Shown: piece by piece, positions 1 to 37,697 of the stretch
Layout: every line of letters starts with the position of its first letter
Position numbering within the stretch: the stretch's first letter is position 1
Source of the DNA: a virus
Length of the DNA: 37,697 nt
Reading direction: 5' to 3' (one strand)
IMG/VR virus record: IMGVR_UViG_3300036823_000111
Coordinates: 1-37,697 of that record
Notes under the pieces: generated by a model
Database searches by the model: none
Told to the model about the DNA's origin: nothing
What the model saw: the letters and a program-made list of their open reading frames with translations, nothing else
Translations under genes and position numbers: made by a program

Positions 1-1694
1 AGCAGATCCCATGCTGTTGCGGCAGGGACGTTCTCGAAGCGAATATAGGGATTTGCATCACCACCTGCGACGCCGCGAAAACGCGCCGCCGCAAAGCTCG
101 CAATGTTGGTATCGAAATCCTGTCCGGCGCCGGGTGCTGACGGCCCGAGACGCTGCACAAAGTCATTGATCCCCGCCTCGACAATCTCCCGAATCGGAGC
201 GGTCAAAAGATAAGCCGAAGCGGGGTCTGTCGTCCCCGCATAGTTGCGATCCAGCGTGCCGGTGAAGAAGTCCGTAACCGTGAGGATGTAATTGGTTGCT
301 CCACCATCAAATGTGATCGTTGCCCGATTGTGCCAGTCATCCCAGACACCCCCGCTCGACACCGGGTCATAGATGTTCATGATGCCCGGACTGTGCGATG
401 CGTCGACTGAGTCGAGTTGGGCGCGCAGCACGGTTACGTGTGTCGCATCGGTCAGCGCAGTGACTTGAACGATCTCATTGTCGAGCGTATAGAATTTGCC
501 GACGACGTAATCATACGGCGAGGCTGCGACCTGCAGCAGCGTCGCAGTAGGCGTGCAGGAAGCCGCCAGATAGCCACCAATTATGAGCTGGATGGCAGCG
601 CTGCCGTTTGTGACGGCGACATGTCCGGTCGAAAAAGGAGACGCCCCGTAAATCGCTGGATCGTCAAAAGCAAACCCACTCGACGTCACCGTCACATTGT
701 CGCCAGACAGGAGCATATCCGACGTAGAATAACCACTCTCAAGACGGATCGTACAGGTGGCACGGATTTCGATCTCATGGTTCACGCCGCAGTTCCGGAG
801 CGTGATAGCACGACCGCTCCCCTCGTTTAATGCCCCCGTGTCCACCAGCAGGAACTTCCCAAAGCCAGCCTCTACCTGGCAGTTGTTAAGTTCAATCGGA
901 GAATGCAGGCCGCCGTGCGTCCCGTCCACGTAGAACCACGCGCACTCGTCGCCTGGATTCGGTCGAGTCAAAGATCCTGTCACGCCCAGGACGGTCAGGA
1001 GGCCGCCTATTCGGTCGATATGAATGCCCTTGGTAACTTCAGTGATTTGCCCGCCGATGATGTAGGAGCCCTGCCCGGAGTTCGCAGAGTTGAAACGGTA
1101 CCCCGTATGGCAGAGGGAAATCACGACGTCCTGAAACCAGGTGGAGTCCATTTGGAAGCCGGATAGAGTTGAGCCGATCTGGATCGCAATCCCATCCGCA
1201 GCAAAACCGCCTGGCCATGCCGGAGCGCCGCAGTACTCGATCACTAAATCCCGGAAGCTGTTGCCACTCGACACCGGCGTATTCGTGCTGTCGATCAGCA
1301 GGCCGACACACCCAGCCGTTTGGTTGCCGTGGAGGTGTAATCCTCTCAGAATCAATGATCTGGTGCCAAATGCACGCAGCATGGGCTTGTTGGGCGCGCC
1401 GCCCCAGATAAACTGCGTGCCAGTGCACGGGTCACCCAATCCGCTAATCTTGCCTTTGACGCCATAGACTTCCATGTTCGAACCCAGATCGAGGGTGTCG
1501 GTGAGGATGTAGCCGCTCGGCGCCGCGGGAAAAAAGATGCGATTACCCTTTGTCGCACAGGCAGAGACTGCCTGCTGGTAATTGACGGTGTAGTCCGTTG
1601 TCCCTGACTGCTTGATGTCGACGTCGAACGCCGATATCGACATCTGTTGGCCGAGTGCCTCGGCATATGAGATTGACGCTTGAGTAGTAGGCAT
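1..1694 (-). CDS. Tail spike with right-handed beta-helix-like region (partial, runs off left edge)
   Basis: The frame is open for 564 codons from ATG 1694 to the window edge with no stop. The first 60 residues resemble the head-binding part of spikes, followed by a segment of the pectate-lyase-like type (FFPAAPSGYILTDTLDLGSN, then LILRGLHLHGN) in which short hydrophobic stretches alternate with N, G and D as in parallel beta-helix coils. This is the usual architecture of a receptor-binding or glycan-degrading spike at the tail tip. It starts 4 bases after the preceding tail gene. No catalytic residues can be assigned, and the C-terminal part is missing. The family call is by pattern, not alignment. 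Confidence 0.7.
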   Translation of the reverse strand, partial: MPTTQASISYAEALGQQMSISAFDVDIKQSGTTDYTVNYQQAVSACATKGNRIFFPAAPSGYILTDTLDLGSNMEVYGVKGKISGLGDPCTGTQFIWGGAPNKPMLRAFGTRSLILRGLHLHGNQTAGCVGLLIDSTNTPVSSGNSFRDLVIEYCGAPAWPGGFAADGIAIQIGSTLSGFQMDSTWFQDVVISLCHTGYRFNSANSGQGSYIIGGQITEVTKGIHIDRIGGLLTVLGVTGSLTRPNPGDECAWFYVDGTHGGLHSPIELNNCQVEAGFGKFLLVDTGALNEGSGRAITLRNCGVNHEIEIRATCTIRLESGYSTSDMLLSGDNVTVTSSGFAFDDPAIYGASPFSTGHVAVTNGSAAIQLIIGGYLAASCTPTATLLQVAASPYDYVVGKFYTLDNEIVQVTALTDATHVTVLRAQLDSVDASHSPGIMNIYDPVSSGGVWDDWHNRATITFDGGATNYILTVTDFFTGTLDRNYAGTTDPASAYLLTAPIREIVEAGINDFVQRLGPSAPGAGQDFDTNIASFAAARFRGVAGGDANPYIRFENVPAATAWDL

Positions 1695-1698
1695 AAAA

Positions 1699-2694
1699 TC
1701 AATACAGAAATGGATCTCCCGCAAACGTGAGGCCCACAGCGCCTAATGAGACCGAACCTGTCCGCGCGTGTGCGAGCAATCCGGAGCGCTGTGAATAGTT
1801 GATCGGGCCTTCGGCTGATTCCGCGCCCTCGATCGTATAAACGACGATATTGAACAGCTCGATGTCTGCGTCCGGAAATGCCTCGGTCGGACCCCACTGA
1901 TCGCCCAGCCCGCCGGGCGCAAAAAAATCCAGCGGAAATGAATAGGACCAGAGTTTTGGAATGAGCTGATAAATCGGATCGCCGATCGCCTGTGCCTCCG
2001 CTGTCGTGAGCCCCAGTGCTCGCTCGGCCGGCACGCCCCCCGATGTTGCGTCGGCTGTGACAAATATCATTTCGCCGCCCGCGAGAATCCAGTCGCCGGC
2101 ATGCACGATGCCGGTCAGGTCGACGTCCACCGCCAGTGTCACCGCCGTCCCCGATGCCACGCCGCTTGCGAGCGCCGCAGTCAAATGCGCAGTCGGACCG
2201 ACAGTCGCGTCCCGGTAGAGCACCTGAAGTGTTGCCACCACGACGAAACTGGCATCCGCCCCCGGCGCGAATGTGATCGGCAGCCACGTCACCGTGCCAC
2301 TACCCACCGACGCTACGCCGGAGATCGGTGTGGGTGGCACAATCACCGTCCCCGTGCCCGCGCCCCCGATTCCGCCTGGGGTCCCGTCCGGATTGGTGAT
2401 CGACTGGTGGCTCACCGCAATCACGGATGAGCCATTGGTCAGCACCCACCCGATCACGGCATCGCCGGCGGTCGTGCCATCTGGATTTGTAGTCCAGTAC
2501 AGCCCGGCGATGCTATTGCACGCCAAATAACTGAACTGGTTCGCCGGCGCGGCGGGAGTGGATAGGAAAATTACGAAGGCCAAACCCTGCGCGAACAGCA
2601 GCCCTTTTGAGAGCAGTGGAACGAGTCCAGTCCCGAAATCCATCGAGAACCCGGCCACCACATTCGGCCTCCGGAAGTTTGGAGCAATGATCAT
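1699..2694 (-). CDS. Distal tail protein, unknown function (331 aa)
   Basis: I do not recognise the family. It is a G/A/T/V-rich, beta-rich protein with a hydrophobic stretch at about residues 28-45 and a G-rich linker near residues 106-117, followed by repetitive V/T/A-rich segments. The C-terminus (VGLTFAGDPFLY) ends just before the spike gene. It overlaps the upstream gene by ATGA, so the two are translationally coupled. Position between the hub and the spike suggests a tail tip or spike-attachment protein; this is inference from context only. Confidence 0.6.
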   Translation of the reverse strand: MIIAPNFRRPNVVAGFSMDFGTGLVPLLSKGLLFAQGLAFVIFLSTPAAPANQFSYLACNSIAGLYWTTNPDGTTAGDAVIGWVLTNGSSVIAVSHQSITNPDGTPGGIGGAGTGTVIVPPTPISGVASVGSGTVTWLPITFAPGADASFVVVATLQVLYRDATVGPTAHLTAALASGVASGTAVTLAVDVDLTGIVHAGDWILAGGEMIFVTADATSGGVPAERALGLTTAEAQAIGDPIYQLIPKLWSYSFPLDFFAPGGLGDQWGPTEAFPDADIELFNIVVYTIEGAESAEGPINYSQRSGLLAHARTGSVSLGAVGLTFAGDPFLY

Positions 2695-3146
2695 CGATCG
2701 CGCTGTGCGTGCGTCGTCACCATCAAAATCCCGTCGTGGGTGTTGGTCTGCGTGCCGGAAAAGTAATCGACAGTGCAGGCGACGCCGCCCGTCGCCTGAT
2801 CGACATTGAAGCCCACCTCCAGCAGCGTGCCGCCGCCCGATCTGGCTCCACGGCTCGGAGTTGCCTGTGTGCCGTTCAGCGCTCCGGAGGCTGACCCTGT
2901 CCAGAAAATCGACCAGGTATATCGCAGCTCGGCCCGCGAGTACGCGTAGCCATCCGCCGGCGATACCGGCGTTGCCACGGTTTCGCTATCCCGATAGAAT
3001 CCCCAGAACTGCTCGTTTCGCACAGCGCCGAACTGCGCATTTGCGTTCAGCGCCTTCACATTCGGAGCGGTGATAGCGTTGCCGTTATCCCACGTCGAGT
3101 CGGCGATGTCGGTAAAGCCCGGCTGGGCGCTCAGGGAAAGGGACAT
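2691..3146 (-). CDS. Tail-tip associated protein, unknown function (151 aa)
   Basis: Family not recognised. The protein is polar, rich in G, S, T and W/Y, with no signal peptide or membrane segment. The N-terminal part contains the phrase WDNGNAITAPNVKALNANAQ, which looks helical; the rest appears beta-rich. It lies in the tail-tip block, coupled to the next gene by ATGA and 3 bases from the preceding gene. A small structural or assembly protein of the tip is likely. Confidence 0.55.
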   Translation of the reverse strand: MSLSLSAQPGFTDIADSTWDNGNAITAPNVKALNANAQFGAVRNEQFWGFYRDSETVATPVSPADGYAYSRAELRYTWSIFWTGSASGALNGTQATPSRGARSGGGTLLEVGFNVDQATGGVACTVDYFSGTQTNTHDGILMVTTHAQRDR

Positions 3147-3149
3147 AAA

Positions 3150-3383
3150 CTATTCCGCAACTGTGGCTGCGATCGCATCCTCGTACATCTCGAATTCGCG
3201 TACCTTCACCGCCAGCGCCGTACGCTCTTCCGGCGTCAACGAAGTCGGCCGGATCTGATGATGGGCAAGGTAAATAATCCGCCGCGCCATCTCCGAATCC
3301 GCCCGCAGTGTGATTTCCGGAACGATCAACACCTGCTGCTGTGGCGTCTGGGTTGCTTCACTTTTTTTGGTTTTCCCTGGCAT
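3150..3383 (-). CDS. Small conserved-context phage protein (77 aa)
   Basis: A short charged protein starting MPGKTKKSE, with a predicted helical C-terminal half (TPEERTALAVKVREFEMYED). Its start has AGGAG about 6 bases upstream. It sits between hub and tip genes with gaps of 3 and 9 bases, so it belongs to the tail operon. No family recognised; it could be a small chaperone or linker. Confidence 0.5.
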   Translation of the reverse strand: MPGKTKKSEATQTPQQQVLIVPEITLRADSEMARRIIYLAHHQIRPTSLTPEERTALAVKVREFEMYEDAIAATVAE

Positions 3384-3392
3384 ACTTTCTCC

Positions 3393-4715
3393 TCAGTAAA
3401 TTACGTCGGTTCCGATAACCGCGGCGCCGATCCGCGCCGCCGGCGCCGCGCCCGTGAGCCCTGTGTCCAACAGCTTGTACTGCATGCGTCCGTTCGCATA
3501 ATCGGGCGAACGGTCGATCACTTCGAAAATCCGGTTACTGACGCCCAGCGCGCCGCTGAACAAATCGGGCATCTGCGGATGGCTTAGCGTGACGTAATCC
3601 CCCACCCACACCGGCAGCGTGGCGAAGAACGCCTGCACACTGATCAGCGGCGCGCCGCCGCGCAAGCCAGTAGTTCCCGCGAACCGCGCAAACATTCGCT
3701 GCGAAATATCCTGCGCGAACCACTGTGCGCCCAGCTCCGTCCGGAGGCCGTCCGATTGCACTTGCCTTTCGTTCGATCGCCCAAATGAGCTGATGCTCGT
3801 CGCGTCGAGGTACAGCAGCGAAGTGGAGTAGTTCTGCTGCGTATCCGCGTCGAGCTGCCAGAACAAGTCGTTCAGGATCGGCGCGCGGTCATAGCCCGGC
3901 AGCACCGTCACGTTGTCCTGGCTGAAAGCAAACACTGGCGCCGGCCCGGCCGCGAAGGGGCGATAAGCCCGCACCGAATATTGCCCGGTGTTAGTGACCA
4001 CCGGATACATCCCGGCCGCCTTGAAAATCTGATCCTGCAGAAACTGCTTTGCCTGGAACGGCTCAACCATCTCGAAGCGGAATGGCCGCGCACTCGAATA
4101 AATGCCTTCCGCCGGCGAGTCGAGCTGGACCATCGTCGCGCGGTCGATCTGCGCGACATCGTTGTTCAGCCCCAGCACCCAGATCGCCTGAATGATTTCG
4201 CACGGCGTTCCCTGAATGATCCAGGGGTTGTCCGCCGAAAGCGGAGATCCGTTGATCGGATGGTCCCAAATCGTGCGCTTCGCATCCATTTGCACATCGC
4301 GCGAGCTGAACAGGAAGCTCGTATAGTCTGTCTGCGGAACGATCTTATAGAGCGTGTAAATGTGCAGCACGACAAAATCGGTGTAGGCGAGGCCCGGATA
4401 TCCGACCGTCAGTGTTGCCGTCGAGCCTTCGAGGGTTGTGGTACCGACGAGCGTCCGGACGGCGCCGCCGACGTCGACCACTTCGCACTGCAGTTCGCCA
4501 ATGCTCGATGTACCGCTCTGTACGTCGATCGACTGCGAGGCGCCCTGCATAATCTTCAGCCAGGGCTCATATGCCGGCAGCGTACCGGTGATGCCTTCCT
4601 TTGCCAGATCGTGCGTCGCGTAAACCGTCGTCTGTCCACCGATTGCAAAGATGTATATCGGTTTCTTCGCCAGCTTCGCGTTCGCGGCCGTCCATGCCGT
4701 TGTTGGGTTGATCAC
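3393..4715 (-). CDS. Tail hub / baseplate-type protein (440 aa)
   Basis: This 440-aa beta-rich protein carries features seen in siphophage hub proteins that follow the distal tail protein: an N-terminal beta domain (YIFAIGGQTTVYATHD), long segments describing loops and strands, and a late segment with WVGDYVTLSHPQMPDLFSG, like the beta-barrel insert of hub proteins that ends with a statement of the interface (FEVIDRSPDY). It is coupled by ATGA to the gene upstream. It most likely forms the hub under the tail tube that carries the spike. No peptidase motif was seen. The assignment is by order and size, so moderate. Confidence 0.6.
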   Translation of the reverse strand: MINPTTAWTAANAKLAKKPIYIFAIGGQTTVYATHDLAKEGITGTLPAYEPWLKIMQGASQSIDVQSGTSSIGELQCEVVDVGGAVRTLVGTTTLEGSTATLTVGYPGLAYTDFVVLHIYTLYKIVPQTDYTSFLFSSRDVQMDAKRTIWDHPINGSPLSADNPWIIQGTPCEIIQAIWVLGLNNDVAQIDRATMVQLDSPAEGIYSSARPFRFEMVEPFQAKQFLQDQIFKAAGMYPVVTNTGQYSVRAYRPFAAGPAPVFAFSQDNVTVLPGYDRAPILNDLFWQLDADTQQNYSTSLLYLDATSISSFGRSNERQVQSDGLRTELGAQWFAQDISQRMFARFAGTTGLRGGAPLISVQAFFATLPVWVGDYVTLSHPQMPDLFSGALGVSNRIFEVIDRSPDYANGRMQYKLLDTGLTGAAPAARIGAAVIGTDVIY

Positions 4716-5182
4716 AGCGGTTGATCTCCCCAGAAGGCTTCGGTCACCATGCCTGCGTTCGCCGGCGTCAGGGCATCGTTAAAAACGCGAAATTTACAGT
4801 CGATCGAATAGCGCCGCAGTCCCACCCGCTTCGGTGCGAAGCTGTCATCCTCCAGCACGCAGGTGAAGAAATACACGCCGCCGCTCCATGGCGCCGGCGC
4901 ATATAGAACACTCACGTTTGGCGCAAATGAAAACGTGCCGCCACCGATCGCCCACGCGTAGAAGTTTTTCCAGTCGGTAAAGTCGTCACCCACGAGTAGC
5001 GCCGGCATCGTGAAGGAAATCAGGATGTCAACCTTCTCCAGCAAACGCTCGCGGATCCCCGACGTCGACAGATTGTCATGTACGCGGCCGGAATCCTGGG
5101 CGAGAAAGTCCAGTGGTCCATTTTTGAAGTTCAGGCTGACAGCAGCGCCGGCCGGAATGTAGTTGATAAAGGGCGCGCCCAT
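4712..5182 (-). CDS. Distal tail-like protein (156 aa)
   Basis: A compact protein with a mix of strands and aromatic residues (FINYIPAGAAVSLNFKNGPL at the start; WSGGVYFFTCVLED in the middle; YSIDCKFRVFND later). Small proteins of this kind between tape measure and hub usually connect tube and hub. It overlaps the hub gene by ATGA and follows the 67-aa gene after 1 base. Function is inferred from position. Confidence 0.55.
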   Translation of the reverse strand: MGAPFINYIPAGAAVSLNFKNGPLDFLAQDSGRVHDNLSTSGIRERLLEKVDILISFTMPALLVGDDFTDWKNFYAWAIGGGTFSFAPNVSVLYAPAPWSGGVYFFTCVLEDDSFAPKRVGLRRYSIDCKFRVFNDALTPANAGMVTEAFWGDQPL

Positions 5183-5183
5183 C

Positions 5184-5387
5184 CTAAATGTTTCGCCCCT
5201 TCACGATGCTCTTGTTTCGAAAGATCGCCCCGCCGGATAATTCAGCCAGCTTGGCCTTGAGTTGCGAGAATCGATGACGCTCGACCGAAATAGCCGTGGA
5301 ATCTGTAACGGACATGATCCGCGGCGGTATTCCTCCGCAGACTCCCCATGTCTTCACCACCACAACGTAGCCACGGATCGCCATCAT
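5184..5387 (-). CDS. Small tail-operon protein (67 aa)
   Basis: Starts MMAIRGYVVVVKTWG and contains a short helix (FSQLKAKLAELSGG). Its ATG overlaps the tape-measure stop (ATGA), indicating coupled translation. Family not recognised; the position directly after the tape measure suggests a tail tip assembly role. Confidence 0.5.
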   Translation of the reverse strand: MMAIRGYVVVVKTWGVCGGIPPRIMSVTDSTAISVERHRFSQLKAKLAELSGGAIFRNKSIVKGRNI

Positions 5388-7756
5388 CCCAGCGGCACCC
5401 CCTGTGCGTTATGCGAGGCGTAGAGTGTTACGTCGTTGTTGTAAACGGCCTGGTTAATAATGTCCGCCAACTGCTGGCCGCCATTCATCCCGACGATAGG
5501 TCCCGAGATGTAAACGTGTACCGTTGGCTGTGGCGTAGTGCTTGAAGCTGCCCCTGTGGACGCGGCCGCGTCCGAGGCGCCACTCGCGGCCGCGGCCGTC
5601 GTCGCCGATGCGCTGGAGGCGTTCTGAGACGGCGCGATAGCCCTTCCGGCGAGGGCAGCCGCCCCGCCCACAGCAGCGAATATTCCAGCCGAGGTGAAAT
5701 CGAGGGCTGCATCCGCATAGTCGCCGAAAGCGAGGTCATAGAATCCCCAAGCGGCGGCCATCAGCGCCGCGGCGGCAGCCTGCCCGGCGAAGCTTTCGAG
5801 TACGGACGCCAGTGCGCTCCGCATTGCCTGCCCAATCGATTTTTCGTAAACGAAGGCCTGTGTGATGCTCTGCCCCATGGCTTGCACCATCGACTGGAAC
5901 GCTTTCTGCGCCATCTCGTTCAGCGCTTCGAGCGACATCTTTACCATCAGCAGCGACTGGTCGGCGCTCTGCTCCCATTGCTGGTAGAGCTGTGCGTTGC
6001 CGCGGATCATCTGGGCAAATCCGCTGCCAAATACCCCCTGCCATCCCTGCGAATTCAACAGTGTTGTCAGATCGTTCTGGTACTTCTTCGTGATTGCGGT
6101 CGTGATCGTTGCATATTGCTGCCGGATCGAAGCACGCTCAGCCTCGCTCTTTGCCGTCAGCAGCGACTTCTGCAGCTCAACGTCTGAATACTGGGCCAGG
6201 TCCTTTTGGTATTGCGCCGAGATCTTGTCCTGCCCGGTTGAAACACTGGCAACGACTGAATCAAGATGCTGCTGAAGCTTCCGGATCTCCTGCTCCCACG
6301 CGGTGGTTTGGGTGCGATCGATCTTTGCCAGGCCATCGGCAGTAATCTGCTCAATCTCAGCCCACTCCTCGTCGGTTAGCGCAGTTTTTTTCGCGAGACT
6401 GGCAGCCCAGGCGTTCTGCTGTTCGATGAACCTGCTGCGCTGCTGGTCGTAACTCTGGGCCTCATTCGTAGCCATCCGATCATGGATTTCGCGGTCTACC
6501 TCCACACGCGCTTCACCAGCCTTTTGCTGCTGGTAAGTGAACTCTTCCTGTACCTCGGCGCTCTTTGTGACAGCCTCGCCCCACGCCGTCAGCTCGGCCT
6601 GTTTGATTTTCTCCGTGGTCTGGGCAACCAATTGCCCTATGAGTGCGGGGATCTGAGCCAATGCGGCGGTTTGCTGCCGCACGGATGTCGATGTAATCGT
6701 GCCGGCCTTTTCGAGCTTTTTCAGCTCAGTCTGCGCCTTGGCACTTTCTTCCTGATAGCGGGCAACTTCGTTTGCCAGCTTGTCCCAGGCGGTTCCGTTG
6801 TCCGCGATCTTGGATTTCAGCGAGTCCAGGACACTGGTCAGACCGTAGTAACTTCCAGAGGCCTTTTCGGCGGCCTTCTCCGCTTGCTCGTTCTGTTTGA
6901 TTTGCGCTTGCGCGCCCTCTGCTATAAGTGCCTGGGATCGCCTTTCCTGGACTTCGAGGTCCACCTGGAAGGCGCTTAACTGCGCGTTGATCGCAACAAT
7001 ATCCTTGAGTGCCGCGTCACGCGCGGTCAGGAGCATCCCGGCGTCAGTTTCGTTCTGGGCCTGCTTTGCCGCCTCGACTGCCTGTTGAGCAGTCTGCAAC
7101 TCCAGATTGAGGCTCGCGATCATCACCTTGTCGGCTGTGATTTTGGTTCGCAGCAGTTTATCGGCTTCATCGACCGCAGCTGCGGGCTTGCCTATCGCCC
7201 GCGTCAGTGCCTCGGAATCGAGACGTTGCAGCTCCTCGCCGAGCTTTGCAATTTCTGTTTGCATCGCCTTCGCCGTCTCAATGACACGCTGCTCCGCCTG
7301 ATACACCGGATTCCATTGCTGGGCAAGCTCGTAAACCTTCTCGCCCATTTTCCCGATGATTTCAATAAATGCCAGTGCACCGACGATCGGAAAAATCGCC
7401 TGCATGGCCGGCCCGATCCCGAGCGTCGTCGCAACAAACCGCTCGACCGCCCGGATTCCGCCGCTACCTTCCAGCAACCGGATCGCGCCGCTGGTCGCCT
7501 GAATCTCGGAGACCGCATGCCCGTGTGCCGCCGCGAGTCTCTCCGTCGCGGCCGTCTGCGCTTCCTCGGCCTGCGTCGCCTCATTAAGCGCAGTCGCGAG
7601 TTGCTCCTGAGCGGCCGTTGCCGTCGACGCGAAGCCGGTGAAGTTGCTGGTAATGGCTTCGAGGTCCCCCGCCATAAAGGCGCGGAACTTCTCGATATTG
7701 GCCTGCGCCTCATCGGAGTTCGCGGAGATGTTAAACAGCAATTCGGCTGTATTCAT
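5384..7756 (-). CDS. Tape measure protein (790 aa)
   Basis: Long helical protein with A/Q/E/K-rich coiled coil from about residue 150 to 500, a hydrophobic segment near residues 115-137 (IGPAMQAIFPIVGALAFIEI) and another A/G-rich hydrophobic region near 660-705, then a beta C-terminus (TVHVYISGPIVGMNG). This is the classic pattern for a tape measure that sets tail length and is threaded through the tube. It follows the frameshifted tail chaperone with an ATGA overlap, as in most long-tailed phages. By the usual rule of about 0.15 nm per residue the tail would be roughly 120 nm (estimate). No lysozyme or peptidase motif was seen. Confidence 0.9.
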   Translation of the reverse strand: MNTAELLFNISANSDEAQANIEKFRAFMAGDLEAITSNFTGFASTATAAQEQLATALNEATQAEEAQTAATERLAAAHGHAVSEIQATSGAIRLLEGSGGIRAVERFVATTLGIGPAMQAIFPIVGALAFIEIIGKMGEKVYELAQQWNPVYQAEQRVIETAKAMQTEIAKLGEELQRLDSEALTRAIGKPAAAVDEADKLLRTKITADKVMIASLNLELQTAQQAVEAAKQAQNETDAGMLLTARDAALKDIVAINAQLSAFQVDLEVQERRSQALIAEGAQAQIKQNEQAEKAAEKASGSYYGLTSVLDSLKSKIADNGTAWDKLANEVARYQEESAKAQTELKKLEKAGTITSTSVRQQTAALAQIPALIGQLVAQTTEKIKQAELTAWGEAVTKSAEVQEEFTYQQQKAGEARVEVDREIHDRMATNEAQSYDQQRSRFIEQQNAWAASLAKKTALTDEEWAEIEQITADGLAKIDRTQTTAWEQEIRKLQQHLDSVVASVSTGQDKISAQYQKDLAQYSDVELQKSLLTAKSEAERASIRQQYATITTAITKKYQNDLTTLLNSQGWQGVFGSGFAQMIRGNAQLYQQWEQSADQSLLMVKMSLEALNEMAQKAFQSMVQAMGQSITQAFVYEKSIGQAMRSALASVLESFAGQAAAAALMAAAWGFYDLAFGDYADAALDFTSAGIFAAVGGAAALAGRAIAPSQNASSASATTAAAASGASDAAASTGAASSTTPQPTVHVYISGPIVGMNGGQQLADIINQAVYNNDVTLYASHNAQGVPLG

Positions 7757-8299
7757 CGTCGGTTCAGGATTTCCTCGGCCTCTGCTTCTTTGATTCGCTG
7801 CAGCACGCCGAAGCCAGCCAGATCGAAGTTAAGGGCGAGTACGGGATCCTCAATTGCGAGCAGATTTGACGGCCTTACGCGAAACTCTCGCGCGGCCATC
7901 ACGATGCTTTCCATTGCCGGACTGTGGACGAAAGGTGTCGAGGCGCGCCGCCTCTGACCCCCTCATTGCCCAGGCAAGAATGAAGTTTGTGTCCCCGTTC
8001 GGGATGTCGCGCGGATGGATCTGTCCGGCCTCCGGCCTCAGCGATATCGCCGGCTCGACGACGCAATAAACGAGCAGGTCTCGCAGGAATTCGGCGAAGG
8101 CCGCCACCTGCTCACCCGTCATTTCCGCCTGTTCCTCCTTCGAAACAGCCAGGCTCATTGGCAACATGCCGAAGCCTGCCAGCATCGACGGACCCGGCCG
8201 CCGTGCCTTAATCACCATGCCCGATGGCAGTTTGAGGTCGGAGGCTTCACCAGCCGCCGACTGGCGGGCCTTCTCCCGCCAGATTTGAGCGTTGTCCAT
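7753..8299 (-). CDS. Tail assembly chaperone, frameshifted long form (about 182 aa)
   Basis: Reading the 149-aa frame to the G5 run at 7962-7958 and slipping back two bases joins it to a second open frame ending at 7753. The extension adds 68 residues (after the slip: GQRRRASTPFVHSPAMESIV..., ending EAEAEEILNRR). The second frame is closed by TGA at 7965-7963 just upstream of the G run and is open all the way after it; the zero frame stops at 7850. The extension ends by ATGA on the tape measure start. This G/GT-like arrangement of two products is standard for tail chaperones, and Mu itself is, to my knowledge, a -2 case. Frame and stops are seen; the shift is inferred. Confidence 0.75.
7850..8299 (-). 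CDS. Tail assembly chaperone, short form (149 aa)
   Basis: Mostly helical 149-aa protein between tail tube and tape measure, the fixed position of the tail assembly chaperone (G-like). It contains a K/R-rich N-terminus (WREKARQSAAGEASDLKLPS), a central helix (TGEQVAAFAEFLRDLLVYCV) and ends in a basic tail (ARVSRKAVKSARN) that is lost in the frameshifted form. The start has GGAGA about 5 bases upstream. These proteins coat the tape measure during tail assembly and are absent from the virion. Confidence 0.75.
   Translation of the reverse strand: MDNAQIWREKARQSAAGEASDLKLPSGMVIKARRPGPSMLAGFGMLPMSLAVSKEEQAEMTGEQVAAFAEFLRDLLVYCVVEPAISLRPEAGQIHPRDIPNGDTNFILAWAMRGSEAARLDTFRPQSGNGKHRDGRARVSRKAVKSARN
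7957..7966 (-). other. Probable -2 ribosomal frameshift site in tail chaperone gene
   Basis: Minus-strand sequence ATGAGGGGGT. In the zero frame the codons are ATG AGG GGG. A glycyl-tRNA on GGG (7960-7958) can slip back two bases and re-pair fully with GGG (7962-7960), then read GGT, CAG, AGG. The target frame has a TGA immediately before the run, which bounds the slip to this point or later. A +1 shift would reach the same frame with one residue fewer. Confidence 0.65.
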
Positions 8300-8315
8300 G
8301 ATGTTCTCCGGAGAT

Positions 8316-8918
8316 CTACGTCAGCGTCTCGTAGTGCACGCCGATTTGCCGCCCGACCGTGCGCGCCAGATCCGCGAGCCCGGTGAACTGGACCTTGTGT
8401 GTGCTCTTCTTGCTCCGGCTCGCCATGATGGTCAGGCCGCCCTTCGAATTGCACTTGTAGAGAAGCGAAACAATATAAAGATTCGTACCTGTCCGCTTCG
8501 GCGTGATCGCCGCGATTGCGAACGATGGGACGATCGAGATGCCGCCGAAAGTCAACTGCTTGTAACCGGAGGCGGTGGAATAGACGCCGGTTGTCAGCGC
8601 ATTTTGCAGCAGATCCACCGATTGCTGACTCAGCTCGGCCTCGATCGATGCATCGAGTTCCTCCAAATAGTTGTCAACCGGCGCCTCGGCCTGGTCGACC
8701 TTGATATCGGCCGCCTTCACTTTTATGGTGAATGTGATGCCGCTCTCGGTGGTGCCGAGACAAACACTCGCAGGATGCGCGGTGGCATCCGGCGTCCCGT
8801 CAGTGGCGTTCAGTGTGAGCCGCTGCGTTGTGTCTGTCGGCGGCGTGCCGATAATCCACAAATCCCCCGGTCCCTGGTGGATTGCTGAAATGTCGTATCC
8901 CTTAGCTGTTCCGGCCAT
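8316..8918 (-). CDS. Major tail tube protein (200 aa)
   Basis: A beta-rich protein of 200 aa with the N-terminal part typical of siphophage tubes (start MAGTAKGYDISAIHQGPGDL, then TPPTDTTQRLTLN), a central D/E-rich loop and helix (YLEELDASIEAELS) and C-terminal strands. Size and place (tail terminator, small gene, tube, chaperone, tape measure) fit a lambda gpV/phi297-type tube. No tail sheath gene precedes it, which points to a non-contractile tail. It overlaps the small upstream gene by 17 bases. Confidence 0.75.
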   Translation of the reverse strand: MAGTAKGYDISAIHQGPGDLWIIGTPPTDTTQRLTLNATDGTPDATAHPASVCLGTTESGITFTIKVKAADIKVDQAEAPVDNYLEELDASIEAELSQQSVDLLQNALTTGVYSTASGYKQLTFGGISIVPSFAIAAITPKRTGTNLYIVSLLYKCNSKGGLTIMASRSKKSTHKVQFTGLADLARTVGRQIGVHYETLT

Positions 8919-9060
8919 CGGCTGTCTCCTCTTTCTCGACCACGGCCTGCAGCGCGTGGCGATACAACATAGCGGTTTCGGGTTTCAGCTCGACGATCGC
9001 GCCGTGCTGGTAAATTTCACCGTCAACATCGATCGGCAAAATGACTTTGTACTTATTCAT
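8902..9060 (-). CDS. Small tail protein (52 aa)
   Basis: ATG at 9060 with GAGGAG 6 bases upstream, stop TAA at 8902. The product starts MNKYKVILPIDVDGEIYQHG, a beta-hairpin-like segment of the kind in short phage proteins with an SH3-like fold, and ends in a charged tail (VVEKEETADG). It overlaps the terminator gene by ATGA and the tube gene by 17 bases. Such genes of about 50 aa are common before tail tube genes; function unknown. Confidence 0.7.
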   Translation of the reverse strand: MNKYKVILPIDVDGEIYQHGAIVELKPETAMLYRHALQAVVEKEETADGRNS

Positions 9061-9500
9061 CGCAACTCCTCAACTTCCACCTGACAATGGATGTCCGGCC
9101 ACATTGCAACGGACCCCTGCCCCTTCGTCCACATCGAGCCGTAATCGTGTTCTACGACATACACGTACTTCACAAAATCCGGCCAGCTCACGTCGAGCAG
9201 CTCCTCGATCGCGGCGTCGACCGCCTGTACGTATGCAAGCGCCCGCGCCGTCAGCTCTTCCGGATCCGCTCCCGTGAGCCCGAGCCGAATTGTGATCGCG
9301 TGAATCTGACTGCGTGTCGTACCTTCACCCTGATTCGGGAACGCGGTCCGTCCGGGCATCACCCATGCGCCCGGCGGGTTTACCAGAAGCCCCGTCCATG
9401 CCCGTCCGATGGTGGCGAATGGCGTCAGCCCATTGGGCATCGTCATCGTGTTCAGCAGCAGCGCAAAGCGATCGAGGATGGGTTTGATCAGTTCAGACAT
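9057..9500 (-). CDS. Tail terminator-like protein (147 aa)
   Basis: A 147-aa protein with an N-terminal helix (MSELIKPILDRFALLLNTM), a central strand pair with HAITIRLGLTG, a helix (ALAYVQAVDAAIEELL) and C-terminal strands ending in CQVEVEELR. This order matches small tail terminator proteins (lambda gpU/Mu gp37-like size and fold), which cap the tube and join it to the head. It follows the methyltransferases and begins the tail block, overlapping the m5C gene by one base. Confidence 0.65.
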   Translation of the reverse strand: MSELIKPILDRFALLLNTMTMPNGLTPFATIGRAWTGLLVNPPGAWVMPGRTAFPNQGEGTTRSQIHAITIRLGLTGADPEELTARALAYVQAVDAAIEELLDVSWPDFVKYVYVVEHDYGSMWTKGQGSVAMWPDIHCQVEVEELR

Positions 9501-10336
9501 CAGGCCACCGCCGTTCTAGCCGTTGCGAGCCACTCACAAGCGATAAAGGCCGAATAGGCCGGCGGAATTGCCTGCGACAACCACTTCATCGGCAGCCATG
9601 AGATACCCATCGCAGCTCGCGCATCATTGATTGAGAACGTCCGCCGTGAGAGATTTCGGATCTCATTCGTCTGCGGCGTAGCACCTGTAATCGTGATCGC
9701 CCGCCGATTGCTATTGGCGTGATCTCTGTTCCACACCCGGGGAGAACCATAGCCCACGACACTGATACAGGGGCGGATCTGATCCTGAGCCTTCCGCTTT
9801 TTCCATCGATCCGAATTAGAATCCAGACCATTACCCGTGACGGACAGGGACTCGCGATTCCCGTGTTTGCATTGTGGCCGCCGAGAGACAGGGAAACTCG
9901 TCTCGAAATAACGATGGCGGCGTAACTCGGCACTGCCGTCCGGCACATGCAAATCGAACATGCTTCCACAGAGCATCAGGAGATGACCGCTATCGCCAAG
10001 CGGCGCGCCGGGCACATTCTCAATGCAATAGGGAGTGCCGGCGGCAACCAGCAACGCGCGCGTAGCCGGAATCAGATTCGGATACTCCTTCCTGCCGTGC
10101 TGGGTCGTTTGCAGGTTTCGAAGTGATGTAAACGCCTGGCAGGGCGGACTTGCCCAAACAAAGTCGAACCCAGCCAAATCTACTGGCGGATTGGTTGCAT
10201 CGCCCTGAATGAAGCGAAACGGATACTTCGGCTGTGGCTTGTGGTCGATACCCGTCACATCAAACCCGGCGCGGTAGAGCCCCATGGACGCGCCGCCACC
10301 ACAACAGAACAGATCAAGCGCGCGAAGTCTCCTCAT
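9500..10336 (-). CDS. DNA (cytosine-5) methyltransferase (278 aa)
   Basis: The m5C motifs appear in order: motif I ALDLFCCGGGASMGLYRAG (near residue 6-24, SAM binding), motif IV SPPCQAFTS (near 88, catalytic Cys), motif VI ENVPGA (near 130), a motif VIII-like RRHRYFETSF (near 167), and a C-terminal motif IX/X region (AMGISWLPMKWLSQAIPPAY). At 278 aa it is short for the family. The target recognition region, between VIII and IX, is small. It overlaps the adjacent methyltransferase by ATGA, with no endonuclease gene nearby, so it is an orphan phage enzyme that likely protects phage DNA from host restriction or alters packaging or expression. Target sequence cannot be read off. Confidence 0.9.
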   Translation of the reverse strand: MRRLRALDLFCCGGGASMGLYRAGFDVTGIDHKPQPKYPFRFIQGDATNPPVDLAGFDFVWASPPCQAFTSLRNLQTTQHGRKEYPNLIPATRALLVAAGTPYCIENVPGAPLGDSGHLLMLCGSMFDLHVPDGSAELRRHRYFETSFPVSRRPQCKHGNRESLSVTGNGLDSNSDRWKKRKAQDQIRPCISVVGYGSPRVWNRDHANSNRRAITITGATPQTNEIRNLSRRTFSINDARAAMGISWLPMKWLSQAIPPAYSAFIACEWLATARTAVA

Positions 10337-11148
10337 CCCTGCGCCTCCCCGATCCGCCGCTGCGCGAGTGCAAATCGCGCCGCATCCATCTCCATGCCGA
10401 TGAACGCCCGTCCCGCGCGGACCGCCGCGATCCCCGCACTGCCCGTTCCCATGCAGTTATCGAGGACAACTTCGCCCTGGTTGCTGTACGTCCGGATCAG
10501 ATATTCGAGCAGCGCCACGGGTTTCTGACAGGGCAAGGCATTGCGCTCGCGATGAAAGGCGATGATTGATCCGGGAAATCCGGTACGCTGCTGTTCAACA
10601 CGCTTTCGTATCCGCCCGTAAACTTCGGAGACCGGCGCCGTTTTCCGCCGGCGGACTTTGCCGCCGGCACACGCCACCACGCCCTGCGGATTGTAGGTGG
10701 GCAGATGGCGATAGAAGACGAGCACATTCTCATGCCTGCGCATCGGCATGCGGTTGGCGTTCTGAAAGCCAGTCATCGCGCCTTTGTCCCAGATCCATTC
10801 GTACCGGAGTTTCAATCCTGCTGAAGCCCGCGCCGCGAGCTGCGTGGAGAATGGCTGCTGGGCGAACAGCAACGCTGCGCCGTTTTCTTTTAAAAGCCGC
10901 CCGTAAGCCTGCCAGAGCGGTTCAAACGGAATCGCCCGGTCCCAACTGCAGTCTGTAACCCCATACGGTAAATCGCAGAGAATAAGGTCGATGGTGCCCG
11001 GCCGCAAGTTCTCCATCAAACGAATACAGTCCCCTCGAAGCAACGACACCGCTGCCGCCATTACGACCAGCCCTTTCGTACAGGCGCCTGCAATCCGTCG
11101 CGGCCTTCCTGTCGATTGAGTCCGAGCGGAGTCGTTCCGTTCGCCCAT
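10333..11148 (-). CDS. DNA adenine-N6 or cytosine-N4 methyltransferase (271 aa)
   Basis: The catalytic motif IV reads DLPYG (variant of DPPY) and precedes motif I-like NCMGTGSAGIAAV near the C-terminus, the order of beta-class amino-methyltransferases. Between them are aromatic and basic segments (YEWIWDKGAMTGFQNANRMP; LVFYRHLPTYNP). ATG 11148 overlaps the gpG stop (TGATG) and is my start; an internal ATG at 11061 just before the SLLRGDC segment is the alternative and would still retain all motifs. The leucine in place of the first proline in DPPY is notable. Coupled to the m5C gene by ATGA; likely a joint orphan modification pair. Confidence 0.88.
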   Translation of the reverse strand: MGERNDSARTQSTGRPRRIAGACTKGLVVMAAAVSLLRGDCIRLMENLRPGTIDLILCDLPYGVTDCSWDRAIPFEPLWQAYGRLLKENGAALLFAQQPFSTQLAARASAGLKLRYEWIWDKGAMTGFQNANRMPMRRHENVLVFYRHLPTYNPQGVVACAGGKVRRRKTAPVSEVYGRIRKRVEQQRTGFPGSIIAFHRERNALPCQKPVALLEYLIRTYSNQGEVVLDNCMGTGSAGIAAVRAGRAFIGMEMDAARFALAQRRIGEAQG

Positions 11149-11789
11149 CACGCGCGTGCCCCTATGCGCGGAGACACGCGCTTGTAACCCGCCGGCGCAT
11201 GATCCGCACGCCGCACCCGGCTCTCCAGCGACCGCCGCGGCGGAATTCCGGCGCCGCCGCCAGAGCGCGCGCTCAGCGCCGCGGCCTGTATCGGCGTCAG
11301 CCCGGCCCGGAACCCCACCTGTGTCGCAATCTGCACCAGATAGCTCTGCAGGTGCCGCATCACACCGGTCTTGAATGCCGCGGTCAACTGGATTGGCGGC
11401 CGCCGCGGCAACCGTGTCCGCGGGTCGATCGACTGGTGATAGATCGCATAGGGGATTCGCGTCCCCAGCGTCAGCAACTTGCGCCCCTCGATCTTCACCG
11501 CGTTCGGATCGCTCGGCGATGTCAGCGATCGCTCCAGATCGCCGGTCCGCTGCAGAATCGGCATCCCCGGATAGTGGGCTTCCTTCCAGCCCGCATACTC
11601 CGGAGAAAGCGCCTGCCACGGCTCGCCGCCCTCCGCGCCCTCGGACGCGAACTGCGCTTTCTCTTCGGCATAGAAGTCATCCTCGATCACAGGCCAAATT
11701 GGGCGGTAGTCGGACACGCCGTCCGCAAACCGCCCGATCCCGCGATCGAGTTGCACTTCACCCGCTATGTCGAGCTTGAATCGGAACAT
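11148..11789 (-). CDS. Virion morphogenesis protein, Mu gpG-like (213 aa)
   Basis: Resembles the phage virion morphogenesis family (Mu gpG, tail completion): the segment EPWQALSPEYAGWKEAHYPG, then LQRTGDLERSLTS, then GTRIPYAIYHQ, in the correct order and spacing. The C-terminal 60 residues are basic and G/R-rich, longer than the core family. In Mu-type phages this protein acts in joining head and tail. Here it is separated from the tail genes by two methyltransferase genes. Confidence 0.8.
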   Translation of the reverse strand: MFRFKLDIAGEVQLDRGIGRFADGVSDYRPIWPVIEDDFYAEEKAQFASEGAEGGEPWQALSPEYAGWKEAHYPGMPILQRTGDLERSLTSPSDPNAVKIEGRKLLTLGTRIPYAIYHQSIDPRTRLPRRPPIQLTAAFKTGVMRHLQSYLVQIATQVGFRAGLTPIQAAALSARSGGGAGIPPRRSLESRVRRADHAPAGYKRVSPRIGARA

Positions 11790-11833
11790 TGCTTCAAATC
11801 GGTGTCAGATCGCAATCTGGCACTCACCTGAAG

Positions 11834-11857
11834 GGGCGGTCCTCTACAGAACCGCCC
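11834..11857 (-). terminator. Intergenic hairpin in 85-base gap
   Basis: A 7-bp perfect stem GGGCGGT/ACCGCCC with a 10-base loop lies between the exported/membrane gene and the gpG-like gene. No U-run follows on the minus strand (CTTCAGG), so it is more likely an attenuator or RNA-processing/stability element than a strong terminator. The gap is one of the few in the late cluster. Confidence 0.35.
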
Positions 11858-11874
11858 GTTTCCGGACGCGGCCT

Positions 11875-12429
11875 TTACTGTGGACTGGCCCGCGCCATCA
11901 CGTTCTGCGCCTTTATGCTGCTCGCCAGATGCAGATTGTGAAAGGCAATCGATGTAAAAAACGCGGCCGACGCTCCAGAGGAAACGATACTCGCGATATC
12001 CGAATGCACGTCGTCTTTGTGCATGCGGTGGATAGCCCAGGTACCAGCGAAACCGCTGGCCGCGACAACCGATTTGTATGTCCAGAACTTCGCCTGGGAA
12101 AACTGCTGTTCGCCGGCGACGTTGTGGAGAAAGAGCGCGTTACTCTCAACGATGCACGGGCTACAACCGTAACCGTGCTTTCGCAGCCAGGCTGGCGTCT
12201 GAACGACCGCGACTTCCGAGCTGTAGCCATCGGCGCCCAGCGATGCCATCGCGGCGAGCGCCTCGGCGACGTAAACCAGCTTGTGCATCTTCGTTGCATC
12301 GGAGTGCACGAGAACCATCGGGTTGATCGTGACGCCGAAGTTTGCCGCCCGCGCGGGCGGACCGGATCCGATCAGGCAAAGACACATGCCCAATAGAGCG
12401 ATCGCGGAAACTATTTCTCGTAAGTTCAC
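11875..12429 (-). CDS. Exported or membrane protein of the head-tail block (184 aa)
   Basis: GTG start at 12429 with GAGGAGA about 10 bases upstream, chosen because it begins a clear signal peptide (MNLREIVSAIALLGMCLCLI, then AxA-type cleavage near PPARAAN). The rest holds moderately hydrophobic segments around residues 60-75 and 120-165 (VVAASGFAGTWAIHRMHK; SSGASAAFFTSIAFHNLHLA) and two cysteines in the phrase YGCSPCIVES. No family recognised. An exported protein in a virion operon could act in lysis, superinfection exclusion or envelope passage; this is speculation. A larger upstream open frame is an antisense artefact and was not used. Confidence 0.6.
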   Translation of the reverse strand: MNLREIVSAIALLGMCLCLIGSGPPARAANFGVTINPMVLVHSDATKMHKLVYVAEALAAMASLGADGYSSEVAVVQTPAWLRKHGYGCSPCIVESNALFLHNVAGEQQFSQAKFWTYKSVVAASGFAGTWAIHRMHKDDVHSDIASIVSSGASAAFFTSIAFHNLHLASSIKAQNVMARASPQ

Positions 12430-12470
12430 TTTTTTGCTTCTCCTCTCAAAATTGGATTCGTCTCGGGCTC

Positions 12471-12701
12471 TTACGAGCCCGGTTGTTCCGTCGCGGTTGT
12501 CTCGGCCTCGGACGCAAGTAACGCCTGGTCGACGTCGCCGAGGACCTGCGCCCCGCCCGACATCGCGGCTGCGACAGCCGGATGATCCGGCGCGAGCACC
12601 TGCCCCGTCTTCTGAATAGCCATTGCAAGAAGGCCGAGGAAAATACCCCAATTGATCGCGGGATGCGGCGCGGGCGCCGGTGTTGCTGTAGGTGTGCCCA
12701 C
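12471..12701 (-). CDS. Small protein with one membrane-like helix (76 aa)
   Basis: GTG start at 12701, directly abutting the connector stop. The N-terminus is P/A/T-rich, followed by NWGIFLGLLAMAIQKTGQVL, a possible membrane segment at about residues 17-36, and an acidic A/E/T-rich tail. Together with the exported protein downstream it could be a holin-like or accessory pair, but there is no family match. Confidence 0.5.
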   Translation of the reverse strand: MGTPTATPAPAPHPAINWGIFLGLLAMAIQKTGQVLAPDHPAVAAAMSGGAQVLGDVDQALLASEAETTATEQPGS

Positions 12702-13451
12702 TTAGAAAACCTGATCTTTCCGGAACGCCTGTCCGGCGCTCCCGTTGAATGTGACCGCATTCCCGGTGGACACGAGCTGCCCCGTCTCCACCGTCGCCGC
12801 CGCGGGCTGGAACAACTTGTCGTAGCCCCCGCTCTCCAGCGACTTCATTTCGGTGTCGAATGCGGCCTGTAGATTTTTGGTCAGGCCCCATTCGCCCCCT
12901 GCGCCAAATCCCCCTGAGATCGCCGCTGCGAGGCGCGCCGCCGCGCCATAGCGGGTCACCTGCTCCAGCACCGCCGCCGGTGAAGGCGAAGCGCTGGAGG
13001 GGCTCGGTTGCTGCCATTGCGTGGGATCGAGCGGCAGTCCTCGACGGAGCAGCACGCTCGACACGCTTTGGGATATCGATTTGACCCATGTGAGGATCGT
13101 CGAATCGGGAATATTGCCGCCGCGGTTGAAATTCGGAATCTCGCCGCAGACCTGGTCGATCGACGTCCACGCCTGCAGCTCGGCCGCTGGGAACAGCACG
13201 GTGAACTGCGCCATGTTGCTCAAGCTGCCATCCGCATTCTGGACGAAGACGACGACGATCATCGAGCCGCCCTCCGGTCCCGCCAGATCGGCCGGGATCG
13301 TCGCCTGCAGACTCGCGGAGCTGGTGTTGACCGTGTCCACGAGCGTGGGGCACCCCACGCGGGCAGTGCTGTCGAAGCCACTGCCCGCTACGGTTACCAG
13401 CGTGCCCGGAGGCCCGCTTACGGGAGAAATCGATGTGATGACGGCTGCCAT
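12702..13451 (-). CDS. IPT/TIG domain fused to head-tail connector-like protein (249 aa)
   Basis: Residues about 3-85 form an IPT/TIG immunoglobulin-like domain: ITSISPVSGPPGTLVTVAGS at the N-terminus followed by GFDSTARVG, then SSASLQATIPADL, ending in FTVLFP. From about residue 92 the sequence resembles phage gp36/connector proteins (WTSIDQVCGEIPNFNRGG, then DSTILTWVKSISQSVSSVLL), with a P/S-rich linker near 150-160. It sits right after the capsid gene, where the connector belongs. The TIG domain may be a surface-exposed decoration. Family membership of the C-terminal part is inferred. Confidence 0.65.
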   Translation of the reverse strand: MAAVITSISPVSGPPGTLVTVAGSGFDSTARVGCPTLVDTVNTSSASLQATIPADLAGPEGGSMIVVVFVQNADGSLSNMAQFTVLFPAAELQAWTSIDQVCGEIPNFNRGGNIPDSTILTWVKSISQSVSSVLLRRGLPLDPTQWQQPSPSSASPSPAAVLEQVTRYGAAARLAAAISGGFGAGGEWGLTKNLQAAFDTEMKSLESGGYDKLFQPAAATVETGQLVSTGNAVTFNGSAGQAFRKDQVF

Positions 13452-13478
13452 AACTTAATCGGTTGATCGGATTAAGTT

Positions 13479-14408
13479 CTAGGCGATGACGTTGTTCCAG
13501 CAAACGCCGGCACCCGCGGCCACGATCTTCTGCGCGTAATAGCGCATGACCTCGATCTTGTCCGAGTGGCGCGAGTCGAGCCGGAAGCGATATACGAGAG
13601 CGCCGAGACGTCCCTTGTTCCACGTCATCCGGTAGCCGAGTGAGACGGCACGCTTGCCCGGTGATGGCGGCTTATAGAAGAGCATCGCATTCTTGCCCCA
13701 GATGTAATCGTTCGTCTGGGTCTGCCCTTCCTTCGAAGTTGCATAAACTGCCGACGCCAGCACAACTTTTTCCACACCGAACACTGTCGCGAGCTGCTGC
13801 TGAGTGATCAGTGAGGCGTCAAATGTCGGCGCTCCGGAGATGCGGGCCTTCACCAGCGCGTTATTCCGGATGCCACGGTATACCGGCTCCGGCAGTAGAA
13901 GGCGGTTTGCCTTCATCCCCGTCGCCTTGCGGATGGTCTCCTTTGCTGCGTCGACCACCTTAATCGGATCATTGGCATCGTTGTCCCATTTGGAACCAGC
14001 CAGGTCAACACCGGTGAGTCCCGCACTCACCTGGTTGTACGCATCCACTTCGCGGCGCAGGAAGATCTGATCCGTCAGCATCGTCGTCGTATCGACGTCG
14101 ACGTCGAGAACCGCATCTTCGTTTTCGCGCCACTCGTCGGGGATCACCATCGACTTTGCGTGGCCGTCACAGTAGTACTGATCGGTCGAAAGCGACCACC
14201 GCATTTCATCCGATTCGCCGCCAGGCGCGCGCAGATCGTCATCGGCCCGGAAATTTTCCTGACCGTAAATCGGATATTTGTCGCTTTGCTTGTCGACGGG
14301 AATTTCCGGGAACACCTCGTCTGCGGCGTAGCCGGCGTCATCGTTCTGATACATCACGCTCACATTTGTGAGCAGGGTATCTACGTGCAGATTACTAATG
14401 CTGGGCAC
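13479..14408 (-). CDS. Major capsid protein (309 aa)
   Basis: GTG start at 14408 with AAGGAGGG about 8 bases upstream, the strongest ribosome site in the late cluster. The N-terminus MPSISNLHVDTLLTNVSVMY leads to a stretch with YPIYGQENF and DDLRAPGGE, and the C-terminal half contains KANRLLLPEPVYRGIRNNAL and WGKNAMLFYKPPSPGK, a pattern shared by HK97-fold capsid proteins of transposable phages of 300-310 aa. It follows the decoration gene and precedes the connector. No proteolytic delta domain is seen within it; scaffold is supplied by the protease gene. High expression is expected. Confidence 0.88.
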   Translation of the reverse strand: MPSISNLHVDTLLTNVSVMYQNDDAGYAADEVFPEIPVDKQSDKYPIYGQENFRADDDLRAPGGESDEMRWSLSTDQYYCDGHAKSMVIPDEWRENEDAVLDVDVDTTTMLTDQIFLRREVDAYNQVSAGLTGVDLAGSKWDNDANDPIKVVDAAKETIRKATGMKANRLLLPEPVYRGIRNNALVKARISGAPTFDASLITQQQLATVFGVEKVVLASAVYATSKEGQTQTNDYIWGKNAMLFYKPPSPGKRAVSLGYRMTWNKGRLGALVYRFRLDSRHSDKIEVMRYYAQKIVAAGAGVCWNNVIA

Positions 14409-14455
14409 TGGTCAAGTCCCTCCTTTTCGTGTGTGTGCCTCAGCCTGGGGCGGAA

Positions 14456-14541
14456 CCCGGCGTTCCGTGCGCCGGGAAATACCTGGTCTGACCGCCCTTG
14501 CAAGCTCGACCGTTTTCTACTCACCAGGAGGGCGAAAACGG
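14456..14541 (-). other. Two hairpins between decoration and capsid genes
   Basis: The 155-base gap 14409-14563, the longest in the minus cluster, holds no gene. It contains a 7-bp stem CCCGGCG/CGCCGGG with a 7-base loop (14456-14476) and an 8-bp stem CCGTTTTC/GAAAACGG with a 16-base loop (14510-14541). There is no U-tract after either. They may stabilise or trim the capsid message, or hide a promoter; no clear promoter boxes were found. Confidence 0.4.
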
Positions 14542-14563
14542 ACCTTGAAACGGAACCGCGAAA

Positions 14564-14983
14564 CTAACTCGCCGCGATGTTGACGACGCACGGCGCGATC
14601 ATGAGCGGGAAGGTATCGCCGGCCACCGCCGATGCTTCCGCCTGACCAATTACATTCACAACGGCGGCCGCACCCGGAGCTGCCGTGATTTGGGCCTCGA
14701 CCGACTTCACATCGCCCGCCGCACTGCCGATCGCAAGCCGATCGCCACGAGCGATGTTGCCTTGCGCCTTCGCCCAGGCGATAAAGCCCTTCTGAACCGG
14801 GACGCCCCTGTTCTGATTGAGCTGCTGCTCTGTTGTGATTCCAAGAAAAGCCGCCGCGTTAGCCGCCGTGGGTTTCTTGCATCCGCCGTCGTTCGCGCCC
14901 TGCACCACGCAGACGAACTGCCCGACACCCGCCGCATCCTCGATGCGATATTGCTTAACAAAATGGGTTGACTGTCCGGCCAC
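14564..14983 (-). CDS. Capsid decoration/cement protein, DUF2190-like (139 aa)
   Basis: A small G/A-rich beta protein starting MAGQSTHFVKQYRIEDAAGV, with the typical run of DUF2190-like cement proteins: a cargo of short strands (FVCVVQGANDGGC), then ITTEQQLNQNRGVPVQKGFI and GNIARGDRLAIGSAAGDVKS, ending in FPLMIAPCVVNIAAS. These bind the outside of HK97-type shells. Position between protease and capsid is the usual one. It starts one base before the protease stop is reached on the map (the two coding regions abut). Confidence 0.75.
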   Translation of the reverse strand: MAGQSTHFVKQYRIEDAAGVGQFVCVVQGANDGGCKKPTAANAAAFLGITTEQQLNQNRGVPVQKGFIAWAKAQGNIARGDRLAIGSAAGDVKSVEAQITAAPGAAAVVNVIGQAEASAVAGDTFPLMIAPCVVNIAAS

Positions 14984-16387
14984 CTACTCACCCCCTTTTT
15001 CGACCAACCGCAGCAGCTCGGTGCGCTGCCGTTCGATGTCGGGATTGTCCCGCGCGACGCGCTTCAGCGCCTCGCTCGGTGAAACCTTGTCCTTTTCCGC
15101 GCGGGTTGTTGCCATCTCACTCAACCGGAGGTCGAGTTTCTGGAGTTCGGTCTTGGTCTTCCCCTCGGCGCCCGTGCCGGCGATCCCATGTTCCGTGAGA
15201 TCCACCTGCGGTTTCATTGTGGCGACGATGCCGCGGAAGCTCTCGATGTCGCTCAGCGCGAGCTTTTCGAAATGCTCCCGTTGCGCCGGCAGTACGATGC
15301 CTTTAGTTACCGCCGCCTGCACTTCGCTCAGCGCCAGCCGTTCCGCATCGGCCGCACGAATCACAGCGAACGATACGACCGCGTCATTACTCAGCGACGA
15401 CAAGTCCAGCCTGCCCTTCCCGTCACGCTTCACTTCCGAAAGCTGGATCACCTTCGGACCCTGGTGGGTGTGCTCTGACGCGTTGAGACCTGTGATCTCA
15501 TCCTTGTCGCACTGCGGGCACAGCATCTGGGTCTTCGGATGTTCCGAGCACATGATTTTTTCTTTTGCCACTCGCTCGTTTTCTCCCTTCGTTTCCGACC
15601 ATGCAGCATCCGAGAGCCGGATGGCTGGCATTCCATCGAGGAACGGCGTGTTAGTCAGCGCGTAACTCGTGAGAGTCAGACCCTGCTGATCGCCGTTGCT
15701 CTTGTCTCGCGCGCCCCAGTTGAGCGCGGGAGATCCATACTTGTATTCACGGGCGTCGATCATCTGCCTCGCCCGCTCGTTAAAATTCGCCGTACCCCAC
15801 ACGATGCCTGCCGCGTCCGGTTTCGCCTCGATCGAGGTGATCCAGCCGGCCGCCGGCACCGGGCCGCCATTCGCGACCTCCGGAGCCTCGGACGCATGCT
15901 CGTAATCGATTACCACCTCACCGTTGCCTCTCTTGCCGAAATTGTCGGCGAGGCTGGCGACGTCATCTGCAGTGATCGAAAACTTCAGCTTGCCTTTGTA
16001 GAATGTGCCGAGCTTCGCGATGGGGATTCGTGTCTGGCCGTTTTCCGTAAGAACAAGCGAGCCCAGAAAAATAACAAATTGCGGGCCTTCAGATAGCCGC
16101 ACACCAGCCGGCATCTCGTCATCCGCCACACCGAGCTTCTGGTACGCGGCGCGGATCCGTGCCTTCACCCGCGCCAGATCCGCAGCGGGAATGTCGGCTT
16201 TCTCCCCGCGGAATCCGCCGGGCGAGAGCGCGGCCGCGGTGGCGCCGAGCTGCTCGCGTGTGGCCTTCGCGTCCAGATCGGCCCACAGCCGGAGCTTCCA
16301 CGTCGACGGATCGGCCGCATCCGGCACATAGGCGTATGCCGCTGCCGGGAACTCGATACCGTTGTCAGTTTTGATGGCTTCAGACAT
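14984..16387 (-). CDS. Prohead protease/scaffold, Mu gpI-like (467 aa)
   Basis: Residues 10-95 form a separate helical domain common at the front of such proteins (YVPDAADPSTWKLRLWADLD). Residues 100-255 are the Mu I-type serine protease: VVIDYEHASE with His164, YGSPALNW with Ser219, and TSYALTNTPFLDG. A Cys/His segment follows (Cys280, Cys290, Cys293 in CSEHPKTQMLCPQCDKD), which looks like a small zinc site and is unusual here. The last 120 residues, rich in K/E/R/L, are probably the scaffold tail released on maturation (as Mu gpZ). ATG at 16387. Unlike Mu no separate internal scaffold start is obvious. Confidence 0.85.
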   Translation of the reverse strand: MSEAIKTDNGIEFPAAAYAYVPDAADPSTWKLRLWADLDAKATREQLGATAAALSPGGFRGEKADIPAADLARVKARIRAAYQKLGVADDEMPAGVRLSEGPQFVIFLGSLVLTENGQTRIPIAKLGTFYKGKLKFSITADDVASLADNFGKRGNGEVVIDYEHASEAPEVANGGPVPAAGWITSIEAKPDAAGIVWGTANFNERARQMIDAREYKYGSPALNWGARDKSNGDQQGLTLTSYALTNTPFLDGMPAIRLSDAAWSETKGENERVAKEKIMCSEHPKTQMLCPQCDKDEITGLNASEHTHQGPKVIQLSEVKRDGKGRLDLSSLSNDAVVSFAVIRAADAERLALSEVQAAVTKGIVLPAQREHFEKLALSDIESFRGIVATMKPQVDLTEHGIAGTGAEGKTKTELQKLDLRLSEMATTRAEKDKVSPSEALKRVARDNPDIERQRTELLRLVEKGGE

Positions 16388-16414
16388 TTACTTTTTCGCT
16401 CTCATTGCGCCCGC

Positions 16415-17302
16415 TTACTGCGCGATCATTGGAAAAACGGGAGATGTCCACTGAAAAAACAGCGGCCCAAACAGCTCCGTTGTCGATGAAGTGGAGAACT
16501 CGTTATTGCCGATCCGACTGTAGCCGCAGTTGCCGATTGCTGGGTTGAGCTTGCCCTCTACGGTGCTCCCGATTTGCGCACCGATGGCACTGCCAGCACC
16601 GGCGGCGTAGAGATTAAGCTTGGCGAGGGGGCAACTACTCGTATGCGGCAGCGGGTCAAGCTGGCATATGGCGTCCGTGACCGGCGTCGAAGATGCCCAG
16701 AGTGTATACCAGACGCGCTCTGGAGGCGTTATTCCGGTGATCTGTCCTGAGTGGACGGTACCTGACGCATCGCTTTCGATATTGGCAAAATACGGCACGC
16801 CATCGTTGATTTGGTACATCGCGTATTTGCCAGTTCCGTCGAAAAGCCCCAGGTCGTCGTAGATCTGAAACAAGCTTGTCGGCTCGGTGAGCGTAATCCA
16901 TCCCGACGAGCCGCACACAGGATGCCCCGCAGGAATACCCATCTGGATAGTGCTTCCGCCACCCCCGGAGTGGTCGTACGCAAAAGCCTGTGTTGAAGTG
17001 GAGGCAGGGTATGTCGTATCGCCGATTACCGTCACTGAGCCGGGTAGCCCTGAGACCTGCCCCGCGTGAAATGTCATCGGAGGTGAGTTGTTGATACTCC
17101 AACCGCTATAGGTGCCGTGTGTGGCGGTTCCAAGATTCGTGGTCGTTACCGGCGCACCGACTGCGGTTCCGTTCCCGTCAATAAACACGTCCACGGATCC
17201 GAGAGACAGGGACGCCGATCCCTGCGATATAAGCAGTTGCTGGACGCTGCCAGCGTGCGCAAGCGCCGCCGAAGCGAGTAGACAAAAGATAAGCGCTTTC
17301 AT
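16415..17302 (-). CDS. Secreted protein, first of exported cassette by map order (295 aa)
   Basis: Clear Sec signal peptide: MKALIFCLLASAALAHAGS with charged start, hydrophobic core and AHA/AGS cleavage region. The mature part is beta-rich, S/T/G-rich, with phrases LGSVDVFIDGNGTAVG, YTLWASSTPV and several cysteines that could pair after export (CGSS, CQLDPL, SCPLAK, CGYS). It abuts the preceding gene (stop and start adjacent) and precedes the protease by 27 bases. No family recognised. It is third in transcription order of a three-gene set of signal-peptide genes inside the head operon. Confidence 0.7.
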   Translation of the reverse strand: MKALIFCLLASAALAHAGSVQQLLISQGSASLSLGSVDVFIDGNGTAVGAPVTTTNLGTATHGTYSGWSINNSPPMTFHAGQVSGLPGSVTVIGDTTYPASTSTQAFAYDHSGGGGSTIQMGIPAGHPVCGSSGWITLTEPTSLFQIYDDLGLFDGTGKYAMYQINDGVPYFANIESDASGTVHSGQITGITPPERVWYTLWASSTPVTDAICQLDPLPHTSSCPLAKLNLYAAGAGSAIGAQIGSTVEGKLNPAIGNCGYSRIGNNEFSTSSTTELFGPLFFQWTSPVFPMIAQ

Positions 17303-18103
17303 CTATGTCAACCCCGCGCCGTTGATCATCCAGCGGTTTCCAGGCATTAGGCACGCCGTGGCTATCCCGCTCGCCGCCAGTGTCCGCGAGCCCGTGGTTC
17401 CCGCGCCGGCGAGTACAAGTGTGTCGCTCGTAGCGATAGTGAGCACGCCAGCCGAAGTATCGTTCACAAACGTGATGCAGGCGTTGACTGGGTACGGCAC
17501 ATTCGTATGGCTATCGATGGTCCATGTGCGCGCCGTCGTGTCGGTGCTGGGGTGGAAAAGAAACGTGTTGGCGTCGGCAAGCACCGTCGTGTAAGCCGCG
17601 GCAATGGAGTGGCTCGCGGGCGTCGGAATCCAGCCAGCGGCAATCGTTCCACCACCGCCCGCCTTTGGAATCGCGTTCGCTGCCGGGGCCACCGTCGCTA
17701 TCTCGTCGGATCCGCCGTTCTGGTGTGTCGAGGCGTGCGCGGTGGGCGTCCGCGCGTTTGTGAACCGCGAATCATCCCCCGCGGCGACGGTATCAGTACC
17801 CGTGCCGACGTCGAGCACAGCCGCGCCACGGAGGCCGAGATTTGTCCGCGCAGTGGCGACATTCCCGAGATCGCTGAGATTATTCGCCGGTGTCAAAAAC
17901 TGCGGAATACTAGTAAGTTTTCCCCAGGCGAAACTCGTGAGCCATGTCGGATTCGAATAGGTGCTGTTGATATTCACCCCGAGGCCGAGGCTGGTGTTCA
18001 TGGCAGCGCGGAACGCCGGAAACGTCTGGTTGTCAATCGATGGAAGCTGCGCCCATCCTGCGCTGCAGGCGGCGAGACCGAGAACTATGAAGTTCAATCG
18101 CAT
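17303..18103 (-). CDS. Fibre-like protein with signal peptide (266 aa)
   Basis: Start ATG 18103 with GAGGAG about 5 bases upstream; a signal peptide follows (MRLNFIVLGLAACSAGWAQ, cleavage after WAQ-type end). The mature part carries typical tail-fibre phrases: NLSDLGNVATARTNLGL, then DTVAAGDDSRFTNARTP, then HQNGGSDEI. The last 100 residues match a phage fibre knob-like pattern (FLFHPSTDTTARTWTIDSH, LTIATSDTLVLAGAGTTGSR). A Sec signal on a fibre protein is unexpected since fibres normally assemble in the cytoplasm. It lies 7 bases after its upstream neighbour. An upstream in-frame ATG at 18166 would add 21 residues and bury the signal; it is rejected. Confidence 0.75.
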   Translation of the reverse strand: MRLNFIVLGLAACSAGWAQLPSIDNQTFPAFRAAMNTSLGLGVNINSTYSNPTWLTSFAWGKLTSIPQFLTPANNLSDLGNVATARTNLGLRGAAVLDVGTGTDTVAAGDDSRFTNARTPTAHASTHQNGGSDEIATVAPAANAIPKAGGGGTIAAGWIPTPASHSIAAAYTTVLADANTFLFHPSTDTTARTWTIDSHTNVPYPVNACITFVNDTSAGVLTIATSDTLVLAGAGTTGSRTLAASGIATACLMPGNRWMINGAGLT

Positions 18104-18110
18104 AAGCTCC

Positions 18111-18758
18111 TCAGTTGCTGTCGAACAAACCCTCGGCCGCGTCGAACAGGCCCGTAGTGCTGTCAAACGATGATCCCGAGCATGCGGCCCACCCCGTCAC
18201 TCCATCCACAGCTATCCAGCAATACCTTCCCGACGAAGGGGGAACTGTTATGCCTGTACCGTCCACACATCCGGTTGTCACCCCGCCGACTGGCGTCCCA
18301 ATCACCTGCCCGGCCGGGCACGGCGGACCAATCTGGGACGGATTCACCGACGCCACCATCGGCAGCGGCGCGTTAATGCGGGCCGCGCCGATAGTGACCC
18401 TCGACGCCGTGCTCACATACCAGGTCTCGTTCCACCTGGCGGATCCCAGCGCATCGTGGTGGTCATATACGACGGCATAGGTGGTGTTCGATGGTGTTGC
18501 TGTATCGTTTGGCTCAAGGCAGATCGAGACCACACCCTTCGCCACATTCAACACGATCGGGATCTTCCCGAATGGCGTGCCATCCAACGCCGCCATCGCC
18601 ACTGGGGCAGAGACAGTAACTGTACCCGAGAGAGCGCGGGAAACGCCCGTCGCGCCGCCTGGCGCGTTCACCGTGCCCTGCACCAGGGTCAAGCCATCAG
18701 GGCACGATTGCGCAAATACCGGCGCACAGAAAATGAGGGTCAGCAGCAGCTTCCTCAT
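18111..18758 (-). CDS. Secreted Cys-containing protein (215 aa)
   Basis: ATG 18758 overlaps the portal stop (ATGA) and starts a signal peptide MRKLLLTLIFCAPVFAQS. The mature protein is beta-rich with SCPDGLTLVQGTVNAPGG near the start, a middle segment (YAVVYDHHDALGSARWNETW) that resembles fibre or adhesin-type strands, then Cys-rich phrases (PPCPAGQVIG, TTGCVDGTG, YCWIAVDGV) and repeats of STTGLFDAAEGLFDSN at the end. Cysteines suit an exported protein. First gene of the exported set in transcription order; coupled to portal translation, so produced at the same time as the virion. Confidence 0.7.
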   Translation of the reverse strand: MRKLLLTLIFCAPVFAQSCPDGLTLVQGTVNAPGGATGVSRALSGTVTVSAPVAMAALDGTPFGKIPIVLNVAKGVVSICLEPNDTATPSNTTYAVVYDHHDALGSARWNETWYVSTASRVTIGAARINAPLPMVASVNPSQIGPPCPAGQVIGTPVGGVTTGCVDGTGITVPPSSGRYCWIAVDGVTGWAACSGSSFDSTTGLFDAAEGLFDSN

Positions 18759-20866
18759 GCGGCCGCCTTTGCTTCGTCGCCGAAAATATAAACCAGCACA
18801 CAGCGGCACTTATCGCCGCCGTCGCAGTCGGGATTCGGCACATCCGGCACATCGTCCGGGGTGTCGCCTTCCTGGCCATCCGCACCGCTGCAGGTGTCGC
18901 AAGTGTTCGTGTCGAGCAGCGCACTGTACTGCACTGACGAAATCTCATCCGCATACTGCTCGTAGCCGTCATTGCGCCCAGCGGCAAAAGCTTCGCTGGC
19001 ACCCTTCGCGGCCGCGTTATCGATCCAGCCGTCGCTCTGATCGTCGAGCGTCTCGCCGGCGTCGATGATCATCTGACCCGCGGTCTTATCTGCCGGGCGG
19101 CGCTTGAGGTCAAGGACCACATTCGCCGCCCGTTGCTGCAGGTTGTTCGTGTATTCGCTGACTACGCCATCTGCGTAGACACCCAGCGGATCACGCTTTT
19201 CCGCCGCGCGAATGGCGGCGGCGCTGGACGGCTTCGCGCCCGCGAGTTGCTTCGAGCGTTCGGCCTCCACGGTGTGGAGTCCATAACTGCTGACCCCTTC
19301 AAGGATGCCTTCAATTTTCGCGACCAGCTTTTCGTCCGGAGCGACGGACACACGGTGCGCATTCCGCACCGGTGTATTCATGAGCCGCTGGATGATGTAC
19401 GCCTGCACCCGAGGCCGCGCCTCGCGCAACGCCGCGGCGACGTCATCACGGCCCTTATCGAGCGCCGATGCCATCTCGCTCAGTGCCATAAACTTCTCAG
19501 CTCCGCGCGGCGCCCGCTTCGGTTTGAAAACCTCACTGAGCGTGCCTACGTCGCCTGATGGAGCAGCGCCGCTTCCGCCGCCCGCAGGCCGCGGACGGGC
19601 TTTGCCGCGCGGCGGCGCGCCAAATTTCGTGCGGCACCAGTCTTCGAGCTCGTCATCCGGCTGGACGATGTTCACGCCGGCGGATGCCAGATCTTTCAGC
19701 GCGGAGACGACGTCCTCGAACTTCATCGAGATGATCTGCTGTGGAATCAACCTCGGGTAATGGATGACGCCAGCGAAGTTGTAGTCCACCAGCCGCTTGA
19801 TGGTGGTCTCGCTGATCACGCGCGCGATCTGATTCGCCGTCGCCTGCAGCCCGATATAGAAGAAATCGGACATCGTCTGACCCAACGCGCGGTTACCGCT
19901 GGCCTTGCCCTGGCCGAAGTTAATGAAGCTGGCAAGCGCCGCCTGCGAAATCATGCTGTTGTGGTGGTCGATCGCATCTTTCGGCGAGTGGACCGTGCCC
20001 GTCACACCAGTCAGCGAAAACTTCCAGAGCGGCGGCAGCAGAATGGATGTTTTTTCGTTGGCGGATAACGCCTGTAGCCAGTCCGTTGCTGCTTTGCGGT
20101 CTTCCACGCTCGCACCGGCGGCCATCTCAATATTTGGGACGCCCATACCGTTGCGCTCGCACGCAATCGCCTCCACCTTGTACAAATTGCTTTTGATGTA
20201 CCAGTGCTGGTAAGCCGGCCTCAGCAGCGACTGGCCCGTGAAGTTCGCGCCTTCCTGCCGAAAGGTGAACAGTGACAGCTTCTCCACCGGCACTTGCGTC
20301 GTGAGGTATTGGCCGCCACGATAGCCCATCTGTTCCAGCGCGATGAGGTCGTCGCCATTCGCTTCGGTGATCCAGCGGTAGAAAGTAAGGGGCAGCCGCG
20401 CCGCGCATTTCTTCAACCGGACGTTGTTGCCGTCGATATAGTAAACGTCTTCGTGCGCGGCACAGCCGAAATCCAGCATCAACGATGCGTTCTCGATGAT
20501 GCCGTCGAGGTCCAGCTCTTCGAGCAGGCAGGACTTCACCAGCTCCGTTGCCTTCTTCTCAACGGGCGACGCCTGTTTTGGCTCCTGAATGGCCCACTCC
20601 GCGCCGCGGATCGGCAGCTTGCACGCGTTGAGCGTCGCGATTACCTGGCCGTCGCTACGTCGCATCCGCTCGTAATGCGCGATTGCCGAAAGCCCTGTCA
20701 GCTCCGGGTTATACTCGCCCAGTTCGCGGAGGAAACCGCCAAATATCGGCGTACCTGTCGCACCCAGCTCGGCAACATCCACGCGCGACTGCGCGCCCGG
20801 AGCTTTGACGACATCCGGCGTGGCAACCGGAGAAAGCGAACCGATATTGAGCGAGGTAAACGCCAC
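18755..20866 (-). CDS. Portal protein (DUF935/Mu gp29-like) fused to MuF-type C-terminus (703 aa)
   Basis: GTG start at 20866. Residues 1-about 410 are the portal of Mu gp29 type: EYNPELTGLSAIAHYERMRR, then ACKLPIRGAEWAIQEPKQAS, GCAAHEDVYYIDGNNVRLKK and LLRPAYQHWYIKSNLYKVEA. A G/P-rich linker follows (about 420-440). The last 250 residues are helical, ending in the Cys-rich signature of MuF/SPP1 gp7 minor head proteins: TNTCDTCSGADGQEG and GGDKCRCVLVYIFGDE. In Mu the portal and F (gp30) are separate genes, so this is a fusion, and no separate MuF gene is present in the window. The portal forms the packaging and ejection vertex. Confidence 0.85.
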   Translation of the reverse strand: MAFTSLNIGSLSPVATPDVVKAPGAQSRVDVAELGATGTPIFGGFLRELGEYNPELTGLSAIAHYERMRRSDGQVIATLNACKLPIRGAEWAIQEPKQASPVEKKATELVKSCLLEELDLDGIIENASLMLDFGCAAHEDVYYIDGNNVRLKKCAARLPLTFYRWITEANGDDLIALEQMGYRGGQYLTTQVPVEKLSLFTFRQEGANFTGQSLLRPAYQHWYIKSNLYKVEAIACERNGMGVPNIEMAAGASVEDRKAATDWLQALSANEKTSILLPPLWKFSLTGVTGTVHSPKDAIDHHNSMISQAALASFINFGQGKASGNRALGQTMSDFFYIGLQATANQIARVISETTIKRLVDYNFAGVIHYPRLIPQQIISMKFEDVVSALKDLASAGVNIVQPDDELEDWCRTKFGAPPRGKARPRPAGGGSGAAPSGDVGTLSEVFKPKRAPRGAEKFMALSEMASALDKGRDDVAAALREARPRVQAYIIQRLMNTPVRNAHRVSVAPDEKLVAKIEGILEGVSSYGLHTVEAERSKQLAGAKPSSAAAIRAAEKRDPLGVYADGVVSEYTNNLQQRAANVVLDLKRRPADKTAGQMIIDAGETLDDQSDGWIDNAAAKGASEAFAAGRNDGYEQYADEISSVQYSALLDTNTCDTCSGADGQEGDTPDDVPDVPNPDCDGGDKCRCVLVYIFGDEAKAAA

Positions 20867-20869
20867 GAT

Positions 20870-21115
20870 TTAGAAACTCACCCCCGCTTCGACCGCATTC
20901 GGCATTTGCGCGACAATCGCGCGCGCCGTCTCGATGCCGAGCAGATATCCGCGCTCGAATTCATCGACACCCGGCAGCGCTATATCGATGGCGTCATGCC
21001 GCGCCTCGCCCAGACCGTGCAGCTCGTGCAGTTCGGCGGAAACCATCGGCTCGGCCCGCTTCAGCAGCTCATCCACGCCGATCTCCACAAATGCAATAGC
21101 CGGGACTATGAACAC
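20870..21115 (-). CDS. Small protein before portal (81 aa)
   Basis: GTG start 21115 with GGAGG a few bases upstream. The sequence begins MFIVPAIAFVEIGVDELLKR and has several E/D/A-rich helical segments (DEFERGYLLGIETARAIVAQ). Not recognised. It lies between the 89-aa gene (10-base overlap) and the portal (3-base gap), so it is part of the late operon. Confidence 0.5.
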   Translation of the reverse strand: MFIVPAIAFVEIGVDELLKRAEPMVSAELHELHGLGEARHDAIDIALPGVDEFERGYLLGIETARAIVAQMPNAVEAGVSF

Positions 21116-21375
21116 TTTGCCTCCCTGATCGCGGACATCACCGCCGCCTTGGCGTCACGCCTCGAACCGTAATTGCCGAGAAATCGCCGGGCACCGGAAT
21201 ATGCAAACGCGAAGCACCGGCCGCGCGCCAGAATCACCGCGCCGCGGACGTCGAGATAATCCGCGCCAACCAGCTCGCAGACGATGAATCCGTCTTCCCA
21301 GTGGGGCTCGACGGCGAACATTCGCCTGCTGTCGAATAGCGGCGCCTGTGCGTGAATGGATTGAACGGCCTGCAT
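21106..21375 (-). CDS. Small protein after endolysin (89 aa)
   Basis: ATG 21375 overlaps the lysin stop (TAATG), which is why I chose it over a longer upstream open frame. The product starts MQAVQSIHAQAPLFDSRRMF and contains VEPHWEDGFIVCELVGADYL, a mixed fold of about 89 aa. No signal peptide. Its link to the lysin gene may point to a lysis accessory, but no motif supports that. Confidence 0.55.
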   Translation of the reverse strand: MQAVQSIHAQAPLFDSRRMFAVEPHWEDGFIVCELVGADYLDVRGAVILARGRCFAFAYSGARRFLGNYGSRRDAKAAVMSAIREAKCS

Positions 21376-21890
21376 TATTTCTCCGCGCGGGCCTTCCACC
21401 CGTCCCAGTATTTGGCGTACTTCGCCGGGTCCCTCATTACCAGGTTGCTGTAGAACTGCAGGCACTCCGCCCTCAGTTCCAGAAGCAGCACATAAGGCCA
21501 GAGAATGTGTATCGCCTGCACCGTACGGATACCGAGGACTCCATCGATAGCGATCGTCGCTCCGAGCGCGCGGCACGCCCGCTGCAGGATTTTCACGGCC
21601 TGTAACTGGCCCATCATGACGGCCATATCGAGCACTTTCGTCGCGATCGGCTGCGGAAATTTATCGAGCTGCAGCGGACGCCAAAAACGATCGAGATAGA
21701 AGTCCTTCACGCGATCTTCCGTCAGTCCGTCGATTAACGATTTGGCCTCGGCGGGCGGACACAACTGCAGCATTATGGCGATGGCGCGCGTAATGCCATA
21801 GCGCGAATATTCGCCGGTCTGGGTGTCTCTGCGCCCCGTCGCGCCCTCGTTCGCGAGCACAAATGCGATCGCTGGATCAAATGACGCCAC
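21375..21890 (-). CDS. Endolysin, GH108-type muramidase with peptidoglycan-binding segment (171 aa)
   Basis: GTG start 21890 with GGAGG 7 bases upstream. The N-terminal signature FDPAIAFVLANEGATGRRDT contains the catalytic Glu15 of GH108 N-acetylmuramidases; the usual EGG is EGA here. SRYGITRAIA matches the next conserved block. The C-terminal half has DGVLGIRTVQAI, the PG_binding_3-like phrase of the family, and length is right for the class. It has no signal peptide, so it needs a holin or similar for release. Located between terminase-linked genes and the portal, not in the early lysis place as in Mu. Overlaps the MazG-like gene by 14 bases. Confidence 0.85.
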   Translation of the reverse strand: MASFDPAIAFVLANEGATGRRDTQTGEYSRYGITRAIAIMLQLCPPAEAKSLIDGLTEDRVKDFYLDRFWRPLQLDKFPQPIATKVLDMAVMMGQLQAVKILQRACRALGATIAIDGVLGIRTVQAIHILWPYVLLLELRAECLQFYSNLVMRDPAKYAKYWDGWKARAEK

Positions 21891-22164
21891 GCAGTACCTC
21901 CGCTTCCTCGAACGAAAGCCGCCCGTCAATCATGCCCTCGCCTTCGGCCCGCTCAATGGCGTCAGCCTCTTCGCGCAGCTCGCCCTCATGGATCAGCTTC
22001 CGCAGGTACACCGCGAGGTCCAGCGCTTCCTCGTAGGCGTCCTGCAACGTATCGCTGCCGTTGTTGGCAACGAGCTCATCTCCGTGTTGGCGCTTGCCGA
22101 ACTCGTTGCGCTGCTGCATGTCGGCGACGACCAGATCCCAGATTGGTGTGTTGATGCCGGCCAT
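21877..22164 (-). CDS. MazG-like/NTP pyrophosphohydrolase-type helical protein (95 aa)
   Basis: ATG 22164 overlaps the terminase stop (TAATG). The protein includes PIWDLVVADMQQRNEFGKRQ and the helix DAYEEALDLAVYLRKLI, whose E-x2-ALD pattern is that of small phage/bacterial MazG-like proteins. An all-alpha NTP pyrophosphatase fold is likely, though full catalytic residues cannot be checked by eye. The acidic tail (EEADAIERAEGEGM) is extra. In phages such enzymes are thought to cleanse or lower nucleotide alarmones or modified dNTPs. Context is packaging and lysis, so its role is unclear. Confidence 0.65.
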   Translation of the reverse strand: MAGINTPIWDLVVADMQQRNEFGKRQHGDELVANNGSDTLQDAYEEALDLAVYLRKLIHEGELREEADAIERAEGEGMIDGRLSFEEAEVLRGVI

Positions 22165-23513
22165 TAGAAAACCCTCTCCATGACGTTGCCCATCACCGTG
22201 CGGCCCTGCATTCCGCACTCACTGGCCGGCACATAGCCGCCCGCCTTCTGCGCGGCGGCGTTTGCGAGCGCGGCCGCCCAGAACTCATCCGCATGGCCTT
22301 GAGCCGTCCGCGCAGCATCGAAGCGGACGCCCCCTGTTGAGCCCGTGAATTTCTTCACGGCCTGAATTGCCCGCCGAATTGCGACGTCGCCATCGGGCAG
22401 CAAAAATGCCCGATTCTCCATGTCCGTCTTAAGCGCCATCGCCATGCGCTCTTTGTTTGGACCGCTGAACTCCACCGCCTCGATCCTGCCGGGAAACTCG
22501 TCAGAGAGATTCTCGGCGAGGTTGGCGCCGATACCCGTGGCGTCAACGCAGCCGCGCTCACAAACCGCCGCGACCTTCCGCGCGATTGCCTTCTGTTCTT
22601 CGAACTTCATGCGCCACATCGTGATAACGCCGCGCGTGAGCTTCGTCCCGTCTTCGAGCAGCTCAATGATCCAGATCACCGACAGATCACGTTTACGGGC
22701 AATGTCAAAGCCGAAGTAAAGCCCCGGCCGGCTCTCGTAATCGAATGTGATCGACGCCGCCGGCGATTCGCAGCTCAGCACCAGCTCGATGCCGATGAAG
22801 TCCTGCGCGCCATCGGTCGGGATGCATAGAAATTCTTCGTTGAAAATGTCCGTGTCTCCGACCGTCCGCTCCAGCTCGGCAAGATCGATGTTCAGCCCTT
22901 CCTGAACGGCGAGACGGATATCAACCCAATGCCCCGACCACGTCTCGTTATGCATTGGATTAGGATCAGGAGCTACGCCATCGGCGAGCCCTAATTCCTT
23001 CGCCAAATCGTAGAATTTGTTCTGTTTGCCCTTAAAGCTGCTCAGCACGATCAGGCGGAAGCCGCGCAGTGTGCGGCCCACCATCGCTTTCCAGATCGCC
23101 TTCGCGTCGCGATGAATCGCAAATTCGTCGAGCAGCACGTTACCGCTGAAACCGCGCGCCGTGTCCGGATTCGCAGGCAGGGCGATGATGCGTGATCCGT
23201 TCGGAAAGACCGCGGTGTGCTGGATGATCTTCGTGTCCTCGAAGAAACTTGGAGGCTCATCCTCAATCGCCGCGCCCATTGCAGCGCAGTGCATCTTGAC
23301 CTTCTCCATCATTTCGATGGATTGCCGGTCGGACGCGGAGAGCATAATCCACAGCGTTTTGCGCTCGATGCAATCGATGACCACTTCGAGCGTCGCGATA
23401 AACGAACCGCCCACCTGAACGGACTTCACCAGAAACTTGCGGCGCGACCTGTCTCTCATCCAGCGTTGCTGCCAACCCTGCAGCACAATCGCCGGCGCCA
23501 TAGCGACTGACAT
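22164..23513 (-). CDS. Large terminase subunit, Mu gp28-like (449 aa)
   Basis: Terminase motor with ATPase region (residues 1-230): a degenerate Walker A-like KSVQVGGSF near 30-38, Walker B VLLDEFA at 126-132 (Asp129, Glu130), and coupling motif LSSF at 157-160. Nuclease region from about 265: FGFDIARKRDLSVI (Asp270), CVDATGIG (Asp324) and HADEFWAAAL (Asp409), an RNase H-like triad as in Mu gp28. Length is slightly under Mu gp28. The gene follows a 33-codon frame directly (TAG ATG). It packages phage DNA by a headful mode in the Mu family. Confidence 0.92.
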   Translation of the reverse strand: MSVAMAPAIVLQGWQQRWMRDRSRRKFLVKSVQVGGSFIATLEVVIDCIERKTLWIMLSASDRQSIEMMEKVKMHCAAMGAAIEDEPPSFFEDTKIIQHTAVFPNGSRIIALPANPDTARGFSGNVLLDEFAIHRDAKAIWKAMVGRTLRGFRLIVLSSFKGKQNKFYDLAKELGLADGVAPDPNPMHNETWSGHWVDIRLAVQEGLNIDLAELERTVGDTDIFNEEFLCIPTDGAQDFIGIELVLSCESPAASITFDYESRPGLYFGFDIARKRDLSVIWIIELLEDGTKLTRGVITMWRMKFEEQKAIARKVAAVCERGCVDATGIGANLAENLSDEFPGRIEAVEFSGPNKERMAMALKTDMENRAFLLPDGDVAIRRAIQAVKKFTGSTGGVRFDAARTAQGHADEFWAAALANAAAQKAGGYVPASECGMQGRTVMGNVMERVF

Positions 23514-23615
23514 CTACACAGCCCCCCGGCCCCATGTGCGAGCGGCGATCGCCACGTCCGCCGCTCGCACGGTCTTTGCTGCCGTGTTGGGGGTTTTATC
23601 TCGCGTTGAACTCAT
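23514..23615 (-). CDS. Tiny coupled open frame before terminase (33 aa)
   Basis: ATG 23615 overlaps the zinc-protein stop (ATGA) and the TAG at 23514 directly precedes the terminase ATG. The product is short and basic, MSSTRDKTPNTAAKTVRAAD then VAIAARTWGRGAV. It may be a small protein or just a frame that keeps ribosomes moving into the terminase gene. Existence of the peptide is uncertain. Confidence 0.35.
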   Translation of the reverse strand: MSSTRDKTPNTAAKTVRAADVAIAARTWGRGAV

Positions 23616-23839
23616 GCGGCGGTACTCTGAATCGCCAGTCGTTCGTGCATCTCGTACTGGTGCTCCGGACACGCGTCGACTTCCCCGCGTCGAGTCGAGC
23701 ACCGAATACATACCGGCCGATCGCACCAGTCGCATTCCCGATCCGCCAGTTGCCCGCAGGCGCAACGTTTCCGGCGCGGCGCCGCATGCTTGATGTGGAC
23801 CGCCGTGCCGTCCGGGAGTCTTAGCCATGAGCAAGCCAT
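23612..23839 (-). CDS. Small Cys-rich zinc-binding protein (75 aa)
   Basis: Four Cys pairs in 40 residues: RCACGQLADRECDWCDRPVC, then IRC, then DACPEHQYEMHE, a B-box or zinc-ribbon-like layout. Similar tiny zinc proteins lie next to gp27/gp28 genes in other transposable phages by memory, but the family is not named. It follows the small terminase by 3 bases and overlaps the 33-codon frame by ATGA. May help terminase assembly or regulate; function unknown. Confidence 0.6.
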   Translation of the reverse strand: MACSWLRLPDGTAVHIKHAAPRRKRCACGQLADRECDWCDRPVCIRCSTRRGEVDACPEHQYEMHERLAIQSTAA

Positions 23840-23842
23840 CGA

Positions 23843-24400
23843 TCATTGGCCGATGCCGTAAATGTCGCGGATTTTCTTCAGCCCTTCGGTTGAGATCGAC
23901 TCGCCCGCCGCGGCTTTCTTTTCGAGCGCTTCCACTTCGGCGATCGCCTGATCCTTCTGCCGCTTCAGCAGATCGAACTTCGCTTCGTTGAGCGCGACTT
24001 CCCGTTTTTTCAGATCGAGCTGATCGCGCTTCAACCGCACCTGTTCGGCGAGCAGCGACGTCCGCTGCATCCGAATCGGGTCGGAATCGATGAACCCCTC
24101 GGGATCGCGCATCAGCGACTCGATCGCGAGCGCGTTCACCATCTCCGACGCCGTGTGATTGCCGCCGCGCATCGCGTCCAACAGATCCTGCATCTGTTCC
24201 CGCGCGGACTTGCGCCGTTTTTCGTTGGCCTCCCACTCGCTCTTGCGCCGGCCGATCGTCCGCTCGGCGACGTCCTCGCCGGTTTCGGCCTTGATCTTCG
24301 CCGCCGTCATCGCGGCCGAGAGCTTTTGCCGAAAACACACAAGCATCAACTCCTGGGCCGCGGAGCTGAGCGAATCGGTAACGAATCCGATCTTTCCCAC
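23843..24400 (-). CDS. Small terminase-like, Mu gp27/DUF3486-type (185 aa)
   Basis: GTG start 24400 directly after the gp26-like stop. The pattern begins with a helix-turn-helix-like part (LMLVCFRQKLSAAMTAAKIK; EDVAERTIGRRKSEWEANEK), then a long charged coiled coil (LLAEQVRLKRDQLDLKKREV) and ends QLKKIRDIYGIG-like. This is the DUF3486 layout of Mu gp27, the DNA-binding partner of the terminase. It sits in the Mu order gp25-26-27-28. The coiled coil would form the oligomer. Confidence 0.82.
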   Translation of the reverse strand: MGKIGFVTDSLSSAAQELMLVCFRQKLSAAMTAAKIKAETGEDVAERTIGRRKSEWEANEKRRKSAREQMQDLLDAMRGGNHTASEMVNALAIESLMRDPEGFIDSDPIRMQRTSLLAEQVRLKRDQLDLKKREVALNEAKFDLLKRQKDQAIAEVEALEKKAAAGESISTEGLKKIRDIYGIGQ

Positions 24401-24739
24401 TCAGAACGTCACCCCCGGATCTTCGGCGATGCGGCCGTCGAGCAGGTGGAGTCCTTTCGGCAGCAACTTCGCGAAGCGGATCTGTGCAGGGTTGCCAAGG
24501 TTCTCGCGATCGCGGCGCCAGGTAGGCATGTCGCGATTACGCCAGATCTGGATGAGGCTGTCGTCGGACAGATAGACCAGGTGAAACTGCATCGCCTCCG
24601 ACGAGACGACGGAACCCATCGCATCGAGCGCGCCGGCGATCGCACCAACCGATGTCATCGGCGAGCTGTAGTCTTCATGCAGCACGCGGATGATGTCACC
24701 GCGCTGTGCTGCGTGCCTGTGTTTTTCGACGTCTGCCAT
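24401..24739 (-). CDS. Mu gp26-like phage protein (112 aa)
   Basis: ATG 24739; starts MADVEKHRHAAQRGDIIRVL, a winged-helix-like N-terminal part continuing SSPMTSVGAIAGALDAMG, then FHLVYLSDDSLIQIWRNRD and a C-terminal beta stretch. The set of features matches the Mu gp26 class, and the gene sits between the gp25-like and gp27-like genes. The function of gp26 is not known to me; a link to packaging is inferred from its constant place. Confidence 0.7.
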   Translation of the reverse strand: MADVEKHRHAAQRGDIIRVLHEDYSSPMTSVGAIAGALDAMGSVVSSEAMQFHLVYLSDDSLIQIWRNRDMPTWRRDRENLGNPAQIRFAKLLPKGLHLLDGRIAEDPGVTF

Positions 24740-24741
24740 GC

Positions 24742-25023
24742 TCACGACTGGGATACTCCGACCTTGATTTGCTCGCTCAGCTCTTTCATCCAGCCCACTG
24801 ATTCTTCGACCTTCGCGGCCAAAACCCGTACCGCCATCAGAACTTCCTTCTGACCGTCCTGGTTGACTTTCACGCTTTCCGCCAGGCCCTGAATCGCGTT
24901 CGCCTGCTGCCGGTGGACTTCCAGAAATTGCGCCGCCCACTTGTCGAGCAGCTTGTATGCACACCAGATCGCGAGACCCGGCACGCCAAGCACCTGGATC
25001 AGCCGCAGGACCAGTTCGTCCAT
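24742..25023 (-). CDS. Mu gp25/DUF2730-like membrane coiled-coil protein (93 aa)
   Basis: One N-terminal membrane helix (LRLIQVLGVPGLAIWCAYKL) followed by a charged helix with heptad pattern (QGLAESVKVNQDGQKEVLMA; VEESVGWMKELSEQIKVGV). DUF2730 proteins of Mu have this shape. ATG 25023 directly follows the preceding stop (TAAATG). Spanin/Rz-like or packaging-associated roles are both possible; a holin is less likely since there is one helix only. Confidence 0.65.
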   Translation of the reverse strand: MDELVLRLIQVLGVPGLAIWCAYKLLDKWAAQFLEVHRQQANAIQGLAESVKVNQDGQKEVLMAVRVLAAKVEESVGWMKELSEQIKVGVSQS

Positions 25024-25281
25024 TTAGGCCCGGCCTCCCGCGATGAATGCGATCTGTTCGCCGCGAGCATGAAAGATGCTCATCGAGCCGGCGAACGATG
25101 TCGCGCATGAGGCGGTGCGCCGATTGGCGACGGTAACGGTGTGGCCTTTGTTTTCCGCTATGGGAAACATGGGGTTGGCCCTCATTTGCTGTATGTCCGC
25201 CTGTTCATGCGCCAGACCATAATGCATGAAAAATGTTTTACGCAAGCCGCAGTTCTGGGCAGATTGGGCGGATATTTTCAT
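25024..25281 (-). CDS. Small uncharacterised protein (85 aa)
   Basis: Coupled by TGATG to the previous gene and abutting the gp25-like gene. Contains MHYGLAHEQADIQQMRANPM and TASCATSFAGSMSIFHARGE. The ribosome site is weak and composition is not distinctive. Reality is supported mostly by the stop/start overlaps on both sides. Confidence 0.4.
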   Translation of the reverse strand: MKISAQSAQNCGLRKTFFMHYGLAHEQADIQQMRANPMFPIAENKGHTVTVANRRTASCATSFAGSMSIFHARGEQIAFIAGGRA

Positions 25282-25604
25282 CAGGATTTGATTCCAGATT
25301 TAGCGCGATCGGTCAAAAACGCGACGGCTTCCCTGCAGGCAGTCTTATACTCGACGCTCCCGACGCCATGGCCCTTCTCAGCGAGCCAGATTTTCAGCGC
25401 GAGGTTGTAACGCAGCAGCTTCCAGTGGCGCCCGCAGATCAGCTTAGACAAGAGAATCTGTGCCGTGCACCCCGTGACTGCGCACTTATGAAAGCCGGCC
25501 CACCCGTGATTGGGTTGCTCCGGGCCGGCTTCCTGCTCCGGGCTTACATCCGCGCCCTTTCTCTTGCCCCCGTCAGGGGCACAAGCTCGTGTATTTAAAC
25601 TCAT
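25281..25604 (-). CDS. Small Cys-containing phage protein (107 aa)
   Basis: ATG 25604 overlaps the upstream stop by ATGA. A polar N-terminus is followed by FHKCAVTGCTAQILLSKLIC and GRHWKLLRYNLALKIWLAEK, giving C-x4-C-x9-CxxH, a pattern seen in small zinc-dependent phage proteins. The last part is helical. Family not identified. Confidence 0.6.
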   Translation of the reverse strand: MSLNTRACAPDGGKRKGADVSPEQEAGPEQPNHGWAGFHKCAVTGCTAQILLSKLICGRHWKLLRYNLALKIWLAEKGHGVGSVEYKTACREAVAFLTDRAKSGIKS

Positions 25605-25867
25605 TCCTCTGTGATCCCCTCGTCACCATCCGCCATGTCGATCATCAACATTTCCGTCTCTGTACATCCGGAATCGACAATAAAAACGGGCTTTTGCGCG
25701 GTAAAGACCAAATCGTGCTCATCCGAGTCGACGCGCACAATCACGTCCAACGCCGGGTCAAATTTCTGAAGCGATCCAATCCACGCAGCGACGGTCATTC
25801 CGGCATCACCACCATCAAGCCGATCGACGTGAGGAAGATCGTCCAGAAGATCGCCTTCACCATCCAA
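25601..25867 (-). CDS. Acidic small protein (88 aa)
   Basis: Strongly acidic (D/E throughout, e.g. EGDLLDDLPHVDRLDGGDAG and MIDMADGDEGITEE) with a middle beta segment (DVIVRVDSDEHDLVFTAQ). Coupled by ATGA to the next gene, 9 bases after the membrane protein gene. Small acidic phage proteins can mimic DNA and inhibit host factors, but nothing here proves this. Confidence 0.5.
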   Translation of the reverse strand: MDGEGDLLDDLPHVDRLDGGDAGMTVAAWIGSLQKFDPALDVIVRVDSDEHDLVFTAQKPVFIVDSGCTETEMLMIDMADGDEGITEE

Positions 25868-25876
25868 TGCGGCACC

Positions 25877-26098
25877 CTATTTGCCGCCCTGCGGAACGCC
25901 GCCGGCCAAACCAACCTGCGCGGCCAACTTGTACGTTTCCCGGTATGTGTTCCGGGATGCCTCCAGTGCGCAAGCGCGGGCGTAGGTGCGCGTGGTGATC
26001 CACCGCAGGGCTTGCGGGCTCACCCACGCGCCCAACGCCATAGCGAGGCTGATAACCACGACAAAAGTGAGGACTACGTTCACATCCGTTCCGTTCAT
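25877..26098 (-). CDS. Single-pass membrane protein (73 aa)
   Basis: N-terminal membrane helix at about residues 7-27 (VNVVLTFVVVISLAMALGAW) then an amphipathic basic region (RWITTRTYARACALEASRNT). ATG overlaps the GemA stop (ATGA). Could belong to a lysis set (holin or spanin anchor) given the position between GemA and gp25-like, where Mu has lysis genes; this is unproven. Confidence 0.55.
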   Translation of the reverse strand: MNGTDVNVVLTFVVVISLAMALGAWVSPQALRWITTRTYARACALEASRNTYRETYKLAAQVGLAGGVPQGGK

Positions 26099-26508
26099 GC
26101 GCTTGCTCTCCTGTTCATGGCCCGCAGGCCGGAAAATACACGGTGAAAATCCGCCACGGTGCGGATCGCGTCACGCCCGCGCAACTGCCGGGCGATGAAT
26201 TTCTTCTGTGCCTCGCCATCCATGCCCGCGATCGAGAAAGCATTAGCCAGCGTTTTGAACTCGTCGAGCCCGGCCATCTGAACCTCACCGCTTCGCTCGG
26301 CATAGCCGCGCCGCGGCAACGGCATCGATCGACGTAGTCCCTTGCCTGTCCACGCCTTCAGTTGCTGCTCCAGCAGGTGTGTCTCGACCTTCGACAGGGA
26401 CTTCACTCCGAACATGCCGCGCAGATCATCGTGATCCAGTCCGCGCTTTGCGCCCTCGGCATGAAGGGCGCGAAACAGCTTCGCTCGCAGAGCCTGTTCT
26501 TTACCCAA
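26095..26508 (-). CDS. gemA: GemA-like regulatory protein (DUF1018) (137 aa)
   Basis: Mu gp16/GemA family: the N-terminal KLFRALHAEGAKRGLDHDDL and RGMFGVKSLSKVETHLLEQQ, a linker and a C-terminal helical part (FSIAGMDGEAQKKFIARQLR, then TVADFHRVFSGL). In Mu GemA modulates host genes and DNA supercoiling through gyrase-linked effects. The order Gam ... GemA ... gp25 is conserved. Slightly shorter than Mu GemA. It overlaps the HTH gene upstream by 8 bases. Confidence 0.8.
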   Translation of the reverse strand: MGKEQALRAKLFRALHAEGAKRGLDHDDLRGMFGVKSLSKVETHLLEQQLKAWTGKGLRRSMPLPRRGYAERSGEVQMAGLDEFKTLANAFSIAGMDGEAQKKFIARQLRGRDAIRTVADFHRVFSGLRAMNRRASA

Positions 26509-27163
26509 AGAGCCCTCCTTCGCCGAACAAAACGCCCTTCAGGAACGTTTGATCGGCCATCCGAAAATCGATCAGCGCGCCATTCTGCCGGATGAACGCC
26601 GTTAGCGATTCGTCGGAGATACGATGCCCGTTATCGGTCGCGTCGAGCGGCCCGAGCAGATTTTCGCGGATCCACCGCATCAGCGTCGGCCGCGAGGCGC
26701 CGAGGATTTCCATTAGCTCGTTGAGGCAATAGCCGGCGCGGATCCGCGTCGACATGTCGAGTTGCTGCGCCCGCCAGCTCACGCCGTGAATACTGCGCCC
26801 GAGCGTGCGCGCGATTGCCCGGCGGCTGATTTCCCCGATGTTGGCGAGCAAGTAGGCGTCCTCTTCCTTTGACCAGATCGGCTGGACGATGGCGATGTTT
26901 AACCGTCGCGCCTCGCGGCTGAAGGTTGCGCGCGGCCAACCAGTTTTCCGCTCCAGATCTGCGATCGCCGCGCTCTTTGCCTTGCCGCGCAGTTTGTATG
27001 CCGCCCGTAACGCGGCCGTCATTTCTGCCGTGAACTTGTATTGGGTGCGAAATGGAGTCACCTGCCGCCCCCAGCACGCGCGGCACAATCCACGCACGCG
27101 CTGCGGTCGCTTCATGCACGGGCACAACGCAACCGGCATGGATGTAGATGCCGCCGCGCTCAT
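26501..27163 (-). CDS. Putative DNA-binding regulator with zinc knuckle and two helix-turn-helix parts (220 aa)
   Basis: N-terminus has paired cysteines (LCPCMKRPQRVRGLCRACWG, residues 13-32). A SANT/homeodomain-like segment follows (WSKEEDAYLLANIGEISRRA; IARTLGRSIHGVSWRAQQL), and a MerR-like part near the end (CLNELMEILGASRPTLMRWI). A three-part DNA-binding protein in the middle region, upstream of the late genes. No Mor/C-like activator is recognisable in the window, so this is one candidate for the middle/late activator. Coupled to neighbours by ATGA and an 8-base overlap. Confidence 0.6.
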   Translation of the reverse strand: MSAAASTSMPVALCPCMKRPQRVRGLCRACWGRQVTPFRTQYKFTAEMTAALRAAYKLRGKAKSAAIADLERKTGWPRATFSREARRLNIAIVQPIWSKEEDAYLLANIGEISRRAIARTLGRSIHGVSWRAQQLDMSTRIRAGYCLNELMEILGASRPTLMRWIRENLLGPLDATDNGHRISDESLTAFIRQNGALIDFRMADQTFLKGVLFGEGGLFG

Positions 27164-27624
27164 CTGTCGGGTTCCTCAATGGTCAACCGCTCGCGCAAGT
27201 CGCGCAACTTCGCCGGCGAATCCATTCTCCGGAGCGTGGTCCACATCGTGAGAATCTGCGCGCGATACGGCGCCACGGCGACTTCGCGATCTTCGGCGTC
27301 GACGATCCAGAAATAGCCCGCCGTTTCTTCCTGGCTTGCGGTGGATCCTCGCCGCGCGCCGATCGGCATATGGTGATCATTCCGGAGCGCGGATACGACG
27401 GACTTTACCTCGCGCTCGGAAAGATCGCTATTGGCGCAGATGCGCGAGATGGAGATCGGATTGTTGCGGCCTTGATGCGCGAAGATCAGCGCGGCCACAA
27501 CCTTTTCGTGCGTCGCCGATGGCTCGCCGAGCGGCGAATGGTCGAAGGGGCCGGCATCGAACAGCGGCCCGGCAACTGTGCGCTCCGGAGGAACGTAGAA
27601 ATCGGTGTGATCTACGCGGCGCAT
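27160..27624 (-). CDS. Putative winged-helix protein (154 aa)
   Basis: Contains HEKVVAALIFAHQGRNNPIS followed by RICANSDLSEREVKSVVSAL, a winged helix pattern, and a second part VDAEDREVAVAPYRAQILTM. No enzymatic motif. It is one of three adjacent small putative DNA-binding proteins. Overlaps the regulator by ATGA and the next gene upstream by 13 bases. Confidence 0.55.
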   Translation of the reverse strand: MRRVDHTDFYVPPERTVAGPLFDAGPFDHSPLGEPSATHEKVVAALIFAHQGRNNPISISRICANSDLSEREVKSVVSALRNDHHMPIGARRGSTASQEETAGYFWIVDAEDREVAVAPYRAQILTMWTTLRRMDSPAKLRDLRERLTIEEPDR

Positions 27625-27896
27625 TCGGCGGCACTCCCTTCGCCGGTTTCCGACTGCGGACCTTTTCGCGCGGGCGCGGATTCAAGGGCCGTGATCATCC
27701 TGATCAGTTCCGGAACGCCGATGCTGGACGCGGCGCGCTCAAGGTCGAGCCCGACTGGCGCGAGCCGATAACGACCGTTGCCCTCCGTCCAGATCATGCC
27801 GATCCGCCGCGCCTTGCGCAACACCAGATAGCGGACCATCCACTCGTGCGATAACTGCGGCGTCGAGTATTCGTGCCATGCGCCCGGCCAGCTCAT
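27612..27896 (-). CDS. Small putative winged-helix protein (94 aa)
   Basis: Residues 14-52 resemble a winged helix (LSHEWMVRYLVLRKARRIGM, then WTEGNGRYRLAPVGLDLERA), with an E/G/A-rich tail. Coupled by ATGA to the Cys-rich gene upstream. No family name can be given. Confidence 0.5.
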   Translation of the reverse strand: MSWPGAWHEYSTPQLSHEWMVRYLVLRKARRIGMIWTEGNGRYRLAPVGLDLERAASSIGVPELIRMITALESAPARKGPQSETGEGSAAECAA

Positions 27897-28516
27897 GAAG
27901 GAAGACTCCAGTGCGAACCGCGGCAGTAGTGGACGTCTTCATCAACCTCGCGGGCGCAGTTGTAGCAGCACGGCTCGTCGCAGGTGCCGGGTCGAAGGAC
28001 GGTAAGCACCCCGTGAATCGGCCCCTTACTCTGCGTTACGGCACCGCCGTTTTTCTCGACTGCGAAGTAGACGGTCTCACCCTCAACTGCGTGGTAGACA
28101 ATTCGCCAATTGTCATAGGCCCGGCGATCGCCGACGCGCAAATCCGCAATCGGCGTAATCGTTGGGTGCTCGCCCTTAAAATCACACAGAAAAAGACTCG
28201 GCGAACCGCAGAAGTGACACGGTTTCGGCCGCTTGGATGTGCCGCAGACAAACGCTGGTCCGAATCCGGACTGGATAACTTCGCAGCTCATGCCCTGCTC
28301 CTGCCCCAAACTCAGCGACGCGCCGTCGCAAAGGATCCGATTCAGCCAGCTATTAGAGTCGATCCACTGCAACGAGCGAATGAATTCGTCCGCACAAACC
28401 CGCTCGAAATGGGGACTGGTGATCCGCCACGCTCGCAACGCGGGAATCCAGAGGCATTGCAGCCGCACCGGGCAATTAAGCGTCAGATAAATCAGCACTA
28501 ACCAGGACGCCCTCAT
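27893..28516 (-). CDS. Cys-rich phage protein with optional N-terminal extension (207 aa; core 132 aa)
   Basis: The last 132 residues, from ATG 28291 (AGGAG 6 bases upstream), form a protein with CHFCGSPSLFLCDFKG and CYNCAREVDEDVHYC, two zinc-like sites, and a middle beta part (DNWRIVYHAVEGETVYFAVE). The 75 residues before it (28516-28292), with ATGA overlap to Gam, have good codon use and hydrophobic/aromatic content (LVLIYLTLNCPVRLQCLWIP; SLQWIDSNSWLNRILCDG). Either one 207-aa protein or two start sites for long and short forms. Family not identified. Confidence 0.6.
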   Translation of the reverse strand: MRASWLVLIYLTLNCPVRLQCLWIPALRAWRITSPHFERVCADEFIRSLQWIDSNSWLNRILCDGASLSLGQEQGMSCEVIQSGFGPAFVCGTSKRPKPCHFCGSPSLFLCDFKGEHPTITPIADLRVGDRRAYDNWRIVYHAVEGETVYFAVEKNGGAVTQSKGPIHGVLTVLRPGTCDEPCCYNCAREVDEDVHYCRGSHWSLPS

Positions 28517-29037
28517 TCACCAGCCCCCAGCGCTGTGCGGTCGGTTTTGGCGTAGAAGTCTTCGTCCTGCTTGACCTTTAGTCCCACCGTCGCGAGCTGC
28601 TCTTCAGTCAGCTCGGCGCGGATCAGTTCCTTGTCGATCTCCGGATCGACGGCGCGGAAGAATCGCGCGTTGTAGACCGAGCGGATCTTGACGGCGATTG
28701 CCGCCCACGTCCATGCGCGTGTCAGCGGTTTTAGCGCCGGATGGCTGAGCCGGCGCCCGACCGTGCCGTAATGCAGCTTCTTCGATTTGAGATCACCCTC
28801 TTCAAGCGTCCTGTAGTTCGCCATGTACCAGAGCTGCAGTTGCAGCGTCAGGTCCGCGATCCGCGCCTTCTGTTTGTCGATGGGTTCCTCATAATCTGCT
28901 GAGGCTTTGGCCCGTGCGAGGTCCATTGCGCCCTGCTGCTTTTCCAGTTCGACCTCGGCCATGAGCAGCGCGTGCAGTGCGCTGTTCGCATCCTCGATCG
29001 ACGCCAGCTCGGCGGTGGCCTTCTTTGGACGCGCCAA
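28513..29037 (-). CDS. gam: Mu Gam-like host-nuclease inhibitor (174 aa)
   Basis: Long N-terminal helix (LLMAEVELEKQQGAMDLARA, then ADYEEPIDKQKARIADLTLQ), then QLWYMANYRTLEEGDLKSKK and LHYGTVGRRLSHPALKP, the Gam family core; the C-terminus bears TEEQLATVGLKVKQDEDFYA. Gam binds linear double-stranded DNA ends and protects from RecBCD/exonuclease, like a Ku relative. Length agrees with Mu Gam (174 aa). It sits in the middle region as in Mu. Confidence 0.9.
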   Translation of the reverse strand: MARPKKATAELASIEDANSALHALLMAEVELEKQQGAMDLARAKASADYEEPIDKQKARIADLTLQLQLWYMANYRTLEEGDLKSKKLHYGTVGRRLSHPALKPLTRAWTWAAIAVKIRSVYNARFFRAVDPEIDKELIRAELTEEQLATVGLKVKQDEDFYAKTDRTALGAGE

Positions 29038-29292
29038 TTAGCCGACCTCCTGAAGCCGCGGCTGGAGGCGGGATGGAACGCCTTCGCCACGCGGGAAAGG
29101 GCGCGAAGTCATGGTGACTGGCCAGGCGAACAATCGCTCGATGATCTCGGCCTCCGTCAACTTTTTCGCCGGGCCGTAGGTTCGGAAGGCCACAGCAACT
29201 TCCGCCTTGCCTTTCGCCGATACGATCCACGCTTCCAGTAACGCCGAATACGACCAGCGGACCAGCGGCTTATATGATTGCGGCTGCATCAC
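29038..29292 (-). CDS. Small protein before Gam (84 aa)
   Basis: GTG 29292 or ATG 29289; sequence includes KPLVRWSYSALLEAWIVSAK and AVAFRTYGPAKKLTEAEIIE. Basic and mixed fold. Abuts Gam and the 30-aa frame. Unknown function. Confidence 0.5.
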   Translation of the reverse strand: MMQPQSYKPLVRWSYSALLEAWIVSAKGKAEVAVAFRTYGPAKKLTEAEIIERLFAWPVTMTSRPFPRGEGVPSRLQPRLQEVG

Positions 29293-29385
29293 TTACTCGA
29301 AATGGCCCTTTCTCGGCCCGATGGCGTGCAGCTCGTGATGCCAGCCGCAACCCAAAAACAGAACGATGATCCAGTCGAAAAACAT
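29293..29385 (-). CDS. Tiny membrane-like peptide (30 aa)
   Basis: ATG 29385 has a near-perfect AAAGGAGG six bases upstream, and the stop TAA at 29293 precedes the next start by 0-3 bases. The product MFFDWIIVLFLGCGWHHELH then AIGPRKGHFE has an N-terminal hydrophobic stretch, one cysteine and two histidines, so it is a candidate small membrane peptide. The strong ribosome site is the best evidence that it is expressed. Confidence 0.65.
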   Translation of the reverse strand: MFFDWIIVLFLGCGWHHELHAIGPRKGHFE

Positions 29386-29628
29386 TTACTTCCTCCTTTG
29401 GGAAATCACTTGATTGGCCACACGAACGCTTCCTGCCCCGGTTTCGTTACCTGATGCCAGGATGCCGACCAGAAGGCCGATGACAACCACATATCCGGAG
29501 AACCAGAGAGCCAAACACCTGAATTTCTTTACCTCGTTCTCAAGAACCTGGCGGCGCAACTCGGCGTCCAGTAGATCGAGCGGCAGTCCGCCGATCACGA
29601 TGCGGGAATCGTCGGGGATACGCCTCAT
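29386..29628 (-). CDS. Single-pass membrane protein (80 aa)
   Basis: ATG 29628 overlaps the upstream stop (ATGA). A charged N-terminus (LPLDLLDAELRRQVLENEVK) is followed by a membrane helix (CLALWFSGYVVVIGLLVGIL, about 39-58) and a short basic tail (ANQVISQRRK). A longer open frame upstream is antisense noise. Unknown function. Confidence 0.6.
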   Translation of the reverse strand: MRRIPDDSRIVIGGLPLDLLDAELRRQVLENEVKKFRCLALWFSGYVVVIGLLVGILASGNETGAGSVRVANQVISQRRK

Positions 29629-29849
29629 AGATCCGCCCCTTCCTTGAGCCGCGCCTCGGCCGCCGCAAGCTCTGCCGCCGTATAAACGCTGAAGTGCCAG
29701 TCGACGGAAGCCCCCGAAACGTCGCCCCTGTCGCCGCCGCTTTGGATGTCGAGGATGATTCTTTTGAGCGCCGTGACAAGGTGCTCGCGATTCTTTGCCT
29801 CTGCCCGGACGCTCATCGAAAGAGGTAAGCGCTTCCGCATGTCCGTCAT
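29625..29849 (-). CDS. Small soluble protein (74 aa)
   Basis: ATG 29849 overlaps the preceding stop (ATGA) and was chosen over a longer frame. Contains MTDMRKRLPLSMSVRAEAKN and HLVTALKRIILDIQSGGDRG; A/E-rich C-terminal helix. Unknown function. Confidence 0.5.
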   Translation of the reverse strand: MTDMRKRLPLSMSVRAEAKNREHLVTALKRIILDIQSGGDRGDVSGASVDWHFSVYTAAELAAAEARLKEGADL

Positions 29850-30034
29850 GCGAGCCCCGCTTTCTTCGCGCATTTCGGACAAAACCAGCCGACGCGGGCG
29901 CGCAGCCAGCCGTCCACAAGCAGGAGGCGCGCGAAAGCGGACGCCGTCCGCCCTCCAGCTTTCGCAGTGACTGGACACTTCCGGCAACGCACCGAAAACA
30001 CCGCCGTGATGAACCCGGCAACGTTAGGCGCCAC
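29846..30034 (-). CDS. Zinc-ribbon small protein, copy 2 (62 aa)
   Basis: Starts GTG 30034 (11-base overlap with copy 1; GGGG a few bases upstream). Contains VRCRKCPVTAKAGGRTASAF, then RVGWFCPKCAKKAGL: CxxC ... CxxC around a helix. Very similar in layout to the gene just upstream (VHCRSC, RVGWYCPADAKQLG), so the two are tandem paralogues. Possibly a nucleic-acid-binding or enzyme-free zinc protein; family unnamed. Confidence 0.6.
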   Translation of the reverse strand: MAPNVAGFITAVFSVRCRKCPVTAKAGGRTASAFARLLLVDGWLRARVGWFCPKCAKKAGLA

Positions 30035-30269
30035 GGCGATACCCCAGTTGCTTTGCGTCCGCCGGGCAGTACCAGCCAACCCGCCGGCGCGCTGAGTTTT
30101 GCCGTGCCTCATACCAGCCACTGCGGACCAGCCACGCCTCAAAAGCGCCGCGCGTCGCATATCCCCGGACCGTCAGGATGGTGCGACAAGAGCGGCAATG
30201 GACGTTATGGATGGCCGTTACTCGGCCCGGCGCCGATTGGAAAACAACAGGATCGGGATTATTCGTCAC
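30024..30269 (-). CDS. Zinc-ribbon small protein, copy 1 (81 aa)
   Basis: GTG 30269 overlaps the B stop (GTGA). VHCRSCRTILTVRGYATRGA, a helix EAWLVRSGWYEARQ, then RRRVGWYCPADAKQLGYRRG. The last pair of the CxxC ... CxxC pattern is CPAD here, so one cysteine of the second pair is replaced compared with copy 2 (CPKC). Probably a degenerating or altered duplicate. Same operon. Confidence 0.6.
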   Translation of the reverse strand: MTNNPDPVVFQSAPGRVTAIHNVHCRSCRTILTVRGYATRGAFEAWLVRSGWYEARQNSARRRVGWYCPADAKQLGYRRGA

Positions 30270-31276
30270 GCAACCCTCACAACGGATGCGATCTGCATCC
30301 CCCAGAGATTCGCCGCGACGCCGGCGACGGTCTTTTCCGTGATCACCTTGCCGCTGTGCTTCGTCAGGAGCAGATCCGTGACGGCCATCAGACGCCGCAT
30401 TGAGCCGCCAGTGGAGCGATAAAGGAGGTCGAAGGCGGCATCCTCGATCTGCGTGAGGCCTTCCTGCTTGACGATAGTCGCGGCCTCGCCCTTCTGGACG
30501 CCATGCAGCGCTGCCCAGATACCGACGCGTGAGCTGAGCGCACCCAGATCGCGCACGCGGGCCTTCTGGAGGCGCTCCAGCAGCATCGGCGACGCGAAGA
30601 TAGCGATGCCGACGCCAGCGTGTCTGGTGGCATCCCAGACCTGCCTGATGACCTGCAGAATACGAGGAACAACCATCTCGCATTGGTCGAAGATCAGTAG
30701 CATCGGCTTTTCGTCGAGTGCTGCGCAGATGGCGCGCATCGCCGGGCCTGCGCTGCAGAAAGTGACCTTCTGCATGAGCCCCATCCGGTCCGACAGGCAG
30801 GACAGGAAATCGACCACACTGCGGGATGAGAAATCGTCGAATTCGAAGACGAGATGGTCCAGCTTGCGGCCGTCGTTCTCGCGCCAGTAGCGGATGGACT
30901 CAGTCTTGCCGACGCCATAATCGGCGGTGCAGATGCCGATCGAGCACTGCTCGGCGCAGTAAGTGAGCACTTGCTGGATGCGCCGGGTAGTTTCGACGAC
31001 GTAGAAATCGCGCTGGCGACGGACGCGCCGGCTGGCTGGCGTCGCATCCGTGATGTGAACCGGCGCCGACTCCTGCACGCGGAGGACGTTGCCGGCCTCG
31101 ATCTCCCGGAGCGCACGCTCGAAATGTTTGTCGGTGAAGGCGGATGGAGCCAGCGTTCCGGCGATGTATTGGTGCGCGGCCGCAGTGGAAAGGCCGGGCA
31201 TTGCGGACGCGAACCGGGCTGGCGTGATGTCCGGGCGCCGGTCGAGCAGGGCGATGACTTGCTGGCGGACGGTCAT
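30266..31276 (-). CDS. B: MuB-like transposition ATPase (336 aa)
   Basis: N-terminal HTH-like region (residues 1-75), then an AAA+ core: Walker A ADYGVGKTES (118-127, Lys124), Walker B PMLLIFDQCEM (Asp197), sensor-like FASPMLLERLQ near 230 and a C-terminal helical region with STGGSMRRLMAV. MuB selects target DNA and stimulates MuA, and gives target immunity. Longer and with a larger N-terminus than the shortest B-like ATPases. Coupled to the 74-aa gene by ATGA. Confidence 0.9.
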   Translation of the reverse strand: MTVRQQVIALLDRRPDITPARFASAMPGLSTAAAHQYIAGTLAPSAFTDKHFERALREIEAGNVLRVQESAPVHITDATPASRRVRRQRDFYVVETTRRIQQVLTYCAEQCSIGICTADYGVGKTESIRYWRENDGRKLDHLVFEFDDFSSRSVVDFLSCLSDRMGLMQKVTFCSAGPAMRAICAALDEKPMLLIFDQCEMVVPRILQVIRQVWDATRHAGVGIAIFASPMLLERLQKARVRDLGALSSRVGIWAALHGVQKGEAATIVKQEGLTQIEDAAFDLLYRSTGGSMRRLMAVTDLLLTKHSGKVITEKTVAGVAANLWGMQIASVVRVA

Positions 31277-31497
31277 TCCACTGCCTCTCCCGCAACTTTT
31301 CGAAGATCCTCGCCGTAACTCAGCGGGATTGGGCCAGCGATGACCTTTATGTACCTGTGGTTTCTCCCCCCCGCCAAACCAGGAAACAACCAGCGCTCCC
31401 CATCGACTTCGTCGATACGGAGTTGCGCTATAACAGGCTCGTCGTTAGGAAACTCGCGGATCCAGTAGAAGCTGCCGTTCTGGCGGTCCTGGCTCAT
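31273..31497 (-). CDS. Small protein between A and B (74 aa)
   Basis: Overlaps B and the next small gene by ATGA on both sides. Starts MSQDRQNGSFYWIREFPNDE; beta-rich with ERWLFPGLAGGRNHRYIKVI. Unknown. Confidence 0.6.
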   Translation of the reverse strand: MSQDRQNGSFYWIREFPNDEPVIAQLRIDEVDGERWLFPGLAGGRNHRYIKVIAGPIPLSYGEDLRKVAGEAVE

Positions 31498-31811
31498 GCG
31501 CGGCCCTCGGCTAGCGCGATGGCAGCATCGGCGACTGTAATCGCGAGTTTCTCGCTCATCTCAAACGGCCCGTTCGCGTTGATAACGCTCCGGCAGAACT
31601 TCACTGCTTCCAGCAATTTCTTCGCGGCCGCCATCAGTCGGATGTTGGTGATTTCCTGCTCAGACCAGTTCTCAAGTTGCGGTTCGATTTCGACGACGAT
31701 CAAGTCGTCGAAATCGGGGTAATCAGCCACGATCATGACCGAGGTTTCGGCGTCAAACTGGCCGTCGATCCGCCAGTCGCCTTGCGTGTGCTTCGTCTGC
31801 GTTTTCGGCAT
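31494..31811 (-). CDS. Small phage protein of the HTQGDW...AAKKLLEAV kind (105 aa)
   Basis: AGGAGGG lies 7 bases before ATG 31811. Shows the layout common to small phage proteins: N-terminal TKHTQGDWRIDGQFDAETSV, a short beta part (DDLIVVEIEPQLENW) and a helix with NIRLMAAAKKLLEAVKFCRS. Function unknown in all relatives I recall. Twelve bases after the transposase stop. Confidence 0.7.
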   Translation of the reverse strand: MPKTQTKHTQGDWRIDGQFDAETSVMIVADYPDFDDLIVVEIEPQLENWSEQEITNIRLMAAAKKLLEAVKFCRSVINANGPFEMSEKLAITVADAAIALAEGRA

Positions 31812-31823
31812 CCGGTTGCCCTC

Positions 31824-33941
31824 CTATTGGAAGAAGTTGAACTCGTCGTCGACGGCCTCAGCCGCGGCAACGCTCTGTACTGCGACCGCCACTGCGAGCG
31901 CCTTGTCCTCGGCGATCGCGGCCGCGGTTTCGACCATCGCCGCCGGCAGCGCTGCCGGGACGGCGATCCGCGCGGGTTCCATGCGCGGAGTAACTTCGCG
32001 CCGGGCTGTACGCTCGGCGTGGCCGGGAACATGTACGTGCTGATGGACCTTCGCGATGAAGTCCTTCGTCTCGCGGCGCCCGCGGCGGCGCGCCTTTTCG
32101 TCCTCGACGAAGGCGTCCTCGCCCATGCGTCGCAACTCGACGCAATCGACCAGCCCAACGAGGCGATTCTCGTGATAGAGCGCGGCCGTCTGCAGATCCA
32201 GCGGATCGTAGGCGAGTTGCACTTCGCAGCCGTTCAACGCCATCAGCCGCAAGGGATTCGATGTCAGGCGATAGTGCCACACCTTGGCGCCAAAAGTGGT
32301 CCGGACTTCACCCTGCCGGATCGTCAGATTCCGCCGTTTGGCGAAGCAGAGATGGATGACTTCCTCCGGCACGGTCCGCTTCTCGACGCGCCGAATCAAC
32401 TGCTCCCACGCTTCGTTCGGACACATCCAGCCGCGGCCGGTGGGCGTGATCTTGTTCATGCCCTCGCCAGCCAACTCGCGCTCGTTCAGCTCTTTGAGGT
32501 GGTCATCATAGAAGGCCGCGACCTCGCCGATCGTCGGGAAGGCCGGCTCGACGTTCTCACCAGCGAGCCAGCGCTCATGCTGATGCAGAAGTTTGTCGAA
32601 GCGTTCAGTGGGCCGCGCGGTGGGTTGATGTCCACACCACCACGGCAGCGTACGGTCGAAGTCGGCGGTGCGTCCGAAGTTCGGCTCGATTATTTTCGAG
32701 CGTGCCCGCTTCACAATGGCGTGATGGACCCGGATACCAAGGGTGTCCATCACGCCTCTGAAGCCCGTCTCCAGGTGATCCACCCGGCGCGATTCAGTGC
32801 GCGGGGACCGGCCTTCCAGCCATTCACAACGGAAGTCTTTACCGTTGTCCCAGTAGACGGAAATTGGCAGGCCGTATTCGAGAAACTGGCGCTTGAGCAC
32901 CGTCGCGATCGAGTCCGATGACGGCGTCTCGACAATGCACCAGGCGAGCCACTTGCGCGTACGCATATCGATCGCGGCGGTGAGCCATGGGCGGGCGAGC
33001 AGCCAACCAGATTTCGATGTGCCGGCGCGGTCGGGGACCAGACAGAAAAGGTCCAGCCGCCGGTGATCCATGACGACGTAATCGAGCGGCTGTATGTCCG
33101 TCAGATTGCGGAAACTGATGATTTCCTGCGTGTTGTGGAAGGCTTCGTCGCCCTCGCGCGCCATCGTCTTCGCGATTTCGGGAATGCGTTCGAACCAGTT
33201 TCGGAACGTGCTGTAGCTGGCGAGCGGAAGCTGTGCGATGGGTGCGAGACAGCCGTCTGTTGTCGAGTAGCGGGCGTACTTGGCGCGGTCGAAGTCGCCG
33301 AGCTTGGCGCCGGCGTTCTTCGCCCGCCAGATGCGTTCCTCGCCGTAGGCGCGGAAGATGTCCCGGACCGTCAGTTTGCCGTAGGCACCGTGCTTCGGGA
33401 ACGCGGCCGCGATCAGAAATTCGAGCGCAGCCGCGTTCAACGATTTGGGCTTACCCTTATCACTACGGTCCTTCGGGACCAACGCCGGTAAGCCACCCTC
33501 ACTCCATGCGGCAAGCCAGTTATAGATCGTTCGACGCTTTGTTTTGTGCTGTTTGGCGAGCCAGTCGATGACTTTTACCTTCGACTGGTTGCCCTGTGAC
33601 CAGACCGCCGGGAACGCGTCACGCTTGAGCAGCGGCTCGATGACCTTGTAGCGCGATTCGCAGGCGATGCGGTCCGCTTCGGAGAGGTTCGGCCCGAGGG
33701 GGACGGTCAGTGCAAGCGCCATCTGACCGTTGCCCGCCCCTGGTGTCATCGGGATGACGTTGGTGCCGCGCGCCCAGCGGACCTGTGCGTCTGGCGGAAG
33801 ATCGGCCGGATTGTGCTGCAGATGGACCGCCCGCGCACTCGCGTCGACCTTAAGCTCACCGCTGCTCAGGCGCCGCGCGTGGCGGTCGGAGACTTCCAGC
33901 GCGGCCGCTACGTCGCGCGTGAGGAGAGCTTTGGCTGCCAT
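31824..33941 (-). CDS. A: MuA-like DDE transposase (705 aa)
   Basis: N-terminal HTH (ALLTRDVAAALEVSDRHARR), then a site-recognition region to about 245 with another HTH-like part (KTKRRTIYNWLAAWSEGG). The catalytic RNase H-like core holds Asp292 (YVVMDHRRLDLF), Asp365 (SVYWDNGKDF) and Glu419 (KIIEPNFGR), with 73 and 54 residues between them (Mu: 67 and 56). The C-terminal beta-barrel (about 550-640) and an A/E-rich tail follow, where MuB contact and disassembly signals are expected. Length is close to Mu A (663). ATG 33941 overlaps the preceding stop (TGATG). Confidence 0.95.
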   Translation of the reverse strand: MAAKALLTRDVAAALEVSDRHARRLSSGELKVDASARAVHLQHNPADLPPDAQVRWARGTNVIPMTPGAGNGQMALALTVPLGPNLSEADRIACESRYKVIEPLLKRDAFPAVWSQGNQSKVKVIDWLAKQHKTKRRTIYNWLAAWSEGGLPALVPKDRSDKGKPKSLNAAALEFLIAAAFPKHGAYGKLTVRDIFRAYGEERIWRAKNAGAKLGDFDRAKYARYSTTDGCLAPIAQLPLASYSTFRNWFERIPEIAKTMAREGDEAFHNTQEIISFRNLTDIQPLDYVVMDHRRLDLFCLVPDRAGTSKSGWLLARPWLTAAIDMRTRKWLAWCIVETPSSDSIATVLKRQFLEYGLPISVYWDNGKDFRCEWLEGRSPRTESRRVDHLETGFRGVMDTLGIRVHHAIVKRARSKIIEPNFGRTADFDRTLPWWCGHQPTARPTERFDKLLHQHERWLAGENVEPAFPTIGEVAAFYDDHLKELNERELAGEGMNKITPTGRGWMCPNEAWEQLIRRVEKRTVPEEVIHLCFAKRRNLTIRQGEVRTTFGAKVWHYRLTSNPLRLMALNGCEVQLAYDPLDLQTAALYHENRLVGLVDCVELRRMGEDAFVEDEKARRRGRRETKDFIAKVHQHVHVPGHAERTARREVTPRMEPARIAVPAALPAAMVETAAAIAEDKALAVAVAVQSVAAAEAVDDEFNFFQ

Positions 33942-34369
33942 CAGATGCGCTCCTTCAGCAAGGCCTTGAGGCGGGCTTCCTTCACTGTGATTTCCTCGCG
34001 CTCCAGAACTGTGCGCCCGAAATCCGCGAGGCTATGAGCTACTTCGTCTACGAGGTAGAGGCCGGACTCCGCACACGCCAGATCCAGTAGTCGGCGTGAG
34101 CCTGTCACACGAACCCACGCCGCCACCAGATCAAGGGGAAAACGATGGCTTTTCGACTCGGCAACGAAGGCATCGATCTGGGAAACAGTGATCGGACGCC
34201 GCACGTCGCGGGAAAGCAGATCGGCCACTTCCTCGCGTGACCAGCGGCATTCCTTCAAGTCCTGGACTGCGTGGCGTTTTATGAGAGTGGCGATGTCGGG
34301 TTGGTCCGAATGGTGCTGTGCATCAGCCCGCCGCTGGTCGATGTCTGAAATCGGCAGGATCTCAGCCAT
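33941..34369 (-). CDS. Early protein upstream of transposase (142 aa)
   Basis: ATG 34369; an upstream longer frame was rejected since it lies over the coupled 74-aa gene. Contains RHAVQDLKECRWSREEVADL, HTH-like, and a long region up to KEARLKALLKERI, mostly helical. It takes the place of early regulatory genes (such as ner) between operator and A in Mu relatives but I see no close match. May control transposase expression; unproven. Confidence 0.6.
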   Translation of the reverse strand: MAEILPISDIDQRRADAQHHSDQPDIATLIKRHAVQDLKECRWSREEVADLLSRDVRRPITVSQIDAFVAESKSHRFPLDLVAAWVRVTGSRRLLDLACAESGLYLVDEVAHSLADFGRTVLEREEITVKEARLKALLKERI

Positions 34370-34586
34370 TGTTTTTTCCGTTCCGTGGGCGAATACTCTT
34401 CTTTCGGGGGAGTAATGTGTACTGCACGGCCTCAGCAGAAGAGCCGGGAAAACGTTTGGAATGCTGGCTGGCGATCGCTCCGCGGAGAGTTGTCCGTAAC
34501 AGCAGTTCGGTCGCGTCGATGAATTCCGGATCGCCGGAATCATATATGGCGTCAAGGATCCGATGGATGGTGTTGTCAGCTGGCAC
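34362..34586 (-). CDS. Early small protein (74 aa)
   Basis: GTG 34586, overlapping the next gene by 8 and the preceding by 11 bases. Starts MPADNTIHRILDAIYDSGDP, then FIDATELLLRTTLRGAIASQ, basic C-terminus (LLPRKKSIRPRNGKNNG). Its phrase on the size of a site's degree (DSGDPEFIDATELLLRTTL) echoes that near the end of the repressor (ESGQPEIIVAVESVLQVCR), suggesting shared origin. Unknown function. Confidence 0.55.
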   Translation of the reverse strand: MPADNTIHRILDAIYDSGDPEFIDATELLLRTTLRGAIASQHSKRFPGSSAEAVQYTLLPRKKSIRPRNGKNNG

Positions 34587-34788
34587 GCCGCGGGCCTTTC
34601 ATTGGGGCTCCGAATCGCTGAAGTGCTCGTCGAATCGAAGTTGAGCTGCGTTGCTCCCAGAAAACCTTTCGGACATAGTCCGCTGTCACCGGTCGCTTCC
34701 TCTGTCGTTTAGCGACAATCTGAAATACCCCGCGATTGGCGCGAAACCACGTCCATTTGTGGAAGTCCGCAGTTGCGGTATTGTTCAA
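34576..34788 (-). CDS. First early gene, HTH-like (70 aa)
   Basis: The frame is open from 34848 but the TTG there is the -35 box of the promoter, so the real start must be downstream of about 34813; I chose TTG 34788 (GTG 34809 is possible). It has WTWFRANRGVFQIVAKRQRK, then PVTADYVRKVFWEQRSSTSI and RRALQRFGAP, a short DNA-binding-like region. It holds the Ner position in Mu relatives: first early gene, opposite the repressor. Probably a second repressor or Cro-like switch protein. Confidence 0.55.
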   Translation of the reverse strand: MNNTATADFHKWTWFRANRGVFQIVAKRQRKRPVTADYVRKVFWEQRSSTSIRRALQRFGAPMKGPRRAS

Positions 34789-34810
34789 GCTGGAGTCTGA
34801 GTCAGACACT

Positions 34811-34833
34811 ACTAGCGCTATCCTAGCGCTAGT
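34811..34833. promoter_or_regulatory. Operator: perfect 10-bp inverted repeat with 3-bp spacer
   Basis: ACTAGCGCTA-TCC-TAGCGCTAGT reads the same on both strands apart from the spacer. Each arm contains the self-palindromic octamer TAGCGCTA, and the two octamers start 11 bp apart, about one helical turn, so two dimers of a regulator could bind side by side on one face. The element covers the -10 box and start of the early promoter and lies 37 bp upstream of the repressor start. Binding by the adjacent XRE-type protein is inferred. Confidence 0.85.
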
Positions 34834-34848
34834 GTTTGTGAGAGTCAA
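34820..34848 (-). promoter_or_regulatory. Early promoter (divergent from repressor)
   Basis: On the minus strand TTGACT (34848-34843) and TAGGAT (34825-34820) are 17 bp apart: 5/6 and 4/6 matches to the sigma-70 boxes at ideal spacing. The -10 lies within the operator, so bound repressor would block it. It would drive the early genes and A/B. Confidence 0.75.
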
Positions 34849-34869
34849 TACGTTACGGAGGAAATTCGG

Positions 34870-35295
34870 TTGGATTCTACGGTGGTCCGCAGATTACGTC
34901 ACGCGCTTCGCATGAGCCAGCAGCAACTCGCAACGGAACTCGGCCTGTCTGTCGCGTCGATCCGCGCATACGAAGCGGGCCAAAAAGTTAGCGAAGGATC
35001 GCTGGAAAAGCTGAAATCATTGGCTGCCAGAAAGATGCTTCCCGACTTCGCCATCGAGCTCGACGGAAGAGAATTCAAGGTCCGGGCCGTTTACGAACCA
35101 GGTAAAAAGGTGCGCATGCCGCGCGTGCCGGCAGGCGAGGATTTGGGGGACGTGATGCATCGGATGCTCGACGAGGTCATTGAGAGTGGACAGCCGGAGA
35201 TCATTGTGGCTGTCGAATCCGTGCTGCAGGTTTGCAGAATAGCGCTAACTTCCAACAATAGCGCTAGCAAAACCGGAAAATCCGGCGGAAAATAG
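34870..35295 (+). CDS. XRE-family helix-turn-helix repressor (141 aa)
   Basis: TTG start 34870 with GGAGGA 7 bases upstream. N-terminal HTH_3 domain: VRRLRHALRMSQQQLATELG, then LSVASIRAYEAGQKVSEGSL, followed by a C-terminal part (FKVRAVYEPGKKVRMPRVPA; MLDEVIESGQPEIIVAVESV) of unknown fold, no S24 peptidase motif, so no RecA-type self-cleavage is expected. Plus strand against all phage genes to its left; it opens the lysogeny unit. Two further TAGCGCTA octamers lie in its 3' end. Lysogeny repressor is the most likely role. Confidence 0.85.
   Translation: MDSTVVRRLRHALRMSQQQLATELGLSVASIRAYEAGQKVSEGSLEKLKSLAARKMLPDFAIELDGREFKVRAVYEPGKKVRMPRVPAGEDLGDVMHRMLDEVIESGQPEIIVAVESVLQVCRIALTSNNSASKTGKSGGK
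35240..35266 (+). promoter_or_regulatory. Distal pair of TAGCGCTA octamers inside repressor 3' end
   Basis: TAGCGCTA occurs at 35240-35247 and 35259-35266, start-to-start 19 bp, within the last codons of the repressor gene. They match the octamers of the operator about 430 bp away. No other copy of the octamer was noticed in the window by eye. They may be secondary sites for a looped or cooperative complex, or an autoregulatory site for the genes downstream. Confidence 0.6.
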
Positions 35296-35303
35296 GGTGA
35301 CAG

Positions 35304-35798
35304 GTGGTTGATTTGGTAAAACGCTTACCTTATATAGTGATGGTCTTTTCTATATGCACCGCTTGTGCGCCTTCGCGGCAGCCGGTTGCTGCCACCGGCT
35401 GGACCGTCGAGCCCGGCTTCAGTGTGGATGGTAAGCCGGCCGGTGCACTGGCCCAGCTCAGAAGCGCGGGCACTCTGCTCGGTTTCCAGTGCCGCTATGG
35501 ACGTTTGGACGTCTTTGTCGATCCTGGCGTACAGTCGAAGCCTGGGCGTCGCGGATTCCCGGTTACCTATCGGCTCGATGATCGTGACGCTGTCGTCACA
35601 GCCCATGAGCTTAAAGGCAGCACGCGTTTATTCATTGGGGATGGCCGTATGGCAGCGGAGTTTCGATCGGCAAAGACATTGCGGGTGACGTTCACCCCGC
35701 TCCTCGACGAAGGTCCGGGGCATGTGACGTTCGACCTTAGCGGTGTGGGGGCTGCGCTTGACCAGCTTCGGGCGGCATGTCCGGCTGACCGCTCCTGA
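35304..35798 (+). CDS. Lipoprotein-like protein with VasI-type pattern (164 aa)
   Basis: GTG 35304 (AGGGTG upstream). N-terminus MVDLVKRLPYIVMVFSICTA then CAPS, a signal peptide with a non-canonical lipobox (CTAC). The mature part resembles small proteins linked to type VI secretion (VasI-like): VFVDPGVQSKPGRRGFPVTY then RLDDRDAV, later TFDLSGVGAALDQLRAACPA. In the lysogeny unit after the repressor, so likely expressed in the lysogen, perhaps for superinfection exclusion or host fitness; function not proven. Confidence 0.65.
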   Translation: MVDLVKRLPYIVMVFSICTACAPSRQPVAATGWTVEPGFSVDGKPAGALAQLRSAGTLLGFQCRYGRLDVFVDPGVQSKPGRRGFPVTYRLDDRDAVVTAHELKGSTRLFIGDGRMAAEFRSAKTLRVTFTPLLDEGPGHVTFDLSGVGAALDQLRAACPADRS

Positions 35799-35812
35799 TA
35801 TATACTCAGCGA

Positions 35813-36013
35813 ATGCTCAAAGCCTTCGCTTCCCGCCTCCTTATTATTCTTCTAGCGGTCACCCCGATCTTCGCCAAGAGTTCGGCAAAGGTAACGCCGA
35901 AGAGTTCTGGGCCTGTGCACGTCCATGGCTATACGCGCAAGGACGGAAAACACGTCCAGCCATATAATCGCCGCGCGCCCGGCACTGCGCCGAAGACGAA
36001 GCGCAAATCGTAA
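35813..36013 (+). CDS. Small exported basic protein with GYTRKDGKHVQPYNR motif (66 aa)
   Basis: Signal peptide (MLKAFASRLLIILLAVTPIF then AKSS), then VHGYTRKDGKHVQPYNRRAP, a motif common to small exported bacterial and prophage proteins, and a basic tail (KTKRKS). Third gene of the plus-strand lysogeny unit, 14 bases after the lipoprotein. The role is not known. Confidence 0.65.
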   Translation: MLKAFASRLLIILLAVTPIFAKSSAKVTPKSSGPVHVHGYTRKDGKHVQPYNRRAPGTAPKTKRKS

Positions 36014-36312
36014 GCCCCAAGGGTAAATAAGATTAAACTCTTCCAGCGCTGTCCGGAACATTTTCCGCCGGCGCCGTTTTTATTTATGTCCGCACTCGTG
36101 TCCGCACAGCCATCCGGTGCGTCCGCGTAAGTTATTGACTTCTGGTTGGGTCGGTCCGGACATAGGGCGGAAGTTGCAAATTATCGCCGCGCGGTCGCCC
36201 CTCGACTGTGGCCATCGGCGCCTAGCGTATCTGCCCGCAACTGTTGGGGTTATGGAATCTCCGTCGCGACCGGCCTCCTCTGGCCTCTATTTGCCATATA
36301 CCGTTGCTCTAA
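36014..36312. other. Intergenic region holding the phage-host junction; GTCCG repeats
   Basis: No gene recognised. The octamer-like GTCCGSAC recurs: 36051 (GTCCGGAA), 36088 (GTCCGCAC), 36100 (GTCCGCAC), 36121 (GTCCGCGT), 36154 (GTCCGGAC), five copies in 111 bp, all on the plus strand. Transposable phages carry repeated transposase-binding sites near the ends, so these are candidates. A GC palindrome CGGCGCCG with TTTTTATTT after it (36069-36085) may be a weak terminator. A 74-codon open frame at 36117-36341 has no homology seen and is not called. Confidence 0.5.
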
Positions 36313-36792
36313 CTAGAGGGGGATGCCCTGATCTCGAATGAACCCGGCGTTCGCGTCGGAGTGAAGACAGCCGACTGCGTGCCGGTACTTCTGGTGGATC
36401 CCACGCTTCGGGCGGTTGCGGCAATTCACGCAGGGTGGCGCGGAACCGCGCAAAATATTGCCGCCGCGGCAGTGCGGGAAATGGCGGCCCGCTGGAACGC
36501 GCGTCCGGAAAATTTACGGGCGGCCATTGGTCCTTCCATCGGAGTCTGCTGCTACGAGGTCGGGCCGGAAGTCGCCCGCCACTTTGGGAAATGGAATACA
36601 GAAATGGAACATGTGCACGAACACGTACACCTCGATCTCCCCTCGGTCAACGAAAGGCAGCTCCGGGCCCTCGGCGTGAACGACATCTGGAAATCAGTTG
36701 AGTGCACATTCTGCCGAGCCGACAAATTCTTTTCGTTCCGGCGCGAGCGCGAGGCCGCTGGACGACTAATGTCGTTCGTCGGCTTGCGCTAA
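36313..36792 (+). pseudogene. pgeF: 3' part of pgeF (laccase-domain purine nucleoside/polyphenol oxidase), cut off by prophage
   Basis: From EGDALISNEP on, the frame matches the C-terminal 60% of the PgeF/YfiH family: VGVKTADCVPVLLVD (catalytic Cys), AVAAIHAGWRGTAQNI (His ligand), AAIGPSIGVCCYEVG, ending RADKFFSFRREREAAG and MSFVGLR. About 100 N-terminal residues, including the conserved VHG region, are missing; an in-frame TAA lies at 36310-36312, directly before the homology starts. The missing part is expected left of the window beyond the other prophage end. The remaining frame has a GTG at 36361 but would lack the first domain, so it is probably inactive. Confidence 0.8.
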
Positions 36793-36837
36793 CGCACACG
36801 AGTTTCGAACGTAATTTGGGTAACACCGGAAACACAT

Positions 36838-36863
36838 CGGGCGGACCTCAGAGGGTCCGCCCG
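36838..36863. terminator. Bidirectional terminator between convergent host genes
   Basis: Perfect 10-bp stem CGGGCGGACC/GGTCCGCCCG with loop TCAGAG, between the end of pgeF and the end of the DksA-like gene, which point to each other. U-tracts are weak on both sides (GAAACT, GATGTG), so termination may be partial. Confidence 0.6.
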
Positions 36864-36898
36864 GAAACTCGTCAGAGGTTTGGAAGACTCGCAGGTGT

Positions 36899-37279
36899 TT
36901 ATGCGGCGCTTGCGAACAAGTCAGCCGAATCTTCAACCTCGATTTCGTGACGATCCACCTGCTCCTGACATTTGATGCAGAAAGCAGCCCACGGCACGGC
37001 GTTCATGCGCTTGGGTGAGATGTCTTCTTCGCAATGCAGGCAGACGCCGTACGATCCGTCGGCAATGCGAGCCAGCGCGCGGCGAATCTGCCGCAGCATG
37101 GTGGAATCCCGGTCCAGATTGCGAATCGCGAGTTCGCGTTCGCCCGCCAATTGCACTTCGTCAAGCGCGTCGGGCGCCTTCTCGATGGCAATCTCGTCCC
37201 TGTTCCGAAGCGAACCGGTCAGTTCCCTCTGCTTCGTCTCCAGGATGTTTTTATATTTCTCCAGTTCAGCCTTGGTCAT
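36899..37279 (-). CDS. DksA/TraR-family zinc-finger protein (126 aa)
   Basis: Start ATG 37279 with GAGGAAAG 5 bases upstream. N-terminal coiled coil (LEKYKNILETKQRELTGSLR; LAIRNLDRDSTMLRQIRRAL) and a C4 zinc finger CLHCEEDISPKRMNAVPWAA then FCIKCQE, with the conserved GSYGVC lead. The family binds the RNA polymerase secondary channel and modulates transcription, in stress or growth control. The tip residues DxxDxA of DksA appear as APDALDE here. A further 7 residues would be added by ATG 37300, without a good ribosome site. Part of the host flank. Confidence 0.88.
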   Translation of the reverse strand: MTKAELEKYKNILETKQRELTGSLRNRDEIAIEKAPDALDEVQLAGERELAIRNLDRDSTMLRQIRRALARIADGSYGVCLHCEEDISPKRMNAVPWAAFCIKCQEQVDRHEIEVEDSADLFASAA

Positions 37280-37586
37280 TTGTCTTTCCTCGTCTTCCAA
37301 ACATCTTGTCTGGCTTTTTTCGCTCTTTCTCTTCTGTGGTACAGACGAAAATTCGCCATCAAAGTTTCAAATAAACTGATGAGTGGCGTTTGGTGAAATT
37401 ATTCTCGAACGGTGGCCCATTTTCATCTCCGCCTCCTCATGCTCTCCACCCTTAGCAACTGCCGTGCCAAAAGCGAAAACCTCCGGGTTTTGTATAGACT
37501 ACATCAATCGAACTCTTCCGTCCATTACCCAAAGATTAATTTTTTTACGTTTAAGTACTGCAGTAGTCGCGTGTTATCCAAATGCA
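37280..37586. other. Intergenic region, nothing recognised
   Basis: Lower GC than the rest, with runs such as TTTTTT near 37312 and TTTTTTACG near 37540. It must contain the promoter of the DksA-like gene, but no clear pair of boxes was found. Confidence 0.4.
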
Positions 37587-37697
37587 CTACGGCTCGAAGC
37601 CGATCGTTCCAAAAACCAGGCCGAGTTCGCGGCCTCCCGCCTCGTGCATGACTCGATCCACCGATATCGAAACTTCGACACTCGGCCGGCCCACCAA
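37587..37697 (-). CDS. C-terminal end of unknown host gene (partial)
   Basis: Minus frame open from the right edge to TAG at 37587, 36 codons with GC-rich third positions. Contains RPSVEVSISVDRVMHEAGGR and ends GLVFGTIGFEP. No family can be given from this length. Confidence 0.3.
   Translation of the reverse strand: MVGRPSVEVSISVDRVMHEAGGRELGLVFGTIGFEP

Follow-up and report, generated by a model that had tools for sequence, protein, structure and literature searches.

We identified three consecutive genes, P0003, P0002 and P0001, whose products all carry predicted Sec-type signal peptides and which lie within the head operon of a Mu-like prophage. Read from the sequence, the trio is probably an accessory fibre or spike module, produced late alongside the virion genes and sent out through the Sec pathway. 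Relatives lend independent support to export: a signal peptide is found in 7 of 19 carriers of the P0002 terminal domain, a cysteine pair is present in five of those seven domains and in none of the 12 signal-less ones, and exported partner genes are adjacent. The window, that is, the whole stretch of DNA that was analysed, is the complete IMG/VR record IMGVR_UViG_3300036823_000111 (37,697 bases).

Results

Genomic context of the trio

The trio occupies 16415-18758 on the minus strand, flanked by the portal gene on one side and the head maturation protease gene on the other (Table 1), which is where the sequence-only reading had placed three consecutive genes. The hallmarks of a Mu-like phage are present, namely a Mu-type portal, protease I and a DDE transposase, the last being a 705-aa candidate whose rve and DDE_2 matches are weak and below the curated cut-offs. 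Other window genes encode a terminase and a capsid protein of phrog_1005. In the order of portal, protease and major capsid genes the window resembles the Mu head operon (portal, F, G, protease I, T). In Mu, G stands where the window has three predicted-exported genes, and a G-type family was not recognised among them with Pfam or PHROG.

The gene order and coupled starts described earlier were all seen. The start of P0003 overlaps the portal stop (ATGA), P0002 starts 7 nt past P0003 with GGAG ahead of its ATG, and the P0001 start directly abuts the P0002 stop (TAGATG). A longer frame for P0002 opens at TTG 18166; we favour ATG 18103 because the ribosome site and the signal belong to it. No promoter- or terminator-like sites were found within the trio stretch, and there was no sigma-70-like site in 16300-19000, where the sigma-70 consensus may not suit the promoter type of the host. 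This embedding in the late structural operon with coupled starts upholds the claim that the trio is synthesised together with the head genes. Given the embedding, the coupled starts and the lack of a promoter-like site of its own, expression of the trio in the lysogen would not be expected.

Table 1. Positions of the trio, its parts and the flanking genes in the window
Feature	Coordinates	Strand	Evidence
Portal, Mu-type, apparently fused to Mu-F-like minor head part at the C-terminal end (residues 623-691)	18755..20866	-	Portal_Mu E 6.4e-44
P0003, 215 aa: signal and beta-rich, Cys-containing part, 6 Cys in mature part	18111..18758	-	
P0003 signal peptide, residues 1-16, MRKLLLTLIFCAPVFA followed by QS	18711..18758	-	score 5.54
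P0002, 266 aa: signal, fibre N-terminal segment, NLSDL...TARTNLGL phrase and gp9-type terminal domain	17303..18103	-	
P0002 signal peptide, residues 1-18, MRLNFIVLGLAACSAGWA followed by Q, internal lipobox-like LAAC	18050..18103	-	score 4.29
P0002 N-terminal fibre segment SIDNQTFPAFRAAMNTSL, directly after cleavage site	17945..18049	-	alignment to L004
P0002 fibre phrase NLSDLGNVATARTNLGL, residues 75-91	17831..17881	-	9zd7, PHROG and phage record matches
P0002 terminal 'knob' domain, residues 161-266 (last 106)	17306..17623	-	AlphaFold pLDDT 88.6
P0001, 295 aa: signal, QQLLISQ segment and beta-rich part, 4 Cys in mature part	16415..17302	-	
P0001 signal peptide, residues 1-17, MKALIFCLLASAALAHA followed by GS	17252..17302	-	score 5.6
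Mu-like head maturation protease	14984..16387	-	Mu-like_Pro E 1.4e-32

At one end of the record, 36,361-37,300 holds two bacterial genes: a pgeF-type gene of which only the 3' portion is present (Cu-oxidase_4, E 2.7e-51, profile positions 93-237 only) and, on the opposite strand, a DksA-like gene. We therefore read the record as a piece of a prophage with host flank, and the pgeF-type gene is probably the insertion site. The flank spans 36318-37697. Between this flank and an HTH repressor-like gene at 34870-35295, a small protein is encoded at 35304-35798 on the plus strand; its signal resembles that of a lipoprotein (..SICTAC followed by APS), which makes it a candidate lysogeny-expressed surface lipoprotein. 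The opposite record end falls inside a beta-helix-like protein (1-1694, minus strand), which is signal-less, has the look of a beta-helix tailspike and gave no Pfam match. Two neighbouring DNA methyltransferase genes lie within the structural region (9500-11619, minus strand), and a frame at 11875-12440 on the same strand opens with a signal- or membrane-type sequence (NLREIVSAIALLGMCLCLIGSGPPARA), has more hydrophobic stretches and matches no family.

Signal peptides

Signals were scored with a home-made rule that combines n-region charge, h-region hydrophobicity and the -3/-1 rule, with a threshold of 4.2; it favours a positive n-region, a hydrophobic core free of charge and small residues at -3/-1. 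All three trio proteins scored above it (Table 1), in agreement with the Sec-type signals first proposed for them, while the threshold was reached by 0 of the 28 other window genes and by 0.42% of 6,860 decoy windows. P0002 has the lowest-scoring signal of the three, close to the threshold. This signal contains a lipobox-like LAAC, so cleavage by either SPase I or SPase II is possible and P0002 could be a lipoprotein.

P0002 is a fibre-type chain

The fibre phrase noted earlier in the middle gene, NLSDLGNVATARTNLGL, is present and is of a kind shared by annotated tail fibres. Its matches are the gp92 short tail fibre of PDB entry 9zd7 (E 3.1e-12), tail and tail fibre families in PHROG (best 1.4e-06), and minor tail proteins from phages of Gordonia and Streptomyces. 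No Pfam family was found for P0002 at E 1, the C-terminal S74 included. The segment that follows the cleavage site, SIDNQTFPAFRAAMNTSL, has a counterpart, TIDNQTFPAFRSKLNESL, which begins at residue 8 of a fibre without a signal in another phage, L004; the two align with 53% identity over 32 aa and a score of 82 against 47 for the best of 500 shuffles. Since this segment opens the signal-less fibre, the predicted signal peptide of P0002 sits ahead of a normal fibre start. Judged by these alignments and by its terminal fold, P0002 is a real fibre-type protein, and because it bears a predicted signal peptide we label it an exported fibre-type chain rather than an ordinary tail fibre.

The C-terminus that had been called knob-like is indeed a confidently folded terminal domain, but its fold is that of a connector or spike and not of a typical receptor-binding tip. 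In VIA-align the model matched the Pa223 capsid spike (9ny6_C; Z 12.8, 95 aligned, rmsd 1.9), and it gave Z 10.7 to CBA120 TSP4 and Z 9.2 to T4 gp9 (1qex); for this reason we prefer connector or spike domain to 'knob'. Nothing in the sequence or the terminal-domain fold indicates receptor binding by P0002. Non-phage entries with the same fold, 4dny (StcE) and 6o38 (a chaperone-substrate complex), are both secreted proteins, and the common fold is no proof of function.

P0001 and P0003

P0001 is 77% identical over its full length to the second gene of a gene pair in another phage, L005 (see below). No relatives of P0001 were found in phage records, and AlphaFold gave no usable fold for it (pLDDT 28). 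The C-terminus of P0003, FDSTTGLFDAAEGLFDSN, resembles a phage tail-protein phrase; P0003 has no family match and no relatives in viral contigs or phage records. The Cys-rich mature parts ascribed to all three proteins hold for P0003 and P0001, but P0002 has only two cysteines.

A recurring exported module in unrelated phages

A DNA pattern for the P0002 terminal domain found 20 viral loci and two genomic loci, with 19 distinct carriers. Signal peptides are present in seven of these (the window, L005, L009, L018, L026, L028 and L030), all of them uncultivated contigs, and absent from 12 (L008, L010, L011, L013, L014, L016, L017, L019, L021, L022, L023 and L035). The phage records MW202483 and PQ492660 contain a distant copy of the domain that is signal-less in both. 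On a tree of the domain, from which the Cys columns were left out, the signal-bearing rows fall in three places, which forces at least two changes; L030 groups with L018 and L028.

A gene pair recurs in L005, an unrelated phage that encodes a head-tail adaptor and an internal virion protein: there the P0002 terminal domain directly follows a signal peptide, and the P0001 homologue comes next. Both the P0001 pair and the terminal domain give a dN/dS of 0.13 at a dS of 1.0-1.3, so the genes shared with the window are under selection. The signal of the L005 P0001 homologue has diverged yet is intact at a dS of about 1.3, which argues that the trio signals are not due to chance. Independent relatives likewise retain the n-h-c structure and the AxA-type site, often with Q or G next, despite divergence.

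Of the seven signal-bearing carriers, six (the window, L005, L009, L018, L026 and L028) were examined for the gene directly downstream, and in each of them it too bears a signal. A QxxLxSQ-like segment begins this second protein in the window, L005, L009 and L018, and a looser version does so in L028; the remainder of the chain varies except between the window and L005 (77%) and between L018 and L028 (41%). A third signal-bearing gene is found in L009, L018, L028 and perhaps L026. The third genes of L018 (G005:C1:5112-7574) and L028 (G007:C1:6200-7888) are homologous, with 35% identity, and have a common C-terminal tail, GGTTSGxxKISGxVVxR. Third genes gave no match against Pfam, also at E 10, or against PDB by sequence, and we do not claim a glycoside hydrolase identity for them. 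The exported 1004-aa module protein of L009 (about 6183-9197, plus strand) contains a CGSCH cytochrome-c-type motif, which is odd for a phage. The L028 phage encodes a second signal-bearing fibre-like protein apart from the module (G007:C1:23824-25203).

The carriers range in GC content from 46 to 63% and differ in their portal and capsid families; therefore the module moves between phages. In the signal-bearing carriers examined, structural genes surround it. A trio between portal and protease was found in no other phage, the modules of the relatives lying elsewhere in the structural region, and a search of IMG/VR with the portal found no near relatives of the whole phage. Among 84,980 bacterial and archaeal genomes, the strict domain pattern gave only two matches, in Variovorax and Afipia, both signal-less; the Variovorax copy is complete (L035). 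The pattern NITTTSCT gave seven new loci, of which two lacked a matching frame and a third had just a 20-aa frame. Fibres of other families also bear signals, in L054 (from 5166), L056 and L058 (1411-2550), so the class of exported fibres is wider than the P0002 terminal domain. The fibre-like proteins of L054 and L058 are of the GNSTA..R..RAE.VT.ILDRAL..STRG type.

Cysteines in signal-bearing and signal-less proteins

Cys209 and Cys251 of P0002 occupy paired columns of the terminal domain that are found only in exported relatives. The window, L005, L018, L026 and L028 have the pair, which is missing from all 12 signal-less domains (Fisher p 0.0018); L009 and L030 are exported without it, and the L030 carrier has a Cys count of 2. 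The Cys share per residue is higher in exported than in signal-less carriers (p 0.0003). An even number of cysteines occurs in 18 of 20 signal-bearing proteins that contain Cys, compared with 61 of 108 other genes (p 0.003), a parity that is often even in signal-less carriers too. Plain Cys density in signal-bearing proteins against all other open reading frames is borderline (p 0.053) on a noisy frame set, and the comparison among homologues is the better test. These statistics come from few and partly related sequences. The Cys pattern fits folding or residence in an oxidising compartment and is evidence independent of the signal.

Discussion

The features of the trio suggest the following sequence of events. 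Late transcription with the head genes would yield the trio proteins while virions are being built. The predicted signals would direct them across the inner membrane to the periplasm and be cleaved, disulfides would form there, and the folded proteins would be set free at lysis. From the sequence evidence we consider this chain as a whole, from late synthesis through export and periplasmic disulfides to release at lysis, somewhat better than an even bet. With less certainty, the proteins may then work outside the cell, either by attaching to released virions as added appendages or as free factors that bind or act on glycans. Joining released virions is favoured by the retained fibre N-terminal segment of P0002 and by the structural-gene location. 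Since virions are put together in the cytoplasm and it is there that fibre chains normally serve them, it is hard to see how a fibre, once exported, could return to the virion before the cell lyses. The broader proposal that some tailed phages build part of the virion outside the cytoplasm, by Sec export of fibre or spike proteins, periplasmic oxidative folding and mounting at or after lysis, would add an extracytoplasmic step to the assembly of tailed phages; it is one that we regard as rather doubtful.

The alternative that survives best, and to which we give a sizeable minority of the export case, is that the exported proteins stay off the virion as secreted or cell-surface factors that bind or degrade glycans and have borrowed fibre domains. 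It is consistent with the weak Laminin_G_3/lectin match of the exported L009 partner (L009_g2), with the large third genes lacking a family match in L009, L018 and L028, and with the occurrence of the P0002 terminal fold in secreted StcE and in 6o38. Both the window (the beta-helix-like protein at 1-1694) and L009 encode a signal-less candidate main adhesin, so the exported proteins look accessory. Against the off-virion role, P0002 retains a segment that opens a virion-type fibre in signal-less phages, and no enzyme family was recognised.

It is improbable, in our view, that the N-termini do not function as signals and are instead hydrophobic ends of cytoplasmic virion proteins that, for example, touch membranes or are bound to scaffold. 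The prediction was made by a rule-based test, with P0002 near its threshold; on the other side stand the n-h-c structure and AxA-type site that independent relatives conserve, and the Cys pair and raised Cys content of the signal-bearing set. Equally slim is the chance that the trio is foreign cargo (a 'moron') from a bacterial chromosome, unrelated to phage function. The module does travel between unrelated phages as a cassette, and signal-bearing, phage-fibre-like bacterial adhesins are known in the MAT proteins of Bdellovibrio (PMC10769870), but the strict pattern gave only two signal-less matches in the bacterial and archaeal genomes, and every signal-bearing carrier is a viral contig, with structural genes around the module in those examined. 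Least probable of all is the role first proposed in the sequence-only reading, that of a decoy or superinfection-exclusion factor that coats the cell and blocks receptors against competing phages: export signals are present and exported proteins among phage tail genes are known, such as lambda Lom (PMC12309495), yet the late-operon embedding with coupled starts, the failure to find a promoter-like site of its own, the connector or spike type of the P0002 terminal domain and the lack of an apparent outer-membrane anchor, save for the ambiguous P0002 lipobox, all speak against it.

The preferred reading, a late and exported accessory fibre module, can be set beside several known systems. Tailed-phage fibre and spike proteins with a T4 gp9/gp10-type domain are taken to lack signal peptides and to be assembled in the cytoplasm. 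P0002 resembles the Pa223 capsid spike (9ny6), CBA120 TSP4 and T4 gp9 in its terminal fold (Z 9-13) and fibre-type phrases, and differs from them in its predicted signal peptide and Cys pair. Among published systems the mosaic adhesive trimer (MAT) superfamily of Bdellovibrio bacteriovorus comes nearest; its members are phage-fibre-like adhesins that carry signal peptides and act outside the cytoplasm, and its definition includes a conserved beta-rich domain of ~130 aa right after the signal; 13 of 21 carry S74 domains (PMC10769870). Likened by the description of MAT only, the trio is similar in having a phage-fibre-like chain after a signal peptide; however, MAT genes are bacterial, whereas the trio is phage-encoded in a head operon and S74 was not found in it. 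Like lambda Lom, a signal-bearing protein encoded among tail genes and made in the lysogen (PMC12309495), the trio is an instance of signal-bearing genes among the structural genes of a temperate phage. Unlike Lom, which is an outer-membrane barrel, its proteins are fibre-like and their genes are coupled to late genes. In open-licence papers we found no description of exported fibres or fibre modules in tailed phages.

The fibres of tailed phages are usually taken to be virion parts of the cytoplasm. Our analysis suggests that the trio is one case of a wider class of exported fibre-type proteins in several unrelated environmental phages. Their genes are easily annotated as 'hypothetical' or 'tail fibre' with the signal missed. 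The recurrence of export signals and matching Cys pairs in mobile, coupled cassettes suggests that phages also deploy fibres beyond the membrane, and it lets one ask whether such fibres are mounted on virions once the cell has lysed or instead work on the host's surroundings.
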